Assembly: GCF_012849555.1 (NCBI RefSeq)
Contig: NZ_CP051685.1
Coordinates: 1,116,001-1,180,000, forward strand
From: Massilia forsythiae
Lineage (GTDB): Bacteria > Pseudomonadota > Gammaproteobacteria > Burkholderiales > Burkholderiaceae_D
Reading direction: 5' to 3'
Length of the DNA: 64,000 nucleotides
Position numbers and translations under genes: made by a program. The notes below the pieces were generated by a model that saw nothing but the letters and a program-made list of their open reading frames with translations, was not told where the DNA came from and did no database searches. Shown here piece after piece: positions 1 to 64,000 of this stretch; position 1 is the stretch's first letter; the number at the start of each line of letters is the position of its first letter.

Positions 1-153
1 CCCCGGCGGCGGCAAGCTGGCGCAACCGCCCAGCGTCACGGCACCGGCCAGCAACAGCCAGCCGCCTGGCGCCGTCCGCCCGGACCGGGCCGGCGACGAT
101 GACGCGCTCGCCGCCGGCGCCCTGCCCCGCCACGTCCAGGCCGGCGCGCACAT
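1..153 (-). CDS. Putative lipoprotein, N-terminal fragment (runs off the window)
   Basis: An open minus-strand frame starts with ATG at 153, five bases after the stop of the enoyl-CoA hydratase gene, and runs off the left edge. The visible 51 residues show an Arg/Ala-rich start, then a hydrophobic stretch (WLLLAGAVTLGGCAS) ending in a good lipobox, LGGC followed by AS. This suggests a lipid-anchored envelope protein. The positively charged leader is unusually long, so the true start may lie further in, and no clear Shine-Dalgarno precedes the ATG. The function cannot be told from this fragment. Confidence 0.5.
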   Translation of the reverse strand, partial: MCAPAWTWRGRAPAASASSSPARSGRTAPGGWLLLAGAVTLGGCASLPPPG

Positions 154-158
154 GGCTG

Positions 159-935
159 TTACAGGCCTTCGAAATCCGGCTTGCGCTTTTCCAGGAAGGC
201 CTTCATGCCCTCCTTCTGCGCCGGCGTGCCGAAGCCGGCATGGAAGAAGCGGCGCTCGTAGCGCACGCCTTCGGTCAGCGTGGTCTCGAAGGCGCGGTTG
301 ACGGAATCCTTGATCTGCATGGCCACCGACACCGGCATCGCGGCGATCGTGTTCGCCACCTCCAGCGCCAGCGTCATCAGTTCGTCGGCCGGCGCCACGC
401 GCGACACCAGCCCGGTGCGCTCGGCTTCAAGCGCGTCGATCATGCGCGTGGTCAGCAGCATGTCCATCGCCTTGGCCTTGCCGATCGCGCGCGGCAGGCG
501 CTGGGTGCCGCCCGCGCCCGGCGTCACGCCGACCTTGATCTCCGGCTGGCCGAACCTGGCATTGTCGGCGGCGATCAGGAAGTCGCACATCATGGCCAGT
601 TCGCAGCCGCCGCCCAGCGCGTAGCCGGCCACCACGCCGATCACCGGTTTGCGCACATTCAGGATGTGCTCCCAGTTGCGCCCGATGTAATTGCCCGGAT
701 AGGTGTCGGCATAACCATAGTCCGCCATCGCGGCGATGTCGGCGCCCGCCGCGAACACCTTGTCGCTGCCGGTCAGGATGATAACGTTGACGCCGGGGTC
801 GGCGTCGAACTTGTACAGCGCGTCGCCCAGTTCGTTCATCATGTTGTCGTTCAGCGCGTTCATCGCCTTGGGACGGTTCAGGCGGATGACGGCCACCTTG
901 CCATGGTGTTCGATCAGCAGGTCAGAATATTCCAC
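159..935 (-). CDS. Enoyl-CoA hydratase (crotonase family)
   Basis: 258 residues, the usual length for this family. It hydrates trans-2-enoyl-CoA to 3-hydroxyacyl-CoA in fatty-acid or phenylacetate-type beta-oxidation, in the cytoplasm. The crotonase oxyanion-hole and active-site stretches are present: AGADIAAMADYG, GYALGGGCELAMMCDF with the first catalytic Glu, and FGQPEIKVGVTPGAGG with the second Glu. The frame is open further upstream, but GTG at 935 is preceded by GAGAGGTG and gives the family-standard N-terminus (VEYSDLLIE), so I chose it. Both Glu residues are present, so a true hydratase is more likely than an isomerase. The physiological substrate cannot be told. Confidence 0.93.
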   Translation of the reverse strand: MEYSDLLIEHHGKVAVIRLNRPKAMNALNDNMMNELGDALYKFDADPGVNVIILTGSDKVFAAGADIAAMADYGYADTYPGNYIGRNWEHILNVRKPVIGVVAGYALGGGCELAMMCDFLIAADNARFGQPEIKVGVTPGAGGTQRLPRAIGKAKAMDMLLTTRMIDALEAERTGLVSRVAPADELMTLALEVANTIAAMPVSVAMQIKDSVNRAFETTLTEGVRYERRFFHAGFGTPAQKEGMKAFLEKRKPDFEGL

Positions 936-1051
936 GGGACACCTCTCAATATGGTCACCGCTCGATTGTAGCGCTTGCCGTGACGTAAATGGCAACGGTG
1001 CTTTGCTATCATCGTGGACCAATTAAAATTTGATACGAGACCCCGCCGCCC

Positions 1052-2314
1052 TTGTCGCCCATCGCCTTTTTGCGCCGCCTGCGCCACGACCCGCAACTGC
1101 GCGACGTCGACTTCCGCCTTTTCTGGTTCAGCAGCATCCTCACCAATTTCGGCGCCCAGATCACCCTGCTGGCCCTGCCGATCTGCGCGGCGCTGCTGCT
1201 GCACGCCACCCCGGCGCAGATGGGCACGCTGGCCGCGGTCGGCTCCCTGCCCTTCCTGCTGTTCGGCTTGCCCACCGGGGTGCTGCTGGAGCGCAGCCGG
1301 CGCCTGCCGGTCATGTTGTGCAGCGACGCCATGGTGGCGCTCGGCCTGCTCAGCGTGCCGCTGGCCTGGTGGCAGGGCTGGCTGTCGGTCCACTGGATCT
1401 ATGCGGTGCAGTTCGTGATCGGCACCGGCTACGTGGTCGGCGGCGGCGCCGAGCAGGTATTCCTCACCTTCCTGGTTGGGCGCGAGGGCCTGACCGACGC
1501 CCAGTCGAAGTTCGGCGCCACCGAATCGGCGTCGCGCCTGCTCGGACCGGGCCTGGCCGGCCTGCTGGTGCAGGTGCTGGGCGCGCCGGTGGCGATCCTG
1601 TGCAACGTGGCGGCGTTCGGCGTGTCGATCGCCAACCTGCGGCGCATCCGCCGGCCCGAGCCGCAGCCGCATGCGCCGCAATCGCACCTGCTGCGCGACA
1701 TGCTGGAGGGCTTACGCTTCGTCTGGCGCCATCCGACCCTGCGCCTGCTGGGCTGGATCGCGGCGTTTTGGCACCTGCTGTTCTATGCCTACACCGCGCT
1801 GTACGTGCTGTTCGCCACGCGCGACCTCGGCCTGTCGCCGGGCACCATGGGCACGGCGCAGATGCTGGGCGGCGTCGGCGTGCTGGCCAGCTCGATGCTG
1901 CTCAAGCCGCTCACCGCCCGTTTCGGCTCGGGCGGCACCACCGTGATCGGTTTGTGCGCCTCGGCCGTCGGCTTCGTACTGATGCCGCTGATCCCGCGCG
2001 ACCTGTTCGGCAGCGCCGCCGCCAGCGCCTGCGCCTATGCGGTGGTGGTATTCTGGCTGGACTGCGGCGCGATGCTGTTCTTCCTGCCCTACCTGGCGCT
2101 GCGCCAGCGCGTCACGCCGGACGCCTTCCTCGGCCGCATGACCTCGACCATGCGCTTTCTCACCGTAGCGATGGCGCCGGTGGGCGCGGCCGGCGCCGGG
2201 CTGCTGGGCGAGCGCCTCGGCGTGCGCGGCGGCCTCGGCGTGGTGGCCGCCGGCGCCATCGTGCTGACCATCGCCACGCTGTTCGCCACCCGGCTGCGCC
2301 ACGTAAGGGATTAG
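1052..2314 (+). CDS. MFS transporter (enterobactin-exporter-like, MFS_3 type)
   Basis: 420 residues, about 12 hydrophobic segments, few charges in the membrane spans. The N-terminus (RDVDFRLFWFSSILTNFG followed by QITLLALP) is typical of the EntS/MFS_3 branch of efflux transporters. The loop between TM2 and TM3 carries the MFS signature-like GLPTGVLLERSRR. The only in-frame start after the upstream TGA at 1031 that keeps the full N-terminus is TTG at 1052, so this start is inferred. It is divergent from the hydratase and convergent with mltA; the two stop codons share the bases TTAG at 2311-2314. The substrate is unknown. Confidence 0.85.
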   Translation: MSPIAFLRRLRHDPQLRDVDFRLFWFSSILTNFGAQITLLALPICAALLLHATPAQMGTLAAVGSLPFLLFGLPTGVLLERSRRLPVMLCSDAMVALGLLSVPLAWWQGWLSVHWIYAVQFVIGTGYVVGGGAEQVFLTFLVGREGLTDAQSKFGATESASRLLGPGLAGLLVQVLGAPVAILCNVAAFGVSIANLRRIRRPEPQPHAPQSHLLRDMLEGLRFVWRHPTLRLLGWIAAFWHLLFYAYTALYVLFATRDLGLSPGTMGTAQMLGGVGVLASSMLLKPLTARFGSGGTTVIGLCASAVGFVLMPLIPRDLFGSAAASACAYAVVVFWLDCGAMLFFLPYLALRQRVTPDAFLGRMTSTMRFLTVAMAPVGAAGAGLLGERLGVRGGLGVVAAGAIVLTIATLFATRLRHVRD

Positions 2315-3567
2315 CGGATCGTTGCCTTCGGCAGCAGCACCCACAGCTGCCCGCGCTGCTTCATGCGGCCGGCCTTGTCCGGCGCCGCGCCGCCGAAGCC
2401 GAAGAAGAAGTCGGCGCGCACCGCGCCGCGGATGGCGCCGCCGGTATCCTGGCCCATCACCAGGCGCTGCATCGGCGTCTCGCCGGCCGGCTCGGTGGTC
2501 GACAGCCAGATCGGCGCGCCCAGCGGCAAAAAGGCCGGGTCGATCGCCACCGAGCGCGCCGGTGTCAGCGGCACGCCCAGCGCCCCCTTGGGGCCGACAT
2601 CCGGATCGGGCAGCTTCTCTTCGCGGAAGAAGATATAGCTCGGGTTGACGTTCAATAGCTCCTGGCGCCGCGCCGGGTGCGCCGCGATCCAGGCCTTGAT
2701 ACCCTGCGCCGTGGCCTGCGCGGACGTCAGCTCGCCCTGTTCCACCAGCCAGCGCCCGATCGCTTTATAGGGATGGCCGTTCTGGTCGGCGTAGGCGACG
2801 CGCACCGTCTCTCCATCCTCCAGCCGGATGCGGCCCGAGCCCTGCACTTCGAGAAAAAAGGCCTCGACCGGATCGTCGACCCATACCAGTTCCTTGCCGG
2901 GGATGCGCGCGCGCTCGATCTCGGCCCGGCTGGCGTAGGGCACCACGGTCTTGCCCGACAAGCGCCCGCGCAGGCGCATGCCCTTCAGGCTCGGCACCAC
3001 GCTGCCCAGGTCGACCGTGATGAGGTCGTCCGGCACTTTATACAAAGGCGTCTGGTAGGCGCCGCCGCGCTGGCGCGACCCGCGCAGAAAGGCTTCGTAG
3101 TAACCGGTGACCAGGCCGCTGTCGGCACCGTCGGCGGCGCGCACCAGGTTCGGCGTGAACCAGGTCTCGAAATAGCGGCGCAGCGCCGCGCCGTCGGTAG
3201 CGTCGACGCCGCGCGCGGCGGCGCAGGCGCTGTTCCAGTCCGGCTTGGCGGCAAGCGCGCGGCAGCTGGCCCGGAAGGCCGGCCAGGCCTGGCGCAGGTC
3301 GTCGCTCTGCCATCCCGGCAGCGCCGTGAAATCCACGGGGGTGAACAACGGCGCCGGCGAAGACGAAGGCGTGGACGTGGCGGCAGGCGGCTGCGGCGGC
3401 ACCGGCACGGCAATCGGCCCCAGCGGCGGCGGCATCGTCACGGGCGGACGCGGCTGGGCCGGCGGCTGCGGCGCAGGCTGCTGCGGCGGCGTGGAACAGG
3501 CCGCCACCAGCGCCATCAGCGCGATCGGGGGCAAGAATACGGGTACACTGCGGCGTATCGAGGACAT
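2311..3567 (-). CDS. mltA: Membrane-bound lytic murein transglycosylase A
   Basis: 418 residues. MltA cleaves the MurNAc-GlcNAc bond of peptidoglycan with formation of 1,6-anhydro-MurNAc at the inner face of the outer membrane. Start ATG at 3567 gives a lipoprotein signal (ALMALVAAC, lipobox VAAC) followed by a Pro/Ala-rich tether of about 60 residues. The MltA core follows (SGLVTGYYEAFLRGSR; VQGSGRIRLEDG) and the C-terminal 3D domain carries the conserved MGQDTGGAIRGAVRADFFFG with the catalytic Asp. It is divergently placed to a small membrane-protein gene with only 12 bases between starts. Confidence 0.94.
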   Translation of the reverse strand: MSSIRRSVPVFLPPIALMALVAACSTPPQQPAPQPPAQPRPPVTMPPPLGPIAVPVPPQPPAATSTPSSSPAPLFTPVDFTALPGWQSDDLRQAWPAFRASCRALAAKPDWNSACAAARGVDATDGAALRRYFETWFTPNLVRAADGADSGLVTGYYEAFLRGSRQRGGAYQTPLYKVPDDLITVDLGSVVPSLKGMRLRGRLSGKTVVPYASRAEIERARIPGKELVWVDDPVEAFFLEVQGSGRIRLEDGETVRVAYADQNGHPYKAIGRWLVEQGELTSAQATAQGIKAWIAAHPARRQELLNVNPSYIFFREEKLPDPDVGPKGALGVPLTPARSVAIDPAFLPLGAPIWLSTTEPAGETPMQRLVMGQDTGGAIRGAVRADFFFGFGGAAPDKAGRMKQRGQLWVLLPKATIR

Positions 3568-3579
3568 GAGGAAACCGTG

Positions 3580-3753
3580 ATGTGGATGCTGATGCTGGAA
3601 GCGGGCGTGGCGCTGTTCCTGCTGGTATTCATCGTCTGGTGGACGATGTTTGCCGGCCGCAAGCCGCAGGCGCCGCCGCAGCGGCCGACGGCGCCGGCAC
3701 GCCCGCCGGGCGATCCGGATGCGTCCGCCAAAAACGATACGCCGGGCGCCTGA
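3580..3753 (+). CDS. Small single-pass membrane protein
   Basis: 57 residues. One N-terminal transmembrane segment (LEAGVALFLLVFIVWWTMF) is followed by a cytosolic or periplasmic Pro/Ala/Arg-rich tail. GAGGAAACCG lies upstream of the ATG at 3580; GTG at 3577 is an alternative start. The start codons of this gene and mltA are 12 bases apart, so they are divergent neighbours sharing one control region. I do not recognise a family. The hydrophobic profile and start context support a real gene, but nothing in it reveals a function. Confidence 0.6.
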   Translation: MWMLMLEAGVALFLLVFIVWWTMFAGRKPQAPPQRPTAPARPPGDPDASAKNDTPGA

Positions 3754-3780
3754 CAAGACTGCGGCCGACGCGCCGCGACA

Positions 3781-4155
3781 TCAATGCAGCGTGCGCGGCG
3801 GCGACAGCAGGAATTCGGGGATCGTGACCTCGAAGCGGTGCCCGTCCTCGGCCACGAAGAAGTATTCGCCGGTCATCGAGCCCTGCGCGGTGCCGAGCTG
3901 GGTGCCGCTGCTGTATTCGAACTGCTCGCCCGGCTGCAGCAGCGGCTGGTGGCCGACCACGCCCAGGCCGCGCACTTCCTGGGTCTTGTTGGCGGCGTCG
4001 AGGATCACCCAGTGGCGCGAGATCAGCTGGGCGGCGACGCTGCCGGTATTCTTGATCGAGATCGTGTAGGCGAACACGTAGTGCGACCGGTCCGGGCTGG
4101 ATTGGTCCGCCAGGTACTGGGTCTTGACGGTAATCGCGAAATCGTAGGCGGACAT
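3781..4155 (-). CDS. apaG: ApaG protein
   Basis: 124 residues, normal for ApaG (FN3-like fold; historically linked to Co2+/Mg2+ efflux and Ap4A levels, exact role unclear). Diagnostic stretches: VFAYTISIKNTG, LISRHWVILDA, VRGLGVVGHQPLLQPGEQFEYSS and GSMTGEYFFVAEDG. The start at 4155 (MSAYDFAITVKTQYL) matches the family, while the frame is open further upstream. It is divergent from rpe, with about 155 bases between them holding the promoters of both. Confidence 0.95.
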   Translation of the reverse strand: MSAYDFAITVKTQYLADQSSPDRSHYVFAYTISIKNTGSVAAQLISRHWVILDAANKTQEVRGLGVVGHQPLLQPGEQFEYSSGTQLGTAQGSMTGEYFFVAEDGHRFEVTIPEFLLSPPRTLH

Positions 4156-4310
4156 GGTGCTCCTTATAGGTGATGCGGATGCCTCGTGGGGCAAACGCGC
4201 ATGATACAACGCGCTCAAAATGCGTGGATGCGGACGGCGTGCGCCCGGCCATGCGCCATGCCGTCGGCGTACAATGACGCTCCTCGTACAAGAACCCTGG
4301 CCGACCCACC

Positions 4311-4994
4311 ATGACCACCTACCGCATCGCTCCCAGCATCCTGTCCGCAGACTTCGCCCGCCTCGGCGAGGAAGTGCGCAATGTCGTCGCCGCCGGCGCC
4401 GACATCATCCACTTCGACGTGATGGACAACCACTACGTCCCGAACCTGACCATCGGCCCGCTGGTGTGCCAGGCGATCCGTCCGCACGTGCAGGTGCCGA
4501 TCGACGTGCACCTGATGGTCAAGCCGGTCGACCGCATCATCCCCGACTTCGCCAAGGCCGGCGCCGACATCATCACCTTCCACCCGGAGGCGTCGGACCA
4601 CATCGACCGCACGCTGCAGCTGATCCGCGACAACGGCTGCAAGGCCGGCCTGGTATTCAACCCGGCCACGCCGATGCACTACCTGGAACACGTGATGGAC
4701 AAGATCGACATCATCCTGATCATGTCGGTCAACCCGGGCTTCGGCGGCCAGTCCTTCATTCCGGAAGCGCTCAAGAAGATCGCCATCGCGCGCCGCCTGA
4801 TCGACGAATCGGGCCGCGACATCCTGCTGGAAGTCGACGGCGGCATCAAGCCGGACAACATCGCGGCGGTGGCCGGCGCCGGCGCCGACACCTTCGTCGC
4901 CGGTTCCGCCATCTTCGGCAAGCCGGACTACAAGGCGGTGATCGACTCGATGCGCGCGGAACTGGCCTCGGTCGGCATCCGCGCGTCGCTGTAA
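4311..4994 (+). CDS. rpe: Ribulose-phosphate 3-epimerase
   Basis: 227 residues. It interconverts ribulose-5-phosphate and xylulose-5-phosphate in the pentose phosphate pathway, in the cytoplasm. The TIM-barrel signatures are all visible: [34 protein letters not shown] (metal-binding His and Asp), [24 protein letters not shown] and [11 protein letters not shown] with the second catalytic Asp. The stop TAA overlaps the next start (TAATG), so it is translationally coupled to gph. This gene order into the trp operon is typical of Burkholderiales. Confidence 0.97.
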
Positions 4995-5725
4995 TGACGA
5001 CCTGCGCGGCGCCGATCCGCGCCGTCATCGTCGACCTGGACGGCACCATGCTGCACACGGTGCCGGATTTCGAGCTGGCGCTGAACGGCATGCGCGCCGA
5101 GCTCGGCCTGGAGCCGGTCACGCAGGACATCGTCACGCCGCTGGTCGGCAAGGGCTCCGAACGGCTGATCCGCGACGTGCTGGCGCGCGACTTCGACGCC
5201 GCGCGCATCGACGCCGTGTTCGCGCAGGCGATGGCATCCTACCAGCGCCACTACCTGGCCATCAACGGCAGCCGCACCACATTGTTCCCGGACGTGATCG
5301 AGGGCTTGCAGGCGCTCGCGGCGCAAGGCCTGCGCCTGGCCTGCGTGACCAACAAGCCGATCGCCTTCGCCACGCCGCTGCTGGCGCAGAAGGGCCTGGC
5401 GGGGTACTTCGAGATCGTCTACGGCGGCGATTCGCTGGCGCGCAAGAAACCGGATCCGCTGCCGCTGCTGCAGGTCTGCCGCGACGTCGACCTGGCGCCG
5501 GCGCAGGTGGTGGCCATCGGCGACTCCAGCAACGACGCCGAGGCGGCGCGCGCGGCCGGTTGCAGGGTGCTCACGGTGCCATACGGATATAACCACGGCA
5601 AGCCTGTGCAAGACATCGATTCCGATGGTATAGTTGATTCGATACTGTCGGCGGCGGCATGGATTTCTTCCTATAACGCCGAATGCATGCAAACCACCCA
5701 CGCGCAAGCCAACCAACTCATCTGA
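4994..5725 (+). CDS. gph: Phosphoglycolate phosphatase (HAD family)
   Basis: 243 residues. It dephosphorylates 2-phosphoglycolate, a product of DNA repair and oxygenase side reactions. HAD motif I is VDLDGTMLHT (nucleophile and acid/base Asp), motif II/III VTNKPIAFATPLL with KKPDPLPLL, motif IV IGDSSNDAEAARAAG. The ATG overlaps the rpe stop by one base. The final 30 residues (from about DSDGIVDSIL) are less GC-rich than the rest and end two bases before the trp leader ATG, so transcription of the trp operon must start inside or upstream of this gene. Confidence 0.93.
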   Translation: MTTCAAPIRAVIVDLDGTMLHTVPDFELALNGMRAELGLEPVTQDIVTPLVGKGSERLIRDVLARDFDAARIDAVFAQAMASYQRHYLAINGSRTTLFPDVIEGLQALAAQGLRLACVTNKPIAFATPLLAQKGLAGYFEIVYGGDSLARKKPDPLPLLQVCRDVDLAPAQVVAIGDSSNDAEAARAAGCRVLTVPYGYNHGKPVQDIDSDGIVDSILSAAAWISSYNAECMQTTHAQANQLI

Positions 5726-5727
5726 AC

Positions 5728-5814
5728 ATGTTTTTCACCAAAAAACACACCGTCCAGCAAACCGGCGCCCTCGAGGCCTGGCTGTGGCGACGCTGGCAAT
5801 CCTGGTCCGAGTAA
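5728..5814 (+). CDS. trpL: trp operon leader peptide
   Basis: A 28-codon frame whose second half reads AWLWRRWQSWSE: four Trp codons (at 5779, 5785, 5794 and 5803) within nine codons, followed by TAA at 5812 and then a strong terminator hairpin before trpE. This is the classic layout of a ribosome-mediated attenuator: Trp shortage stalls the ribosome on the Trp codons. No Shine-Dalgarno is visible. The ATG lies only two bases after the gph stop, so translation by coupling to gph is plausible. Too short for routine gene callers. Confidence 0.85.
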   Translation: MFFTKKHTVQQTGALEAWLWRRWQSWSE

Positions 5815-5857
5815 GACCCGATTGCTGCCGGTGCGCGCTCGCACCGGCAGGTTTTTT
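5796..5857 (+). promoter_or_regulatory. trp attenuator: antiterminator and terminator region
   Basis: The terminator is an 11-bp perfect stem, CTGCCGGTGCG (5825-5835) with CGCACCGGCAG (5840-5850), loop CGCT, followed by G and six T. A competing hairpin can form upstream: GCAATC (5796-5801) with GATTGC (5820-5825) and GGTC (5804-5807) with GACC (5815-5818). It encloses the leader stop codon and can extend by bulged pairing into the terminator's 5' arm. The alternative pairing is read by eye, not computed. Role inferred: premature termination when charged tRNA-Trp is plentiful. Confidence 0.8.
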
Positions 5858-5904
5858 GAAGACATCGCCGCCCCCTCCTCCTTTCCGGCGGCCCGGAGAA
5901 AAGC

Positions 5905-7401
5905 ATGACCGAACTCGAATTCAAATCGCTGGCCACGCAAGGCTACAACCGCATTCCGCTGATCGCGGAAGCCTTCGCCGACCTGGAAACGCCGCTCACG
6001 CTGTACCTGAAACTGGCGCAGAGCCAGGGCGCCGGCAAGAACACCTTCCTGCTGGAGTCGGTGGTTGGCGGCGAGCGCTTCGGCCGCTATTCCTTCATCG
6101 GCCTGCCGGCCCGGACCCTGCTGCGCACGCGCGGCAAGGTCACCACGGTCGAGACCGACGGCAGCGTGGTCGAGACCCACGAGGGCAATCCGCTCGACTT
6201 CATCGAGGCCTACCAGGCCCGCTTCAAGGTGGCGCTGCGCGCCGGCCTGCCGCGCTTCTGCGGCGGCCTGGCCGGCTACTTCGGCTACGACACCGTGCGC
6301 CACATCGAGAAGAAGCTGGCCGGCGGCGCGCCCAGGGACGACCTGGAGCTGCCGGAAATCCAGCTGATGGTAACCGAAGAGCTGGCGGTGATCGACAACC
6401 TGTCGGGCAAGCTGTACCTGATCGTGTACGCCGACCCGGCCAAGCCGGAAGCGTTTACCAAGGCGCGCCAGCGCCTGAAGGACCTGCGCATGATGTTGCG
6501 CCGCAGCGTCGATGCGCCGGTGACGTCCAGCTCGGTGCGTACCGAAGCGATCCGCGACTTCAGCAAGGAAGACTATCTGAAGGCGGTGGCGGTGGCCAAG
6601 GAATACGTGATGGCCGGCGACCTGATGCAGGTGCAGATCGGCCAGCGCATCCGCAAGCCTTACGTGGATTCGCCGCTGTCGCTGTACCGCTCGCTGCGCT
6701 CGCTGAACCCGTCGCCGTACATGTACTACTACAACTTCGGCGACATGCAGATCGTCGGCTCGTCGCCGGAAATCCTGGTCCGCAACGAAGCCAAGCCGGA
6801 AGGCGGCCGCACCGTGACCCTGCGTCCGATCGCCGGCACCCGCACGCGCGGCGCGACCCCGGAACGCGACGCCGAACTGGCGCACGAGCTGCTGAACGAT
6901 CCGAAGGAAGTGGCCGAGCACGTGATGCTGATCGACCTGGCGCGCAACGACATCGGCCGCATCGCCACGACCGGCAGCGTCAAGGTGACCGACCGCATGG
7001 TCATCGAAAAATACTCGCACGTGCAGCACATCGTCTCCAACGTCGAAGGCACGCTGAAGGACGGCATGTCGAACCTGGACGTGCTGCGCGCCACTTTCCC
7101 GGCCGGCACCCTGACCGGCGCGCCGAAAGTGCGCGCGATGGAAGTCATCGACGAGCTGGAACCCGTCAAGCGCGGCATCTACGGCGGCGCCTGCGGCTAC
7201 CTGAGCTTCGGCGGCGAGATGGACGTCGCCATCGCCATCCGCACCGGCGTGATCAAGTACGGCAACCTGTACGTGCAGGCCGCGGCCGGCATCGTGGCCG
7301 ACTCGATCCCCGAGATGGAATGGCAGGAAACCGAGAACAAGGCGCGCGCCGTGCTGCGCGCGGCCGAACAAGTGCAAGACGGCCTGGATGGGGAGATCTG
7401 A
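5905..7401 (+). CDS. trpE: Anthranilate synthase component I
   Basis: 498 residues. It converts chorismate and glutamine-derived ammonia to anthranilate, first step of tryptophan synthesis, together with TrpG. The N-terminal Trp feedback site motif LLES is seen in [21 protein letters not shown] (one base of the regulatory pocket). The chorismate-binding C-terminal domain carries [32 protein letters not shown] and [16 protein letters not shown] followed by [11 protein letters not shown]. The start is ATG at 5905 after GGAGAAAAGC. It is followed by trpG after one spacer base. Confidence 0.97.
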
Positions 7402-7402
7402 C

Positions 7403-7966
<564 letters not shown>

Positions 7967-7986
7967 CAACAGTCCGCGCATTTCCC

Positions 7987-8096
7987 CGTCGTTCCCGCGC
8001 AGGCGGGAACCCATAGGCCACCTGCAATGTTCGCGGAATCTGCAAGCCTCCGGCTTTGGATGCGCAGTATGGGTCCCCGCCTTCGCGGGGACGACG
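7987..8096. repeat. Inverted pair of REP-like 29-mers between trpG and trpD
   Basis: Two copies of a 29-base palindromic unit face each other: 7987-8015 (begins CGTCGTTCCCGCGCAGGCGG) and 8068-8096 (the same unit reversed, ending GGGGACGACG). Each is itself a G/C-rich hairpin. Related units occur at 13094-13122 and 21040-21068. This is the arrangement of BIME/REP elements, which are dispersed and usually non-coding. Here it could form a large hairpin in the trp mRNA between trpG and trpD and so affect their relative expression; that is inference. Confidence 0.85.
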
Positions 8097-8113
8097 TTCA
8101 CACTGGACCCGCC

Positions 8114-9148
8114 ATGATCACCCCCCAAGAAGCCCTGCTGCGCTGCATCGAGCACCGCGAAATCTTCCACGACGAGATGCTCCACCTGTTCCGCCAGATC
8201 ATGTCCGGCGAGATGTCGCCGACCATGGTCGCCGCCCTGACCATGGGTCTGCGCGTGAAAAAGGAAACCATCGGCGAGATCACCGCCGCGGCCCAGGTCA
8301 TGCGCGAGTTCTCGACCAAGGTGCCGATGGCCGACACCACCAACCTGCTCGACATCGTCGGCACCGGCGGCGACGGCGCCCACACTTTCAACATCTCGAC
8401 CGCGGCGATGTTCGTGGCGGCGGCCGCCGGCGCGCGCGTGGCCAAGCACGGCGGACGCAGCGTCTCGTCTTCCTCGGGCAGCGCCGACGCCATCGAATCG
8501 CTGGGCGCCCACATCGACCTGAAACCCGAGCAGATCGCCCAGTCGATCGCCCAGACCGGCATCGGCTTCATGTTCGCGCCCAACCACCACGCGGCCATGC
8601 GCCACGTGGCGCCGGTGCGGCGAGAATTGGGCGTGCGCAGCATCTTCAATATCCTCGGGCCGCTGACCAACCCGGCCGGCGCGCCCAACATCCTGATGGG
8701 CGTGTTCCACCCCGACCTGGTCGGCATCCAGGTGCGCGTGCTGCAGCGCCTGGGCGCCCAGCATGCGCTGGTGGTCTGGGGCCGCGACAACATGGACGAG
8801 GTCTCGCTCGGCGCCGGCACCGTGGTCGGCGAACTGGTGAACGGTACGATCCGCGAATACGAGATCCACCCGGAAGACTTCGGCCTGCAGATGGTCGCCA
8901 GCCGCAACCTGAAGGTGGCGAACGCCGCCGAATCCAAGGCGCGTATGCTGGAAGCGCTGCGCGGCGAGCCGGGTCCGGCCACCGACATCGTGGCGCTGAA
9001 CGCCGGCACCGCGCTGTACGCGGCCGGCGTGGCTACCTCGATCGAGGAAGGGTTACACAAGGCGCGCACCGCCATCGCCTCCGGTGCGGCGCTGGCCAAG
9101 CTGGACCAGTTCGTCGACGTCACGCGCCGGCTGGGCGCACTCAACTAA
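8114..9148 (+). CDS. trpD: Anthranilate phosphoribosyltransferase
   Basis: 344 residues. It transfers the phosphoribosyl group of PRPP to anthranilate. The PRPP-binding [14 protein letters not shown], the following [18 protein letters not shown], the anthranilate-contact region [20 protein letters not shown] and [13 protein letters not shown] are all present. The start at 8114 ([16 protein letters not shown]) is chosen because the frame upstream only translates the repeat pair. It is separated from trpC by ten bases. Confidence 0.96.
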
Positions 9149-9158
9149 CGAAAACATC

Positions 9159-9959
9159 ATGTCCGACATCCTCAACAAGATCCTGGCCGTCAAGGCCGAT
9201 GAAGTCGCCGCCGCCAAGAAATACCAGGACTTCGCCAGCCTGCGCCGCGAAGTGGAAAGCGACGCCGAGCTGCGCGCCGGGCTGCGCGGTTTCGAAGCCG
9301 GCCTGCGCCGCAGCATCGCCGCCGGCCGCGCCGGCGTCATCGCCGAAGTGAAAAAGGCATCGCCGTCGAAAGGCGTCTTGCGCGCCGATTTCCGCCCGGC
9401 CGCCATCGCCGAGAGCTATGCCAGGGGTGGCGCTTCCTGCCTGTCGGTACTGACCGACGTGCAGTTCTTCCAGGGCGCGACAGATTATCTGAAACAGGCA
9501 CGCGCCGCCTGCACGCTGCCGGTGATCCGCAAGGATTTCATCGTCGACCTGTACCAGGTGTACGAAGCGCGTGCGATGGGCGCCGATGCGATCCTGTTGA
9601 TCGTCTCTGCGCTGGATCATGGCTTGATGGCCGAGCTGGAAGCCTGTGCGCAGGAACTCGGCATGGACGTGCTGGTCGAAGTGCATGACGGCGATGAGTT
9701 GACCGCGGCGCTGCGCCTCAAGACGCGGCTGCTGGGCATCAACAACCGCAACCTGCGCACCTTCGATGTCACGCTCGACACCACCCTCGGCCTGCTGCCG
9801 CGCATCCCCGCGGAGCGCCTGGTGGTCACCGAGTCCGGCATCCTGGGCCAGGACGACGTCAAGCGCATGCGCGCCGCCGACGTGCATGCCTTCCTGGTGG
9901 GCGAAGCCTTCATGCGCGCGCCCGATCCCGGCACGGAACTGCAACGCCTGTTCGACTGA
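9159..9959 (+). CDS. trpC: Indole-3-glycerol phosphate synthase
   Basis: 266 residues. It closes the indole ring from CdRP with loss of CO2 and water. Family motifs: [16 protein letters not shown] (catalytic Lys), [57 protein letters not shown] and VTESGI. It is monofunctional, with no TrpF fusion. trpF, trpB and trpA are not in the window, as is common in Burkholderiales where they sit elsewhere. No Rho-independent terminator is evident right after it. Confidence 0.96.
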
Positions 9960-10048
9960 TCCCTCGGGGACGCGCGAACCGGCGTCGTGCGCGCCACGCC
10001 GCCGGCCGACGCCGAAGCGCGGCGCGCCAGGCTTGCGAGGATCCCGAG

Positions 10049-10693
10049 ATGAGAATGCCCTTCCGCCGGCGCCAGAAAGCATCCCCAGACGCTTCCCTGG
10101 CGGCCTACCCGCCGCGCGCCCGTGGCATGCCGCCTGCGCTGCAGCGCCCCGGTGCGGGAAACTTGCCGGCCACGCCGCTCGCCGCAGCGGGCCTGCTGAT
10201 CGCGCTGGCAGCGGCGAGCGGATGCTCGAACCTCTCGAACGACGTGGCCGATCCCTACTCGGTCGGGCGCACTACTTTCGGCACGATTCCCTGGACCGAG
10301 GCGGACTATCCCGGTCCGCCGACGCCGCTATCGCCATCGCGTCTTTCCCCGGCCGGGCTGGACGACTACAAAACGCTGGTCGCGCAGCACGTGGTGCAGC
10401 ACAACCGCGAACACCTGTACAGCGGCACCCTGCCCCCGCTGCTGCCCGCCATCGTGGTGCTCAACATTACGGTCGACGCCGCCGGCCACATGACCGCCGT
10501 CGAGGTGGTGCGCTCGCGCGACCCGGACGCCTCGCTGGTGGCGCTGGCGGCGATGTGGCGCAGCGTGCCGCTGCCGCGCCCGCACCAGCTGGCGCGCACC
10601 GGCGCCAAGCTGACGTTTGCCGAGACCTTCCTGTTCGCGGACCGCGAGCGCTACCAGTTGCGCAGCCTGGCCGGGCCGCAGGCGTCGGAGTGA
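10049..10693 (+). CDS. Hypothetical lipoprotein with TonB-C-like domain
   Basis: 214 residues. A long basic, Pro-rich leader of about 45 residues precedes a hydrophobic segment, AAAGLLIALAAASGCSN, with a lipobox-like end. The mature part ends in a segment (VVLNITVDAAGHMTAVEVVRSR, then ALAAMWRSVPLPRPHQL) that resembles the C-terminal domain of TonB/TolA-type proteins, so an envelope location is likely. Whether it is a true energy transducer is doubtful, because it has no proline-rich spanning region. Preceded by GAGGATCCCGAG. It follows trpC by 89 bases and may be read through from the operon. Confidence 0.65.
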   Translation: MRMPFRRRQKASPDASLAAYPPRARGMPPALQRPGAGNLPATPLAAAGLLIALAAASGCSNLSNDVADPYSVGRTTFGTIPWTEADYPGPPTPLSPSRLSPAGLDDYKTLVAQHVVQHNREHLYSGTLPPLLPAIVVLNITVDAAGHMTAVEVVRSRDPDASLVALAAMWRSVPLPRPHQLARTGAKLTFAETFLFADRERYQLRSLAGPQASE

Positions 10694-10799
10694 CCATCCC
10701 GGTCGATGAAAATGCGGCGGCCGCGTATCGCCGCGTGGACGGCGTCAACGTTTCGGGCGAATCATCCCGCGCAGGTCAAGCCGTCCACCCTACGCGTCC

Positions 10800-12629
10800 T
10801 TAAGTCGCGCTCGGGCGCTTGAGCAGCGCCGTACGGCGCACGCCCGGCGCCGGCGCCAATTGCACGCACGGCACCCGGTCGCCCTGCAGCGTCACGTCGA
10901 ACGCCATCAGTTCGTCGCGGCGGAAGGCGTGCACGGTAAGGGTGTCGCCCACGCGGTAGCGCGCGAACAGCTGGTCCAGGTTGGACGGGTTGCCGTTCAC
11001 GCGCAGGCCGTCGACCGCGATCAGGATGTCGCCGGCGGACAGCCCGGCCTGGTGCGCCGCCCCGCCCTCGTGGATCTGCGTCAGCTTGGCGCCGCCGGCA
11101 TCGCGGCCGATGCCGGCATCCAGCGACGGTTTCGTGTTCTTGCGCTCGTCCGCCAATTTGACGCCGAAGGGGGCGTACAGCTTGGCCAGCGGGATGTCCT
11201 CGGTGCCGCGGATGTAGCGGTCGAAGATCGATTTCAGGCGCACGCCGCTGACCTCGTCGAACAGCGCCTCGACCTCCTTGTCCGTCACGCCGCGTCCGCC
11301 CTCGGCATCGGCGGCATAGAAATCGCGGCCGTAGCGTTCCCACAGCGCGCGCATCACGTCGTCCAGCGAGCGGGCGCCGCCGGTCTTGGCGCGGATGGTC
11401 AGGTCGAAGGCCAGGCCCACCAGCGAACCCTTGGTGTAGTAGCTGATGATGGCGTTGGGTGCATTCTCGTCCTGGCGGTAATACTTGCTCCAGGCATCGA
11501 AGCTGGATTCGGCCACGCTCTGCTTGGTGCGGCCGCTGCCGCGCAGCACGCTGCCGACCGTTTTACCGAGCAATTTGAAATAGGTCGCTTCGCTGATGAT
11601 GCCGCTGCGCACCAGCATCAGGTCGTCGTAGTAGCTGGTGAACCCTTCGAACAGCCACAACAGCGGCGTGTAGTTCTCGACTTGCAGGTCGTAGGGCGCG
11701 AACACCGCCGGCTTGATGCGCTTGACGTTCCAAGTGTGGAAGTATTCGTGGCTGCACAGGCCGAGGAAGGTGATGTAGCCCTCGTTCGGCTCGGCCGTCT
11801 TGGGCGCCGCCGTGGTCGGCAAATCGGCGCGCGCGCAGATCAGCGCGGTCGAGGCGCGGTGCTCCAGGCCGCCGTAGCCGTCGCCCACCGCCATCGTCAT
11901 GAACACGTAGCGCTCCATCGGCGCCAGTCGCGTGGCCGGCTCGAAAAAGGCGATCTGCGTCTCGCAGATGGCCTTCAAATCCTGCTCCAGGCGCGCCATG
12001 TCCAGGTTGGGCACGCGGCCGGTGATCACGATGTCGTGCTGGATGCCGCTGGCGGTGAAGGTGCCGAGCGCGAAATCGCCCATCTCGACCGGATGGTCGA
12101 TCAGTTCGTCGTAGTCGCCCGCCACGTAGGTGCCGAAGCCGTAGCGCTTGGCGCCCAGTTCCGGCAGCGAGGTCGCTACGCGCCAGGTCTTGGCGGCCGG
12201 ATCGGCCGGACGCTGGATGTCGACCTGGTGCGGCTGGTGTTCCTGGCCGAGCGCGCGCAGGAACACGCTGGTGCCGTTGAAGAAACCGTGGGTCTGGTCG
12301 AGATGGGCGGCGCGCACCGACAGGTCCCAGGCGTACACCTCATAGTGCAGGCTGAGCGGGCCGTCGACCGGAGCGGCTTGCCACGCGTGCTTGTCGAGCT
12401 TGACCAGCGCCACCGGACCATCGGCCGACTCGGCGCGGATACGCACGATGTTGCGCGCGAACTCGCGGATCATGTAGCTGCCCGGGATCCAGGCCGGCAG
12501 CGCGAACACCTGGCCGTCCGCGGCCGGTGCGGCCACGGTGACGGTGACATTGAACAGGTGGCCCGACAGATCCTTGGGCACGATGGTGTAGTGGATGGCG
12601 GGCTGCTTCTTGGACGTGGTTTTTTTCAT
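10800..12629 (-). CDS. M61 family metallopeptidase with C-terminal PDZ domain
   Basis: 609 residues. The N-terminal beta domain typical of glycyl aminopeptidases (PAWIPGSYMIREFARNI) precedes a gluzincin domain with zinc motif HEYFH (in CSHEYFHTWNVKRIKP, about residue 295) and the downstream Glu in LLWLFEGFTSYYDDL. A PDZ domain follows at about residues 500-590 (IHEGGAAHQAGLSAGDILIAVDGL). No signal peptide is visible, so it is probably cytoplasmic. Homologues cleave N-terminal Gly or Ala from peptides. It is preceded by about 110 bases without a gene. Confidence 0.92.
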   Translation of the reverse strand: MKKTTSKKQPAIHYTIVPKDLSGHLFNVTVTVAAPAADGQVFALPAWIPGSYMIREFARNIVRIRAESADGPVALVKLDKHAWQAAPVDGPLSLHYEVYAWDLSVRAAHLDQTHGFFNGTSVFLRALGQEHQPHQVDIQRPADPAAKTWRVATSLPELGAKRYGFGTYVAGDYDELIDHPVEMGDFALGTFTASGIQHDIVITGRVPNLDMARLEQDLKAICETQIAFFEPATRLAPMERYVFMTMAVGDGYGGLEHRASTALICARADLPTTAAPKTAEPNEGYITFLGLCSHEYFHTWNVKRIKPAVFAPYDLQVENYTPLLWLFEGFTSYYDDLMLVRSGIISEATYFKLLGKTVGSVLRGSGRTKQSVAESSFDAWSKYYRQDENAPNAIISYYTKGSLVGLAFDLTIRAKTGGARSLDDVMRALWERYGRDFYAADAEGGRGVTDKEVEALFDEVSGVRLKSIFDRYIRGTEDIPLAKLYAPFGVKLADERKNTKPSLDAGIGRDAGGAKLTQIHEGGAAHQAGLSAGDILIAVDGLRVNGNPSNLDQLFARYRVGDTLTVHAFRRDELMAFDVTLQGDRVPCVQLAPAPGVRRTALLKRPSAT

Positions 12630-12742
12630 GGTGTGGGCAATCTTTTCCGATGCGCTTAAGTGTAATCGGATTTGCCGGTACCGGGAAAGTCGGCCGGACG
12701 CGCTGGCCAGGCGTGCGCCGTGCGCAAGCGCGCGGGCAGGTG

Positions 12743-13429
12743 TCAGGATGCGGCCAGGTCGGACGGCGTGTCGATGTCGAGCAGGATGCCGGGGTCGTTC
12801 ACCGCCACCTCGGTGACCGCGCAGGTCTGCAGCAGGCGGCGTGCGCCCTGCTCGCCTTGTAACGCCAGCAGCGCGTCCAGGTGGATGCGGCTGAAACCGA
12901 CCGGGTTGCCGCGCCGGCCGTCGTGCACGGGGGCGACGATGGGGGCGCCGGCGGCCAGCGCTTCGCGCAGGGCCAGCAAGGTGGCGGAGGCGACGTGGGG
13001 CATGTCGCCGAGGGCGATCAGCCAGGCGCTGGGGATGGTGCTGTCGGTATCGGCGCCGTCGATAAGGTCATGAGCGGGGTACTGCAGGCTGCGTATGGGT
13101 CCCCGCCTGCGCGGGGACGACGGATCATCGGCAGTGGGTCCGAGCGAATGGCGCAGGGCCTGCACCAGCGAAGCGGCCATGCCGCTGTCGGCATCGGCGC
13201 ACACGGTCACCTCGCAGCCGAGCGCCGCCAGCAGTGCGCCGACGCCGCCGTCCTCGGGCGGCGTCACGGCGATCACGCGCGGGAACGCGGCCAGCAGCTT
13301 GCGCGCGCTGGCCACGACCACGGGTTCGCCGCCGGGCAGCGCTTGCAGCAGCTTGTTGCGCCGGCCGTCCGGATCGAAGCGGCGCCCCCTGCCGGCGGCC
13401 AGCAAGATCGCGACGGGGCAGGCGCGCAT
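12743..13429 (-). CDS. MobA/MocA-like NTP transferase with a repeat-derived insert
   Basis: 228 residues. The nucleotide-binding start AILLAAGRGRRFDPDG and the metal/nucleotide motif WLIALGDMPHVA are typical of molybdenum-cofactor nucleotidyltransferases, as are GRRGNPVGFSR and a C-terminal DIDTPSDL. The substrate (CTP or GTP, Mo-cofactor) is inferred from family only. About 40 residues (95-134) sit between DSGMAASLVQALR and AWLIALGDMP, where relatives have roughly a dozen; ten of them are encoded by a REP-like unit. Whether the protein is active is unknown. It lies 8 bases after the dsbC-like gene. Confidence 0.8.
   Translation of the reverse strand: MRACPVAILLAAGRGRRFDPDGRRNKLLQALPGGEPVVVASARKLLAAFPRVIAVTPPEDGGVGALLAALGCEVTVCADADSGMAASLVQALRHSLGPTADDPSSPRRRGPIRSLQYPAHDLIDGADTDSTIPSAWLIALGDMPHVASATLLALREALAAGAPIVAPVHDGRRGNPVGFSRIHLDALLALQGEQGARRLLQTCAVTEVAVNDPGILLDIDTPSDLAAS
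13094..13122. repeat. REP-like unit inside a coding gene
   Basis: A 29-base unit almost identical to the pair at 7987-8096 lies inside the nucleotidyltransferase gene. Read in the gene's frame it gives [10 protein letters not shown] (residues about 104-113) and leaves the frame open. The bases next to it (13075-13093) also resemble the flank of the trpG-trpD copies, so a longer element may have inserted. Confidence 0.85.
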
Positions 13430-13437
13430 GGGAGGGA

Positions 13438-14157
13438 TTACTTCAGCGAGGACAGCTTGGTTTCCAGCGTCTTCTGGTCGACGGCACCCGGGATGCGGCT
13501 GCCGTCGGCGAAGAAGATCGCCGGCGTGCCCTGGATGCGCAGCTTCTGGCCCAGCGCCAGCACCTTGTCGTTCGGCGTCTCGCAACTTGCGGCCGCCGCC
13601 GGCGCGGCCTTGCCGCTGATCATCCAGTCGTCCCAGGCCTTGGAACGGTCCGGCGCGCACCAGATGTTCTTCGACTTGGCGAACGAATCCTCGGACAGGA
13701 TGTTGTACATAAAGGTGTAGATCGTCACGTTATCGAGGTTCTTCAGCGTAGTCTGGCGCAGGCGCTTGCAATAGCCGCAGTTCGGATCCTCGAACACGGC
13801 GATCACGCGCTTGCCGTCGCCCTTGACCTGCTTGATCGCATCGCCCAAGGGCAGGTCGGAAAACTTGATCTTGTTGATGTCGTCGATGCGCTCGCGCGTC
13901 AGGTCGCGCGTGGTCTTGGCGTCGTACACGTGGCCGATGACCAGGTATTCGCCCTTCTTGTCGGTGTACAAGATATCGCCGGCCACGCGCAGTTCGTACA
14001 GGCCGGAATACGGGGTTTCCTTGATCGAATCGATCTTGGCGCCGCCCAGGCGCGGCTCGATCGCCTTCTTGATGGTCGCTTCGACCGCATTCTGGGCGCC
14101 GACGCACGACGTGATCAGGCCGGTCGCCAACAGGACGGCGAGCTTGGTTTTAAGCAT
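13438..14157 (-). CDS. dsbC: DsbC-family thiol:disulfide interchange protein
   Basis: 239 residues. Periplasmic disulfide isomerase type. A signal sequence (KLAVLLATGLITSCVGAQ) could be cleaved by signal peptidase I or, through ITSC, by the lipoprotein peptidase. A small dimerisation domain (about 25-85) precedes the thioredoxin-fold domain with the active-site CGYC at residues 127-130 (FEDPNCGYCKRLRQ) and the cis-Pro loop IQGTPAIFFADG. It lies between the ubiquinone hydroxylase and the nucleotidyltransferase on the same strand and is probably cotranscribed. Confidence 0.9.
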   Translation of the reverse strand: MLKTKLAVLLATGLITSCVGAQNAVEATIKKAIEPRLGGAKIDSIKETPYSGLYELRVAGDILYTDKKGEYLVIGHVYDAKTTRDLTRERIDDINKIKFSDLPLGDAIKQVKGDGKRVIAVFEDPNCGYCKRLRQTTLKNLDNVTIYTFMYNILSEDSFAKSKNIWCAPDRSKAWDDWMISGKAAPAAAASCETPNDKVLALGQKLRIQGTPAIFFADGSRIPGAVDQKTLETKLSSLK

Positions 14158-14198
14158 GATTGGATTCCAATTCTTGAAAAGACGCTACTGGATAAGGA

Positions 14199-15482
14199 TT
14201 ATTTGCCCATCGCATGCGCGATCAGCCGGCGCTTAACTAGCGGCAATTTATCCAGCAAGTTTAATCCGATATTGCGCACCACGCGCAGCGGCTCCAGGTT
14301 GGTGCCGAACAAACGCTCCAGGCCATCGGTCGCCAGTTGCATCAGCAACACATCTTCCTTGCGCGCGCGCGCATAGCGCGCCAGCACGCGTTCGTCGCCG
14401 ATGCCGTGGTGCGCCTCGCGCGCGCCGATCACCTCGAGCAGGTCGACGATGTCGCCGAAGCCCAGGTTCATCCCGTGCCCGGCCAGCGGATGCACCGCGT
14501 GGGCAGCGTCGCCGAGCAGGGCCACGTGCGGCGCGGTGATCGCGTGCGGGCGCACCAGCGCCAGCGGAATCGCCTTCACCACTTCCGGCTGCAAGGGCTT
14601 GAGCAGGCCGAGCTCGCGGTCGGCATGCTCGCCCAGGCGGATCGCCAGTTCGCCCAGCGATTCGTTCATGATGGTATCGGCCAGCGCATCCGGCGCCGAC
14701 CATACCAGCGACACCTTGTTGCCCGGCAGCGGCAGCAGCGCCACGATGCCGTCCTTGCAGGTGAACCACTGGCGCGCGACGTTGTGGTGCGGCTTTTCGC
14801 AGGTAAAATTGGCGACGATGGCGCGCTGGCGGTACGAGCGGTAGTCGATGCCGATGTCGCACTGGCCGCGGACCCACGAGTCGCGCCCGTCGGCGCCCAG
14901 CACCAGCTGCGCCTCGATGGCGCCGCCCTGCTCCAGCTCCACCCTGGCTCCGTCCTGCGCGCAGGCCAGCCGACTGGCGCGGCCTTCGACCACCGTCACG
15001 TTCTGGGCGAAGCGCAGCGCAGCGTCCAGCGCCCCATTCAAATTGCTGTCCTCGACGATCCAGGCCAGCGCGCCGGCATGGGCGCCGAAGGCATCGAAGC
15101 CCAGGTGGCCGCTGCCCGCGCCGTCACCCTGCACATCCATCGCATCGACCGGCGCCACGCGCGCCATGTCGAGCGCGCCCCACACCTTCAGCGACGACAG
15201 CAGCGCGTGCGCCGTGTGATTCAATGCGTACACGCGCACGTCCCACGGGCGCTCGCCACCGTACGATGGCGCTGCCGACGCCTGCTCGGCGCGCGCCGGC
15301 GGCACCAGCAGCGTCACGCCATGGCCGGCCTGCGACAGGCCCAGCGCCGCGGTCTTGGCGATGGCGCCGTTGCCGATGATGCAGACGTCGCTGCGGCGGA
15401 CGGCGCCCTGGCCCGCGCCCTGGCCCGGATTGTTGCGCCCATCGCTGCGCAATGGTGCGGAGGAAGTGGTGTATGAGGTCAT
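14199..15482 (-). CDS. UbiH/UbiF/COQ6-family FAD-dependent hydroxylase
   Basis: 427 residues. Class A flavin monooxygenase of ubiquinone ring hydroxylation. FAD motifs: GxGxxA (VCIIGNGAIAKTAALGLSQ), LGADGRDSWVR and the C-terminal LLGDAAHAVHPLAGHGMNLG. Which ring position it hydroxylates cannot be read from the sequence, so no specific ubi symbol is given. The extra N-terminal 28 residues before the Rossmann fold are low in conservation; an internal start is possible but the ATG at 15482 is the first available. It lies upstream of the dsbC-like gene in the same direction. Confidence 0.88.
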   Translation of the reverse strand: MTSYTTSSAPLRSDGRNNPGQGAGQGAVRRSDVCIIGNGAIAKTAALGLSQAGHGVTLLVPPARAEQASAAPSYGGERPWDVRVYALNHTAHALLSSLKVWGALDMARVAPVDAMDVQGDGAGSGHLGFDAFGAHAGALAWIVEDSNLNGALDAALRFAQNVTVVEGRASRLACAQDGARVELEQGGAIEAQLVLGADGRDSWVRGQCDIGIDYRSYRQRAIVANFTCEKPHHNVARQWFTCKDGIVALLPLPGNKVSLVWSAPDALADTIMNESLGELAIRLGEHADRELGLLKPLQPEVVKAIPLALVRPHAITAPHVALLGDAAHAVHPLAGHGMNLGFGDIVDLLEVIGAREAHHGIGDERVLARYARARKEDVLLMQLATDGLERLFGTNLEPLRVVRNIGLNLLDKLPLVKRRLIAHAMGK

Positions 15483-15645
15483 GCGGGCATTATAGCCCTT
15501 GCCGCTGGCGAATCAGCGCGCTCCGGGCTGTGGCGCTGGCCTGCCGTGGCTGCGCGGCCTGGGCGGCGTTCAGGCGCCGTTCATAAAAAATTGCCTGCCA
15601 GGACTTGCGGGCTCGAACACCGCTGGCTATAATCATGCCTCTCTT

Positions 15646-15721
15646 GGCCTGGTAGCTCAGTTGGTAGAGCAGAGGATTGAAAATCCTTGTGTCGGTGGTT
15701 CGATTCCGCCCCGGGCCACCA
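15646..15721 (+). tRNA. tRNA-Phe (GAA)
   Basis: 76 bases with encoded CCA. Acceptor stem GGCCTGG with CCGGGCC, D-arm AGCTCAGTTGGTAGAGC, anticodon stem/loop AGGATTGAAAATCCT with anticodon GAA, T-loop GGTTCGATTCC. An identical gene is at 42615-42690. The 3' half is copied again at 16572 as part of a duplicated integration-type site. Confidence 0.98.
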
Positions 15722-15742
15722 AGAATTCGGCAGTACAGTAAG

Positions 15743-15773
15743 ACGCCACCCTCGGGTGGCGTTTTTGTTTTTA
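15743..15773 (+). terminator. Rho-independent terminator of tRNA-Phe
   Basis: Perfect 8-bp stem ACGCCACC / GGTGGCGT with loop CTCG, followed by TTTTTGTTTTT. A near copy lies at 16630, and similar hairpins end other units at 20505 and 20770. Confidence 0.92.
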
Positions 15774-15846
15774 GGCCATTGCCCTTGTCCGGTATATTTG
15801 CAGTATCGTTTCGATTACGGCAGCATGCGAGGATGGAGTTTAGAGC

Positions 15847-16370
15847 ATGGAAGCAACGCCACGTATCATCATTATTGCCGGACCCAACGGCGCTGGAAAA
15901 ACTACCTTCGCGCGTGAATTTTTACCGAGCGAAGCTGCATGCCCAGTGTTCGTTAATGCGGATTTGATCGCGGCAGGACTAGCGCCGTTTGCTCCAGAAA
16001 CGGCTGCGATACAAGCAGGACGTTTGATCTGCAAGAACTCACTCGCCACTTTGCCGCCCGCACCAGCTTTGCATTTGAGACGACGCTTTCAGGTCGAGGC
16101 TATGTTCGGCTGATCCGCGAATGGCAAAATGCCGGTTACCGCGTCAAGCTTATTTTCTTACAATTAGCAAGTGCTGGCGAAGCCATCGCACGCGTGGCGC
16201 AACGGATCAAGCAAGGCGGCCATCATATTCCTGACGACGTTATCCAGCGCCGCTTTGTTGCTGGGAAACATAATTTCGATCAGATTTATGCGCCCATCGT
16301 GGATGCCTGGGCTTTATATGACAATGCCGGATCTACCCCGATTCTTATCGACTGGAGCGAACGATCATGA
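15847..16370 (+). pseudogene. Zeta-toxin-like P-loop kinase, frameshifted
   Basis: The first frame (ATG 15847) gives [21 protein letters not shown] with a Walker A motif, then [17 protein letters not shown], typical of zeta/PezT-like kinases. At about 16026-16032 (TTGATCTGCAA) the reading shifts: one base is missing relative to the expected Leu-Met-Leu-Gln, after which the +1 frame continues correctly with [17 protein letters not shown], then IPDDVIQRRFVAGKHNF, to TGA at 16368. Restored length would be about 174 residues. Zeta toxins phosphorylate UDP-N-acetylglucosamine; here activity is presumably lost unless the shift is programmed or a sequencing error. The stop overlaps the next ATG (ATGA). 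Confidence 0.8.
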
Positions 16371-16567
16371 ACAAACGACCGATCGAGCAGGCCCACGATC
16401 CTGATCTGCGGCTTTCGCAAATCGCTATGCAGCGGGCAGCAAAACGTGCATACGACCTCGCGAGAATGACTGGTACAACAATTGTCGTCAGCCATCATGG
16501 GATTATTGAACACTTGACGCCCGAATCCAGCGTCAGTAATTCAGCCTCAAACGGACAAAAGGACTGA
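16367..16567 (+). CDS. Small protein downstream of the zeta-like gene (possible antitoxin)
   Basis: 66 residues, start ATG overlapping the kinase stop by ATGA. The sequence (DPDLRLSQIAMQRAAKRAYD, then TGTTIVVSHHGIIEHL) looks like the small partner commonly found with short zeta-like ATPases. The stop codon sits in the duplicated tRNA-derived sequence, so the last residues are set by the insertion boundary. The antitoxin role is inferred from position only. Confidence 0.6.
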   Translation: MNKRPIEQAHDPDLRLSQIAMQRAAKRAYDLARMTGTTIVVSHHGIIEHLTPESSVSNSASNGQKD

Positions 16568-16629
16568 AACGCCTTGTGTCGGTGGTTCGATTCCGCCCCG
16601 GGCCACCAAGAATTCGGCAGTACGACAGA

Positions 16630-16657
16630 ACGCCACCTTCGGGTGGCGTTTCTGTTT
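16630..16657 (+). terminator. Terminator, duplicate of the tRNA-Phe terminator
   Basis: ACGCCACC / GGTGGCGT stem with TTCG loop followed by TTTCTGTTTTT. It is the right-hand copy in the duplicated tRNA-end unit. Confidence 0.85.
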
Positions 16658-16790
16658 TTGGCGCACCGTTTGCGGTATCGGTCATCCGGCCATTGTCATC
16701 GTTGAATTTTTGTCATATGTTGAATAGCCGGGCATGCAAGATTTTGCGGCCCGGCAGATCGCAAGATCCATTCAACCAAAGGAGACACGT

Positions 16791-17063
16791 ATGCCACGCT
16801 ACCTGGTCGAACGCACTTTTCCCGATGGTCTTCACGTCCCCGTCGATGCCGAGGGCGCCAGCGCCCTGAGCAAGATCGTCGAGGCCAACAGCAGCCAGGG
16901 CGTCACCTGGGTGCATTCCTATGTGAGCGCAGATAAAACCCGCACGTATTGCATCTACGATGCGCCGACGCCGGAAGCGATCAAGCAGGTCGCCGAGCGC
17001 AACGGGCTGCCGGTCAACAATATCAGCGAAGTCTCGGTGCTGGAACCTTACTTCTATCACTGA
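16791..17063 (+). CDS. DUF4242 domain protein
   Basis: 90 residues, cytoplasmic, ferredoxin-like small domain. Characteristic features are PRYLVERTF at the start, GVTWVHSYVSADKTRTYCIYDAPTPEAI with the conserved Cys and Asp, and a final EVSVLEPYFY. The start is supported by AAAGGAGACACGT directly upstream. Biochemical function of the family is not established; some relatives are described as nickel-binding. Convergent with the SNF2 gene. Confidence 0.9.
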   Translation: MPRYLVERTFPDGLHVPVDAEGASALSKIVEANSSQGVTWVHSYVSADKTRTYCIYDAPTPEAIKQVAERNGLPVNNISEVSVLEPYFYH

Positions 17064-17099
17064 CGCTGCAATGGCAACACCTGGCGCAGCGCGCCAGGG

Positions 17100-20000
17100 T
17101 CACACTCCCGGCGCCGCGGCGAAAATCGCCTGCAGATCGTCCGCACCGAGGGCGGGCGCCAGTCCGCCTTCCGCGTCCAGCAGCGCATTCGCCAGTTCCC
17201 CCTTGCGGCGCTGCATCTCCTGGATCTTTTCCTCGAGCGTGCCGCGTGCGATCAATTTGTAGACGAACACCGGCTGTTCCTGCCCGATGCGCCAGGCGCG
17301 GTCGGTGGCCTGGTTTTCGGTGGCCGGATTCCACCACGGATCGTAATGGATGACGGTATCGGCGGCGGTCAGGTTCAGGCCGACGCCGCCGGCCTTCAGG
17401 CTGATCAGGAATATGCCCACCCGCCCCTGCTGGAAGGCGGCCACCGGCGCGGCGCGGTCCACGGTGTCGCCGGTCAGCGTGACGAAGTCGACGGCGCGCG
17501 CCTGCAGGGCCTCGCCGATCAAGGCCAGCATGCTGGTGAATTGCGAGAACACCAGCACCTTGCGCCCTTCGCTCAGCAGCGTGTCCAGCAATTCCAGCAG
17601 CGCCTCCAGCTTGGCCGAAGCGGCGGCGCCGCCCTGTTTCTTGAGCAGGCGCGGGTCGCAGCACACCTGGCGCAGCTTGAGCAGGGCGTCCAGGATCACG
17701 ATCTGGCTGCACGCGACACCCTTGCGCTCGATCTCGTCGCGCACCTTGCGGTCCATCGCCAGGCGCACGGTTTCGTACAGGTCGCGCTGGGCGCTGCCGA
17801 AGTCGACCGGCAGCTCGATCTCCGTCTTGGGCGGCAGCTCGGTGGCCACCTTGTCCTTGGTCCGGCGCAGCATGAACGGTTTTACGCGCCGTGCCAGCCA
17901 GGCCTGGCGCACCGTGTCGCCCTGCAGTTCGATCGGCTTGCGCAAGCCGCTGTTGAAGCTCTTTTCGTCGCCCAGCAGGCCCGGCATGAGGAAGTTGAAC
18001 TGGGACCACAGTTCGCCCAGGTGGTTCTGCACCGGCGTGCCGGTCAGGCACAGGCGGTGGCGCGCATCGAGCAGGCAGGCCACCTGCGCCGCCTTGGAGC
18101 GGCTGTTCTTGATGTACTGCGCTTCGTCCAGGATCAGCAGGTGATAACGCTGCGCCCGCAGCGCCTCCTCGTCGCGTCCCAGCAAGGGATAGGTGGTCAA
18201 CACCAGGTCGGCGCCGGCGATCCGGTCGAACAGCGCGCCGCGTTCCTTGCCGTGCAACAGCAGCACGCGCAAGTCCGGGGCGAAGCGGGCCGCCTCGGCC
18301 TGCCAGTTGCTCATCAGGCTGGTGGGCGCCACCACCAGCACCGGCGCGTCCAGGCGCCCCGCTTCCTTTTCCGCCAGGATGTGGGCCAGCGTCTGGACGG
18401 TCTTGCCGAGTCCCATGTCGTCGGCCAGGATGCCGTTGAAACCGTATTCGCGCAGGAATTGCATCCACTCCAGCCCGGCCTGCTGGTAGGGACGCAAGGT
18501 CGCCTGCAGGCCGGCCGGTGCGTCCATCCGGCGTACGCCCTCGAACTGGCCCAGCTTGCGGCCCAGTTCGCGCAGGCGCTCGCCGCCCAGCCAGCGCAAT
18601 TGCGCCGCCTGCTCCAGTTCGGCCAGGCGCGCGGCATCGGCGGCCGGCAGGCGCAGCGCATCGCCGATGCGCTCGTTGAAATACAGTTCGCCCAGGATGG
18701 CGAGGATCGGCTTGACGCGCTGCCACGGCAGGATCACGCGCGGTCCCCGCGGCAGATCGACGATGATTTCGCTGTCGTCGGCGCGCGCCGCCAGGGCCGC
18801 GGCATCGAAATCGCGCGGCGCCTTGCGGATCATTTCCAGCAGCAGCGGCAGCAGCGCATGGCGCTTTCCCTCCACCAGGATGCCGAGTTCCAGCGCGAAC
18901 CAGCCGCCGGCACCGTCGGTTTCCTCGTGGAGTTCGGCATACCAGTCCTCGGCCTCCGCCAGCTGGTAACGGAAATCCTCTTCGATCTCGATCTGCCAGC
19001 CGGCGGCGCGCAGGCGCGGCAGGTCGCGGCGCACGAATGCGATCCAGGCGTCCGGCGTCGGCAATGCCAGGGCATCGTCCATGTCGGCCAGTGGAGAATC
19101 CTGGTCGGGCTCCGTGAACCCGATATCGGCGAGCAGGGCCGCCGCCGCGCTTTCGGCCTGCAAATCGCGCACGACGAGGTCGACCGTGTCGTTTTCGACC
19201 CTGCGCAGCACCGGGTCGTCGATGCCTTCGGTCTGCATGCCGTCGTAGTCGAACGACAGCAGCGCGTAATCGTGCCCGTGGTATTCGCGGTAGTGCCGCG
19301 CCTCGAAGCTGTCCAGCAGCAGGTGCGGTACCGGCGCCACGTCGCGCCGCTCGCGCGTCTGCAATGCCTGCGGCGGCGGCAGGATGCGGTCCAGCCCCAG
19401 CTCGACCAGGCGCGCCGCCATGCCCGCGCGCTGCTCGGCATGCAGCACTGGCGCCTGCTCCACGAGACGCAGCAACGCGGGCACAGGCAGCCCCGCAGCG
19501 GTTGGCGGCATCGCCATTTCACCGAGCAGGCCCTCATACAGGTAGCGCACCGGTTCGGTCGGCAACACATGCGTGACCGCATCGTGCTCGCCGAAACGCC
19601 AGCGCAGCTTTACCGACTCGTTGTCGTCCTCCTGCGCATGCCAGCCAAGCGTGGCATGCCGTACTGGTCCCGGACGAACCTTCCACACATGGCCGCGCTT
19701 CGGGTCGGCAAGCGTGGCCGCCACCAGCAGCCGCTCTCCGGCACACAATTGGTCGAGCAGGCGCGCCCCGAGGCAGCCAGTGGGGCGCAGACCGTCGCCA
19801 TGCATGTGGCCGGCGCTTAACGCGATCATCATACGCAACACGTCTTCATCGTCGGCACTGCCATTCGCCGGCAGCGTGGACAGCAACTCGCGCATGTCGT
19901 CGTGGATGGTGACGCTGCTGATGCTGCCGTCCTTGCGCAGGCGCGCCCTGCCTGCGTGCAGGTACATGGCGCCGCTGCGCGCGTCCGGAATCAGCATGTA

Positions 20001-20411
20001 TACCAGCCGATAGCGCTGCGTCGCCTGCTGTGATGGCGCCGCGCTCTCGCTCGCCGACGACTCCGCCACCGCCAGTTGACGCAACCATTGCTCGGCCCTG
20101 GCAGGCAAGGCGCCGGACTGCACCGGCACGCCCATGCCTTGTTTCAGCGCCTCCAGCAGCGCCGCGACGACGTGCTTGCAGTTGAAATCCATCGGGCAGC
20201 TGCAATCGCCGTCGAAGCGCACGCCATGGCGGCTTTCTCTGAGCAAAATGATTTGCTGGTAAATACTGCCGTTGCTGCCTCCCACTTCGCTACGGATCAC
20301 ATCGTCTTCGCGGGTGACCTCGCGAACCATTCCTTTGCGCATATAGCCAAGGCCGCGGGAAAAGGTGGTGGCGTCGAACTGGAGTGTGAGACTTTCAAAG
20401 GTAAATTGCAT
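17100..20411 (-). CDS. SNF2-family helicase with N-terminal SWIM zinc finger
   Basis: 1103 residues. The SWIM zinc finger is near residues 65-90 (CSCPMDFNCKHVVAALLEAL). A long family-specific middle region follows, then the SNF2 ATPase: DDMGLGKTVQTLAHIL at about 670, VVAPTSLMSNWQAE, LILDEAQYIKN (DEAQ box, about 765), LTGTPVQNHLGELWSQFNFL, and the C-terminal helicase half (VFSQFTSMLALIGEALQ, LISLKAGGVGLNLTAADTVI, DRAWRIGQEQPVFVYKLIA). Such proteins remodel protein-DNA complexes; RapA-like or stress roles are possible but not shown. A stand-alone gene. Confidence 0.94.
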   Translation of the reverse strand: MQFTFESLTLQFDATTFSRGLGYMRKGMVREVTREDDVIRSEVGGSNGSIYQQIILLRESRHGVRFDGDCSCPMDFNCKHVVAALLEALKQGMGVPVQSGALPARAEQWLRQLAVAESSASESAAPSQQATQRYRLVYMLIPDARSGAMYLHAGRARLRKDGSISSVTIHDDMRELLSTLPANGSADDEDVLRMMIALSAGHMHGDGLRPTGCLGARLLDQLCAGERLLVAATLADPKRGHVWKVRPGPVRHATLGWHAQEDDNESVKLRWRFGEHDAVTHVLPTEPVRYLYEGLLGEMAMPPTAAGLPVPALLRLVEQAPVLHAEQRAGMAARLVELGLDRILPPPQALQTRERRDVAPVPHLLLDSFEARHYREYHGHDYALLSFDYDGMQTEGIDDPVLRRVENDTVDLVVRDLQAESAAAALLADIGFTEPDQDSPLADMDDALALPTPDAWIAFVRRDLPRLRAAGWQIEIEEDFRYQLAEAEDWYAELHEETDGAGGWFALELGILVEGKRHALLPLLLEMIRKAPRDFDAAALAARADDSEIIVDLPRGPRVILPWQRVKPILAILGELYFNERIGDALRLPAADAARLAELEQAAQLRWLGGERLRELGRKLGQFEGVRRMDAPAGLQATLRPYQQAGLEWMQFLREYGFNGILADDMGLGKTVQTLAHILAEKEAGRLDAPVLVVAPTSLMSNWQAEAARFAPDLRVLLLHGKERGALFDRIAGADLVLTTYPLLGRDEEALRAQRYHLLILDEAQYIKNSRSKAAQVACLLDARHRLCLTGTPVQNHLGELWSQFNFLMPGLLGDEKSFNSGLRKPIELQGDTVRQAWLARRVKPFMLRRTKDKVATELPPKTEIELPVDFGSAQRDLYETVRLAMDRKVRDEIERKGVACSQIVILDALLKLRQVCCDPRLLKKQGGAAASAKLEALLELLDTLLSEGRKVLVFSQFTSMLALIGEALQARAVDFVTLTGDTVDRAAPVAAFQQGRVGIFLISLKAGGVGLNLTAADTVIHYDPWWNPATENQATDRAWRIGQEQPVFVYKLIARGTLEEKIQEMQRRKGELANALLDAEGGLAPALGADDLQAIFAAAPGV

Positions 20412-20504
20412 GACATGCGTAATGGCGTGGGTCCGTACACCATTATCGTCGATCGCGCGGCCTGCTTGCCGGTTGCTTCATGAAGCCTTCAATCCGTACA
20501 AAGC

Positions 20505-20530
20505 ACAACGCCACCCGAAGGTGGCGTTGT
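20505..20530 (-). terminator. Terminator-like hairpin
   Basis: 11-bp perfect stem ACAACGCCACC / GGTGGCGTTGT with CGAA loop. It lies between the small membrane-protein gene and the SNF2 start. No clear T tract on either side, so it may instead act as an mRNA-stabilising hairpin. Confidence 0.55.
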
Positions 20531-20555
20531 CGTTGGTACGGCATGCAGCGTCCGA

Positions 20556-20633
20556 TCAATGGAAGAAGAAATAGATCAGAACCAGAACGATTGCCGGAAC
20601 ACCCATGATCCAAGCCAGGAAATATTTACCCAT
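20556..20633 (-). CDS. 25-residue single-span membrane protein
   Basis: The peptide MGKYFLAWIMGVPAIVLVLI ends YFFFH. It is almost entirely one transmembrane helix with a short basic start. GGGGGGTAG lies upstream of the ATG at 20633, and a hairpin lies downstream. The frame is open further upstream, but only this segment looks coding. Very similar small hydrophobic peptides are annotated in many proteobacteria; none has a role I can name. Confidence 0.65.
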   Translation of the reverse strand: MGKYFLAWIMGVPAIVLVLIYFFFH

Positions 20634-20769
20634 GATGCTACCCCCCTTTGATGTTGTGTGGTGATGACGATTTAATAATATATTGAACGAAACCCCGCTT
20701 CCGTGCGCTGGTACACAGAGCGGGCTGTACGCTGCAAATATGCACAAGAAATAGCGCTAGTATCAAGAA

Positions 20770-20791
20770 AACGCCACCCGAAGGTGGCGTT
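20770..20791 (-). terminator. Terminator downstream of the DUF2945 gene
   Basis: Stem AACGCCACC / GGTGGCGTT with CGAA loop. In the minus direction it is followed by TTCTTGATA, a short T-rich run, fitting the end of the DUF2945 transcript. Confidence 0.75.
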
Positions 20792-20814
20792 GCAGAGAGG
20801 GCAAAGAAAGCGGC

Positions 20815-21024
20815 TCAGGCTTTCTTGAGCGCGCTGCCCTTGTGCGCCGCTTCCGCCCCGGTCTTGTCGCTCACGACCAGGTATTCCGGATGCTCTCTCG
20901 ACGCCGCCACTTCATGCGACTTGATGGTGGTGTGCGCGGTCAGCTTCTTCTTGACGGTGCCGTGCACCGTGCCTTGCGAAGATTCCCACTGCACCTTGTC
21001 GCCCGCCTTGAATTCGTTCGTCAT
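20815..21024 (-). CDS. DUF2945 (hypervirulence-associated TUDOR-like) protein
   Basis: 69 residues. The pattern FKAGDKVQWESSQGTVHGTVKKK, split around the SH3/Tudor-like strands, and HPEYLVVSDKTGAEAAHKGSALKK is characteristic of this small-protein family. The molecular role is unknown; relatives are often stress-linked. Own terminator at 20770 and a REP-like unit upstream at 21040. Confidence 0.88.
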   Translation of the reverse strand: MTNEFKAGDKVQWESSQGTVHGTVKKKLTAHTTIKSHEVAASREHPEYLVVSDKTGAEAAHKGSALKKA

Positions 21025-21039
21025 GATCGTCCCTTATGC

Positions 21040-21068
21040 CGTCGCCCCCGCGAAGGCGGGGGACCAGA
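21040..21068. repeat. REP-like unit
   Basis: A variant of the 29-base palindrome seen at 7987 and 13094 (CGTCGCCCCCGCGAAGGCGG and following bases), here single and extragenic, between the DUF2945 and FdhA genes. Confidence 0.8.
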
Positions 21069-21112
21069 ATAAAATGGAGGCGTGCTTGCGTGTGCATGCC
21101 TGGCGGTAAAGC

Positions 21113-22252
21113 TTATTTGCCCGGCTTCAGCACCACCTTGGTCCAGCCATTTTCGCGCTTGTCGAATTTCTCGTACGCATGCGGCGCCTCTTCCAGCGCC
21201 AGTTCGTGCGAGATGATCGTCGACGGTTTCACGCGCCCGGCATGGATCAGCTTGGCCAGGTGGCGGTTGTAGGCCTTGACGTTGGCCTGGCCGGTACCGA
21301 TGCGCTGGCCCTTGAACCAGAAATTGCCGAAGTCGAAGGCGAGCTTGCCTTCCTTTTCCAGCGGGTCCGGGCCCTTCGGATCCTGCGGCAGGAACACGCC
21401 GACCACGCCGATGCCGCCGGTCGCCTTGACCGTCTGCACCAGGTTGTTCATGGTGAGGTTCGGCACTTCCTTGCCGTGCTTGTCGCAGCACTGGTAGCCG
21501 ACGCATTCGCAGCCGCAATCGGCGCCCTTGCCGTCGGTCAGGTCGAGCACGCGCTGCACGCCGCCCTGCTCGGTATCGTCGATGGCGATCGCGCCCAGTT
21601 TTTCGGCCAGCGCCAGGCGATCCTTGTGGGTGTCCACCACGAACACCTGGCTGGCACCCTTCAGGTAGGCCGACGCGGTCGCCATCAGGCCGACCGGACC
21701 GGCGCCGTAGATCACCACCGAGTCGCCCGGCTTGACGCCGGCCAGTTCGGTCGCGTGGTAGCCGGTCGGCAGGATGTCCGACAGCATCACGTAGTCGTTT
21801 TCCTTTTCCTTGGCGTCTTCCGGCAGCACCAGGCAATTGAAGTCGGCATACGGCACGCGCAACAGTTCGGCCTGGCCGCCGCTGTACGGACCCATGCCGG
21901 CGAAGCCATAGGCGGCGCCGGCGCTGCCCGGATTCGCGGTCAGGCAAAAGCCGGTGTAGCCGCGCTCGCAATTCTCGCAAAAGCCGCAACCGATGTTGAA
22001 CGGCAGGCACACCATGTCGCCGACTTTCACGCGTTCGACCGCGGCGCCGACCTCGATCACCTCGCCCAGGTTCTCGTGGCCCAGGATGCGCCCGGCTTCC
22101 ATCTCGGTGCGGCCTTCGTACATGTGCAGGTCGGAGCCGCAGATGTTGGTGGTGGTGATACGCACCAGGACGTCGGTCGCTTTTTCGATTTTCGCGTCCG
22201 GCATGTCCTTGACCTGGACGTCGCAGGGGCCGTTGTAGACGAGTGCTTTCAT
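21113..22252 (-). CDS. fdhA: Glutathione-independent formaldehyde dehydrogenase (zinc MDR family)
   Basis: 379 residues. NAD-dependent oxidation of formaldehyde to formate without added glutathione. Zinc/structural Cys-rich segments: TNICGSDLHMYEGRTEME, GHENLGEVIEVG, and NIGCGFCENCERGYTGFC with the structural zinc cysteines. Nucleotide-binding GAGPVGLMATASAYLKGA. The family-specific DCGCECVGYQCCDKHGKE is present. The start at 22252 (MKALVYNGPCDVQ) matches relatives; the frame continues upstream without similarity. About 240 bases of AT-richer DNA upstream hold the promoter. Confidence 0.92.
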   Translation of the reverse strand: MKALVYNGPCDVQVKDMPDAKIEKATDVLVRITTTNICGSDLHMYEGRTEMEAGRILGHENLGEVIEVGAAVERVKVGDMVCLPFNIGCGFCENCERGYTGFCLTANPGSAGAAYGFAGMGPYSGGQAELLRVPYADFNCLVLPEDAKEKENDYVMLSDILPTGYHATELAGVKPGDSVVIYGAGPVGLMATASAYLKGASQVFVVDTHKDRLALAEKLGAIAIDDTEQGGVQRVLDLTDGKGADCGCECVGYQCCDKHGKEVPNLTMNNLVQTVKATGGIGVVGVFLPQDPKGPDPLEKEGKLAFDFGNFWFKGQRIGTGQANVKAYNRHLAKLIHAGRVKPSTIISHELALEEAPHAYEKFDKRENGWTKVVLKPGK

Positions 22253-22495
22253 GGTGGTTCCTTTTCTGTTCGGAAATATGAGAACACGGCCGCAGCCGCG
22301 TTGTAGAAAATGAAACCACTTTGAAGCGCGCACGGCAGGAACTCGGTGCGGCAATTAACCCAGCCATCCTCGAATGCATCGTAAAACGCGATAAATGCTT
22401 TTAAAACGATGCCATCAGGAGATAATTTATTTATTACAATGCTTTAAATCAAAACTGAACATTCCCGGCAGTGTTCCCTGTGCGACCGCTTCCGC

Positions 22496-23224
22496 TCAAC
22501 CATGATGGTCGTGGGCGCCGTCACCATGTCCACCCATCATGCCGCCCATGCCACCGCCGCCGCCACCGCCACCGCCTTCTCCGCCCGCACCAGCGCCATC
22601 GCCCCCACTACCCTTGCCGCCGCCCTTGTCGCCGTCCGCCTTGCCGCGTCCGGCGGCACCGCCCTGGGTGCGCGTCGGCCCCTGCAGCGGAATGGCGACG
22701 TCGGCCGGCATCGGTCCGAGGTCGAGCGCTTCGCGGATGAAGTCGCGCAGTGCGATCACCAGTTCGGCGGTGTGGATCGGGCGCCCGGCGGCCATGTCGG
22801 CGGCGGCCTTGCCGGCCAGGCGGCAGTGCTCTTCGGTGCCGAGCAGGAGGATGTCGGCCAGGGATGCCTCGACCGCGTCGCGGATGCGCCGTGCGCGCTC
22901 GGAATTGGCGCCGTTGTCGGCAATGGTCTGCGGCACCAGGCCCGCTTGCGCTGCCGCCGCGGCGCCGCCCTGCCCGGCCATGCGCAGTTCGCGCAGGTGG
23001 GTCGGGTCGACCGTCAGCTGGCCGGTGAACGAACCGCCCAGCGCGCGGTAGGCGGCGATCAGGGTACGCAATCGTTCGTTGATCTGGCGGTTCATGCGCT
23101 CGCGCCGCTGCTGGACGGTCTGCATCATGAGCACCCGGATGCCGACCCCGAGCAGCGTGAACACGGCCAAGCCGAGAAAGGTGGTCAGCATCGCCTGCCA
23201 CGAACTGAAATCCAGGTAGCGCAT
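22496..23224 (-). CDS. Membrane protein with Gly/His-rich tail
   Basis: 242 residues. One N-terminal transmembrane segment (MLTTFLGLAVFTLLGVGIRVLM, split at about residues 11-32) is followed by a charged helical region (QQRRERMNRQINERLRTLIA) and a soluble domain. The final 55 residues are Gly-rich and end GGMMGGHGDGAHDHHG, a possible metal-binding tail. ATG at 23224 follows the kinase stop by a single base (TAAGATG), so the two are translationally coupled, suggesting a shared signalling task. No family recognised with certainty. Confidence 0.7.
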   Translation of the reverse strand: MRYLDFSSWQAMLTTFLGLAVFTLLGVGIRVLMMQTVQQRRERMNRQINERLRTLIAAYRALGGSFTGQLTVDPTHLRELRMAGQGGAAAAAQAGLVPQTIADNGANSERARRIRDAVEASLADILLLGTEEHCRLAGKAAADMAAGRPIHTAELVIALRDFIREALDLGPMPADVAIPLQGPTRTQGGAAGRGKADGDKGGGKGSGGDGAGAGGEGGGGGGGGGMGGMMGGHGDGAHDHHG

Positions 23225-23225
23225 C

Positions 23226-26150
<2,925 letters not shown>

Positions 26151-26200
26151 CCCGGCATTGTCCCATGTTTCTTGCATGGAGGACGCGTTCGGCGCCGCGC

Positions 26201-27349
26201 TCAGCGCACCACCTGCAACTTGACTTTCTGCCCTTTGCGATAGGTGTACAGCGTCAGGGCAGCGTTCAGCAGGTCGCCGCGCGCGTCGAAGGCGATGGCG
26301 CCGGTGATGCCCTGGTAGCGCACCCTGGCCAGTGCCGGCAGGAAGGCATTCGGATCGGTCGAGCCGGCCTGCTGCATGGCGGTGGCGAAGGTCATCACCG
26401 CGTCGTAGGCATACGGCGCATAGGTCTGCAGCACCATCTTGTAGCGCTGGCGGTAGCGTTCGGCGAAGGCGGCGTAGGCCGCTTCCTGCGGGCCGTCGAT
26501 ACCGCCCGCCACCACGCAGATCACGTGGTCGTCGCCGAGCGCGTCGCCGGCCAGCTGCGGCAGCTTTTCCGAACAGATGCCGTCGCCCGACACCATCTTC
26601 GCCCCGATCCCGAGCGCCTTCATCTGCTTGAGCATGGGGCCGGCCACCGCGTCCATGCCGCCGTAGAAGATGACATCCGGCTTGCGCGCGCGGATCTGGG
26701 TCAGGATGGCGTTGAAATCGGTGGCCTTGTCGCTGGTGAACTGGCGGCTGACGATCTCGGCGCCGCCGGCGGCCTTGACGCCCTTCACGAACTCGTCGGC
26801 CAGCCCCTGGCCGAAGGCGGTGCGGTCGTCGATCACGGCGATCTTCTTCGCCTTCAGCGTGCCGATCGAATACGCGGCCAGCGAGCGCCCGACCAGGTTG
26901 TCGTTGGCGACCACGCGGAACGCGGTCTTGTAGCCCTGGTGCGTGTACAGCGGCGTGGTGGCCGCGGGCGAAATCTGCGGGATGCCGGCGCTGGCGTAGA
27001 TCTTCGAGGCCGGCACCGTGGTGCCCGAGTTCAGGTGGCCGACCACCGCCGCCACGCCGGCGTCGACCAGTTTCTGCGCCGCCGCCGTGCCCAGCTTGGG
27101 GTCGGCGCCGTCGTCTTCCGGCTGCAGCACCCAGTGCACCTTCTTGCCGCCCACCGGCGCGCCCTTGGCGTTGAGTTCGTCGATCGCCATGCGCGCGCCG
27201 TTCTCGATGTCCTTGCCCTGGTGGGCGCCGGTGCCGGACAGCGGCGACACGCTGCCGATCTTCACTTGCACGGCGCCGTTCTGGGCGTAAGCGGAAGGGA
27301 TGCAGGCCAGGGCGAACGCGCCCGACAGGATGACGGCAAGACGATGCAT
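26201..27349 (-). CDS. Branched-chain amino-acid-type ABC substrate-binding protein
   Basis: 382 residues with a Sec signal peptide ([19 protein letters not shown]). Type I periplasmic binding fold of the LivJ/LivK group: [20 protein letters not shown], then [50 protein letters not shown] and [20 protein letters not shown]. Permease and ATPase genes are absent. The gene instead lies directly upstream of a hybrid histidine kinase, which hints at a sensory rather than purely transport role. The ligand cannot be read from sequence. Confidence 0.9.
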
Positions 27350-27488
27350 GGCGATGATCTTTTGCTATGTATTGGATACCACGATTGTAATGCCGAACGC
27401 ATGCGCCGGCCGCCGCCTGGCGTGCGGACCCGGCCGCGCCGCCGGTGCAGCTATGATGGCGTGCATCGACCACGCGCGGAAGCGAACC

Positions 27489-27644
27489 ATGAAGATGCGG
27501 AAAAAGGCGGATTTGCCGTCCAAGGTATGCGCCCATTGCGCCCTGCCTTTCAGCTGGCGCAAGAAATGGGAACGCGACTGGGAGAACGTGAAGTACTGCT
27601 CGGAGCGCTGCCGGCGCGCCGGCGCCGGCAAGGGCGGCGCCTGA
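27489..27644 (+). CDS. DUF2256 small zinc-finger-like protein
   Basis: 51 residues. It has the family pattern K-x-C-x-x-C ([20 protein letters not shown]) and YCSERCRRA, two CxxC-type pairs suited to bind one zinc ion. Function unknown; related genes are often next to cryptochrome/photolyase or stress genes, which is not the case here. Convergent with the next gene; the two stops are 3 bases apart. Confidence 0.88.
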
Positions 27645-27647
27645 CGA

Positions 27648-28064
27648 TCAGTTGCCGACCACCCTGATCTGCTTGACCTCCAGCGTCGATTCGCCCACCA
27701 GGTCCTTGTCGAACTCTCCGGTCAGCTCGACCATGGTGTTCTGGTCGATCTTCACGCCCGCCGGGAAGTGCTTGGCGTCGATCTCCACCGTCATCCTGCC
27801 GCTCTGGTCGGCAAATTCGTAGTCCTCGCCGCCCTTGTGGCTCACCAGCTTGCCGCGCAGGCGGGCGTACTGGTCGTCCTTGCCCTTCTCCAGCAACTCT
27901 TTTGCGCTCATCAGCGGCACGTCGGACGGGCCGCTGTAGCCCGCCGGCGCCGCCTTGCCGGACGGGCCGCCGTAGCCGCCGGCCTGGGCATTGGCGGCGC
28001 CCGCCGCGGCGCTTGTCGCGGCAACTGCCGCCGCCAGGATCGAACATTGCACGATGCGTTTCAT
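27648..28064 (-). CDS. YgiW/YdeI-family periplasmic OB-fold (BOF) stress protein
   Basis: 138 residues. Signal peptide ending SAAAGAANAQA, a Gly/Pro-rich linker, then the BOF domain: MSAKELLEKGKDDQYARLRG, LVSHKGGEDYEFADQSGRM, VEIDAKHF and VELTGEFDKDL. Family members help tolerate metals, peroxide or cationic peptides, probably by periplasmic binding. Start at 28064 follows GGAGCAAT; the frame is open upstream. Confidence 0.88.
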   Translation of the reverse strand: MKRIVQCSILAAAVAATSAAAGAANAQAGGYGGPSGKAAPAGYSGPSDVPLMSAKELLEKGKDDQYARLRGKLVSHKGGEDYEFADQSGRMTVEIDAKHFPAGVKIDQNTMVELTGEFDKDLVGESTLEVKQIRVVGN

Positions 28065-28156
28065 GATTGCTCCTTCCCCGGATGTGGATGTGTACGTACA
28101 CCGAGTATAGGACCGCAGGGCGCAATGCACGATTCGATTGCGAACACGGCCGACGG

Positions 28157-28189
28157 CGCAAAAAAAACGCCAGCCCGGCAGGCTGGCGT
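28157..28189 (-). terminator. Terminator of the M13 peptidase gene
   Basis: Stem AACGCCAGCC / GGCTGGCGTT; read leftwards it is followed by eight T (complement of the A run at 28159-28166). It ends the transcript of the gene at 28242-30329. Confidence 0.92.
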
Positions 28190-28241
28190 TCCGCCAGATG
28201 GGGTACAAACGCGCGTGCAGGGCGCGCGCGCAGGACAGCGC

Positions 28242-30329
28242 TTACCAGAACACGACGCGCTCTTCCGGCTTCAGGTACATCTTATCGCCCGGCTTGACGC
28301 CGAAGGCGTCGTAGTAGCCCGGGTGGTTGCGCAGGCTGCCGTTGACGCGGAACTCGGACGGCGAGTGCGGGTCCGACTTCACCTGCGAGATCAGCGCGGC
28401 GTCGCGCGCCTTGCCGCGCCGCGCCTGGGCCAGGCCCATGAAGATGCGCTGCTCGGCGGTATAGCCGTCGATGACCGGCGCCGGCTTGCCTTTCAGCGAA
28501 ATTTTATAGGCGCGGCTGGCCATGATGGCGCCGGCGTTGTCGGCGATGTTCTCGCCCAGCGTCAGCTCGCCGTTCAGGTTGTAGCCCTGCACCGGGCTGT
28601 AGCCACCGTACTGCGCCACCAGCACCTTGCCCTTGGCCGCGAACTTCTCGCCATCCTCCTTGGTCCACCAGTTGCGCAAATTGCCGTCGCCGTCGTACTG
28701 CGCGCCCTGGTCGTCGAAGGCGTGGCTGATCTCGTGGCCGATCGAGATGCCGACCGCACCGTAGTTGATTGCCGGCTCGGCGTCCGGGTCGTACAGCGGC
28801 GCCTGCAGGCGCGCGGCCGGGAACACGACTTCGTTCATCTCCGGGCTGTAGTAGGCGTTCACGGTCTGCGGCGTCATGTGCCATTCGCTGCGGTCGACCG
28901 GCTTGCCGAGTTTATTCACGCTGTAGCCGTGCGCGAATTCGCGCGCGCGCATGGCGTTGCCGACCAGGTCGTCGCGCTTGATCGCCAGCGCGCCGTAGTC
29001 GCGCCACTTGTCCGGATAGCCGACCTTCACCGCGATCTTGGCCAGCTTGGCCTGCGCCTGCTTCTTGGTGGCCTCGCTCATCCAGTCGAGCGTGTCGATG
29101 CGCTCCTTGTAGGCCAGCAGGAAGTTGTCGACCATCTCGCGCACCTGCGCCTTGCGCTCGGCCGGGAAGTAATTCTGCACGTAGACCTTGCCGACCACTT
29201 CGCCCAGGTCGCGGTTGATCTGGGCGATCGCCAGTTTTTCCACCGGACGATTCACCTTGGCGCCGGACAGCACCGTGCCGCGGAACGCGAAACTCTCGTC
29301 GACGAAGGGCTGCGACAGGTAGGGGCCGTAGCTGCTCAGCAGGCGGAAGTTGAAGTACGACTTCCAGGTGTCGACCGGGGTCGCGGCGACGATCCTGTCG
29401 AGCGCCTGCAGATACGAAGGCTGGCTGACGTTGACCGCGTCCACCTTGCCGGCCACGCCCTGCTCCTTCAGCCAGGCATCCCAGTCGAAGCCCGGCATCA
29501 GCGCCTTCAGCTGCGCGATCGTCACCTTGTTGTAGGTCTTGACCGGATCGCGGTTCTGCACCGCGCTCCACTGCGCCTGGGCGATTTGCGTTTCCAGCGC
29601 CACGATGCGCGCGGCCTGGCCGGCGGCGTCCGGCTGGCCGGCCAGCGCCAGCATCTTTTCCACGTGGGCCTGGTACTTGGCGCGCGTGTCCATCAGCTTG
29701 GCGTCGTTCGCCTGGATGTAGAAATCGCGGTTCGGCATGCCCAGGCCCGATTGCGAGATTTCGACCAGGTAGCGGGTCGACTGCTTGCTGTCCTGCGACA
29801 CCGACATGCCGATCGGACTGCCGGCGCCGATGCGGCTGAAATGCGCGGCCAGCACCGCCAGCGCCCGCTTGTCCTTCAGGGCCGCCACGCGCGCCAGTTC
29901 CGCTTGAAGGGGCGCGACGCCGAGCGCGTCGCGGCGCTGCCGGTCGACGAAGCTGGCGTAGTAATCGCCCATCTTCTGGGCGTCGGAACCGGCCCTGGCG
30001 TTCCTGTCCTGCGCCGCGCCTTCGATCAGCGTGCGGATCTGGCCTTCGACGTTTTCCTGGGCGATGTTGAATGCCCCCCAGCTGGAACGGTCGGCCGGGA
30101 TGTCGACGTCGTGCAGCCATTTACCCTGCGAGTAGCGGAAGAAATCGTCCTGCGGACGCACGGCGCCGTCGATGGCGCCCTTGTCGACGCCGGAGACCGC
30201 GGCGGCCGATACCGCGGCGGTCGATACCGCGGTGGAGGCGGCTGCGGGCGTATCGGCGGCATGGATGGGGCCGCTGGCCAGGCCGGCGAACAGGGCGGCA
30301 ATGGCGGCGCCGCACAGGGATCGTTTCAT
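28242..30329 (-). CDS. M13 family metallopeptidase (neprilysin/PepO-like)
   Basis: 695 residues with a signal peptide (LCGAAIAALFAGLASGPIHA), so periplasmic or exported. Hallmarks: FFRYSQGKWLHDVDIPADRS near the N-terminus, NAYYSPEMNEVVFPAA, the zinc motif GHEISHAFDDQGAQYDGDGN (about residue 528), the third ligand region ENIADNAG (about 594) and a terminal CxxW-like VVFW (the usual Cys is replaced by Val). M13 enzymes cleave oligopeptides on the amino side of hydrophobic residues. Stand-alone gene with own terminator. Confidence 0.94.
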   Translation of the reverse strand: MKRSLCGAAIAALFAGLASGPIHAADTPAAASTAVSTAAVSAAAVSGVDKGAIDGAVRPQDDFFRYSQGKWLHDVDIPADRSSWGAFNIAQENVEGQIRTLIEGAAQDRNARAGSDAQKMGDYYASFVDRQRRDALGVAPLQAELARVAALKDKRALAVLAAHFSRIGAGSPIGMSVSQDSKQSTRYLVEISQSGLGMPNRDFYIQANDAKLMDTRAKYQAHVEKMLALAGQPDAAGQAARIVALETQIAQAQWSAVQNRDPVKTYNKVTIAQLKALMPGFDWDAWLKEQGVAGKVDAVNVSQPSYLQALDRIVAATPVDTWKSYFNFRLLSSYGPYLSQPFVDESFAFRGTVLSGAKVNRPVEKLAIAQINRDLGEVVGKVYVQNYFPAERKAQVREMVDNFLLAYKERIDTLDWMSEATKKQAQAKLAKIAVKVGYPDKWRDYGALAIKRDDLVGNAMRAREFAHGYSVNKLGKPVDRSEWHMTPQTVNAYYSPEMNEVVFPAARLQAPLYDPDAEPAINYGAVGISIGHEISHAFDDQGAQYDGDGNLRNWWTKEDGEKFAAKGKVLVAQYGGYSPVQGYNLNGELTLGENIADNAGAIMASRAYKISLKGKPAPVIDGYTAEQRIFMGLAQARRGKARDAALISQVKSDPHSPSEFRVNGSLRNHPGYYDAFGVKPGDKMYLKPEERVVFW

Positions 30330-30506
30330 GGGATGTCTCCGTGGTGTCGAATCGAGGGCTGGATGCTAATTTAAAGTGTGCCCACTGCCAAGGCTTGATT
30401 GCCCGGCCGGCCATGACCGCTGTTGCGGCGCCGATAACCGGGCGGCATGGCATTCGAAGGGCGGGGACGGCGCGATGCTATCATCGCGCCTTTTGAAAGT
30501 CTTTCC

Positions 30507-30848
30507 ATGAGCACCCTGCCCGCCTGTCCCGCCTGCACATCCGACCTGACCTACGAAGACGGCGCCGGGCTGTACGTCTGCCCGGAATGCGGTCATGAAT
30601 GGCCGGTCCAGGCCGACACCGCGGGCGAAGCCGCCAAGGTCTGGCGCGACGCCTCCGGCAACCTGCTGCAGGACGGCGACACGGTCACCGTCATCAAGGA
30701 CCTGAAACTCAAGGGCGGCGGCGGCACCGTCAAGCAGGGCACCAAGGTCAAGAACATCCGCCTGGTCGAGGGCGACCACGACATCGATTGCAAGATCGAC
30801 GGCTTCGGCGCCATGAGCCTGAAATCGGAATTCGTGCGCAAGGCTTGA
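30507..30848 (+). CDS. phnA: PhnA family zinc-ribbon protein
   Basis: 113 residues. An N-terminal zinc ribbon [20 protein letters not shown] (C-x2-C ... C-x2-C with CGHEW) is followed by the PhnA SH3-like domain ([39 protein letters not shown]). Despite the historical name (alkylphosphonate uptake), the family has no proven link to phosphonate use, and no other phn genes are nearby. Confidence 0.93.
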
Positions 30849-30906
30849 TCCCGGCACGGCCTGCGCGGGCGCTGGATTTCCGGACGCCCGCCCTCACCTG
30901 GGCGGC

Positions 30907-31758
30907 ATGAATGCACCCTTTGCCGCCCTGCTGTGCGCGGCGTCCCTGTCCCTGCCGGCCTGCGCGCATGCCGATCCGCCCGCCGACCCGCTTGCCGGCC
31001 TGGTCAACGCCTACCGCGCCGCGCCGCACGATTGCGGCGGCGCCACGGCGGCGCTGGCGCCGCTGGCACCCGTCCCCGCCCTGTCGGCCGTGCAGATCGG
31101 CCCCGGCACCTTCCTCGAACCGGCCCTGAAACGCCTGGGTTTCGCCGCCGAGCGCGCGGAATCGCTCTCGGTGACCGGGCCGCCAGACGCGCAGGCGGCC
31201 TTCGAGGTCCTGCGCCGGAAATACTGCCGCCAGCTGTTGAGCGAGGAATTCGATGCCGTCGGCAGCGCGCGCAGCGGCAACGCCTGGCAAGTGGTGCTGG
31301 CCCGCGCGCTGGTGATTCCGGACCTGCCCGGCTGGGAAGACGCCGGGCGCGAGGTGCTGGCCCTGACCAACCGCGCCCGCGCCACGGCGCGCCGCTGCGG
31401 CGAGCAGGCCTTCGCCGCGGCGCCGCCGCTGGCCTGGAACGAGCGGCTGGGCCGGGCCGCGCTGGGGCACAGCGCCAACCTGGCGCAGGGACGCTACTTC
31501 AGCCACCAGGAAAAGGATGGCAGCCTGCCGGCCGACCGCGTCGCCCGCAGCGGCTACGCCTGGCGCCTGGTCGGCGAGAACATCGCGTCCGGCAACCGCA
31601 CGCCGCAGGACGCGGTGGCGGCCTGGCTCGACAGTCCCGGACATTGCGCCAACCTGATGAACCCGCGCTTTACCGAACTGGGCGCCGCCTACGCCATCGA
31701 TCCGCTCAACGAGCACCGGACGCCATACTGGACGCAAGTGTTCGCGCAGCCGCGCTAG
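30907..31758 (+). CDS. CAP (SCP/PR-1) domain secreted protein
   Basis: 283 residues. Signal peptide FAALLCAASLSLPACAHA. An N-terminal region of about 120 residues without clear similarity precedes the CAP domain at about 145-280: LALTNRARATARRCG, LAWNERLGRAALGHSANLAQ, YFSHQEKDGSLPADRVARSG, GENIASGNRTPQDAVAAWLD and SPGHCANLMNPRFTELGAAY. Conserved His and Glu residues of the CAP cavity are present. Bacterial members are extracytoplasmic; activities are poorly known. Cys pairs fit an oxidising compartment. Confidence 0.88.
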   Translation: MNAPFAALLCAASLSLPACAHADPPADPLAGLVNAYRAAPHDCGGATAALAPLAPVPALSAVQIGPGTFLEPALKRLGFAAERAESLSVTGPPDAQAAFEVLRRKYCRQLLSEEFDAVGSARSGNAWQVVLARALVIPDLPGWEDAGREVLALTNRARATARRCGEQAFAAAPPLAWNERLGRAALGHSANLAQGRYFSHQEKDGSLPADRVARSGYAWRLVGENIASGNRTPQDAVAAWLDSPGHCANLMNPRFTELGAAYAIDPLNEHRTPYWTQVFAQPR

Positions 31759-31805
31759 CCGTCTCGACGCATTGGTTTTGCCTATCGGCCTCATCGACAA
31801 ATATA

Positions 31806-31835
31806 AATAGCGCGCTATTCAATTGCGCGCTATAG
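31806..31835 (+). promoter_or_regulatory. Palindromic operator candidate upstream of ohr
   Basis: A perfect 14-bp palindrome AATAGCGCGCTATT (31806-31819) is followed at once by CAATTGCGCGCTATAG, a second copy of the GCGCGCTAT half. It lies about 75-105 bases upstream of the ohr start. Peroxide-resistance genes of this kind are usually repressed by OhrR (MarR family), which binds such palindromes near the promoter. The regulator itself is not in the window, so the assignment is inference. Confidence 0.5.
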
Positions 31836-31910
31836 TTCTATCCATGGATGCAGCCCAAGCCGGTGCAGCCGACAACCAACCTCCGAATCAATGAACGAAA
31901 GGGACATGCC

Positions 31911-32339
31911 ATGACCACCAAGCTCGACAAAGTTGCCTACACCGCCAAAGCACACAGCACCGGCGGCCGTGACGGCCGTGCCACCAGCGACGACGGCCTG
32001 CTGGACGTTCCCCTGTCGGCACCGAAGGAAATGGGCGGCAAGGGCGGCGCCACCAACCCGGAACAGCTGTTCGCCGCCGGCTACTCGGCCTGCTTCATCG
32101 GCGCCATCAAGTTCGTCGGTTCGCAGAAGAAGATCGCCGTGCCGGCCGACACCACGGTCGACGCCAGCGTCGCCATCGGCCCGATCCCGAACGGTTTCGG
32201 CCTGGCCGTGGACCTGGCGGTGACCCTGCCGGGCCTGGACCGCGCCGTGGCGCAGGAACTGGTCGACGCCGCCCACGTCGTGTGCCCGTACTCGAACGCC
32301 ACCCGCGGCAACATCGACGTCAACATCACCCTGAACTGA
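31911..32339 (+). CDS. ohr: Organic hydroperoxide resistance protein (Ohr/OsmC family)
   Basis: 142 residues. Thiol peroxidase reducing organic hydroperoxides, using lipoylated partners. Both reactive cysteines are present: Cys61 (GYSACFIGAIKFV) and Cys125 (VVCPYSNATRGNIDV). Other family marks are GATNPEQLFAAGYSACF and the TGGRDGRATSDDG start region; the conserved catalytic Arg is in GRDGR. Start at 31911 after GAAAGGGACATGCC. It is followed by a bidirectional terminator. Confidence 0.96.
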   Translation: MTTKLDKVAYTAKAHSTGGRDGRATSDDGLLDVPLSAPKEMGGKGGATNPEQLFAAGYSACFIGAIKFVGSQKKIAVPADTTVDASVAIGPIPNGFGLAVDLAVTLPGLDRAVAQELVDAAHVVCPYSNATRGNIDVNITLN

Positions 32340-32387
32340 TGCACGCGCCGGCCCCGATGGCCGGCCGCTGAAGCAACCGGTTAACGC

Positions 32388-32420
32388 AAAAGGCGCCGTC
32401 CGATGGGAACGGCGCCTTTT
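32388..32420. terminator. Bidirectional terminator between ohr and the HD-GYP gene
   Basis: 12-bp perfect stem AAAAGGCGCCGT / ACGGCGCCTTTT, so either strand gives a GC stem followed by T. It separates two convergent genes. Confidence 0.93.
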
Positions 32421-32459
32421 GTCGTTGACGCCTGTAGGCGAAGAACATCCGCCTGCGGA

Positions 32460-33833
32460 TCACGCCGCCTGCGAGAACGGCACCTGCGCCACGGCCCGCT
32501 TGAGGGCGTCGAAGCAGTGCGGATCGAGCGCCGTGCCGACCGTCTTGCCCATCATGTCCAGCGCCTGCGGGATCGGAATGGCGCCGCGGTACGGCCGCTC
32601 GGCGGTGATGGCGTCGAAAATGTCGGCGGCGGTGATGATGCGCGTCTCGATGCGGATCTCGTCCGCCGACAGGCCGCGCGGATAGCCTGTGCCGTCCAGG
32701 CGCTCGTGGTGGGCGCCGGTGATCCTGGCCAGTTCCTTGAACGCGGTGATGCGGCCCAGGATGGTCTCGGTGAAATAGGCGTGTTCCTTCACCGCCGCCC
32801 ATTCGTCGCGGTCCAGGCTGCCCGCCTTGTCCAGCACGCTGTTGCTCACGCCCAGCTTGCCGACGTCGTGCAGCAGCGCGCCGCGCTTGAGCCAGCGGCG
32901 CCGCTGCGCCGACAAGCCGAGCGACTCGGCGATCATGTCGGTGTACAGCGCCACCCGCGCGCTGTGCCCGCTGGTGTACGGGCTCTTGGCGTCCACCACC
33001 TGGCCGAACGCAGCGGCGATGTCGTCCAGGTAATCGTCGTCCAGCACATGCTGCAGGGTGTGGGTGGCGGTCTGCAGGCCGGTCACGGCCTGCTCGATGC
33101 CGTCGCTCGCCAGGGTTTCCCAAAAGACTTCCGACTGCGCCACCTGCTCGAAGGCTTGCGCCAGGCGCGGATCGAACCAGCTGCCGGCACGCTCGCGCAC
33201 CTGCTTGATTGCGGCCTCGCGTCCGCCCTCGGCGTGGAACACGTCGACCACCTGCGCCATCAGGGCGATGCGCGAATGGACCGGGATTCGTTCGCCCTTC
33301 AGGCGATGCGGCCGCCCCTTGCCGTCGAAGTGCTCGTCCAGGCTGTAGATGCCGGCCGCCACCGCTTCCGGAAAGCGCAGCAGGCGCGCGATCTCGGCAC
33401 CGCGGTCGCAGCGCGTGGCGACGAACTCCACCTGCAGGCGGCGTCCGTCGCGCAGCATCGCCAGCACGCCGCGGACCCGTTCGGCCAGGTTCGACTTCAG
33501 CCCGGTATGCCTGAGCACGAAGGAAAACGCCTGGGGAATGCTGTCGTTGTTCAACATCCAGTCGCGCTTGAAGGCGCGGTCGTCGGTCATGTACAACTCG
33601 CAGATGCGCGCCGCATTGCTGCTGCAGCCCAGGTCTTTCAGCAGCAAGGTGTAGTAAAGCTCCCACAACTGCTCGTCCGGCAAGCCGGCCGTGCGCCCGA
33701 TGTGCACGCCGATCCAGCAGCAGCGCAGGCAATGCCCGGGCGGCTGGCCCTCGGTGATATCGAGGGCGTAGCTGAGAGATGCCATCAGTTCCGACAACTT
33801 CAGGGATCCGGGCGGCACGATGGTCAATTCCAT
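32460..33833 (-). CDS. HD-GYP domain phosphohydrolase (putative c-di-GMP phosphodiesterase)
   Basis: 457 residues. The C-terminal HD-GYP domain has KRGALLHDVGKLGVSNSVLD (HD pair), HAYFTETILGR and the signature HHERLDGTGYPRGLSADEI. This fits cleavage of cyclic di-GMP. The N-terminal half (about 10-200) carries a second, degenerate HD-like region (GHCLRCCWIGVHIGRTAGLP, LKDLGCSSNA) without the full metal set. No transmembrane span or receiver domain. Divergent from the catalase gene. Confidence 0.92.
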   Translation of the reverse strand: MELTIVPPGSLKLSELMASLSYALDITEGQPPGHCLRCCWIGVHIGRTAGLPDEQLWELYYTLLLKDLGCSSNAARICELYMTDDRAFKRDWMLNNDSIPQAFSFVLRHTGLKSNLAERVRGVLAMLRDGRRLQVEFVATRCDRGAEIARLLRFPEAVAAGIYSLDEHFDGKGRPHRLKGERIPVHSRIALMAQVVDVFHAEGGREAAIKQVRERAGSWFDPRLAQAFEQVAQSEVFWETLASDGIEQAVTGLQTATHTLQHVLDDDYLDDIAAAFGQVVDAKSPYTSGHSARVALYTDMIAESLGLSAQRRRWLKRGALLHDVGKLGVSNSVLDKAGSLDRDEWAAVKEHAYFTETILGRITAFKELARITGAHHERLDGTGYPRGLSADEIRIETRIITAADIFDAITAERPYRGAIPIPQALDMMGKTVGTALDPHCFDALKRAVAQVPFSQAA

Positions 33834-33983
33834 TCCAATGATTTTTCTGTCTAAAAAGCAAAATTAAATGATTTAAAGAAATAGAGTACAGGTTTAGCGG
33901 TGGCGCACGCTATAAATTATTCCTATCTCATCCATAAAAAGAGATAGTTTGCCCAAATGAAACCGATTGGCTACGATAGTCAT

Positions 33984-33998
33984 ATAGATAAACACTAT
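33984..33998 (+). promoter_or_regulatory. OxyR-like half-site in the katA upstream region
   Basis: ATAGATAAACACTAT fits one ATAG-N7-CTAT dimer unit of the OxyR consensus, 52 bases upstream of the catalase ATG. Extra ATAG/CTAT-type words lie at 33974-33979 and around 34013. The second dimer unit at the expected 7-base spacing is not clear. Peroxide control of a catalase is expected biologically; the site call is tentative. Confidence 0.4.
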
Positions 33999-34049
33999 CG
34001 AAATAAGAATTTCGATAGCACTCAATCCAACTGCCTGAAGAGAACCGCC

Positions 34050-35504
34050 ATGACCAAGCTGACCACCGCCTCCGGCATTCCCGTCGCCGACAACCAGAAT
34101 TCGATCACCGCCGGTCCACGCGGCCCGGTGCTGCTGCAGGACTTCCACCTGATCGAGAAGCTGCAGCACTTCAACCGCGAGCGCATTCCCGAGCGCGTGG
34201 TGCACGCCAAGGGTTCCGGGGCCTACGGCACCTTCACCGTCACCCACGACATGAGCCGCTATACCAGCGCCAAACTGTTCGACGCGATCGGCAAGACCAC
34301 CGACACCTTCCTGCGCTTTTCGACCGTGGGCGGAGAGAAAGGCTCGGCCGACACCGAACGCGACCCGCGCGGTTTCGCCTTGCGCTTCTACACCGAGGAA
34401 GGCAACTGGGACCTGGTAGGCAACAACACCCCGACCTTCTTCCTCAAGGACGGCATCAAGTTCCCCGACTTCATCCACACCCAGAAACGCGATCCGCGCA
34501 CCAATTTGAAATCGGCGCAGATGATGTGGGACTTCTGGAGCCGTGCCCCGGAAAGCCTGCACCAGGTGACGATTTTATTTTCCGACCGCGGCACCCCGGA
34601 CGGCTACCGCCACATGGACGGCTTCGGCAGCCACACCTACAGCCTGGTCAATGCCGACGGCCGGCGCGTCTGGGTGAAATGGCACTTCAAGACCCTGCAG
34701 GGCATCAGGAACCTGCCGGCCGCCGAAGCCGTGCGCCTGGCCGGCACCGATCCGGACTACGCCCAGCGCGATTTGTTCGGCGCCATCGCGGCCGGCGACT
34801 ACCCGCGCTGGAGCGTCGAGATGCAGGTGATGGACGACGAACAGCGCGCCGCCTTCGAGGCGCGCACCGGCTGGGATGCGTTCGACCTGACCAAGGTGTG
34901 GCCGCAGGGCGAGTTCCCGCGCATCAAGGTCGGCATCCTGGAACTGGACCGCAACCCGGACAACTACCACGCCGACGTCGAGCAGGCCGCGCTGTCGCCG
35001 GCCAACATCGTGCCCGGCATGGGCTACAGCCCGGACAAGATGCTGCAGGCGCGCCTGTTCGCCTACCACGACGCCCAGCTGTACCGGGTCGGCACCAACC
35101 ACCAGCACCTGCCGGTGAACCGCCCGCGCTGCCCGTTCCACAACCAGCAGCGCGACGGCGCGATGGCCATCTTCAACGGCGGCGCGGCCGGCAACTACGA
35201 TCCCGTCAATGCGGGCGGGCCGGCCGCCGGCGGCTTCGGCCACGGCGACGCCGGCTGGCAGCTGGAAGGCACGGCCGGCCGCTACGACACCCGCGCCACT
35301 GACGACCATTTCACCCAGGCCGGCAACCTGTTCCGCCTGCTGGACGAGCAGGCCAGGCACAACCTGATCGAGAACATCGCCTGCGCGCTGGGCCAGGCCG
35401 ACGCGGCGATCCAGGACCGCCAGATCGGGCATTTCCTGAAAGCCGATCCGGCCTATGGTCAGGGAGTGGCGGCGGCGATCGAGCGCTTGCGCAAGCAGGG
35501 CTGA
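34050..35504 (+). CDS. katA: Monofunctional heme catalase (small-subunit type)
   Basis: 484 residues, the normal length for small-subunit catalases. Converts H2O2 to water and oxygen. Distal site: ERIPERVVHAKGSGAYG (catalytic His), FLRFSTVGGEKGSADTERDP, and the catalytic Asn in GNWDLVGNNTPTFFLKD. Proximal heme ligand Tyr: RLFAYHDAQLYRVGTNH. The terminal flavodoxin domain of large catalases is absent. Start at 34050 follows AGAGAACC. It is followed by a strong terminator. Confidence 0.97.
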   Translation: MTKLTTASGIPVADNQNSITAGPRGPVLLQDFHLIEKLQHFNRERIPERVVHAKGSGAYGTFTVTHDMSRYTSAKLFDAIGKTTDTFLRFSTVGGEKGSADTERDPRGFALRFYTEEGNWDLVGNNTPTFFLKDGIKFPDFIHTQKRDPRTNLKSAQMMWDFWSRAPESLHQVTILFSDRGTPDGYRHMDGFGSHTYSLVNADGRRVWVKWHFKTLQGIRNLPAAEAVRLAGTDPDYAQRDLFGAIAAGDYPRWSVEMQVMDDEQRAAFEARTGWDAFDLTKVWPQGEFPRIKVGILELDRNPDNYHADVEQAALSPANIVPGMGYSPDKMLQARLFAYHDAQLYRVGTNHQHLPVNRPRCPFHNQQRDGAMAIFNGGAAGNYDPVNAGGPAAGGFGHGDAGWQLEGTAGRYDTRATDDHFTQAGNLFRLLDEQARHNLIENIACALGQADAAIQDRQIGHFLKADPAYGQGVAAAIERLRKQG

Positions 35505-35828
35505 CGCCCGCGGCAGCGCCGCCTGGACCGGCAAGGGCCGCACAGTCCGACTGTGCGGCCCTTTTCACATCCACTCATCGGAAATTCTCACGAAAATCAC
35601 ATAAGTCATTATTTTCATTGCGGTTTCTGGGCTACACGGCTGAGTTGGCTGGTAGTACTGTCTATACAAAAATAACAATTTTCATCATGACCACGACCAG
35701 CACGCGGCGAGAGACCGCACTTCTCATCCAGGCCGGCAGCATGTCCGGCGGCGGCGCCGACACGGCGGCCGATACCACCGCGCCATCGATCGTTGCCACA
35801 CCCAGGGATGGCCAGGCTGCCGCTGGCA
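35505..35828. other. Intergenic stretch after katA
   Basis: It holds the katA terminator (35533-35566), then AT-richer DNA to about 35690, then GC-rich DNA running into the end of the hydrolase gene. A short plus-strand frame from ATG at 35687 is mostly antisense to the hydrolase and has no good ribosome site. I see no further gene or repeat. Confidence 0.6.
35533..35566 (+). terminator. Terminator of katA
   Basis: 14-bp perfect stem AAGGGCCGCACAGT / ACTGTGCGGCCCTT with CCG loop and a short T run; bidirectional in principle. Confidence 0.93.
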
Positions 35829-36593
35829 TCACGGCGCAAGCGGCAACCCGGGCTGCGCATCCGGCGCCCGGGAATGCCGCTCGCCGCCAAGGCCGGCCGC
35901 ATGCCGCTCCAGCCACGGCACCACCAGATCGGCCAGGCGCTGCGGCGCCTCGATCGGGATCATGTGGCCGCTGTCCTCGATCACGGCCAGTTCGGCGCCC
36001 GCGATGTGTTCCTGCATCTCGCGCGACTCTTCCAGGCTGCGCAGGCCGTCCTGGGCGGCCGCCACCACCAGGGTCGGGCAGCGGATGCCGCCCAGGCAGT
36101 CGATGTCGCCCGGCCGTTCCAGCACCGACTGGCGCCGGAACACCTCGCCGCCCAGGCGCATCCCCATCGCCCGCACGCGCTCGATCATGGTCTCGTCGTC
36201 GCGCCGTTGCGGATGCAGCGAAGATGCCACCGCGGTGCGGCTCAGGCCGCTGAACGCGATCGACGGCGCGGCGTGGCCGATCGCGCCTTTGCGGCGCTGC
36301 AGCGCCGCGCTGTCGGGCCGGGTCGAGGTGGCGATCAGCACCATTGCCTCGACCCGCTTGCCGTGCTGCGGCGCCTGGCGCGCGATCTCGCGCGCGACGT
36401 AGCCGCCCATCGAAAAACCGACCAGGACGAAGGATGGCGGCGCAGCGGCCAGCGCGCGCCGCGCCATGGCCGCGACCGAGGTGTCGTGGCGCAAGTCGGC
36501 GTGCAGCACCGGGCCGAAGCGTTCGAGGCGCGGCAGCACCTCGTCCCACAGGGTTTCATCGGCCATGAAGCCGGGTACGAGCAGAATCGACAT
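35829..36593 (-). CDS. Alpha/beta hydrolase
   Basis: 254 residues. Typical fold marks: N-terminal [19 protein letters not shown] with the oxyanion-hole region, nucleophile elbow [19 protein letters not shown] (Ser), acid strand [15 protein letters not shown] (Asp) and [13 protein letters not shown] (His). Close to the MenH/RutD-like group of small esterases, but the substrate is unknown. The last 25 residues are Gly/Arg/Pro-rich and look like an extension. Divergent from the chemotaxis receptor. Confidence 0.88.
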
Positions 36594-36790
36594 CCGGCCA
36601 TCCTAGCAGAAGCACGGCCGCATCGCCGCGCCGCCCCATGCGCCATGGCGCATGCCGGCGGCATGGCGATTGTCGTAATTCGTCCTTTCTCCCGCGGCGT
36701 CTGCGTTTCCTCAGACCTTGTGCGACTTGGAACATTTTTAATGGAGGCTTGTTTACAGGAAACGAATCCCTTCATCGCACAGGAGCCGAA

Positions 36791-38776
36791 GTGAGCCAAC
36801 AACACCCCTCCAGCGTCCGCCGCCAGCTATGGTGGGCCTTTGCCGTCGTGATCGTGCTCTCCTTTTTGTCCACCACCATCGCCGTCTGGCGCCTGCAGGC
36901 GCTGGCCGACGACATGCAGGCGCTTACCCAGCGCCCGCTGGTCAAGGAAAGGCTGATCTCCGGCTGGATGCTGAACATCTCGGTCGCCGCCAAGCGCACC
37001 GCGCTGGTCGCGCGCAGCGCCGACGGCGAACTGGCCAGGCTGTATGCCGACGAGGCGCGCGAGTCGAGCGCACGCACCAACGGCGTCCAGAAGCAGGTGG
37101 GCGACCTGCTCGACAGCGACGAGGAAAAGGCCGTGTTCCAGGAAATCGCGACCTTGCGCCAGCACTATACGGAAGCGCGCGACCGGGTGATGGCGCTCAA
37201 AACGGATGGCAAAAGCGATGAAGCCAAGAGCGTATTCGAGAATACGTTCGTCGCTGCAATGAATGCCTATGTCGCCAAGGTCAAAGAATTGCTGACGATC
37301 CAGCAAAAGGCCATCGATGCCCGCAGCGTGGCCGTCCTCGACAGTGCCGCGCGCAGCACGGCGGCGCTGGTGGCGCTGTGCCTGGCAACGCTGGTGTTCA
37401 GCATGGCGGCCGGGGCCCTGTTCGGGCGCAGCCTGTTCCGGCGCCTGGGCGGCGAGCCGGCGGCGGCGGCGGCGGTCGCGGCCGAGATCGCGCGCGGCAA
37501 CCTGCGGGTCGAGGTGCCGCTCGGCGCCGGCACGCGCGCGCACGGCAGCTACGCAGACGGCGCCAGCCTGATGGCCGCGCTGGAACACATGCGCGCCAGC
37601 CTGGCGGACATCGTCGGCCAGGTGCGCCACGGCGCCACCGCCATCGGCACCGGCATCGGCGCCATGGCCGGCGAAGCGCAAGACCTGTCGCGCCGTACCG
37701 AGAGCCAGGCCGCTGCGCTGGAAGAAACCGCCTCCTCGATGGAGCAGCTGACCCAGGCCATCAACAACAGCGCGTCCAGCGCCGAGCAGGCCAACCGGCT
37801 GGCCGCCGCGGCCTCGCTGGTGGCGCAGCAGGGCGGCGCCATGGTCGGCCAGCTGGTCGACACCATGGGCGCGATCAACGAATCGTCCACGCGCATCGTC
37901 GACATCATCGCCGTGATCGACGGCATCGCCTTCCAGACCAACATCCTGGCGCTGAACGCGGCGGTGGAAGCGGCGCGCGCCGGCGAACAGGGGCGCGGCT
38001 TCGCGGTGGTGGCGTCGGAGGTGCGCGCGCTGGCGCAGCGCTCGGCCTCGGCGGCGCGCGAAATCAAGGGCCTGATCGATGCTTCCACCCAGCGCATCGC
38101 CGGCGGTTCGGCACTGGCCGGCCAGGCCGGCGAAACCATGCACGGCATCGTCGAGAGCATCGACCGGGTCAGCGGCATCATGAGCGAGATCCTGGCATCC
38201 AGCCGCGAACAGGCCAGCGGCATCGGCCAGATCAACCAGGCGATCGGCCAGATGGACGGCATGACCCAGCAGAACGCGGCGCTGGTCGAGGCCTCGGCCG
38301 GCGCCACCCGCTCGATGCAGCAGCAGGCGGCCCAGCTGTCGCAACTGGTGGCGCTGTTCCAGGTGGACGGCGCGACGCGGCCGGCGGCGCGCGCCGCCTC
38401 CCGGCCTGCGCCGGCGCGGGCGGCGGCAAGCGCCTCGTCCACGCCGGATGCGCCTGCCGCGGCGCCGCGCGCGCTGCCTTCGGCCCGGCCCACGGCGCGC
38501 GACGGCGCCAAGGCCGGCGCTGCCGCTGCCGTGGATGCTGCTGCGGCCAAGCCCGCGGCCAAGTCTGCATCCAGGCCGGCATCCAGGTCCGGCACTGCGT
38601 CCGGCACTGCGTCCGGCACTCCATCCGGTACCGCGTCCGTCCGCGCGCCTGCCGGCGCGCGCGCGGCGGCGCCCTCCTCTTCCCGCGGCGGCGCCGCGGC
38701 GCGCCAGGCCGGTGCCGCTGCCGCGTCCCCTCGCCCCGCTGCTGCCGGCGCGGCCGACGACTGGGAAGAATTCTGA
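36791..38776 (+). CDS. Methyl-accepting chemotaxis protein with C-terminal WEEF-type pentapeptide
   Basis: 661 residues, start GTG at 36791 preceded by AGGAGCCGAA. TM1 ([20 protein letters not shown]), a periplasmic four-helix-type sensor (about 45-190, MCP signal binding), TM2 ([20 protein letters not shown]), HAMP-like linker, and the signalling domain with the hairpin tip [21 protein letters not shown] roughly 130-residue Ala/Pro/Ser/Arg linker with repeated SGTA units follows, then DDWEEF at the very end, similar to the pentapeptide that tethers CheR/CheB. A stand-alone receptor; ligand unknown. Confidence 0.94.
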
Positions 38777-38820
38777 GCGCCTGTTCCGCCTCCTCCGTGG
38801 CGGCGCCGCGCCACCTTTCG

Positions 38821-38855
38821 ACGCCATCGCCGCCCTGCGGGATGGCGTTTTTTTT
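38821..38855 (+). terminator. Terminator of the chemotaxis receptor gene
   Basis: Stem ACGCCATC / GATGGCGT (outer part), inner loop with CCGC/GCGG pairing, followed by eight T. Confidence 0.92.
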
Positions 38856-38918
38856 GGCCGTTGCGCAGAACGATTTTGTGGTGCAACATGATTTCATGAC
38901 CCACTTGCCAAACCAGCC

Positions 38919-39404
38919 ATGAACCTGCCTGCACACCAACTCACGATGACGGTCCTGATGACGCCGGACACCGCCAATTTTTCCGGCAACGTCCATGGCG
39001 GCAACATCCTGAAACTGCTCGATCAGGTCGCCTACGCCTGCGCCAGCCGCTACGCCGGCACCTACGTCGTCACCATGAGCGTGGACCAGGTCACGTTCCG
39101 CCAGCCGATCCACGTCGGCGAACTGGTCACCTTCCTGGCATCCGTGAACTATACCGGCCGCACCTCGATGGAAATCGGCATCAAGGTGCTGGCGGAAAAC
39201 ATCCGCACCCAGGAAGTCCGCCATGTGAACAGTTGCTTCTTCACGATGGTCGCGGTCGGCGACGACAAGCAGCCGGTCGCGGTGCCGCCGCTGCGCCCGT
39301 TCACGCCCGAGGAACAGCGCCGCCACCAGGAAGCCAAGGGACGCAAGGAAGCACGCATGGCGCTCGACCGCCAGCATGCCGAGCGCAACCAGGCCCGCAG
39401 CTGA
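38919..39404 (+). CDS. Acyl-CoA thioesterase (hotdog fold, YciA-like)
   Basis: 161 residues. It hydrolyses acyl-CoA to free acid and CoA. Hotdog signatures: MTPDTANFSGNVHGGNILKL with the catalytic Asn/His/Gly and downstream Asp in LLDQVAYACASRYAGTYVV, then VDQVTFRQPIHVGELVTF. A charged C-terminal tail (EEQRRHQEAKGRKEARMAL) may be helical. It is followed by a short hairpin terminator at 39429. Confidence 0.92.
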   Translation: MNLPAHQLTMTVLMTPDTANFSGNVHGGNILKLLDQVAYACASRYAGTYVVTMSVDQVTFRQPIHVGELVTFLASVNYTGRTSMEIGIKVLAENIRTQEVRHVNSCFFTMVAVGDDKQPVAVPPLRPFTPEEQRRHQEAKGRKEARMALDRQHAERNQARS

Positions 39405-39428
39405 CGCCAAATGTAACGATTACCAACT

Positions 39429-39450
39429 GCCTGGCATAACCAGGCTTTAT
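39429..39450 (+). terminator. Terminator after the thioesterase gene
   Basis: Stem GCCTGG / CCAGGC with CATAA loop followed by TTTATT. Confidence 0.75.
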
Positions 39451-39832
39451 TACAATACGCCCTCAACGGTAATTTCCATCAGGCACTCACTGTTGCCTGT
39501 CATCCGAGCCTTCCTTCAAGTTTTGTCCATTTTGATGCAAACCCATGTCACGTTTGTCGATGGGTTTGTCAGCGTTCTCATGCATAACGCATGTGGATTT
39601 TCAGTTCTTTCCCTACTGCGAAATTCAAAGCTTTCATCAAATAAAGTGTGATTACCGGTTACATTCCGTGATCCCTTTGCTCATACCACATTCACACAAT
39701 GTTAAAAAGGATGCACGTTTTCAGTGCAAAAAATGCATCGAAAATACGTTTTCGTCGAGAAATCTTACAATTTGATGACAAATTTTTCTATTTTTTACGC
39801 TTATTTGTGAGAAATCAGGAAGTTATCTAGGT

Positions 39833-39848
39833 TGGCATGCTATGTGCA
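39833..39848 (+). promoter_or_regulatory. Sigma-54 (RpoN) -24/-12 promoter candidate
   Basis: TGGCATGCTATGTGCA matches the RpoN consensus TGGCACG-N4-TTGCA with the invariant GG and GC exactly 10 bases apart (mismatches at the C of CAC and the first T of TTGC). It would give a leader of about 105 bases before the PEP-CTERM gene. PEP-CTERM genes in some betaproteobacteria are known to need RpoN and the PrsK/PrsR system, which agrees with this call. Confidence 0.65.
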
Positions 39849-39965
39849 ATGGCTAACACATTGGCTGCCTGACTGGACACTAAGCCGTCCACTCCGCCGC
39901 GCCAACCAACAGGGGCGCAACGATCTTGTTCTCCCCGCCTTTCAAAACTTTGGAGCGCACTATCA

Positions 39966-40583
39966 ATGATTAAAAAAGCGTTGGCCGCAATGGCACTTGC
40001 AGGAATGGCGATGTCCGCACAAGCCGGTGTCGTGATCAATGAAGGTTTTGAAAATGTCGCGGCCCTGGCGTCGCAAGGCTGGAGCTTCACCAATGCCAGT
40101 GCACCGGGCGGCACCACCAGCGGCTGGTTCCAGGGTTCCGACGGCCCGTTCACCGCACAGTCCGGCAGCAATTACTCGTACGCGCAGGCCAATTTCAACA
40201 ACACCACCTCCGGCGGCAGCATCGACAGCTGGCTGATCACCCCGGAATTCAACGCCACCTATGGCGTCGACATCTCCTTCTACCTGCGTGCCGGCGGGGA
40301 AGGTTATACGGATACGGTTTCGTACGGCTTCACCGGCACCAATACCGCCCTGACGACGATCACGCCGGTACCGGACAGCGCCTGGACCCTGTACACCGTT
40401 CACCTGGACGCCTACCAGGCCGGCACCACCCGTTTCGCCTTCCGCTACACCGGCACCTACGATACCGCCAACGCCGTCGCCCTGGACAGCCTGACCGTCG
40501 ACGTGCCGGAACCGGCCAGCATCGCACTGATGGCCGGCGGCCTGCTCGGCCTGGGCGCCCTGCGCCGCCGCTCGCGCGCTTGA
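39966..40583 (+). CDS. PEP-CTERM sorting domain protein (choice-of-anchor J-like)
   Basis: 205 residues. Signal peptide ALAAMALAGMAMSAQA, a beta-rich ectodomain of about 155 residues (GWFQGSDGPFTAQSGSNYSY, SWLITPEFNAT, DSAWTLYTVHLDAY), and the C-terminal sorting signal VPEPASIALMAGGLLGLGAL followed by RRRSRA. Such proteins are cut and sorted by exosortase (EpsH/XrtA) to the surface or the exopolysaccharide matrix. The ectodomain resembles choice-of-anchor J carbohydrate-binding-type folds. No exosortase gene in the window. Leads a three-gene cluster. Confidence 0.93.
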   Translation: MIKKALAAMALAGMAMSAQAGVVINEGFENVAALASQGWSFTNASAPGGTTSGWFQGSDGPFTAQSGSNYSYAQANFNNTTSGGSIDSWLITPEFNATYGVDISFYLRAGGEGYTDTVSYGFTGTNTALTTITPVPDSAWTLYTVHLDAYQAGTTRFAFRYTGTYDTANAVALDSLTVDVPEPASIALMAGGLLGLGALRRRSRA

Positions 40584-40612
40584 ACACCATCGTCACGATT
40601 TCGGAGAACCCC

Positions 40613-41035
40613 ATGTCGAACCTGAATTCCTTCCAGCGCCTGCTGGCCGCCGGCGCCGCCGGCCTGGCCTTGTGCGCCGCCGCCCTGCCCGCCGCCGCCC
40701 AGCAGGCGCAGCAGGAAGCCGTGCAATCGGTCGATGCCGTCACGGTCACCCGCGACCCCAGCACCGGCAAGCTGCGCCCCGCCACCGCCGAAGAGCAGAC
40801 CGCAATGCAAGCCACGCGGGTACGCCAGTTGCGCGCCGCCACCCAGACGGTGCAGCAGAAATTCCACTCCAGCGGCGCGCGCGGCGCCCGCCTCACCGAC
40901 GAGTTCATGACTTCATCGACCGCAGTGCGCAATGCCGACGGCACGATCGACATGGTATGCAACGACAGCCATGGCGGCACCGAGCACGCCGCCCACGTCC
41001 ATGCCACCGCCGCCAACACCCCTGTCACGGAGTAA
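40613..41035 (+). CDS. Post-PEP-CTERM-1-type secreted protein
   Basis: 140 residues. Signal peptide LAAGAAGLALCAAALPAAAQ, then VDAVTVTRDPSTGKLRPATA and EEQTAMQATRVRQL, a pattern seen in the family named after its place directly downstream of PEP-CTERM genes. The end is His/Ala-rich (GGTEHAAHVHATAANTP). The role is unknown. Start at 40613 follows GGAGAACCCC and lies 29 bases after the PEP-CTERM stop. Confidence 0.82.
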   Translation: MSNLNSFQRLLAAGAAGLALCAAALPAAAQQAQQEAVQSVDAVTVTRDPSTGKLRPATAEEQTAMQATRVRQLRAATQTVQQKFHSSGARGARLTDEFMTSSTAVRNADGTIDMVCNDSHGGTEHAAHVHATAANTPVTE

Positions 41036-41039
41036 ACCC

Positions 41040-42515
41040 ATGCGTACCCCTGTCATCACGCGTTCGCTGATCGCCGCCGCCTGCGCGCTGGCCTGCATGG
41101 CCAGCCAGGCCGCCACCATCAAGATCACCAGCCGCGACAAGGCCGGCGAAGGATTCAACGACCCGACCCCGGTGACGCCGGTCGGCGGCAACCCGGGCAC
41201 CACGCTCGGTGCGCAGCGCTGGAACGTCTACCAGTACGTAGCCTCGATCTGGGAAAAGAACATCGACAGCAACGTCGTCATCAACGTCAGTGCTGGTTGG
41301 GAAGCGCTGACTTGCACCTCCACCTCGGCCACCCTGGGCAGTGCCGGCGCACTCAACATCTGGCACGATTTCCCTAACGGCAAAGCGGGCACATGGTACC
41401 CGCAAGCCCTTGCCAACAAGCTCGCCGGCGTAAACCTGAGCGATGGTCAGCCTGACTCGACCGGCTACGACAATTTCGACATCAAGACCCAATTCAACGT
41501 CAATCTGGGCAACACCGGCTGCCTCGACGGCTCGAAGTTCTATCTGGGTCTGGATGGTAATGCCGGCACCAACGTCAATTTTGTCGAAACCCTGCTGCAC
41601 GAACTGGGCCATGGCCTCGGCTTCTCGGTCCTGACGGTGTCAACTTCCACCGGTAGCCGCTTGAACGCCGCAGGCACCGGTTACGTTGCCACCGGTGGCT
41701 TGCCGAGCATCTGGGAACAGTACATGTACGACAACACGGCCAAAAAGACCTGGCTGAACATGACGTCGGCGGAGCGCAAGGCCTCGGCCATCAACCCGCT
41801 GCAGCTGGCCTGGATCGGCCCGAACGTGAAGGCCGGCGCCGGCTTCCTGAAGCACATCCCGATCGTCAAGACCGTGTCGCCTGCCACCAGCGGCAACCTG
41901 AGCCTGGACTTCAGCGCCGCCAGCTTCGGCCCCGCAGCGCCGTCCAGCGGCACCTTCGGTGTGCTGGCCAACGTCGCCACCCAGACCAACGAGACCGGTC
42001 CGGGCTGCGATGCATTCGATACCGCCAACACCATGGCCGTCAAGGGCAAGGTGGCGATCATCAGCCGCGGCACCTGCTCGTTCGCCATCAAGGTCAAGAA
42101 CGCGCAGAACGCCGGCGCGGTCGGCGTGATCCTGGTGAACAACACCACCGGCGCGCTGATACCGGGCGGCACCGATACCACCATAACCATCCCGGCAGTG
42201 GGCGTGACCCAGGCCGACGGCAACGCGCTGAAGGCCGCCGTCACTGCCGCGATCCCCTACGGTACCCGCAGCAAGGCCGGCACGGTCACCGCCAACTTGA
42301 CGACCGACCCGGCCCGCATCGCCGGCGCCGACACCAACGGCAACCCGCTGCTGTACACCCCTGCCACGCTGGCGCCCGGTTCGTCGGTGTCGCACTGGGA
42401 TGTGACGGCCACCCCGAACCTGCTGATGGAACCGAACATCAATTCGGACCTGACCACCACGCTGGTGCCGCCGGTGGACCTGACCGTGCCCCTGCTGAAG
42501 GATCTCGGCTGGTGA
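41040..42515 (+). CDS. Secreted metalloprotease with inserted PA domain
   Basis: 491 residues. Signal peptide SLIAAACALACMASQAA. The metzincin-type zinc motif HELGHGLGF is in ETLLHELGHGLGFSVL (about residue 190). A PA domain (about 290-410: GKVAIISRGTCSFAIKVKNA, QNAGAVGVILVNN) is inserted between it and the C-terminal SHWDVTATPNLLMEPNINSD, a Met-turn-like end, and LLKDLGW. It probably acts outside the cell. Four bases separate it from the previous stop, so it is part of the PEP-CTERM cluster. Confidence 0.88.
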   Translation: MRTPVITRSLIAAACALACMASQAATIKITSRDKAGEGFNDPTPVTPVGGNPGTTLGAQRWNVYQYVASIWEKNIDSNVVINVSAGWEALTCTSTSATLGSAGALNIWHDFPNGKAGTWYPQALANKLAGVNLSDGQPDSTGYDNFDIKTQFNVNLGNTGCLDGSKFYLGLDGNAGTNVNFVETLLHELGHGLGFSVLTVSTSTGSRLNAAGTGYVATGGLPSIWEQYMYDNTAKKTWLNMTSAERKASAINPLQLAWIGPNVKAGAGFLKHIPIVKTVSPATSGNLSLDFSAASFGPAAPSSGTFGVLANVATQTNETGPGCDAFDTANTMAVKGKVAIISRGTCSFAIKVKNAQNAGAVGVILVNNTTGALIPGGTDTTITIPAVGVTQADGNALKAAVTAAIPYGTRSKAGTVTANLTTDPARIAGADTNGNPLLYTPATLAPGSSVSHWDVTATPNLLMEPNINSDLTTTLVPPVDLTVPLLKDLGW

Positions 42516-42521
42516 TCGACC

Positions 42522-42550
42522 GCGGGCGCAGCTGCTGCTGCTGCGCCCGC
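42522..42550 (+). terminator. Hairpin after the metalloprotease gene
   Basis: 11-bp perfect stem GCGGGCGCAGC / GCTGCGCCCGC with TGCTGCT loop. No T tract, so termination may be weak or Rho-assisted. Confidence 0.55.
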
Positions 42551-42614
42551 GCCTGACTGTGATACGCACGGGGTGGTGGCTTTTTCATGATGCCGTGCTA
42601 TAATTCGCCGCCTT

Positions 42615-42690
42615 GGCCTGGTAGCTCAGTTGGTAGAGCAGAGGATTGAAAATCCTTGTGTCGGTGGTTCGATTCCGCCCCGGGCCACCA
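42615..42690 (+). tRNA. tRNA-Phe (GAA), second copy
   Basis: Identical in all 76 bases to the gene at 15646-15721, including CCA. The flanks differ. It marks the left edge of the transposon-rich, RHS-bearing region, a usual place for islands to insert. Confidence 0.98.
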
Positions 42691-42709
42691 AGAACAAGAA
42701 CCATGCAAC

Positions 42710-42740
42710 GCCCATTCCTTCGAGTGGGCTTTGTCGTTTT
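42710..42740 (+). terminator. Terminator of the second tRNA-Phe
   Basis: Stem GCCCATTC / GAGTGGGC (one T-G wobble) with CTTC loop, followed by TTTGTCGTTTT. Confidence 0.8.
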
Positions 42741-42879
42741 CAGGACCAACACTTTGCGCAAGCCGTCCATCGGGACCACCCACTGGCCCCGCTTGGCATT
42801 CTCGCTAACCTTCGCTTCCAATAGACTTTGTTGAGCAAATCGAGCGAAGGCCGAGCTGACGCTATTGATAGTTTGTTTT

Positions 42880-43891
42880 ACAACACTGGGGACTGTGACC
42901 GGTGTGCCCAGCCGAATGAAGCGGTTCAACACAGTAGCTTGCACTTGTAATTCGGCGACTTAACGGTCGGAGCTACGTGTCATGAGACGTTTACCCAGCA
43001 GCTTGAAACAGCGCATCTTGGTTTAAACAAGACTGCGCCAGTGGTAGCCGATCCATCTCTTCCATATTACCTATTCCATCCTATCTGTCGCCCGCAGGAT
43101 ATTGTTACGTGCATTGACGCTACAGCGGTTCGCCTTCCAAGCCTTTAGTATTCTTGCGAGTTGGGATGATGGCATGCGCAGTGTGCAACGCGATAGCTTC
43201 ATGACAGTCCTACGTGTCATAAGGGGGCCTCGAAAAACCGTCGCGAGCGGCAGCAGTTTCAGCTGAGAAGCGCAGCCGTACAGGCGTACGGTGAGCATCG
43301 CAAGCTGAAAATGCAACGCATAGTAGGTTTTTCGAGGTGCCCATAAGCGCCATCGCTACTAACGCTGGCAATGCTCTCGTCAGCAGAAATCTGGTTGAGC
43401 AGCGCTGGCAGGATAGGCGCGTCGTCAGCACTGTTGTCAGTGACTTCAATGGCCCAGATTTCGATCGTGGACGCTTCGATCCAGAGATGCGTCTTGCGTC
43501 CTTGACAGCGTTAATCCGCACCGTGCTTCTTCGTCTTCTATTCGCCTTCGCCCAGCATCTTGATGCCCGTGCTGTCCACTAGAAGATACAAGCCCGTCGT
43601 ACTCGAGACAGCGCCAATGGCCACCTGCAGCGTCTTTTGCCACCTGCTAACCGTGCTGTAGTCCGGCACCCGCCAGTCGAGCTCGTTCAGGCGCAGCAGG
43701 CTTGCGTCATCTCCATGGCTTGGCATAGTGGTCAATTGAAGAGGCCACTTGATGCTAAGGCAAAACTGGATCGCTTCTTCGCTGAATGTCTGGCTGCGTC
43801 CGCGCTTGCCGCTCACTTGCCCATGCAAGTTCATCGCCGGATTAAGCCAGATGAGCAACGAACTGCGTGACTTCAGTGCTTCGTTATACAT
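42880..43891 (-). pseudogene. IS5-family transposase remnant
   Basis: From 43891 the frame reads SRSSLLIWLNPAMNLHGQVS, SGKRGRSQTFSEEAIQFCLS, then LDWRVPDYSTVSRWQKTLQV and LYLLVDSTGIKMLGEGE, typical of the DDE transposase of IS5-type elements. A stop replaces the Trp codon after GEGE, more stops follow, and IEVTDNSADDAPILPALLNQ is still readable. The MITE splits the SSDGAY-DTKACHEAIAL motif. Downstream pieces HEAIALHTAHAIIPTRKN and ATVLNRFIRLGTPVTV remain. Not functional. Confidence 0.85.
43224..43342 (-). mobile_element. MITE copy 1 (119 bp) with 5-bp target duplication
   Basis: Terminal inverted repeats near GGGCACCTCGAAAAACC bound a non-coding 119-bp element, flanked by ATAAG at 43219-43223 and 43343-43347. 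Its interior matches copy 2 at 59492-59626 in the opposite orientation. It interrupts the IS5-type transposase exactly within the conserved DGAYDTK region. Confidence 0.85.
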
Positions 43892-43961
43892 CCTTCAGTT
43901 AGTCGTGCGGTGCTTCTACGTAACTGGCTTCATCCTATTCAGGATAGCAGACCTACGCGTT

Positions 43962-44992
43962 CTATAGAGTGGCCCCATCAGTCAAGACACTCAGCCGGCT
44001 AGTTAAAGCTGTGTCCGTTTCCACTTCAGCAGCTGCCTGGCGCTGCCCCGTACTGCCGATTTTTTCTTGCTCCACGTCCGTGTCGCCGAACTTATCGACG
44101 ATCAGCGCGCCGCCTCCGATACCGGCGCGATAGACGTGATCCAGCGTCTTATATCCCAACGCCTGATGCGGTCGCTCGGCGTTGTAGAACGCAAAGTATT
44201 GCACCAGGTCGACTGTCAGTCCGGGCATGTTGGCATAGCCCTTCAGGTACACGTCTTCGTACTTCACGTTGCGCCACAAGCGCTCGACGAAGATGTTGTC
44301 CAGCGCCCGCCCGCGCCCGTCCATGCTGATCGCCACACCTTCGCGCTTGAGCACGCCGGTAAAGGCGTCGCTGGTGAACTGCGAGCCCTGGTCGCTGTTG
44401 AATACATCCGGCCTGCCGTAGTGGCGCAGCGAATCTTCCAGGCAGTCCACGCAGAACGACGCGTCCATGCTGTTGCTGATGCGCCAGGCCAGCACTCGGC
44501 GCAAGTATCAGTCGATGATCACCACCAGGTAGGCAAAGCCACTCGCCAGGCGGATATAGGTTAGATCCGTACTCCACACCTGGTTCGGCCGCGTGATCGC
44601 CACCCCGCGCAACAGGTATGGATAGACCTTGTGCTGCGGATGCGGCTTGCTCGTCGCCGGCCCCGGCGCCATGCCCGCCAGACCCATTTCCTGCATCAAG
44701 CGCTGCACGCGCTTGCGATTGAGCTAGTGCCCTCGACCTCGCAGGAATACTGCCATGCGCCGGCTACCGTAGAACGGCCGGCTGGTGTATTCCTCGTCGA
44801 TCAGGGCGCGCAGTCGGTCGTCTTCCTCGTTTATGCATGCCTGGCGTGTTACCGCTTCCAGCCGCCGATACACCGTCGAACGCGGCACGCCGGCCAGCTC
44901 GCATTGCATCGTCAGCGGCATCTCGTCTTCCCGTGCAATCCACCGTGCCCGCTCGGCAGGACTCATTCCCCAAGCTTTTTTTTGAGCCAATC
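43962..44992 (-). pseudogene. IS3-family OrfB (DDE integrase) with two premature stops
   Basis: The frame continues after -1 slippage as KKAWGMSPAERARWI and has the usual HTH_21 part (ELAGVPRSTVYRRLEA) and integrase core (NQVWSTDLTYIRLASGFAYL, FNSDQGSQFTSDAFTGVLKR, FVERLWRNVKYEDVYLKGYA). TAG at about 44723 (before LNRKRVQRLM) and TGA at about 44507 (in place of the usual Trp after VVIID) break it. The last codons run across the left inverted repeat into flanking DNA. Confidence 0.85.
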
Positions 44993-45312
44993 CACCTGCA
45001 TCTTCAGCTTGCCGATCTCGCTGTACAGCTTGTCCTCGGCACTGCTTTCGTCCACCGGCTTCGGCCCGCGCTTGACGTCGAACAGCGCGCCGGCGTTCTC
45101 CAGAATCTCCTTCTTCCACTGCGTCACCAACTGCGGATGCACGTCGTGCTCCTGCGCGATCTCGTTGATCGTCTTCACCCCGCGCACCGCTTCCAGCCCG
45201 ATCTTGCCCTTGAACTCCGCACTGTGCACCCTGCGTTTTTTACCTTCACTCATTCGCTGTCATCCTTTCGCGGACGACAGCTTAAACCACTGTCTCAAAT
45301 TCAGGGGCCACT
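43968..45312 (-). mobile_element. IS3-family insertion sequence
   Basis: About 1345 bases bounded by AGTGGCCCC and GGGGCCACT. It contains orfA and orfB in the usual overlapping order with an A9G slippery run. orfB carries two in-frame stops, so the copy is probably inactive. A clear target duplication is not visible at the ends I chose, so the outer bases are approximate. Confidence 0.85.
44963..45253 (-). CDS. IS3-family OrfA (HTH transposase subunit)
   Basis: 96 residues. The helix-turn-helix domain reads RRVHSAEFKGKIGLEAVRGV, INEIAQEHDVHPQLVTQWKK; a leucine-zipper-like end reads SEIGKLKMQVDWLKKKLGE. The run of nine A followed by G near 44977-44986 encodes the KKK and is the expected site of programmed -1 frameshifting into OrfB. 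OrfA itself looks intact. Confidence 0.9.
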   Translation of the reverse strand: MSEGKKRRVHSAEFKGKIGLEAVRGVKTINEIAQEHDVHPQLVTQWKKEILENAGALFDVKRGPKPVDESSAEDKLYSEIGKLKMQVDWLKKKLGE

Positions 45313-45353
45313 ATACTACGCTGGCTAAGCCTAATTTACGCAACAAAGCGATT

Positions 45354-45932
45354 CTATTCGAACCCACATTTTCTAGCAGCAGATATTACTTGCTGCAGCT
45401 TTTGCAAATTAATCCCTGCTGTTCGCTTTTCGATGCAGCTTTGTAAATCATGGAATCCAATTAAATTATTGGGGGTCACATCAGCAGCAAATGGAAATTT
45501 AAAATATTCCCCACTAGGCGGCCTAAATTCGAAGAGTGCGAATACTATCGTATTCCTCTTCCTCCCAAATGAAAGTTTTTTTAGACTGACTGCTGGATTA
45601 CCAGTACACTCCCATGTCGATTCAGTTCTAGCAGAAGTAAACAATATTATCCCTGATTTATTATTTATACCATAGTAAAGAAAACATTCCATTTTTGATG
45701 AACCATCTCGCCGCAGTGCAGACCCGGCAGAAATATATTCCCCCGTTTCTTTGTCCTTAAATGATTGATTTTTAAATTGACTAAAAATCAAATTCGGAAA
45801 CTTCTGAATTTGGTTGACATAATTGCCTTGCGAAACCAACTCAGAATCTGACACTGGGACCAGTTGCGCATGCGCGGAGCAATGTGCATAAAACAAAAAT
45901 ATAAAAACACTCTTAATTTTTATACTTCTCAT
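45354..45932 (-). CDS. Secreted protein, predicted immunity to the muramidase toxin
   Basis: 192 residues. A Sec signal peptide (SVFIFLFYAHCSAHAQ, cleavage after AHA) makes it periplasmic. The mature protein is soluble, with Cys residues in KMECFLYYG, STWECTGNP, LQSCIEKR and ARKCGFE that could form two disulfides. No family recognised. ATG at 45932 overlaps the end of the giant RHS gene by 20 bases and has its own strong GAGAGAGG site. A muramidase acts in the periplasm, so a periplasmic partner encoded just behind it fits an immunity protein. The DNA is much AT-richer than the RHS core. The IS5-type element ends about three bases beyond its stop. Confidence 0.75.
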   Translation of the reverse strand: MRSIKIKSVFIFLFYAHCSAHAQLVPVSDSELVSQGNYVNQIQKFPNLIFSQFKNQSFKDKETGEYISAGSALRRDGSSKMECFLYYGINNKSGIILFTSARTESTWECTGNPAVSLKKLSFGRKRNTIVFALFEFRPPSGEYFKFPFAADVTPNNLIGFHDLQSCIEKRTAGINLQKLQQVISAARKCGFE

Positions 45933-48900
45933 ATGCCTCTCTCATTTTATTATCATAGTTGTTTTCCCGATAATTAGGTCCGTTATACTTTCGCGCAAAA
46001 ACGGACCAATCTTTTTCTCGCAAAGCATTGAGGAGACCCCGATCACTTCCCACAAAATCTGCAAATGCTTTCAATTGAACATCCGCACCCTGACGTTGTG
46101 AATCTACAAAATCCGTTACCGAATTATATCCCGCCGCTCGGTAATTTGCTCCCATGATTTGAAACTGTCCCCAAGAAGTAGATTTTAAAGCTGCCGTATT
46201 GTCTAGCGCAAATGCTATATCTAGCTTCCTGTACTGATTATCGCCACTGGCACCATACCCACCAGAAATTGAATTCGAAATTTCTGGATTTGAAGCATCG
46301 AAAACTCCATTTGTAAGTCGATGAAAGTAGTGACGTTCAAAAAGGATTTTTGGCCTACCATCGCTAAAGAATCCATTACCTTTACTTTCAACCTCAGCGA
46401 CGGCTTTAATAGCAGCCACCTCAACATTAAGCTTTCGTGCTGCATTTGCAAAAGCCGCCTCACTCACGTTTATTTGAGGCTTAGTAGGAGGTATTGCAAC
46501 TGCGCGCACATTTAGCTGCCCTACTGGCGTCACTTGTCGAGAGGCGGCAGTTGTTTTCCTACTGGAGCGCGAAGTTGGCGCGCTTCGCCCATAATCTGGC
46601 ATTGAACTCCGCATTTGCTGTTTATACCATGCCTCCTGGTCCTCTATAGACAGTCGCTTTCCGACTACAATCACTCTTTGACTGGTTAGGTCTTCAACTG
46701 ATATTTCTGGCCTTGAAAGAAATTCTCCTGCCTTCGGCAAGACACCACCATTGCTGTCAGCAGCGCTTTCCAATGCTTTTAATTCTTCATCTGTAGCAAA
46801 ATCAGCGCGAGCATCAGTTCCATATTCAGCTAATCTTGCCCGTAACTGACCGTACTCGTTCTCGGAAAATTTAGAATTATTTAAAAATGCTGTTTGGTTT
46901 CCGTTTGAAATTTGATTTTTATTTGGATCGCGTCTCGCTTCAAAATTAGAAGCCAACACGTTTCCAAAAACATCAATCGCAATCGACTGCGACGACACCT
47001 TTCCGCCACTTGCAAACGTCCCCAATGTTTGACCAGCAGTTTGCGAAATTATTGAACGGTATACCTTATCGGTACCCGACAGCAGCTGACTATCGAACAA
47101 GCTCCTGCCCACGCCAGCGGAAATCGCCGATCCGAGCACGCTCTTCCATTGGAAGCCCTTCTGCAAGTTCAGCGCAATGCCAACGGCTTGCGAACTCGCA
47201 TTGGCAATGGCCGCATTTTTAGCCACATCCCACCAGTCGCCACCCACTTTGGCATTCAACCCGCCGCTTACCGCTGCCCCGACTGCACTGGTAAAGACCT
47301 CGCCCCAGCTGAACGAATCGCGAACGCCGAGGTCGATGGCGATGGCCTGGCCGGCGATGCTGCCGGCAGCGGCACCGATACCTAACGATGCAGCGGCGGC
47401 ACCCGTACTACCCAGTATGCTGCTGAGCCAGGCGCCGCCGCCGCCCAGCCAGCTGGTTGCCAATCCCTGGGTCGCGAACGTTACCGCAAGCGTCACCGCA
47501 ATGATGACGAGCTTGCTGCCGCAACTCGCATCCGACCTGGCTGGCAATGGCAAGGTCGGCGTCGTACTGCCGATCGCGTCGCTCGGATTATACGGCGTGA
47601 ACGTGTCCGCATCGTTGTGCACCACGTTGGCCCGTGCCGGCAGCCTCAGCGTCTGGCCTATGGTCAACGGCGAGTCGACCTCGAGGTTGTTGGCGTTCGC
47701 GATCAGGTACCACAGGTTGGCGTCGCCCCAGACCGACTTGGCGATCGACTTCAGGTTTTCGCCACCCTGCACGTGGTAGATGCTCGGCGAGGCCAGGTTG
47801 GCGCCCGTGGTCGCGGACTGGTAGGCGTTCGCGAAGTTGCTCGGATCGGCCTCGTCGCTGTTGGAGCCGAGTACCTCGCCGTTGACGATCAGCGTGCGCA
47901 CCATCTCGCCGGACTGGGTCGACATCAGTACCCGGCCCTCGGCATCGTTGATGTAGGTGCGGTCCTTACCCGGTGCGCTGGTGTCGACCACTTTCACGAC
48001 ATTGCCGTTTGCGTCGAGCGTCGTGGTGGTGTACTCGGGCTTGCCGTTAATCGAACCCCTGACCTGTATCTCCTTCGCGGAATCGAAGTAGGCATACGTG
48101 TTGAAGTAGATCGAATGCTGTCGCCCGGTGCCGTCGTCATGCGGATGCACGACGGCGTAGCCAATCGGATTGCCGGCGCCATCATAGCCACCCTCCGCAC
48201 CATTGGCGAGGTAGTAAATATCGTCCAGGAAATCGTGGTTCAAGGCCCAGAATTTCAGGCGCTGGAGTTCGCCCCCTTTGGTGTAGTGATAGGTCCTGTA
48301 CTCGCCGGCGATGCCGAAACTCTTCAGCCGATCGTTGTTGGTCCCTTCGGGTGGGCCGCTCCGGATAACGCGGCCGAACTCGTCGTAGTAACGGCGGTCG
48401 ATGACGATGCCGTCGCGCGTGACCTGGGACAGGCGTCCGGTGTCGTCTTCGTACTGGTACCTCTCGGTCGTCGGCAGGTATGGCCCGCCCTTCTGCGCGT
48501 CCTTGTACATGTAGCTGTCGGTCTCGCGCCGGCCGAAACCGTCATAAGTGATCACGTGCCCCTTGTCGCCCATGACGATGTTGCCGTTGACGTTGATGCC
48601 GTTCGCGACGACTTCGCGGTTCATCTCGTCGTACTTGTTCCAGGCATCGCTGTCCACCGCCCTGCCACTGCTGTCGACATAGTGCGTCGCCACATGCAGG
48701 CGATTGCCGTTGTCGTCGTAGCCGATGTCGACGGTAAAATGCCCGTCCTCGACGTGCTCCATGCGGCCGTACTGGTCGTAGCGGATGGTATTGTTCTGCA
48801 CGAGCAGCGGACCGCCCTCGGCATTGCGCGCCAGCGCCTTCTCGGTCACGCGGTTGCCGGTAAGATCGTAGGTATACGTGGTCAAGAGTCCGGTAGCATG

Positions 48901-51900
48901 GTCGTCGATCGTCGTCAGCAGGCCATGGTCGTAGGTGTAAACGATGTTCTGCGCGCCGCTGCCCTGACGCGCGGTCGACCATTGGTGGATCAGGTGGCCC
49001 TGGCCATCGTACTCGTAGCGGATCTGGGCGCCCCCCTGGTCCACGTGGCCCACCACGCGGCCGAAGGCATCGACATTCCACGTCATCGACTTGCCGGCGC
49101 CGTCCACCTCGGCGACCTTGTGGCCATAGGCATCGTAGACCGACCTGGTCTGGCGGCCGGCGTTGTCGATCTGGGCAACGACGTTGCCGGCGAGGTCGTA
49201 GCGCGTCAGGCTCGAGATCACTTCATGGATTTTGTCGGATTGTCCTCCCGCATTAGCGGGATACTTCTGCGTAGAGGTGGCATAGCGCCGGCCGAGCTCG
49301 TCGTACGCAAATTCTTCGCGGACTTCCCAATTGCCAGGGTTGAGCAGGGCTGTCATTCCGCCGCCATCGCTTTGATCGACGGTGTAATACACATGCGAGG
49401 AATAACGCGACGACGAGGCCAGGTTACCCATGTGATCGTATGTATACAGCGTCGCATAGCCATCCCTGGCCTGCAGCGAGGTCCGCTCCCCGAATGCGTT
49501 CACCGCATACGATTCTCCGCTGCCGTCGGCGAAGCGCGTCGTCGACAGGCCGAACCCGAAATATCCCGTGAAGGTGAGGTTGCCGTTGGCATCGCGGTTG
49601 CCGGTGGCGCGCCCCATCTCGTCGTAGTAATTCAGCTCGCTCGAACGCACGGTCGGTACGCCACCATTCATCAGCACAACCGATTTCTCGGTCTGCTGAT
49701 TGAAGCTGTTGTAGCTGTAGGTGATGCGCCAGTCGAGGTTGCGCGGGTCGGTCACTTCGACCACGTTGCCCCAACGGTCGTACTTGACGTGGCTGGTCGG
49801 CGTGCGCATGGCAACCGAGTCTGGCTGTCCTTCCGCAAGCTTGACGGTGCCGTCCACGCGCGCCGCGTCCAGGTGCAGTACCGCGCGGTCCATCAGGTCG
49901 TAACGGGTCTCGACCACGTCGACGCCCTTTACCTCGAGATACGGTGTGGACAATGCGTCGTGCACGTCCTTGGCACTGGTGTACAGGCGCAGGTCATCCA
50001 GGGTGCCTCCGGCATGGTCGGTGCCGGTCGCCTGCTGCGTCAGGTTGCCGCGGATGTCGTAGAACATCACCTTGGTAATGCCGTCGCCGGCATTGGTGTG
50101 CCACACGTTGCCCGCGTTGTCGTACTCGGCGAATTCGTACACGTTGCCGTTCATGCTGCGCGACGTCACCTCGCCGAAGGCGTTGTAGGTCAGCGACTGC
50201 ACGTTGCGTCCGATGTCGGCCGGCGCCTTGTCCACGATGGTCGACGACAGCGGCGCGACGCTGCCGTCGAAGTCCTGGCGCAATTCCCATTCGCCGTTGG
50301 CGTTCTGGACATAGACCTTCACGCGCTGGACCGACTTGATGCCGCCGCCCACCTGGTCGTTTTCCGACCAGATCAGCGTGGCGCCGCCATCGGTGCGCTG
50401 CAGCGGCAACTCTCCTTCCGCAGCCGGATAGCTGAAGGTCTTCTGGGCCGGGTCACCCGGCTTCACGCCGTTTGGAATCCAGATCGGCTTGAAGCCGTCC
50501 AGGCCGAGCTTGAATTGCGGGTTGTCGGCCTGCGTGTAATCCACAACCACACGAATCGGCGCATTGCCGGTGTCCGGGAATCGCACGCTGATGGTATTGG
50601 TGCCGGTGAAGATCGATTTGGTCTGCGACGGATCGAACGATCCGGGTGCCGATTCGACCGATGCCACGCCTACTGCCGGCAACGGCATCGCATTCGTGCT
50701 GCCCGGCGTGGTCACCGACGTCATCTGGCCGGTGGCGTCGTAGTGGAACAGCTTGTAGCTGGTGAGCGTGACCGCGCTGGTCGCGGAACTGCGGTCGGTC
50801 ACGGTCTGCCATTCCTTGGCCAGCCTGCCGGCCGCGTCGTAGGAGCGCCGCGTGATGTTGAGGTTACCGTCGGTGACGGCCAGCGCGTTCCCCATCAGGT
50901 CGTAGGTCGTACTCGTGGTGCGGTCGTCGGCGCTGGCCAGCATCGGCGAGCTGGCGCCGTCGTACAGGGCCTGGTACTTGGCGTGGGCGATCTGCGTCAG
51001 CACGTTGCCGTAGGCATCGCGCACGAAGTCGGTGACGATCCAGACGCGGTTCGGGTCGTTCGGATTCTCGGGATCGTAGGGTGGCGTAGGGGTCGGCTGA
51101 GGCTCAGGGTCCGGCAGCGGCTCGGGCCTGAGGATGATCTGCGAGCGGCCGACGCCGTCGTTGCGGCTGGCGACCCGCGTCACGCGGCCGACCGCGTCGT
51201 AGAAGCTGAGGACCGTGTTCCCCAGCGGATCCGTGGTCGAGGTCAGGTTGCCGACACCGTCGTACTCATAGCTCGTGACCAGCGTGTCGCGCAGGGCCGA
51301 ATAGTTGCCGTCCCAGGTGAAGTTGTCGAACGCCGTGTTCACCTGCAGTTGGGCTTGCTTGCGGTCGTTCAGGTCGTACTCGTACCTGGTGTCGCGGTCG
51401 CTCTCGGTCAACGCCGGCGATTCCGGATTCATGTCGTACAGCCCATCTTCCGGCCCGCGCGGATCCCTGCTGCGTTGCGCGTATTCGTAGGTGCGGGTCA
51501 GGTTGCCGAACGCATCGTATTCCATGCGCGTCAGGTAGCCGCCGCTGTCGGTCGCGACCTTGTCTTCGTAATTGTGGGCCAGGCGGTTGCTGTTCTCGGT
51601 GTCGGCAAGGACGAATTCCGCCGTCTTTTCGCCGCGCCGGTTGTAGTACATGCGGGTGACGGCGGCTTCGCCGAGCTGCTCGCCGTCCCTGAAGTCGCCG
51701 CGTACGCCGTAGACTTTCTTCGCGGTGACATCGCCGAAGGCGTCGTAGTCGAAGCTGGTTACCTTGCGCAGCTCGGCGTAGCCCATCCAGGTTTCGTCGT
51801 TGCCATAGCCGCCGACGGCGGTGTAGTTGTAGGTGGCCGCTTCGGCGACCTTGATCTTGCGGCCGAGCCCGTCGTACTGCGTATCCACCGCCCGGTCCAG

Positions 51901-54900
51901 GATGCTGGCGTGCAGCTCGACGGCGCTGCGCATGGTCGCCAGCGAGAAATCGGTCACCGGTCCGTAGCCGACGGGGTTGGCGGGCATGTTGCGCTTGGCG
52001 CGCAGCTCCAGGTTGAGGTCGTCGTCATCGCCGCGGTCGATGGCGCGTCCGGCCAGGAAATCCAGCACGGCCTGGGCGCGCGACGAGGCGTTCTCCGCCG
52101 CGCCCGTCCACCACTGCAGGTCCTGGCCGGGCTCGCGTCCGAGCGCATGCTCGCTCAGGAGCGTGACCAGGGCAGCACCATCCATGTCTTGCGGATACAG
52201 CGCGCGGCCCTCCGTGCCATCCATCAGTACGTGCACCAGGCCGGCTTCGCTGCCGCCGGATGCCAGGTAGGTCATGCCGTCCGCCAGCTCGGCGGCGCTC
52301 GGCGCCCTGCCCAGCACGGCCGTGTAGATCAGGCTGATGCGGTAGCGCTGCGAGCTCAACATCTGCGGATGCAGGTAGTCCTCGACCTTGTTGACGAAGA
52401 AATCCTGGTCGCGTTGCGTCGGTGCCTCGCCGATCATGCGCACGAGCAGCTGGCCGCGGGTCACGCCCTCGGCGCTGCCGATATTGGTCCAGTAGGTGGT
52501 CTCGGCCTCGGACGGGGCGCGTCCGAACGCCGTATCGAAGATGCGCGCCACATAGTCGGGCAAGCTCATGCCCGGCAGGTTGAAGAACGCCGATTCCTTG
52601 GATTTGAGAATCGTGTCGGCGACCTGTGCCAGGGTCTGGCCCTGTTTCAGGAACTGCAGCCAGTAGTTCAAGCCGCCGCCATCCGGCGCGCGGTTGTACA
52701 TCGTCACATACAGCTTGCCGATGTCTTCCTTGGCCGCCTTGTCGGGATCGGCCAGGGCATTCAGCCCCTCGGCATAGCGCGTCAACTTCTCGACGCCGCC
52801 GAAGGCATCGTACTCGTAGCCGGTGACGTTCTGGAGCGCGTCGATCTCGAACACGACCCGGCCGAGCACGTCGTACACCTTGCGGCTGACGTTGCCGTTG
52901 GCGTCGGTGCCTTCGACGGCGTTGCCGAGCGCGTCGTAGGTGACGGTGGTGAAAGGCGCCACATGGATGACGTGATAATCGGCGTCGGCGGCCGACAGCG
53001 GATCCGAGGCCGGATCGTAGACGGCGGTCAGCGGCAGCGTGGTCCTGACCTGGCGTCCCACCAGGTCGTAGCCGTAGCTGGTGGTGCGCGGATGCGGCCC
53101 GCCATAGCCTTCGGTGCGCGAGGTCATGCGCCCCATCGCGTCGTACGCCATGTGCGTCTCGACCTCCACCATTCCGATAATGCCTTGCTCGTTGGGCACC
53201 AGCACCGCCGGCGCCCGTTCCACCAGCAGGCGGCCGGCCGCGTCGTACGCGTAGGTCCAGGTCGCGCCGTTGCGGTTGGTATAGCTGGCCTTGCGGCCGA
53301 GCGCGTCGTAGGTGTACGTCTCGGCCTTGCCCATGGCGTCGACGCTGGTGACGAGGTTGCCCTGGTTGTCGTACTGCGACTGGGTGCGGCGGGTCTGCGG
53401 ATCGCTGGTATCGACCAGGCCGAGCACGTCGGCGACCGAGGCGTCGTCGCCCACCACGATCTGGGTGGCGTAGCGGATGCTGTCCGACACCAGGCCCAGG
53501 CCGTTGTAGCGCGTCTCCGTGACGTAGCCTTCGGGATCGATGCTCAGGCGCGGCAGGCCGTCGGCGCCATACACCGTGCGGTGGACGCGGTAGTCGGCTT
53601 CGTTGTTGGCGTTGTCGACCTGGCGTACCAGATGGCCGGCGCCGTCGTAGACATACGACGTGGCGACGCCCACGGCGTTGGTCATCACGGCGACGCGGTT
53701 GGCCGCATCGTAGTCGTAGTAGGTGACGCGGTCGCCTTCCGGGTTCCAGGGTTGCCCATAATGGCTTTCGAGCGCGGCCAGCACGGCCTCGCGCGTCACC
53801 GCGCCGCTCAGGCGGACCGGGTTGGCGTAGGCGATTTCGGCGAGCACGTTGCCGGCGCCGTCGTACTCGCGGCGCACGACGCCGCCGAGGGCGTCGATCG
53901 TGATGTTGAGGCGGTTGACGCTGTCGTAGACGTAGCGGGTGGTACTGTCGCGCGTGCCGTCGACGGCCACGCCGGCCAGCCATTCCTGCATCTGGCCGTC
54001 GGAAAGCGTGCCTTGCGCCGGCGCGCCGCCCAGGAAGTTGGCGTAGCTGGTACGTGCAAGAACGTTACCGTCCGCATCGAACTCCTGGCGCGTGACCGAC
54101 CACAGCAGGGTATTAGCATCACCGCGCTGCGCCGTCGCCGACGCCACCAGGCGGCCGGCGGCGTCGTAGCGCATGCGTACGCGCGCATCGTTGCCGTAGC
54201 TGGCCGGCACCGTCGCCAGCCATGCGACGACCTGCGCCTGGGTGGCGTCCGGCGCCAGGCCGGCATCCGACAGGTGGGTCACGTAGTCGGTGCGGTCGAT
54301 CACCCGGCCGGCGCCGTCGTAGGCCTGGGTGCTGACCGACCAGTAGGACGCGTCCTCGTCGCCGTACTGCTTGACTGCGCTGGCGACCAGGCGGCCGGCG
54401 CCGTCGTAGACCATGCGCTTGGCAGCCACCGTTCCAGTTTCCGGCGATCCGGTAATGCTGGCGATGACGTTGAAGTTGCCGTCGTAGGTGTAGGTGGTGA
54501 CGCCGCCGGCGGCGTTGGTCTGCTGCGCGACCCGGCCGCGCACGTCGTAGGTGTAGGAGACCGAGACTTCGCCGCTACCGCCGGCAGGCACCCATGCGCG
54601 CACCGCGGCGTCGGTCAGGGCGACTTCCGGCGGCAGCAAGTTGGAATACTGCGTGGTCTCGGCCAGGCGGCCATTGCCGTCGTAGCGCTGCTGCGTGAAG
54701 CTGCGGTCGCCCTCGACGGTGAAATGCAGGCGCCCGTCCTGGTCGTACAGGTAGGTGGTGACGTTGTCGCGGCTCGGGTCCGGCGCCAGGTGTTCCTGGA
54801 CGGTGGCCAGGTCGAGACGAACGCCGTCGTCGACGAACTGCGCCACGGTCGCGCCCACCAGCGGGCGCGCGTAGCGCGTCACCGAGGCGATGCGATCGCT

Positions 54901-57900
54901 GCCCTGCTCGTAGGTGTACACGGTCACGTCGCCGGCGGCATCGACCTCGCCGACCTTGCGGCCGTCGGCATCGTACATGTAGTGCGTGACGTTGCCCTTG
55001 GCGTCGTAGCTGCGGAACGGCGCGGTACCGAGATCATCGTACACATAGATCGTCGTCAGCCGCAGGCCGTCCGGATCGACGATGGTGGCGATGCGCCGGC
55101 CGACGATGTCATACTGGTACTCGGTCACGTGGCCGGCCGGATCGGTCATGCGCAGCACGTGGCCCAGGTTGTCGTAGTCGAAGCTGGTGGTCAATGCCAA
55201 GCCACCCGGCTCGGCGCTGCGCACCGTCGTCTGCACGCGGCCCAGCACGTCGTAGGTGGTGGCCGTCATGACGCCGGTCGGGTCGGTTACGGTCAGGGTG
55301 CGGCCCTGAGTGTCGTAGGTATAGCTGGTGACGAGATTCAGGCCGTCCACGTCGACGGTACGGCGCAGCACGCGGTCGACGCTGTCGTATTCGATCTTCG
55401 TCACGCTGCCGTTGCCGTCGGTCGTGGTCGTCAGGTTGCCGGCAAAATCGTAGGTGTGCGCTTCGCTGACACCGAATTTGTCGCTGACCGACTTGAGGTG
55501 GCCGTCCTGGTCGTAGGCATACGTGGTCTTTTCGCCGTTCAGGTCGATCAATTCGGCGACGTCGCCCTGGGCGGTGCGCACCACCGTATGCACGGCGCCT
55601 TCGGCGGTGGTCACGGTCATGCTGCGCGCCGCGGTGTCGTAGCGGTAGGTGGTGGTACCGCCGGCATTGCTGGTCTCGGTCACAACCCGGTCGAAGGCAT
55701 CGTAGGTGGTGGTGCCGCCGACGCCCTCGGCACTGGTCACGGCGATCTGGCGGCCGAGGCGGTCGTAACGGTAGGTTTCGCCGTCACCGTCGGTGGTTTG
55801 GCTGTAGATGACGCGGCCGAAGGCGTCGCGCGAAATGAAGGACCTGCTCAGCTTGGGCTCGCCGCGCGTGAAGCCGTCATACTGGGACTGCAATTCACCG
55901 CGTACAGTGTAGGTATAGCGGGATTGCGCGATGCGGCCGTCGCCGATGTCGGCTTCGTCGAGCGTCAGCTGGTTGAAACTGTCGTAGCTCAGGGTATGCG
56001 TGCCGTTCTCGTCGCTGCGCGAGGTCATCCTGCCGTCGGCATCGTAGCCGTAGGTGGCCACGTAGTCGTGCGCGCCGTCGCGCAACAGCGCCAGGCGGCT
56101 TTCGATCAGGCCGAATTCGCCGCCCGCCATGCCCGCCAGTTCGGCCTCGCCGATACGCTGTGCATAGCGGGTGACGGTGGCGACCTGGTTGATGGCGTTG
56201 TACTCGCGCCGTTCGACTTCGCCGGCGGCATTGACGGTGGCTGCCAGGCGGCCATCCTTGTCGTAGTAGTAGCGGGTCACGTGACCGTTGGGGTCGGTCA
56301 TCGTGGTGCGGTGGTTGGCCTTGTCGTAGGTGTACCTGGTGGCGTATGCGGTCCACACGGCTTCCTGCTGCGCCGGCGTGGTGACCAGCGCCAGCCGGGC
56401 TGCGCCGACACCGGTCAGCTCCGCCGTCACGCGGCCGAGGGCGTCGTAGCGCACCAAGCCATTGCGCGCGCCATCGCTGTTGTAAGCGGACGTGGTCGAG
56501 GTGCGGTTGCCGACGGCATCGTATTCGTAACGCGTTATCGAACCGTCCACGCCGGTCACGCTGCGCAGATGGTTGAGGGCGTCGTAGGTGTAGGTGATCG
56601 ACTGGCTGCCGGAAGCGTCTTGCGCCAGTACCTGCGCCAACGTGGTCTGGCCGGGCTGGAAAGCGACCCGGTTGGCGTAGCGCACGGTACGGCCGAGATT
56701 GCCCGCCGCGTCGTAGGAACGCACGGTCAGGTAGTTTTCGCCGTCGATCTCGGCGACCAGCTGGCCCTTGGCATCGTATAGGTTGTATTCGTGGATGTCG
56801 TCCGCATGGCTGGCGTCGCCGGCGGCCGGACGGAAGTCGGCCAGCGCCGAGGTCAGGTCCGGCTTTTTCACGAGGCCCGCGTAGCGCACGGTTTCCACCA
56901 GTTGGCCGGCGCCGTCGTAGCGGTATTCCGTCAGGTAGCCCGCCGCGTCGACCTCGCCGGCCGGCTTGCCGTCGTTGGTATAGAAATAGCGCTGCATGCG
57001 GTCGTTCGCACTTGCCGCCGGCGGCACTCCCTTGGGGCTGCCCAAGGCAACGTCGACGGGCGTGTAGCGCTGGATCTCGGCCAGCATGCGGCCGACGCCG
57101 TCGTAGACGGTCGAGGTGACGTTGCCGGCGCCGTCGACGGATTCGGCCAGGCGGCCGGCGGCGTCGTAGAAGCGCCATTCGTGCACGTCCAGCGCGCTGG
57201 ACTGGAGACGCAACTGCTCCGGACGCATGTTGATCAGCCTGGTGCCGCGCAGATTCGCGTCGAGGCGCGTGGCGCGCTGGATCACCTCGCCGAGCTGGCC
57301 CTTGGCGTCGTACTTGTATTCGACCACGCTGCCGTCGCCGTCGATGTCCACCGCCTTGCGCCCCAGGCTGTCGTACAGCGTGAAGTTGCGGTTGCCGTTG
57401 GCATCCTGCACCATGGCCAGCCGGCCTTCGGCATCGTAGGCGTAGTACACCTCGGTGAGGACGGTGGTACCGCTTTTCTCGAGCACGCCGAGGGTGCGAC
57501 CCGACGTATCCAGGATCGTTTCGGTGACGCGTCCATTGGGATAAGTGGTGAAGGTCCGATTGACCGCGACCGTCGCGCCGCTCAGATCCAGGTAGCTGCC
57601 GCCCTGGGCGTAGGTCGTCCTGACGCTATTGGAGCCGGCATCGACCGTGGTCAGCAGGCGGTCCAGGTTGTCGTACGCATACGCCGTGGCATTGCCGTCG
57701 GCGTCGATCTTTTCCAGCAGCCGGCCGGCCTGGTCATAGGTGAAGTGGGTGACCGATTGCATGCCATTGCGGATACCGCTGCCGTCGGCGGCCAGGTCGC
57801 TGTAGGTCGTGGCCGTGGCCACCAGGCCGCGGATGTCGTAGCCGTAATCGGTGCGCACGGCACGGGTCTTGTCGGCGCCGGCTACCCAGCGCGCCAGTTC

Positions 57901-59319
57901 TGCCTCGCTTGGAGCGGCGCCGGTGACGGCGTAGCGGTCCTGCGTATAAGCGATGGCGGCCTGGCGCTGGCCGCGCTGGTCGTAGCGGAATTCCTGGACG
58001 CCCTGGTCGCCATCGACGACGAAACGCAGGTGCTCGTGCGCATCGTAGACATAATAGGTGGTGCTGGCGTCGGCCGGATTGGCGGGCCCTTCGCCGTCGG
58101 GATCGACGTCGCGGAACACGGTTTCGCTTTGCAGCAGGTTGGTCGCGGTATAGGTACGGGTGACGACATGGCCGGTGCTGTCGCGCTCGTAGATGACGTT
58201 ACCGTTGCCATCGTGGCGCTTGACGGTGACGTTGCCGTTCGGTTCGACGATCTTGGTGACGTTGCCCTTGGCGTCGTACTCGAAATACGTGTTGAGGCTG
58301 GCGCCATTGGCACCCGCCATCTCGGTGTGCAGGATCTGGCCGTTGTTGTCGAAGGTGTAGTAGGTGACCGTGCCGTCCTTGTCGGTGACGGTGGTCCGGT
58401 TGCCGGCATAGCTGAACGTGTCGTTCTCGTACTTGCCGTCGCTGACGGTGGCAATGCGGCCGGCATCGTAGGTGAACGTCAGCTTGTTGCCGTCGCTCTG
58501 CTCGATCGTGGCGATGCGCCGGCTGGCGCCGTCATAAGTGTACTTGGTGCTGAATGTGCCTCTGATCGACAGGAAGGTATCGACTTGCGCGAGCCGGCCC
58601 TGGTTGTCGTAAAAATACTCGACACGGTTGGCGGATTCGAGTTCGCCGTCGGCAGTCTCGCGATATGCGACATCGACCGATTGCAGCTCCTTGCCGCTAG
58701 GGCCCCCATACGTGAAGAAGGTGCCGGCGCCGGTGGCATCGGTGACCGAGGCCAGCATGCCGTTCGACTGGTAATTGAAGGCCAGGCGGTTGCCGTCCAG
58801 GTCGACCATCGACAGCAGGCGGCCGCCGTTGGTGCCGTCATACGTTTCAGCGAGGTCGGTCGTGCCGGTTTGCCAGGTCCAGATTTTGGTGCCGGCGTCG
58901 TAGCTGAGCGTGTCGAAGGCTTCGCCGCCGTCGGTGGTGACGTACAGGCGGCGCGTCGCGTCGTAGGTGAAACGGTAGCGCGTATCGTCGCCATCGATGC
59001 GGTCGATGGTGCTGCCGACACTGTTCGGAGCGCCGGACAGGCCGGTCACCTGGCGCGACAGGCCGAGCTTCCAGTTGTCGCCATTGTCGTCGTCGGTCTT
59101 GCCTTGGGAATTGTAGGTGCGACCCACCGCGATGTCGATTCCGACCGCCGCCAGGAAGTCGTCCTGGCGCTGGATCACCAGGTTGCCGTTGCTGGCATTG
59201 ACATACACCGCTTGCCCGTCCTGCCCCTGCAGCGCCTTGCCGGCCATGCCACGCTGTCCCAACAATGCTGCAGAGCCGTTCAACAAACCCAGACCGTTAC
59301 CGCCGACGATTGCTACCAT
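45913..59319 (-). CDS. Giant YD/RHS-repeat polymorphic toxin with C-terminal N-acetylmuramidase domain
   Basis: About 4468 residues; start ATG 59319 with GGGAGAG upstream. No signal peptide, PAAR or transmembrane start; it begins MVAIVGGNGLGLLNGSAALL, then GQAVYVNASNGNLVIQRQDD. Residues about 70-3840 are YD repeats (YDAxGR/YTYDxxGN units). A DUF4214-type segment sits inside them at about 2200-2430 (LYVTMYNRAPDGGGLNYWLQ). A LysM domain follows at about 3845-3895 (HVQGGENLKSIAKSVWGDAN), then an Ala/Gly-rich hydrophobic part (about 3930-4100). The tip (about 4285-4468) is N-acetylmuramidase-like: AAIKAVAEVESKGNGFFSDG with the likely catalytic Glu near 4310, RPKILFERHYFHRLT, and LKSTSWGQFQIMGANYRAAG. 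The classical Rhs core ending DPxGL is missing. It would cut peptidoglycan of rivals; the export route is unknown. Confidence 0.9.
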   Translation of the reverse strand: MVAIVGGNGLGLLNGSAALLGQRGMAGKALQGQDGQAVYVNASNGNLVIQRQDDFLAAVGIDIAVGRTYNSQGKTDDDNGDNWKLGLSRQVTGLSGAPNSVGSTIDRIDGDDTRYRFTYDATRRLYVTTDGGEAFDTLSYDAGTKIWTWQTGTTDLAETYDGTNGGRLLSMVDLDGNRLAFNYQSNGMLASVTDATGAGTFFTYGGPSGKELQSVDVAYRETADGELESANRVEYFYDNQGRLAQVDTFLSIRGTFSTKYTYDGASRRIATIEQSDGNKLTFTYDAGRIATVSDGKYENDTFSYAGNRTTVTDKDGTVTYYTFDNNGQILHTEMAGANGASLNTYFEYDAKGNVTKIVEPNGNVTVKRHDGNGNVIYERDSTGHVVTRTYTATNLLQSETVFRDVDPDGEGPANPADASTTYYVYDAHEHLRFVVDGDQGVQEFRYDQRGQRQAAIAYTQDRYAVTGAAPSEAELARWVAGADKTRAVRTDYGYDIRGLVATATTYSDLAADGSGIRNGMQSVTHFTYDQAGRLLEKIDADGNATAYAYDNLDRLLTTVDAGSNSVRTTYAQGGSYLDLSGATVAVNRTFTTYPNGRVTETILDTSGRTLGVLEKSGTTVLTEVYYAYDAEGRLAMVQDANGNRNFTLYDSLGRKAVDIDGDGSVVEYKYDAKGQLGEVIQRATRLDANLRGTRLINMRPEQLRLQSSALDVHEWRFYDAAGRLAESVDGAGNVTSTVYDGVGRMLAEIQRYTPVDVALGSPKGVPPAASANDRMQRYFYTNDGKPAGEVDAAGYLTEYRYDGAGQLVETVRYAGLVKKPDLTSALADFRPAAGDASHADDIHEYNLYDAKGQLVAEIDGENYLTVRSYDAAGNLGRTVRYANRVAFQPGQTTLAQVLAQDASGSQSITYTYDALNHLRSVTGVDGSITRYEYDAVGNRTSTTSAYNSDGARNGLVRYDALGRVTAELTGVGAARLALVTTPAQQEAVWTAYATRYTYDKANHRTTMTDPNGHVTRYYYDKDGRLAATVNAAGEVERREYNAINQVATVTRYAQRIGEAELAGMAGGEFGLIESRLALLRDGAHDYVATYGYDADGRMTSRSDENGTHTLSYDSFNQLTLDEADIGDGRIAQSRYTYTVRGELQSQYDGFTRGEPKLSRSFISRDAFGRVIYSQTTDGDGETYRYDRLGRQIAVTSAEGVGGTTTYDAFDRVVTETSNAGGTTTYRYDTAARSMTVTTAEGAVHTVVRTAQGDVAELIDLNGEKTTYAYDQDGHLKSVSDKFGVSEAHTYDFAGNLTTTTDGNGSVTKIEYDSVDRVLRRTVDVDGLNLVTSYTYDTQGRTLTVTDPTGVMTATTYDVLGRVQTTVRSAEPGGLALTTSFDYDNLGHVLRMTDPAGHVTEYQYDIVGRRIATIVDPDGLRLTTIYVYDDLGTAPFRSYDAKGNVTHYMYDADGRKVGEVDAAGDVTVYTYEQGSDRIASVTRYARPLVGATVAQFVDDGVRLDLATVQEHLAPDPSRDNVTTYLYDQDGRLHFTVEGDRSFTQQRYDGNGRLAETTQYSNLLPPEVALTDAAVRAWVPAGGSGEVSVSYTYDVRGRVAQQTNAAGGVTTYTYDGNFNVIASITGSPETGTVAAKRMVYDGAGRLVASAVKQYGDEDASYWSVSTQAYDGAGRVIDRTDYVTHLSDAGLAPDATQAQVVAWLATVPASYGNDARVRMRYDAAGRLVASATAQRGDANTLLWSVTRQEFDADGNVLARTSYANFLGGAPAQGTLSDGQMQEWLAGVAVDGTRDSTTRYVYDSVNRLNITIDALGGVVRREYDGAGNVLAEIAYANPVRLSGAVTREAVLAALESHYGQPWNPEGDRVTYYDYDAANRVAVMTNAVGVATSYVYDGAGHLVRQVDNANNEADYRVHRTVYGADGLPRLSIDPEGYVTETRYNGLGLVSDSIRYATQIVVGDDASVADVLGLVDTSDPQTRRTQSQYDNQGNLVTSVDAMGKAETYTYDALGRKASYTNRNGATWTYAYDAAGRLLVERAPAVLVPNEQGIIGMVEVETHMAYDAMGRMTSRTEGYGGPHPRTTSYGYDLVGRQVRTTLPLTAVYDPASDPLSAADADYHVIHVAPFTTVTYDALGNAVEGTDANGNVSRKVYDVLGRVVFEIDALQNVTGYEYDAFGGVEKLTRYAEGLNALADPDKAAKEDIGKLYVTMYNRAPDGGGLNYWLQFLKQGQTLAQVADTILKSKESAFFNLPGMSLPDYVARIFDTAFGRAPSEAETTYWTNIGSAEGVTRGQLLVRMIGEAPTQRDQDFFVNKVEDYLHPQMLSSQRYRISLIYTAVLGRAPSAAELADGMTYLASGGSEAGLVHVLMDGTEGRALYPQDMDGAALVTLLSEHALGREPGQDLQWWTGAAENASSRAQAVLDFLAGRAIDRGDDDDLNLELRAKRNMPANPVGYGPVTDFSLATMRSAVELHASILDRAVDTQYDGLGRKIKVAEAATYNYTAVGGYGNDETWMGYAELRKVTSFDYDAFGDVTAKKVYGVRGDFRDGEQLGEAAVTRMYYNRRGEKTAEFVLADTENSNRLAHNYEDKVATDSGGYLTRMEYDAFGNLTRTYEYAQRSRDPRGPEDGLYDMNPESPALTESDRDTRYEYDLNDRKQAQLQVNTAFDNFTWDGNYSALRDTLVTSYEYDGVGNLTSTTDPLGNTVLSFYDAVGRVTRVASRNDGVGRSQIILRPEPLPDPEPQPTPTPPYDPENPNDPNRVWIVTDFVRDAYGNVLTQIAHAKYQALYDGASSPMLASADDRTTSTTYDLMGNALAVTDGNLNITRRSYDAAGRLAKEWQTVTDRSSATSAVTLTSYKLFHYDATGQMTSVTTPGSTNAMPLPAVGVASVESAPGSFDPSQTKSIFTGTNTISVRFPDTGNAPIRVVVDYTQADNPQFKLGLDGFKPIWIPNGVKPGDPAQKTFSYPAAEGELPLQRTDGGATLIWSENDQVGGGIKSVQRVKVYVQNANGEWELRQDFDGSVAPLSSTIVDKAPADIGRNVQSLTYNAFGEVTSRSMNGNVYEFAEYDNAGNVWHTNAGDGITKVMFYDIRGNLTQQATGTDHAGGTLDDLRLYTSAKDVHDALSTPYLEVKGVDVVETRYDLMDRAVLHLDAARVDGTVKLAEGQPDSVAMRTPTSHVKYDRWGNVVEVTDPRNLDWRITYSYNSFNQQTEKSVVLMNGGVPTVRSSELNYYDEMGRATGNRDANGNLTFTGYFGFGLSTTRFADGSGESYAVNAFGERTSLQARDGYATLYTYDHMGNLASSSRYSSHVYYTVDQSDGGGMTALLNPGNWEVREEFAYDELGRRYATSTQKYPANAGGQSDKIHEVISSLTRYDLAGNVVAQIDNAGRQTRSVYDAYGHKVAEVDGAGKSMTWNVDAFGRVVGHVDQGGAQIRYEYDGQGHLIHQWSTARQGSGAQNIVYTYDHGLLTTIDDHATGLLTTYTYDLTGNRVTEKALARNAEGGPLLVQNNTIRYDQYGRMEHVEDGHFTVDIGYDDNGNRLHVATHYVDSSGRAVDSDAWNKYDEMNREVVANGINVNGNIVMGDKGHVITYDGFGRRETDSYMYKDAQKGGPYLPTTERYQYEDDTGRLSQVTRDGIVIDRRYYDEFGRVIRSGPPEGTNNDRLKSFGIAGEYRTYHYTKGGELQRLKFWALNHDFLDDIYYLANGAEGGYDGAGNPIGYAVVHPHDDGTGRQHSIYFNTYAYFDSAKEIQVRGSINGKPEYTTTTLDANGNVVKVVDTSAPGKDRTYINDAEGRVLMSTQSGEMVRTLIVNGEVLGSNSDEADPSNFANAYQSATTGANLASPSIYHVQGGENLKSIAKSVWGDANLWYLIANANNLEVDSPLTIGQTLRLPARANVVHNDADTFTPYNPSDAIGSTTPTLPLPARSDASCGSKLVIIAVTLAVTFATQGLATSWLGGGGAWLSSILGSTGAAAASLGIGAAAGSIAGQAIAIDLGVRDSFSWGEVFTSAVGAAVSGGLNAKVGGDWWDVAKNAAIANASSQAVGIALNLQKGFQWKSVLGSAISAGVGRSLFDSQLLSGTDKVYRSIISQTAGQTLGTFASGGKVSSQSIAIDVFGNVLASNFEARRDPNKNQISNGNQTAFLNNSKFSENEYGQLRARLAEYGTDARADFATDEELKALESAADSNGGVLPKAGEFLSRPEISVEDLTSQRVIVVGKRLSIEDQEAWYKQQMRSSMPDYGRSAPTSRSSRKTTAASRQVTPVGQLNVRAVAIPPTKPQINVSEAAFANAARKLNVEVAAIKAVAEVESKGNGFFSDGRPKILFERHYFHRLTNGVFDASNPEISNSISGGYGASGDNQYRKLDIAFALDNTAALKSTSWGQFQIMGANYRAAGYNSVTDFVDSQRQGADVQLKAFADFVGSDRGLLNALREKDWSVFARKYNGPNYRENNYDNKMREAYEKYKN

Positions 59320-59491
59320 TTGTGACTCTCCCAAGTGCGAACTGACGATTCATGCGGCGCCCGGAGGGGGTGTGCCGCTTACTTGGGAAGGTATCCAGGG
59401 GCTTAGAAATTTGTTTATAGCAAATTGATTTCTTTTTGAAAATTTTCTAATTTTGAATCGCTCCGGCTTTTGTGGATGCCCGCAGTATCAA

Positions 59492-59626
59492 GGGCACCTC
59501 GAAAAACCTGCTGTGCGTTGTATTTTCAGCTTGCGATGCTCTGCTACGGCAGCCCGGCCGTACGCTTGTACGGCTGCGCTTCTCAGCTGAAACTGCTGCC
59601 GCTCGCGACGGTTTTTCGAGGTGCGC
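59492..59626 (+). mobile_element. MITE copy 2 (135 bp) with 5-bp target duplication
   Basis: Terminal inverted repeats GGGCACCTCGAAAAACC and GGTTTTTCGAGGTGCGC, flanked by ATCAA at 59487-59491 and 59627-59631. It matches copy 1 (43224-43342, opposite orientation) apart from an extra 16 or so bases in the centre (TGCTACGGCAGCCCGG). It has no coding capacity and would need a transposase in trans. Confidence 0.85.
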
Positions 59627-59631
59627 ATCAA

Positions 59632-59815
59632 TTGGTTGTCGAGCTGGAATCGACACTACGAAACTACGTCAAAATGTACGACCACAGCATTCCGCAGCGA
59701 GCACTCAAACACAAAATACCTGTCCAAGTCCTCAAGGACCAGCGCGAAAATGCCTTGGATTTTTCAGAAAATACATGTATAACCAGGCGGCTCTTGACAC
59801 CCAAGGTTTTTAACC
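59632..59815 (+). pseudogene. C-terminal fragment of an integrase-type transposase
   Basis: The plus strand reads LVVELESTLRNYVKMYDHSI, then PQRALKHKIPVQVLKDQREN. After a frame change FFRKYMYNQAALDT follows. This is the tail of an IS481/IS3-like rve transposase. Everything upstream is gone; the MITE sits at its left edge. Confidence 0.75.
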
Positions 59816-59889
59816 TAAATAGGACAAACCGCCCAACACTACGCGCCTACCCAGAAAAATTTTTTGCAGCAAAGCCTAATAAAGCATTA

Positions 59890-60546
59890 TTAAGTCGTAA
59901 TTCCGTAATTTAATGAACCGCATTCCATGCAAGCCATTACATTCAAACTTTTCATATCTCCAATTATCAAAGCTCGCGGCTCTTTTTTTTCATATAGCGG
60001 AATATTCAGATCGTCATAATCAATAGTCGCAAAATATTCTAATTTACCTCCACAACACATGCAATTTTTTAACGGTTGAACTTCGTTTTTTATTTTTTTA
60101 CCTTTTAATTGATGCCTTACTCCACCTAAAATCTCACGCTTTGCATATTTTTCCAAAAATTCCTTTTCATTCCATACGCTTTCAGCTACTGCAACCAGCG
60201 TTACAGCACGGCTCTCAAAAGGGGTATCGATGAAATTGCTTGGTCCATTCCCATCAATATATCCACCAGCAGCAACTCTATTACCATTATCAATTCGAAC
60301 AAAATAATTCTTTAAAGAATGCGAACAAAAAGGGCAAACATCCATTGTGACGTATCCTAACTCATCGTAAAAATTGAGGTCAGGCATGCCATTAATAGAT
60401 TTATGGATGGAAAAAACAGGGAACATTTTTTCACCACAATTTGGGCATTTACACAAGCCCGGTTTTTCCTCATTCAAGCTACCCACATATACTTTATCAT
60501 CATAAGCAGCTTTTTCAGGTTGAATTTCCAAAAAATACCCGACCAT
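59890..60546 (-). CDS. Cys-rich protein, predicted immunity to the second RHS toxin
   Basis: 218 residues, no signal peptide, so cytoplasmic. Two zinc-ribbon-like sets are visible: Cys34/37 (LCKCPNCGEK) with Cys71/74 (VCPFCSH), and Cys162/164/165 (NCMCCGGK) with Cys206/209 (ACMECGS). No family recognised. Its ATG overlaps the stop of the upstream RHS gene as TAATG, so the two are translationally coupled. It is AT-rich like the toxin tip before it. A cytoplasmic partner suits a nuclease toxin. The immunity role is inferred from position. Confidence 0.7.
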   Translation of the reverse strand: MVGYFLEIQPEKAAYDDKVYVGSLNEEKPGLCKCPNCGEKMFPVFSIHKSINGMPDLNFYDELGYVTMDVCPFCSHSLKNYFVRIDNGNRVAAGGYIDGNGPSNFIDTPFESRAVTLVAVAESVWNEKEFLEKYAKREILGGVRHQLKGKKIKNEVQPLKNCMCCGGKLEYFATIDYDDLNIPLYEKKEPRALIIGDMKSLNVMACMECGSLNYGITT

Positions 60547-63500
60547 TATTTTCCTCTACGTGTACCTGGAGTTCTAGTTGGATTCAAAGCATCTTGTCTT
60601 TGTAGCTCCTCACGACTTATTCGAAGCATTTCTTCAGCATCAGCACGTTTAATTCCACCTTTTATCATAGCTTCCACTTGAATTTTTTCCTCAGCCTCTA
60701 AAGTATATACTTTTTGAGTTCTGGCATACTCAGCATTTAACCTTCGTTGCTCAGCAGAAATTGCATCATGATTATATGTTCCGTCATCTGCAACAGCTAC
60801 AGCATTTCTAGGATTATAGTTTTCATTATTACTCCTGCTTGCCTGCTGATGTGGGTGATGGCCTTGAACATCACTGTATGATCCTACCGTATGGGGCCCC
60901 ACCTGTTGGCGCTCGATAATATTGTTAACCGTGATACCTCGATTAACGAGTGCATCTACTCCCTTATTTAATACGGTATCAACAACACTGCCAACAACAT
61001 TCCCAGCAAATCGACCGATCTCATTAGGACCAATTTCAACTTCATATCCATGGACGCTGAAAGAAAAATTCCATTTCTTTCTTTCTGCAAGATCAGTGAC
61101 ATAGTCACGTGCCTGTATCTGAGCGAAAGTTGAAATAGCACCAGTGACATCGCCTACAGCAGATTCTAAACTGACCCTAGCAACCTCCATAGCGACTGTT
61201 TTTACTGGCCCCCCTCCAATAACGGCTTTTATACCAGCGTAGGTAGCAGTTGCAACCAACTGGTGTTCAGAATAGAAATCTGCAAATTCGGAAAGAAGCT
61301 GACTCGCTCCCAAGACGGTTTCAGAAATTATACTTTGGCCGCTTGGCCCAATATACTCGCCATTGATGGTTTCAGAATATCCCTCGCTACGTTGCTCTAT
61401 GGAATCATTTGAAAGTTGATCTAGGCCATGACTAGCAATTGGACTCGAATCATTTCTAAATGCATGAGCTACACGCGAACCGATTTCGCTTTCCGAAAAA
61501 TCACCCGGCGCCGCATCCAAACGACTTATAGGATCTGCCAATGCAACGGTAGCTTGCTGGATTTGCTCAAGTGTGGCTCCTCCTTGTACTGCGCCTTGAA
61601 CAAAGTTAAAAGAAGCTCGATACCTTGGATCTGCGATTGCACGGCCATTTTCGTTAAGTACATAAGGTGTGCCAGAGCGGTTTAACGTATCGATCAGTCT
61701 GCTGTTAGCACGTGATTCTTCAATAGTGGTCGAAATAGACTTACCGAGGGCTGTTCCTAGAGCATTACCAAACGCGTCGGCCACAATCGACTTTAATTCC
61801 AGCTTGCCTCCTGTAGCAACAGTCGCTACAGTCTGACCTGCAGTCTGAGCGATGGTCGATCGTGCAATTTCGTTAATACCGCTCAGCATCCTACTACTGG
61901 CTACGTTGCTGCTTACGCCAGCAGAAATCGCTGATGCCACCACCCCTTTCCAGTCAAAGCGATCCTGCACGCCAACAACTACTCCAACGCCCTGCGATAC
62001 AGCATTTGAGATCGCAGCATTCTTAGCTGCGTCCAAAGGCGAAGATGCCTTACCAAGGCCACCAGTTACTGCATTACCCACTGCGCTGGTGAATACTTCC
62101 CCCCAACTAAAGGAATCACGTACTCCAAGAGCAATACCGGTAACCTGACCGGCGACACTACCCAATGCCCCCGCCACAAAGCTTCCAAGGCCGGAAGTCG
62201 CCCACACGACAGCGATCGAGACCGCTGCCACAATCAATTTCTTAGCGCAGCTCCCCCCCGACTTGGAAGATTGCGCCGGCGGCAACGGCAGCGTCGGACT
62301 CGTATCACCGATCGCCTGTTGCGCGTTGTATGGCGTGAAGGTGCCCGCATCGTTATGCACGACGTTGGCCCGCGGCGGCAGTTTCAGCGTCTGCCCTTCG
62401 GTCAGCACCGAATCCACGTCCAGGTTGTTGGCGTTGGCGATCAGGTACCACAGGTTGGCGTCGCCCCATACCGCCTTGGCGATCGACTTCAGGGTATCGC
62501 CCTGCTGCACGTAGTGGATCGTCGGCGAAGCCAGGTTGGCGCCCGACAGGGCAGACTGGTAGCCATTGGCGAAATTGCTCGGATCGGCCTGGTCGCTGTT
62601 GCTTCCCAATACCTCGCCGTTGACGATCAGCGTGCGTTCGGTCTTGCCGCCCTGGTTCGTGAGCAGTACACGCCCTGCAGCGTCGTTGATGAAAGTGCGG
62701 TTCTTGTTCGTGGCGCTATTGTCGATGACGCCGATGACCGAGCCGTTCGCATCGAGGGTCGTGATGGTGGTCTGCGTTACCTTGTCGATCTTGCCGACCA
62801 CCTGGACTTCTTTCGCCGAATCGAAGTAGGTGTAGGTCGTGGTGTATTCCGAATGCCGGCTCGCGTTACCGAGGCTGTCCGCAGGAACTTGTACGTATTG
62901 GATCAGGTTGCCCGCGCCGTCATAGCCGGCGTTGGGATGGGACTGGATGGGCCTGTAATAGATGTCGTCGAGCTTGTCTGCCTTCAGATTGAATAACTTG
63001 ATGCGATCAACTTTACCGGCGGCGTTGTAGTGATACGTCTTGTAGTTCGTTGGAACACCGAGTTCCTTCATTCTGGATTCACTCTCGTTGCGCTTTGGCC
63101 CGCTCTTTACCACGCGTCCGAATTCGTCGTAGAAGCGTTCCTCGATCACCACGCCGTCGCGCGTCACAGTCGCTAAGCGGCCTAGCGTGTCGTACGCGAA
63201 ACGTTCAGTCGTTGGGACTGTATTATTTTGCGCATTCTTATAGTAGTAAGTATCGGTAGCCCGGCGGCCCAGGCTGTCATACGTGAGGCTGTGTCCCTTC
63301 GACCCCATACTGATACTGCCGTTGGCCTTGATACCGTTCGCGATCACCTCGCGATTCATGGAGTCATACGTGTTCCACACATCGGTATCGACCGCCTGTT
63401 TGTTGCTGTTGACGTAATGGGTCGTAACGCGGGTACGGTTGCCGTTGCTGTCGTACTCCATGTTGACCTTGAAGAAGTCGTCTTCGACCTGGCTCATGCG

Positions 63501-64000
63501 GCCATACGCATCGTAGGTGATGCGATTGTTCTGCGCGGTCAGTACCTGTCCGGCAGTCGAGATCGTCTGTTCCAGCACGTGGTTACCGGCCAGATCGTAT
63601 TTGTAAACCGTGACAAGGCCGACGCCCTGGTCGTCGATACGTGCAAGCAAGCCGTAATCGTAGGTATAAAAAATCTTCTGGGCACCGGTATTCTGGCGCG
63701 CGGTCGATTCTTGGTAAATCAGGTGTCCCTGGCCATCGTACTGGTACTGCACCGTCGCGCCGCCCTGGTCCACGTGGCTCATCACATGGCCGAAGGCATC
63801 GCTCTGCCAGCTCATGGTCTTGCCGGCGCCGTCCATTTCTGCAGTCTTGTGACCGTACGCATCGTAGACCCATCTCGTCCGGTTTCCGGCGTTGTCGATC
63901 TGGGCGATGACGTTGCCGGCCAGGTCGTAGCGGGTGATATTGGTAATCTCCGGACGACGGGTAGTACCCTGCTGCGCATAGCTGGTGGTGCGGTAGCGGC
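60546..64000 (-). CDS. Second giant YD/RHS-repeat polymorphic toxin, putative HNH/ENDO VII-type nuclease tip (5' end outside the window)
   Basis: The frame is open from the right edge to TAA at 60546, about 1150 codons. The YD-repeat part closely parallels the other RHS protein (YDLAGNVIAQIDNAGNRTRW). It is followed by the same LysM (HYVQQGDTLKSIAKAVWGDA) and the same Ala/Gly-rich hydrophobic part (DSFSWGEVFTSAVGNAVTGG). The two proteins diverge near nt 61700. The new tip of about 385 residues contains helical stretches and ends with SYSDVQGHHPHQQASRS, NYNPRNAVAVADD and NHDAISAEQRRLNAEYA, a His-rich pattern like HNH/ENDO VII-superfamily toxin nucleases. Nuclease assignment is moderate; the RHS call is firm. 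Confidence 0.85.
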   Translation of the reverse strand, partial: RYRTTSYAQQGTTRRPEITNITRYDLAGNVIAQIDNAGNRTRWVYDAYGHKTAEMDGAGKTMSWQSDAFGHVMSHVDQGGATVQYQYDGQGHLIYQESTARQNTGAQKIFYTYDYGLLARIDDQGVGLVTVYKYDLAGNHVLEQTISTAGQVLTAQNNRITYDAYGRMSQVEDDFFKVNMEYDSNGNRTRVTTHYVNSNKQAVDTDVWNTYDSMNREVIANGIKANGSISMGSKGHSLTYDSLGRRATDTYYYKNAQNNTVPTTERFAYDTLGRLATVTRDGVVIEERFYDEFGRVVKSGPKRNESESRMKELGVPTNYKTYHYNAAGKVDRIKLFNLKADKLDDIYYRPIQSHPNAGYDGAGNLIQYVQVPADSLGNASRHSEYTTTYTYFDSAKEVQVVGKIDKVTQTTITTLDANGSVIGVIDNSATNKNRTFINDAAGRVLLTNQGGKTERTLIVNGEVLGSNSDQADPSNFANGYQSALSGANLASPTIHYVQQGDTLKSIAKAVWGDANLWYLIANANNLDVDSVLTEGQTLKLPPRANVVHNDAGTFTPYNAQQAIGDTSPTLPLPPAQSSKSGGSCAKKLIVAAVSIAVVWATSGLGSFVAGALGSVAGQVTGIALGVRDSFSWGEVFTSAVGNAVTGGLGKASSPLDAAKNAAISNAVSQGVGVVVGVQDRFDWKGVVASAISAGVSSNVASSRMLSGINEIARSTIAQTAGQTVATVATGGKLELKSIVADAFGNALGTALGKSISTTIEESRANSRLIDTLNRSGTPYVLNENGRAIADPRYRASFNFVQGAVQGGATLEQIQQATVALADPISRLDAAPGDFSESEIGSRVAHAFRNDSSPIASHGLDQLSNDSIEQRSEGYSETINGEYIGPSGQSIISETVLGASQLLSEFADFYSEHQLVATATYAGIKAVIGGGPVKTVAMEVARVSLESAVGDVTGAISTFAQIQARDYVTDLAERKKWNFSFSVHGYEVEIGPNEIGRFAGNVVGSVVDTVLNKGVDALVNRGITVNNIIERQQVGPHTVGSYSDVQGHHPHQQASRSNNENYNPRNAVAVADDGTYNHDAISAEQRRLNAEYARTQKVYTLEAEEKIQVEAMIKGGIKRADAEEMLRISREELQRQDALNPTRTPGTRRGK

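What the first reader, a model, noticed from the sequence alone, without database searches (positions are those of the whole stretch)
45354..59319. Giant RHS protein armed with a muramidase, with a periplasmic immunity candidate behind it
The tip of the 4468-residue YD-repeat protein matches the N-acetylmuramidase (DUF3380/PF11860) pattern of phage lysins, with the Glu-bearing VAEVES start, RPKILFE and SWGQFQIMG. The next gene overlaps its end by 20 bases, has its own strong ribosome site, and encodes a Sec-exported soluble protein. Target (peptidoglycan) and predicted place of the partner (periplasm) agree. YD-repeat toxins with this kind of lysin as warhead are, as far as I know, little described, and the immunity family looks new.
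Basis: partly seen in the sequence, partly recalled or inferred. Interest (0 to 1): 0.88.

Follow-up and report, generated by a model that had tools for sequence, protein, structure and literature searches.

The report
Giant cell-wall-cutting toxin with its antidote
A bacterium carries a giant rod-like protein tipped with a cell-wall-cutting enzyme and a matching, apparently exported antidote gene, one of a set of swappable giant weapons that keep company with a stripped-down flagellum-like machine.

Summary
The 4468-residue YD-repeat protein ends in a full-length PF11860 N-acetylmuramidase (E 1.8e-61; catalytic Glu conserved), and a 192-residue gene with a signal-peptide-like start overlaps its end by 20 bases. 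The toxin-immunity reading gained independent support: among 392 family genomes the partner has one relative, in Noviherbaspirillum aerium, and that one too overlaps by 20 bases a PF11860 muramidase (61% identical), there on a type VI VgrG spike. Tip and partner form a low-GC cassette. A second giant RHS gene with another tip and partner lies directly upstream. In 24 hand-chosen tip-partner pairs of related giants, all 3 recognised wall-hydrolase tips have exported-looking partners, against 1 of 21 others. PF11860 warheads with immunity genes are already described on VgrG, so the tip itself is not new. The surprise is the carrier: a divergent flagellar FlhA occurs in 26 of 36 genomes with the giant's N-terminus and 0 of 209 without, within 30 kb in 15 of 26, with no flagellin near it. 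I infer, unproven, that this apparatus exports the giants. Toxicity and protection are untested.

The parts
45913..59319 (-). giant YD/RHS-repeat protein, 4468 aa (RHS2)
   Evidence: single open frame; 32 RHS_repeat stretches, E 2.1e-154
59206..59319 (-). N-terminal 38 residues, no Sec-like start seen; candidate export signal
   Evidence: the 27 relatives read (of 40 upstream stretches fetched) and RHS1 start alike; mean ungapped pairwise identity over the 29 sequences 0.64 at residues 1-15, 0.35 at 16-38
52591..52722 (-). DUF4214 insertion
   Evidence: residues 2200-2243, E 3.6e-15
47638..47778 (-). LysM domain before the tip
   Evidence: residues 3848-3894, E 3.3e-4, 21.0 bits against a cut-off of 20.9; also in RHS1, E 2.6e-7
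45919..46422 (-). PF11860 N-acetylmuramidase tip; Glu4311 aligns with catalytic Glu101 of AP3 endolysin
   Evidence: catalytic Glu from PMC5674055 (passages)
45354..45932 (-). 192-aa partner with signal-peptide-like start, immunity candidate; 4 cysteines in the mature part, all conserved in its one relative
60546..64000 (-). C-terminal part of a second giant RHS (RHS1; open frame 4333 aa, starts upstream near G000:C1:1189490) with a different tip, unrecognised by Pfam
59890..60546 (-). 218-aa partner of RHS1, no signal peptide by my rule, 35.9% GC

Best explanation
The locus is a polymorphic toxin-immunity module. The giant YD-repeat protein is a carrier with a fixed N-terminus and an exchangeable C-terminal warhead; here the warhead is a PF11860 N-acetylmuramidase that cuts the glycan strands of peptidoglycan in a competitor's periplasm. 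The overlapping 192-aa gene makes a Sec-exported protein, probably with disulfide bonds, that waits in the producer's own periplasm and blocks the enzyme when sister cells deliver it. Shown here: domain, catalytic residue, gene overlap, cassette composition, recurrence of the same tip-partner pair on another carrier, tandem organisation. Supported statistically: exported-looking partners go with wall-hydrolase tips. Inferred: toxicity, direct binding, periplasmic location. Also inferred, with less confidence (about 0.5): export of the carrier by the flagellum-derived apparatus encoded directly upstream, through its N-terminal residues.
For: PF11860 full length, E 1.8e-61; PDB endolysins 7q4s, 5nm7, 7rum at E 8.9e-45 to 8.6e-37. 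GC 64.3% in the core, 41.2% in the tip, 37.5% in the partner. Partner found in 2 of 392 family genomes, its own and G1005, which is Noviherbaspirillum aerium; there it sits behind a VgrG with a PF11860 tip 61% identical to this one, with the same 20-base overlap. Four mature cysteines conserved. A profile of the two partners found only these two, in their several copies, among 12,200 frames of all loci held then, lysin loci included. In 24 hand-chosen tip-partner pairs of related giants 9 tips were recognised: 8 by Pfam at E 0.05 or better (Ntox50, Ntox15, EC869-like nuclease, PT-HINT twice, ParB_N, SLT, Pesticin; ParB_N and one PT-HINT below the curated cut-off) and 1 by PDB (phiKZ gp144). 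Exported-looking partner: 3 of 3 wall-hydrolase tips, 1 of 21 others, Fisher p 0.002. Carrier and FlhA clade: 26 of 36 against 0 of 209 genomes.
Against: No experiment. Only two members of the partner family are known, 27% identical. The structure prediction of the partner failed (mean pLDDT 43.5). My signal-peptide rule was changed after the first form missed P0002 and L165; with the first form the figures are 2 of 3 wall-hydrolase tips against 2 of 21 others, p 0.06. The gp144 match was sought after its exported partner had been noticed; the 20 tips without exported partners had Pfam and PHROGs only. By Pfam names alone: 2 of 2 against 2 of 22, p 0.02. The 24 pairs were picked by hand from 40 ends (see Tried and rejected). 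L192 has an exported-looking partner and an unrecognised tip. The LysM match is marginal.
Confidence: 0.85

Rival explanations
1. The carrier reaches competitors through one of the genome's type VI secretion systems, as PAAR-Rhs effectors do; the flagellum-like cluster is a bystander.
For: The genome has 3 VipB genes. The same tip-partner cassette sits on a VgrG in Noviherbaspirillum. DUF6531, which I recall from T6SS Rhs proteins, matches weakly at residues 40-96, 20.7 bits, below its cut-off of 24.1.
Against: No PAAR, VgrG or other T6SS leader in the 4468 residues at E 0.1. 9 of 26 genomes with the FlhA clade, all with the giant N-terminus, have no VipB match (several are draft assemblies). 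Fixed N-terminus of another kind.
Confidence: 0.2
2. The 192-aa protein is an accessory (chaperone, adaptor or unrelated periplasmic protein), not an immunity protein.
For: No known immunity family; no usable fold.
Against: Follows the tip, not the carrier, when the carrier changes; exported-looking, unlike 20 of 24 partners of related giants.
Confidence: 0.1
3. The muramidase works for the producer itself (cell-wall remodelling so that the giant can pass its own envelope), and the partner restrains it.
For: Wall hydrolases serve many secretion machines (recalled).
Against: The tip is one of many exchangeable tips at the same place; of the 9 recognised, 3 are wall hydrolases and several match nuclease or other toxin families.
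Confidence: 0.05

Closest known systems
Vibrio cholerae VgrG-3 effectors with DUF3380/PF11860 (I-type) and their immunity genes
   Same: same warhead family at the C-terminus, own immunity gene, exchange of tip-immunity modules (PMC5361080, passages read; predicted there)
   Different: carrier is a T6SS spike, not a giant YD-repeat protein; the partner was not compared with the I-type immunity protein
AP3 phage endolysin and other PF11860 lysins
   Same: same catalytic domain and single catalytic Glu (PMC5674055, passages read)
   Different: phage lysis enzyme; no P0002-like gene found at the lysin loci held
WHIX type VI effectors with N-acetylmuramidase ends
   Same: wall-cutting end with a periplasmic immunity protein (PMC12135965, passages read)
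   Different: other carrier and export domain; the text names no PF11860 or DUF3380, so the family may differ
Polymorphic RHS toxins (Zhang et al. 2012)
   Same: fixed N-terminus, repeat rod, exchangeable C-terminal toxin, neighbouring immunity gene
   Different: no export leader of the kinds in the part of its Table 1 that I saw (PMC3482391, passages read) was recognised here
Flag-2 loci with Rhs, VgrG or pesticin cargo genes
   Same: toxin genes inside a secondary flagellar locus, export role proposed (PMC6993521, passages read)
   Different: single strains or few, as cargo; here a link over 13 genera of the sample and no flagellin near

Membership tests
PF11860 N-acetylmuramidase | full-length profile match over cut-off | tested here: met
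   207.9 bits, cut-off 22.3, positions 1-175
PF11860 N-acetylmuramidase | catalytic Glu (Glu101 of AP3gp15) | tested here: met
   aligned Glu4311 (residue)
PF11860 N-acetylmuramidase | muramidase activity | not testable with these tools
   -
Polymorphic RHS/YD toxin | RHS repeats, fixed N-terminus, variable C-terminal toxin | tested here: met
Polymorphic RHS/YD toxin | immunity gene directly downstream | tested here: inconclusive
   gene present, overlap 20 bases; protection untested
T6SS Rhs effector | PAAR, VgrG or other T6SS leader | tested here: not met
   none at E 0.1; DUF6531 only below cut-off
Sec-exported immunity protein | signal peptide and exported location | tested here: inconclusive
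   rejected by my first rule, accepted by the second; four conserved mature cysteines
Flagellar type III export substrate | export depends on the apparatus | not testable with these tools
   co-occurrence and adjacency only
Flagellum (motility organelle), for the linked cluster | flagellin encoded in or near the cluster | tested here: not met
   no PF00669 on the same contig within 100 kb of this FlhA in 26 of 26 genomes; 2 of 26 have none at all. In drafts the contig ends limit the test

The most novel reading that the evidence does not exclude
Members of this betaproteobacterial family (it includes Noviherbaspirillum) carry a dedicated flagellum-derived export apparatus (hook-basal-body and export-gate genes, no filament, TPR proteins as chaperone candidates) whose cargo is a family of giant polymorphic toxins, about 3,000 to 16,000 residues long, recognised by a conserved N-terminus of about 15 residues; the muramidase-tipped protein of this window is one of them.
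Probability: 0.5. Interest if true: 0.9.

Novelty: new variant of a known kind. Interest (0 to 1): 0.74.

Why it matters
It shows one muramidase-immunity cassette shared between a type VI spike and a giant YD-repeat carrier, gives a new candidate immunity family with a ready test, and points to an export route for giant polymorphic toxins that lack a known leader. If the flagellum-like cluster exports them, flagella would have been turned into an antibacterial weapon apart from injectisomes, and the question of how such giants leave Gram-negative cells becomes testable with one gene deletion.

Tried and rejected
Sigma-28-like promoter upstream of the giants: my pattern, recalled, matched in 0 of 29 upstream stretches; dropped. 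Fold comparison of the partner: model too poor (pLDDT 43.5), so no fold search was run. PDB and profile search for known inhibitors: nothing credible. PF11860 elsewhere: 28 matches in 22 of 399 genomes of the order and 9 in 8 of 369 of the class, own genome counted in both; frames over 600 aa besides the window's are G113 (1173 aa) and G468 (905 aa, seen in part), neither RHS. Partner by back-translated patterns in genome contigs: nothing; in 61 relatives only its own genome; in plasmids nothing. The second genome-contig scan, with the tip, gave 30 loci; I looked at 17 of them for host frame and next gene, 15 gave a frame: one VgrG (Noviherbaspirillum), 14 short frames of 186-291 aa.

Rows dropped: of 40 ends fetched I picked 24 by hand. 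Of the 16 left out, 3 run off the stretch, 4 have no frame near the end, and 9 (L168, L171, L172, L180, L183, L185, L188, L189, L193) have a frame there by a mechanical rule, none accepted as exported by my second rule; their tips were not scanned. L183 also has another overlapping frame with a lipoprotein-like stretch, not counted; if real it would be one more exported partner with an unknown tip. Weak RHS hits G882, G987, G1009 (matches from residue 34 or later) were kept in the 36; without them the count is 26 of 33 against 0 of 212. N-terminus-positive genomes without the FlhA clade: G305, G829, G835, G846, G848, G857, G1036; G846 (91% complete) and G848 (98%) each have two giants and count against the link.

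Full report
OBSERVATION. The frame at window 45913-59319 (-) has 4468 residues and 32 RHS-repeat stretches. Residues 4300-4467 match PF11860 over its whole length (E 1.8e-61). Solved relatives are the endolysins 7q4s, 5nm7 and 7rum. The residue shown to be catalytic in AP3gp15, Glu101, whose change to Ala reduced activity by 99.4% (PMC5674055, passages read), aligns with Glu4311. The partner gene overlaps by 20 bases and begins with a signal-peptide-like stretch (accepted by my second rule, rejected by the first).

CASSETTE. GC falls from 64.3% in the RHS core to 41.2% in the tip and 37.5% in the partner. Directly upstream lies a second giant gene, RHS1, with an open frame of 4333 aa; compared in pieces it is 52-66% identical to RHS2. 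It ends in a different tip without a Pfam match, and its 218-aa partner has no signal peptide by my rule. So there are two tandem carriers with different warheads.

THE PARTNER FOLLOWS THE TIP. The partner was found in no other genome among 61 relatives, by pattern scan of genome contigs, or in plasmids. That gene overlaps by 20 bases the end of a 1041-residue VgrG protein with a PF11860 end 61% identical to the window's tip; partner identity is 27%. The four cysteines of the mature partner are the same in both. A profile of the two found nothing else in 12,200 frames of the loci held then. Two carriers, one cassette: this is the strongest evidence for toxin and immunity.

RELATED GIANTS. The N-terminal 140 residues are found in 7 of 62 genomes of the genus and 36 of 245 of the family, in frames of up to 15,898 aa; some hits are in short or broken frames. 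I fetched the 3' ends of 40 and picked 24 by hand, each with a neighbouring gene starting from 17 bases before to 20 after the end. Pfam named 8 of the first 20 at E 0.05 or better, 6 of them over the curated cut-off, and none of the last 4 credibly. My second signal-peptide rule accepts 4 of 24 partners: L165 (SLT tip), L187 (tip like phiKZ gp144, E 3.7e-8), L197 (Pesticin), L192 (unknown). That is 3 of 3 wall-hydrolase tips and 1 of 21 others, p 0.002; with the window's own two pairs, which are not independent of the question, 4 of 4 and 1 of 22, p 0.0003. Weaknesses: with the first rule 2 of 3 and 2 of 21, p 0.06; gp144 was sought after the partner had been noticed, and by Pfam alone the figures are 2 of 2 and 2 of 22, p 0.02. 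PHROGs named no wall hydrolase among the other 21.

EXPORT. The protein shows no PAAR or VgrG match and its start is not Sec-like by eye. The start, MVAIVGGNGLGL, is shared in the main by the 27 relatives read (of 40 upstream stretches) and RHS1 (mean pairwise identity 0.64 over residues 1-15, ungapped). Upstream of RHS1, outside the window, lies a flagellar-type cluster. By Pfam: rod or hook proteins of the FlgE/F/G kind (four), FliF, FliH, a FliI-like ATPase, FlgD, a FliN-like protein, TPR proteins, FlhA, FlhB, FlgH, FlgI, FlgA, FliE and a sigma factor, FliA-like by place. FliP, FliQ, FliR were named by eye. NCBIfam puts FlhA over its flagellar cut-off, ahead of SctV, and FlhB below the cut-offs of both kinds. 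I recognised no flagellin, FlgK, FlgL, FliD, FliG or motor gene there, but only flagellin was sought by profile. The genome has three FlhA copies; this one is 35-39% identical to the other two.

LINK. In the same 245 genomes this FlhA clade (E 1e-180 or better) occurs in 26, all of them among the 36 with the giant N-terminus, and in 0 of the 209 others, p 3e-27. The test ignores shared descent; the 26 lie in 13 of 44 genera. At most four candidates a genome were scored. Ten of the 36 lack the clade at this threshold. In 19 of 26 both are on one contig, and in 15 of 26 within 30 kb, by frame lengths. Of 13 stretches compared with the cluster, the run flgF-G-A-H-I-C, fliE-F-I keeps its order in G957, G977, G1017, G953, G915, G874 and G030, and G434 shows the other half; flhA and the TPR genes change place; 3 stretches (G1031 twice, G853) show nothing and one (G906) only the sigma factor. 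In G1017 and G915 TPR genes and a 133-aa gene lie directly before the giant. No flagellin lies on the same contig within 100 kb of this FlhA in 26 of 26 (read from the table; nearest about 380 kb, in G953); in drafts the contig ends limit this. Two genomes, G853 and G897, have none. VipB of T6SS is found in 17 of 26, so 9 of 26 show none.

READING. The toxin-immunity claim is strong. Export by the flagellum-like apparatus rests on association, N-terminal conservation and lack of a recognised alternative; it is not shown. How the tip crosses a competitor's outer membrane is unknown; a LysM and a glycine-rich hydrophobic stretch before the tip may take part.

NOVELTY. PF11860 with an immunity gene is described on VgrG-3, N-acetylmuramidase ends on WHIX effectors. 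Searches for RHS or YD-repeat toxins with this domain, and for a flagellar route of such toxins, showed no such report in the papers listed (open-access texts, listings only, and 50, 87 and 94 list only a part of what matched; searches returned no papers under strict term counts). Secondary flagellar loci with Rhs or pesticin cargo are known.

Noticed in passing
window 44400-45250 (-): IS3-type transposase genes about 100 bases behind the partner; the second frame is interrupted by stops (type judged by eye).
   Followed up: no
window 59490-59630: Inverted-repeat element between the partner of RHS1 and the start of RHS2 (seen by eye).
   Followed up: no
L173, L186, L195: Three of the largest frames (12,451-15,898 aa) end in a similar C-terminus (by eye) with no close partner frame: perhaps carriers without warhead.
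   Followed up: partly
L105:17131-19401, L130:16654-19401: TPR genes and a 133-aa gene directly before the giant on its strand: chaperone candidates.
   Followed up: partly
L192: Unrecognised tip with a membrane- or lipoprotein-like partner: possibly another periplasmic toxin.
   Followed up: partly
L183: A frame overlapping the end of the giant holds a lipoprotein-like stretch; tip unknown.
   Followed up: no
L036, L052: In G305 the giant's frame ends after 401 aa, with transposase-like frames behind it, and the genome lacks the FlhA clade.
   Followed up: no

Follow-up and report, generated by a model that had tools for sequence, protein, structure and literature searches.

An RHS protein of Massilia forsythiae with a predicted, divergent Tox-SHH-type nuclease tip and an orphan zinc-type partner as candidate immunity protein

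The end of the second of two paralogous RHS genes in Massilia forsythiae raises the question whether its histidine-rich tip and the small cysteine-rich protein encoded directly after it form a toxin-immunity pair. We analysed a window of 64,000 nt (NZ_CP051685.1, positions 1,116,001-1,180,000; all coordinates below are window positions), in which the second RHS gene is organized as follows:

60546..63998+, minus strand: second RHS/YD-repeat protein, in-window part of 1150 aa (open reading frame; Pfam RHS_repeat, DUF4214, LysM, DUF6531)
62376..62516, minus strand: LysM domain at in-window residues 495-541 (Pfam PF01476, E=2.8e-7)
60546..61752, minus strand: variable C-terminal part, dissimilar from the paralogue (from the end of the local alignment)
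45913-59334: RHS paralogue (from alignment with the second RHS protein)

The full open frame of the second RHS gene comprises 4333 codons and extends past the window edge. Local alignment with the paralogue gives 42-84% identity per 50 residues, ends at residue ~749 (window ~61752), and is followed by complete divergence. The LysM domain is found in both RHS proteins, a hydrophobic segment is likewise common to them, and the alignment thus bears out the first-pass annotation, which had described shared LysM and hydrophobic segments followed by a different tip. Because the alignment stops near residue 749, the two proteins have a common shell and distinct last ~400 residues, and the variable part of the second protein exceeds the nuclease-like tip alone. 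The shell has a GC content of ~57%, the tip of 41%, and the partner gene of 36%, compared with 64% for the window; a drop toward tip and partner is what would be expected for an exchanged cassette. Pfam gave no match to a PAAR-type domain in the second RHS protein, and a secretion route for the shell was not found either. Beyond the window, an FHIPEP/flhA-like gene (L025:14801-16840, genome C1; E=1.6e-244) adjoins the second RHS gene on its start side, so that the tandem RHS genes border a flagellar region; by itself, this neighbour says nothing about RHS export.

The AT-rich tail of the second RHS gene encodes GHHPHQ and a downstream NHDAISAEQRRLN, the two elements on which an HNH/Endo VII-type nuclease had been proposed, and both are present at the following positions:

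60546..60950, minus strand: divergent Tox-SHH (HNH/Endo VII) tip, a predicted nuclease (Pfam below cut-off; BLASTP; hhalign)
60855..60863, minus strand: GHH, residues 1046-1048, predicted metal ligand and general base (aligned with the SHH of Tox-SHH tips)
60765..60773, minus strand: NHD, residues 1076-1078, predicted second metal-ligand histidine (aligned with the downstream histidine of L004 and L010)

The families that the annotation had named, Tox-HHH and Tox-GHH, did not match the tip in the profile search; the top Pfam match was instead Tox-SHH (PF15652), the sole HNH-class Pfam family to match, at 16.1-16.9 bits and E 0.011-0.02, under the curated cut-off of 22.7 bits. Comparison by hhalign of the tip with a Tox-SHH profile of seven rows (two of them nearly identical; from same-family genomes and from Paraburkholderia and Burkholderia plasmids) gave a Prob of 88.5 and a score of 40.0 over tip positions 26-106, with 28% identity over 81 aligned positions. 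Among 100 shuffles with histidines held fixed, the maximum score was 16.8, and none of the 100 reached the real score. BLASTP of the tip against the Tox-SHH tip of L004 gave a pairwise E of 4e-7. Tox-SHH has been described by the motif '[SG]HH, H' (PMC3482391); since this motif permits [SG]HH, the tip's GHH falls inside the description of the family, and GHH and NHD align with the motif histidines of L004 and L010. A precedent for activity is V2c, a Tox-SHH effector of Agrobacterium tumefaciens 1D1609: experiments have shown that it is a DNase, that it needs the matching histidine residues, and that V3c, its cognate immunity protein, neutralises it (PMC10902643).

Like Tox-SHH tips, the tip forms the end of an RHS protein and has [SG]HH followed by Q, Y and A further along, a downstream histidine accompanied by Q-R, and a helical C-terminal part. 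It differs in falling under the Pfam cut-off, in having G in place of S before HH, in not being paired with SUKH, and, compared with most Tox-SHH rows, in having no Trp after HHxxQ, a Trp also absent from L011. Taken together, the Pfam top match, the hhalign score relative to shuffles, the BLASTP match to L004, the [SG]HH motif, and the V2c precedent lead us to favour interpreting the tip as a divergent Tox-SHH-type nuclease (HNH/Endo VII, His-Me finger) whose Pfam score stays under the curated cut-off. The nuclease class that had been proposed is thereby supported, and the toxin would be a G-H-H variant of an already known type. A match of the tip to a non-nuclease profile, which the annotation had named as speaking against it, was looked for and not seen. 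There was likewise no NCBIfam match to the tip; a sequence search of solved structures and a PADLOC search returned nothing. Close relatives of the tip were not found among 369 class genomes, 295 family genomes, plasmids, phages, viral contigs, and GTDB scans made with short exact peptide patterns, which miss distant relatives. One apparent relative, L003 (E=0.0066), was discarded as spurious, its frame overlapping a sensor-kinase gene. A single-sequence AlphaFold2 model of the tip (mean pLDDT 62, below 50 in the histidine region, confident only in the C-terminal helices) was too poor to use.

The paralogue next door ends in a different toxin and is followed by a different small gene:

45913-46500, minus strand: end of the paralogue (N-acetylmuramidase)
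45357-45941, minus strand: following gene of ~190 aa

Pfam identifies the paralogue tip as a cell-wall enzyme, an N-acetylmuramidase (PF11860, E=1.8e-62). The following gene starts with a segment resembling a signal peptide, matches no Pfam family above the cut-off, and likely encodes a periplasmic immunity protein for this cell-wall toxin. The locus thus has the polymorphic toxin layout: two paralogous shells, a muramidase tip in one vs. a Tox-SHH-like tip in the other, and a different downstream gene after each. Directly beyond the muramidase cassette lie transposase/integrase-like frames, IS3-type by eye (44001-45259, minus strand).

The gene after the Tox-SHH-like tip is the following:

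59890..60546, minus strand: candidate immunity protein of 218 aa, carrying four CxxC and lacking an evident export signal (open reading frame; start overlaps the RHS stop)

The RHS stop and the partner ATG overlap by one base (TAATG), as had been noted, and GAGGA lies just upstream of the ATG. The partner has cysteines at positions 32, 34, 37, 71, 74, 162, 164, 165, 206, and 209, with CxxC at 34, 71, 162, and 206, so that the two cysteine sets previously described are real, and inspection by eye revealed no signal peptide. Its pI is 5.5, and that of the tip is 8.3. The muramidase partner has a signal-like start and the nuclease partner has none, and each downstream gene therefore suits the compartment of its own toxin, a pattern that is consistent but no proof. 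An internal duplication of the partner halves was ruled out, 176 of 1000 shuffles scoring as high. Pfam and NCBIfam searches gave only weak generic zinc-ribbon matches; an SMI1/KNR4 (SUKH) profile gave no match at E<=1, and a single-sequence AlphaFold model (mean pLDDT 29) was too poor to use. A terminator and promoter scan returned nothing exceeding chance. No relatives of the partner were found in 369 class genomes, 295 family genomes, plasmids, phages, and one GTDB scan by short exact peptide patterns, blind to distant relatives; the partner was thus not seen in these collections as a widespread gene without a toxin, the second finding that had been named as speaking against the proposal. 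By these searches the partner appears to be an orphan that matches no catalogued family, and it is the unusual element of the cassette.

In all seven Tox-SHH relatives checked, a small gene lies directly after the tip, with a Pfam match to SUKH in six (L004, L005, L010, L012, L035, and L036, the match in L035 being below cut-off) and to DUF7668 in one. The latter, L011 (Paraburkholderia plasmid, 1417-2185), has a Tox-SHH-like tip that also falls under the Tox-SHH cut-off (20.4 bits) and that is nearest in layout to the tip studied here (GTYSEV...SHH...TY-AE-R), followed by the DUF7668 gene (E=2.5e-15). A 2012 survey lists SUKH, Imm11, Imm24, Imm30, and Imm55 as Tox-SHH partners, and DUF1963-like, double-zinc, and DUF7668 partners are absent from that list (PMC3482391). 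The 218-aa partner occupies the same position as SUKH immunity proteins, directly after a Tox-SHH tip, but differs from SUKH (SMI1/KNR4) in being Cys-rich and in having no sequence match. The presence of a small gene after the tip in 7/7 relatives, together with the compartment fit, makes an immunity function for the partner likely.

The C-terminal half of the partner resembles the second repeat of DUF1963, a family grouped with TSR4/PDCD2 in the TYPP superfamily, which is marked by GGxP and a Gln and, in some members, by paired CxxC, and for which a chaperone-like or protein-binding role, not immunity, has been proposed (PMC4275035). In a pairwise BLASTP, L008, a DUF1963 protein from a same-genus genome, matched the C-terminal half at E=9e-5, and 0/1000 shuffles in which zinc knuckles were held fixed did equally well against L008. 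Against the DUF1963 C-repeat profile the C-terminal half scored 37.2, vs. a maximum of 28.5 in 200 knuckle-fixed shuffles, a result that is somewhat flattered, the profile having been picked after the earlier C-terminal result was known. The C-terminal half shares with the DUF1963 sequences L008, L032, and L013 an RHxLxG, a CxxC set, and then GD and a second CxxC, and the paired CxxC of the whole partner (34/71 and 162/206) recall a subset of TYPP members (superfamily: YwqG, TSR4, PDCD2, PDCD2L). In contrast, the N-terminal half was indistinguishable from any zinc knuckle, 118 of 200 knuckle-fixed shuffles matching DUF1963/TYPP as well. A match of the whole partner to TYPP, strong with a control that fixed only cysteines, was rejected when the N-terminal signal vanished once entire zinc knuckles were fixed. 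The partner further differs from the superfamily in having no Pfam match, no GGxP (LKGKK stands at the aligned place, and there is none in the N-terminal half), and no conserved Gln (the corresponding residue is Thr, FATID vs. YAQLD). Because GGxP and Gln are absent and only the C-terminal half exceeds strict shuffles, we call the partner TYPP-like in its C-terminal half and not a member. That it is a far-diverged, zinc-bound relative of the DUF1963/YwqG-TSR4/PDCD2 superfamily, recruited as inhibitor of an HNH nuclease toxin, is a tentative proposal that we hold to be somewhat doubtful. This possible kinship is the most interesting point of the locus: the papers found record no immunity role for DUF1963/TYPP, and if the partner both protects and is such a relative, it would provide a concrete binding target for a superfamily with only a guessed bacterial role. 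In a same-genus genome, L032 (reverse complement, 1507-1806) has a DUF1963-type second repeat in a 100-codon frame without a first repeat, and may be a remnant.

We consider it probable that the locus is an RHS-end polymorphic-toxin cassette in which a nuclease tip of the Tox-SHH kind is blocked by a co-translated 218-aa zinc-type protein. According to this proposal, the last ~110 aa of the RHS protein would constitute a His-Me finger nuclease (HNH/Endo VII) in the G-H-H variant of the Tox-SHH kind, in which H1048 would activate water and H1047 and H1077 would hold one metal ion; the RHS shell would bring the tip into the cytoplasm of a competitor, where it would cut nucleic acid, most likely DNA; and the 218-aa protein would stay in the cytoplasm of the producer, bind the tip, and block it. 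The coupling, position, and compartment of the 218-aa protein, set against the situation in the paralogue, make it likely that it protects the producer. The cassette would extend a well-studied group of antibacterial nucleases by a divergent G-H-H member and bring with it an immunity candidate outside the catalogued families. Counting against it are the score of the tip (16.9 vs. 22.7 bits), catalytic residues matched by alignment only, the two unusable structure models, the failure to match a PAAR-type domain or find a secretion route for the shell, and the finding, in the collections searched, of no close homologue of either protein that could reveal a recurrent pairing.

The same absence of a homologous pair that would show co-inheritance favours, as the strongest alternative, a nuclease tip that is followed by chance by a zinc protein unrelated to it (a regulator, adaptor, or chaperone), as do the chaperone-like or protein-binding role proposed for TYPP proteins (PMC4275035) and the DUF1963 relatives L008 and L032, whose flanks, over the short stretches read, show no RHS gene. 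However, the one-base stop/start overlap, the low GC that the 218-aa gene shares with the tip, and its location in the exact SUKH/DUF7668 position of Tox-SHH relatives argue against this alternative, and we regard it as unlikely. Less likely still is that the tip is a degenerate, inactive Tox-SHH remnant, as its weak Pfam score and the absence of the Trp after HHxxQ might suggest; L011 likewise has no such Trp, the open frame is intact and retains GHH and the downstream histidine, and the partner frame is intact and coupled. Very improbable is a non-nuclease function of the histidine motifs, for example in a metal-binding structural end: the single-sequence model, itself too poor to use, has no confident beta-beta-alpha core, but the ~80-residue similarity (tip positions 26-106) connects the tip with a family in which DNase activity has been demonstrated.
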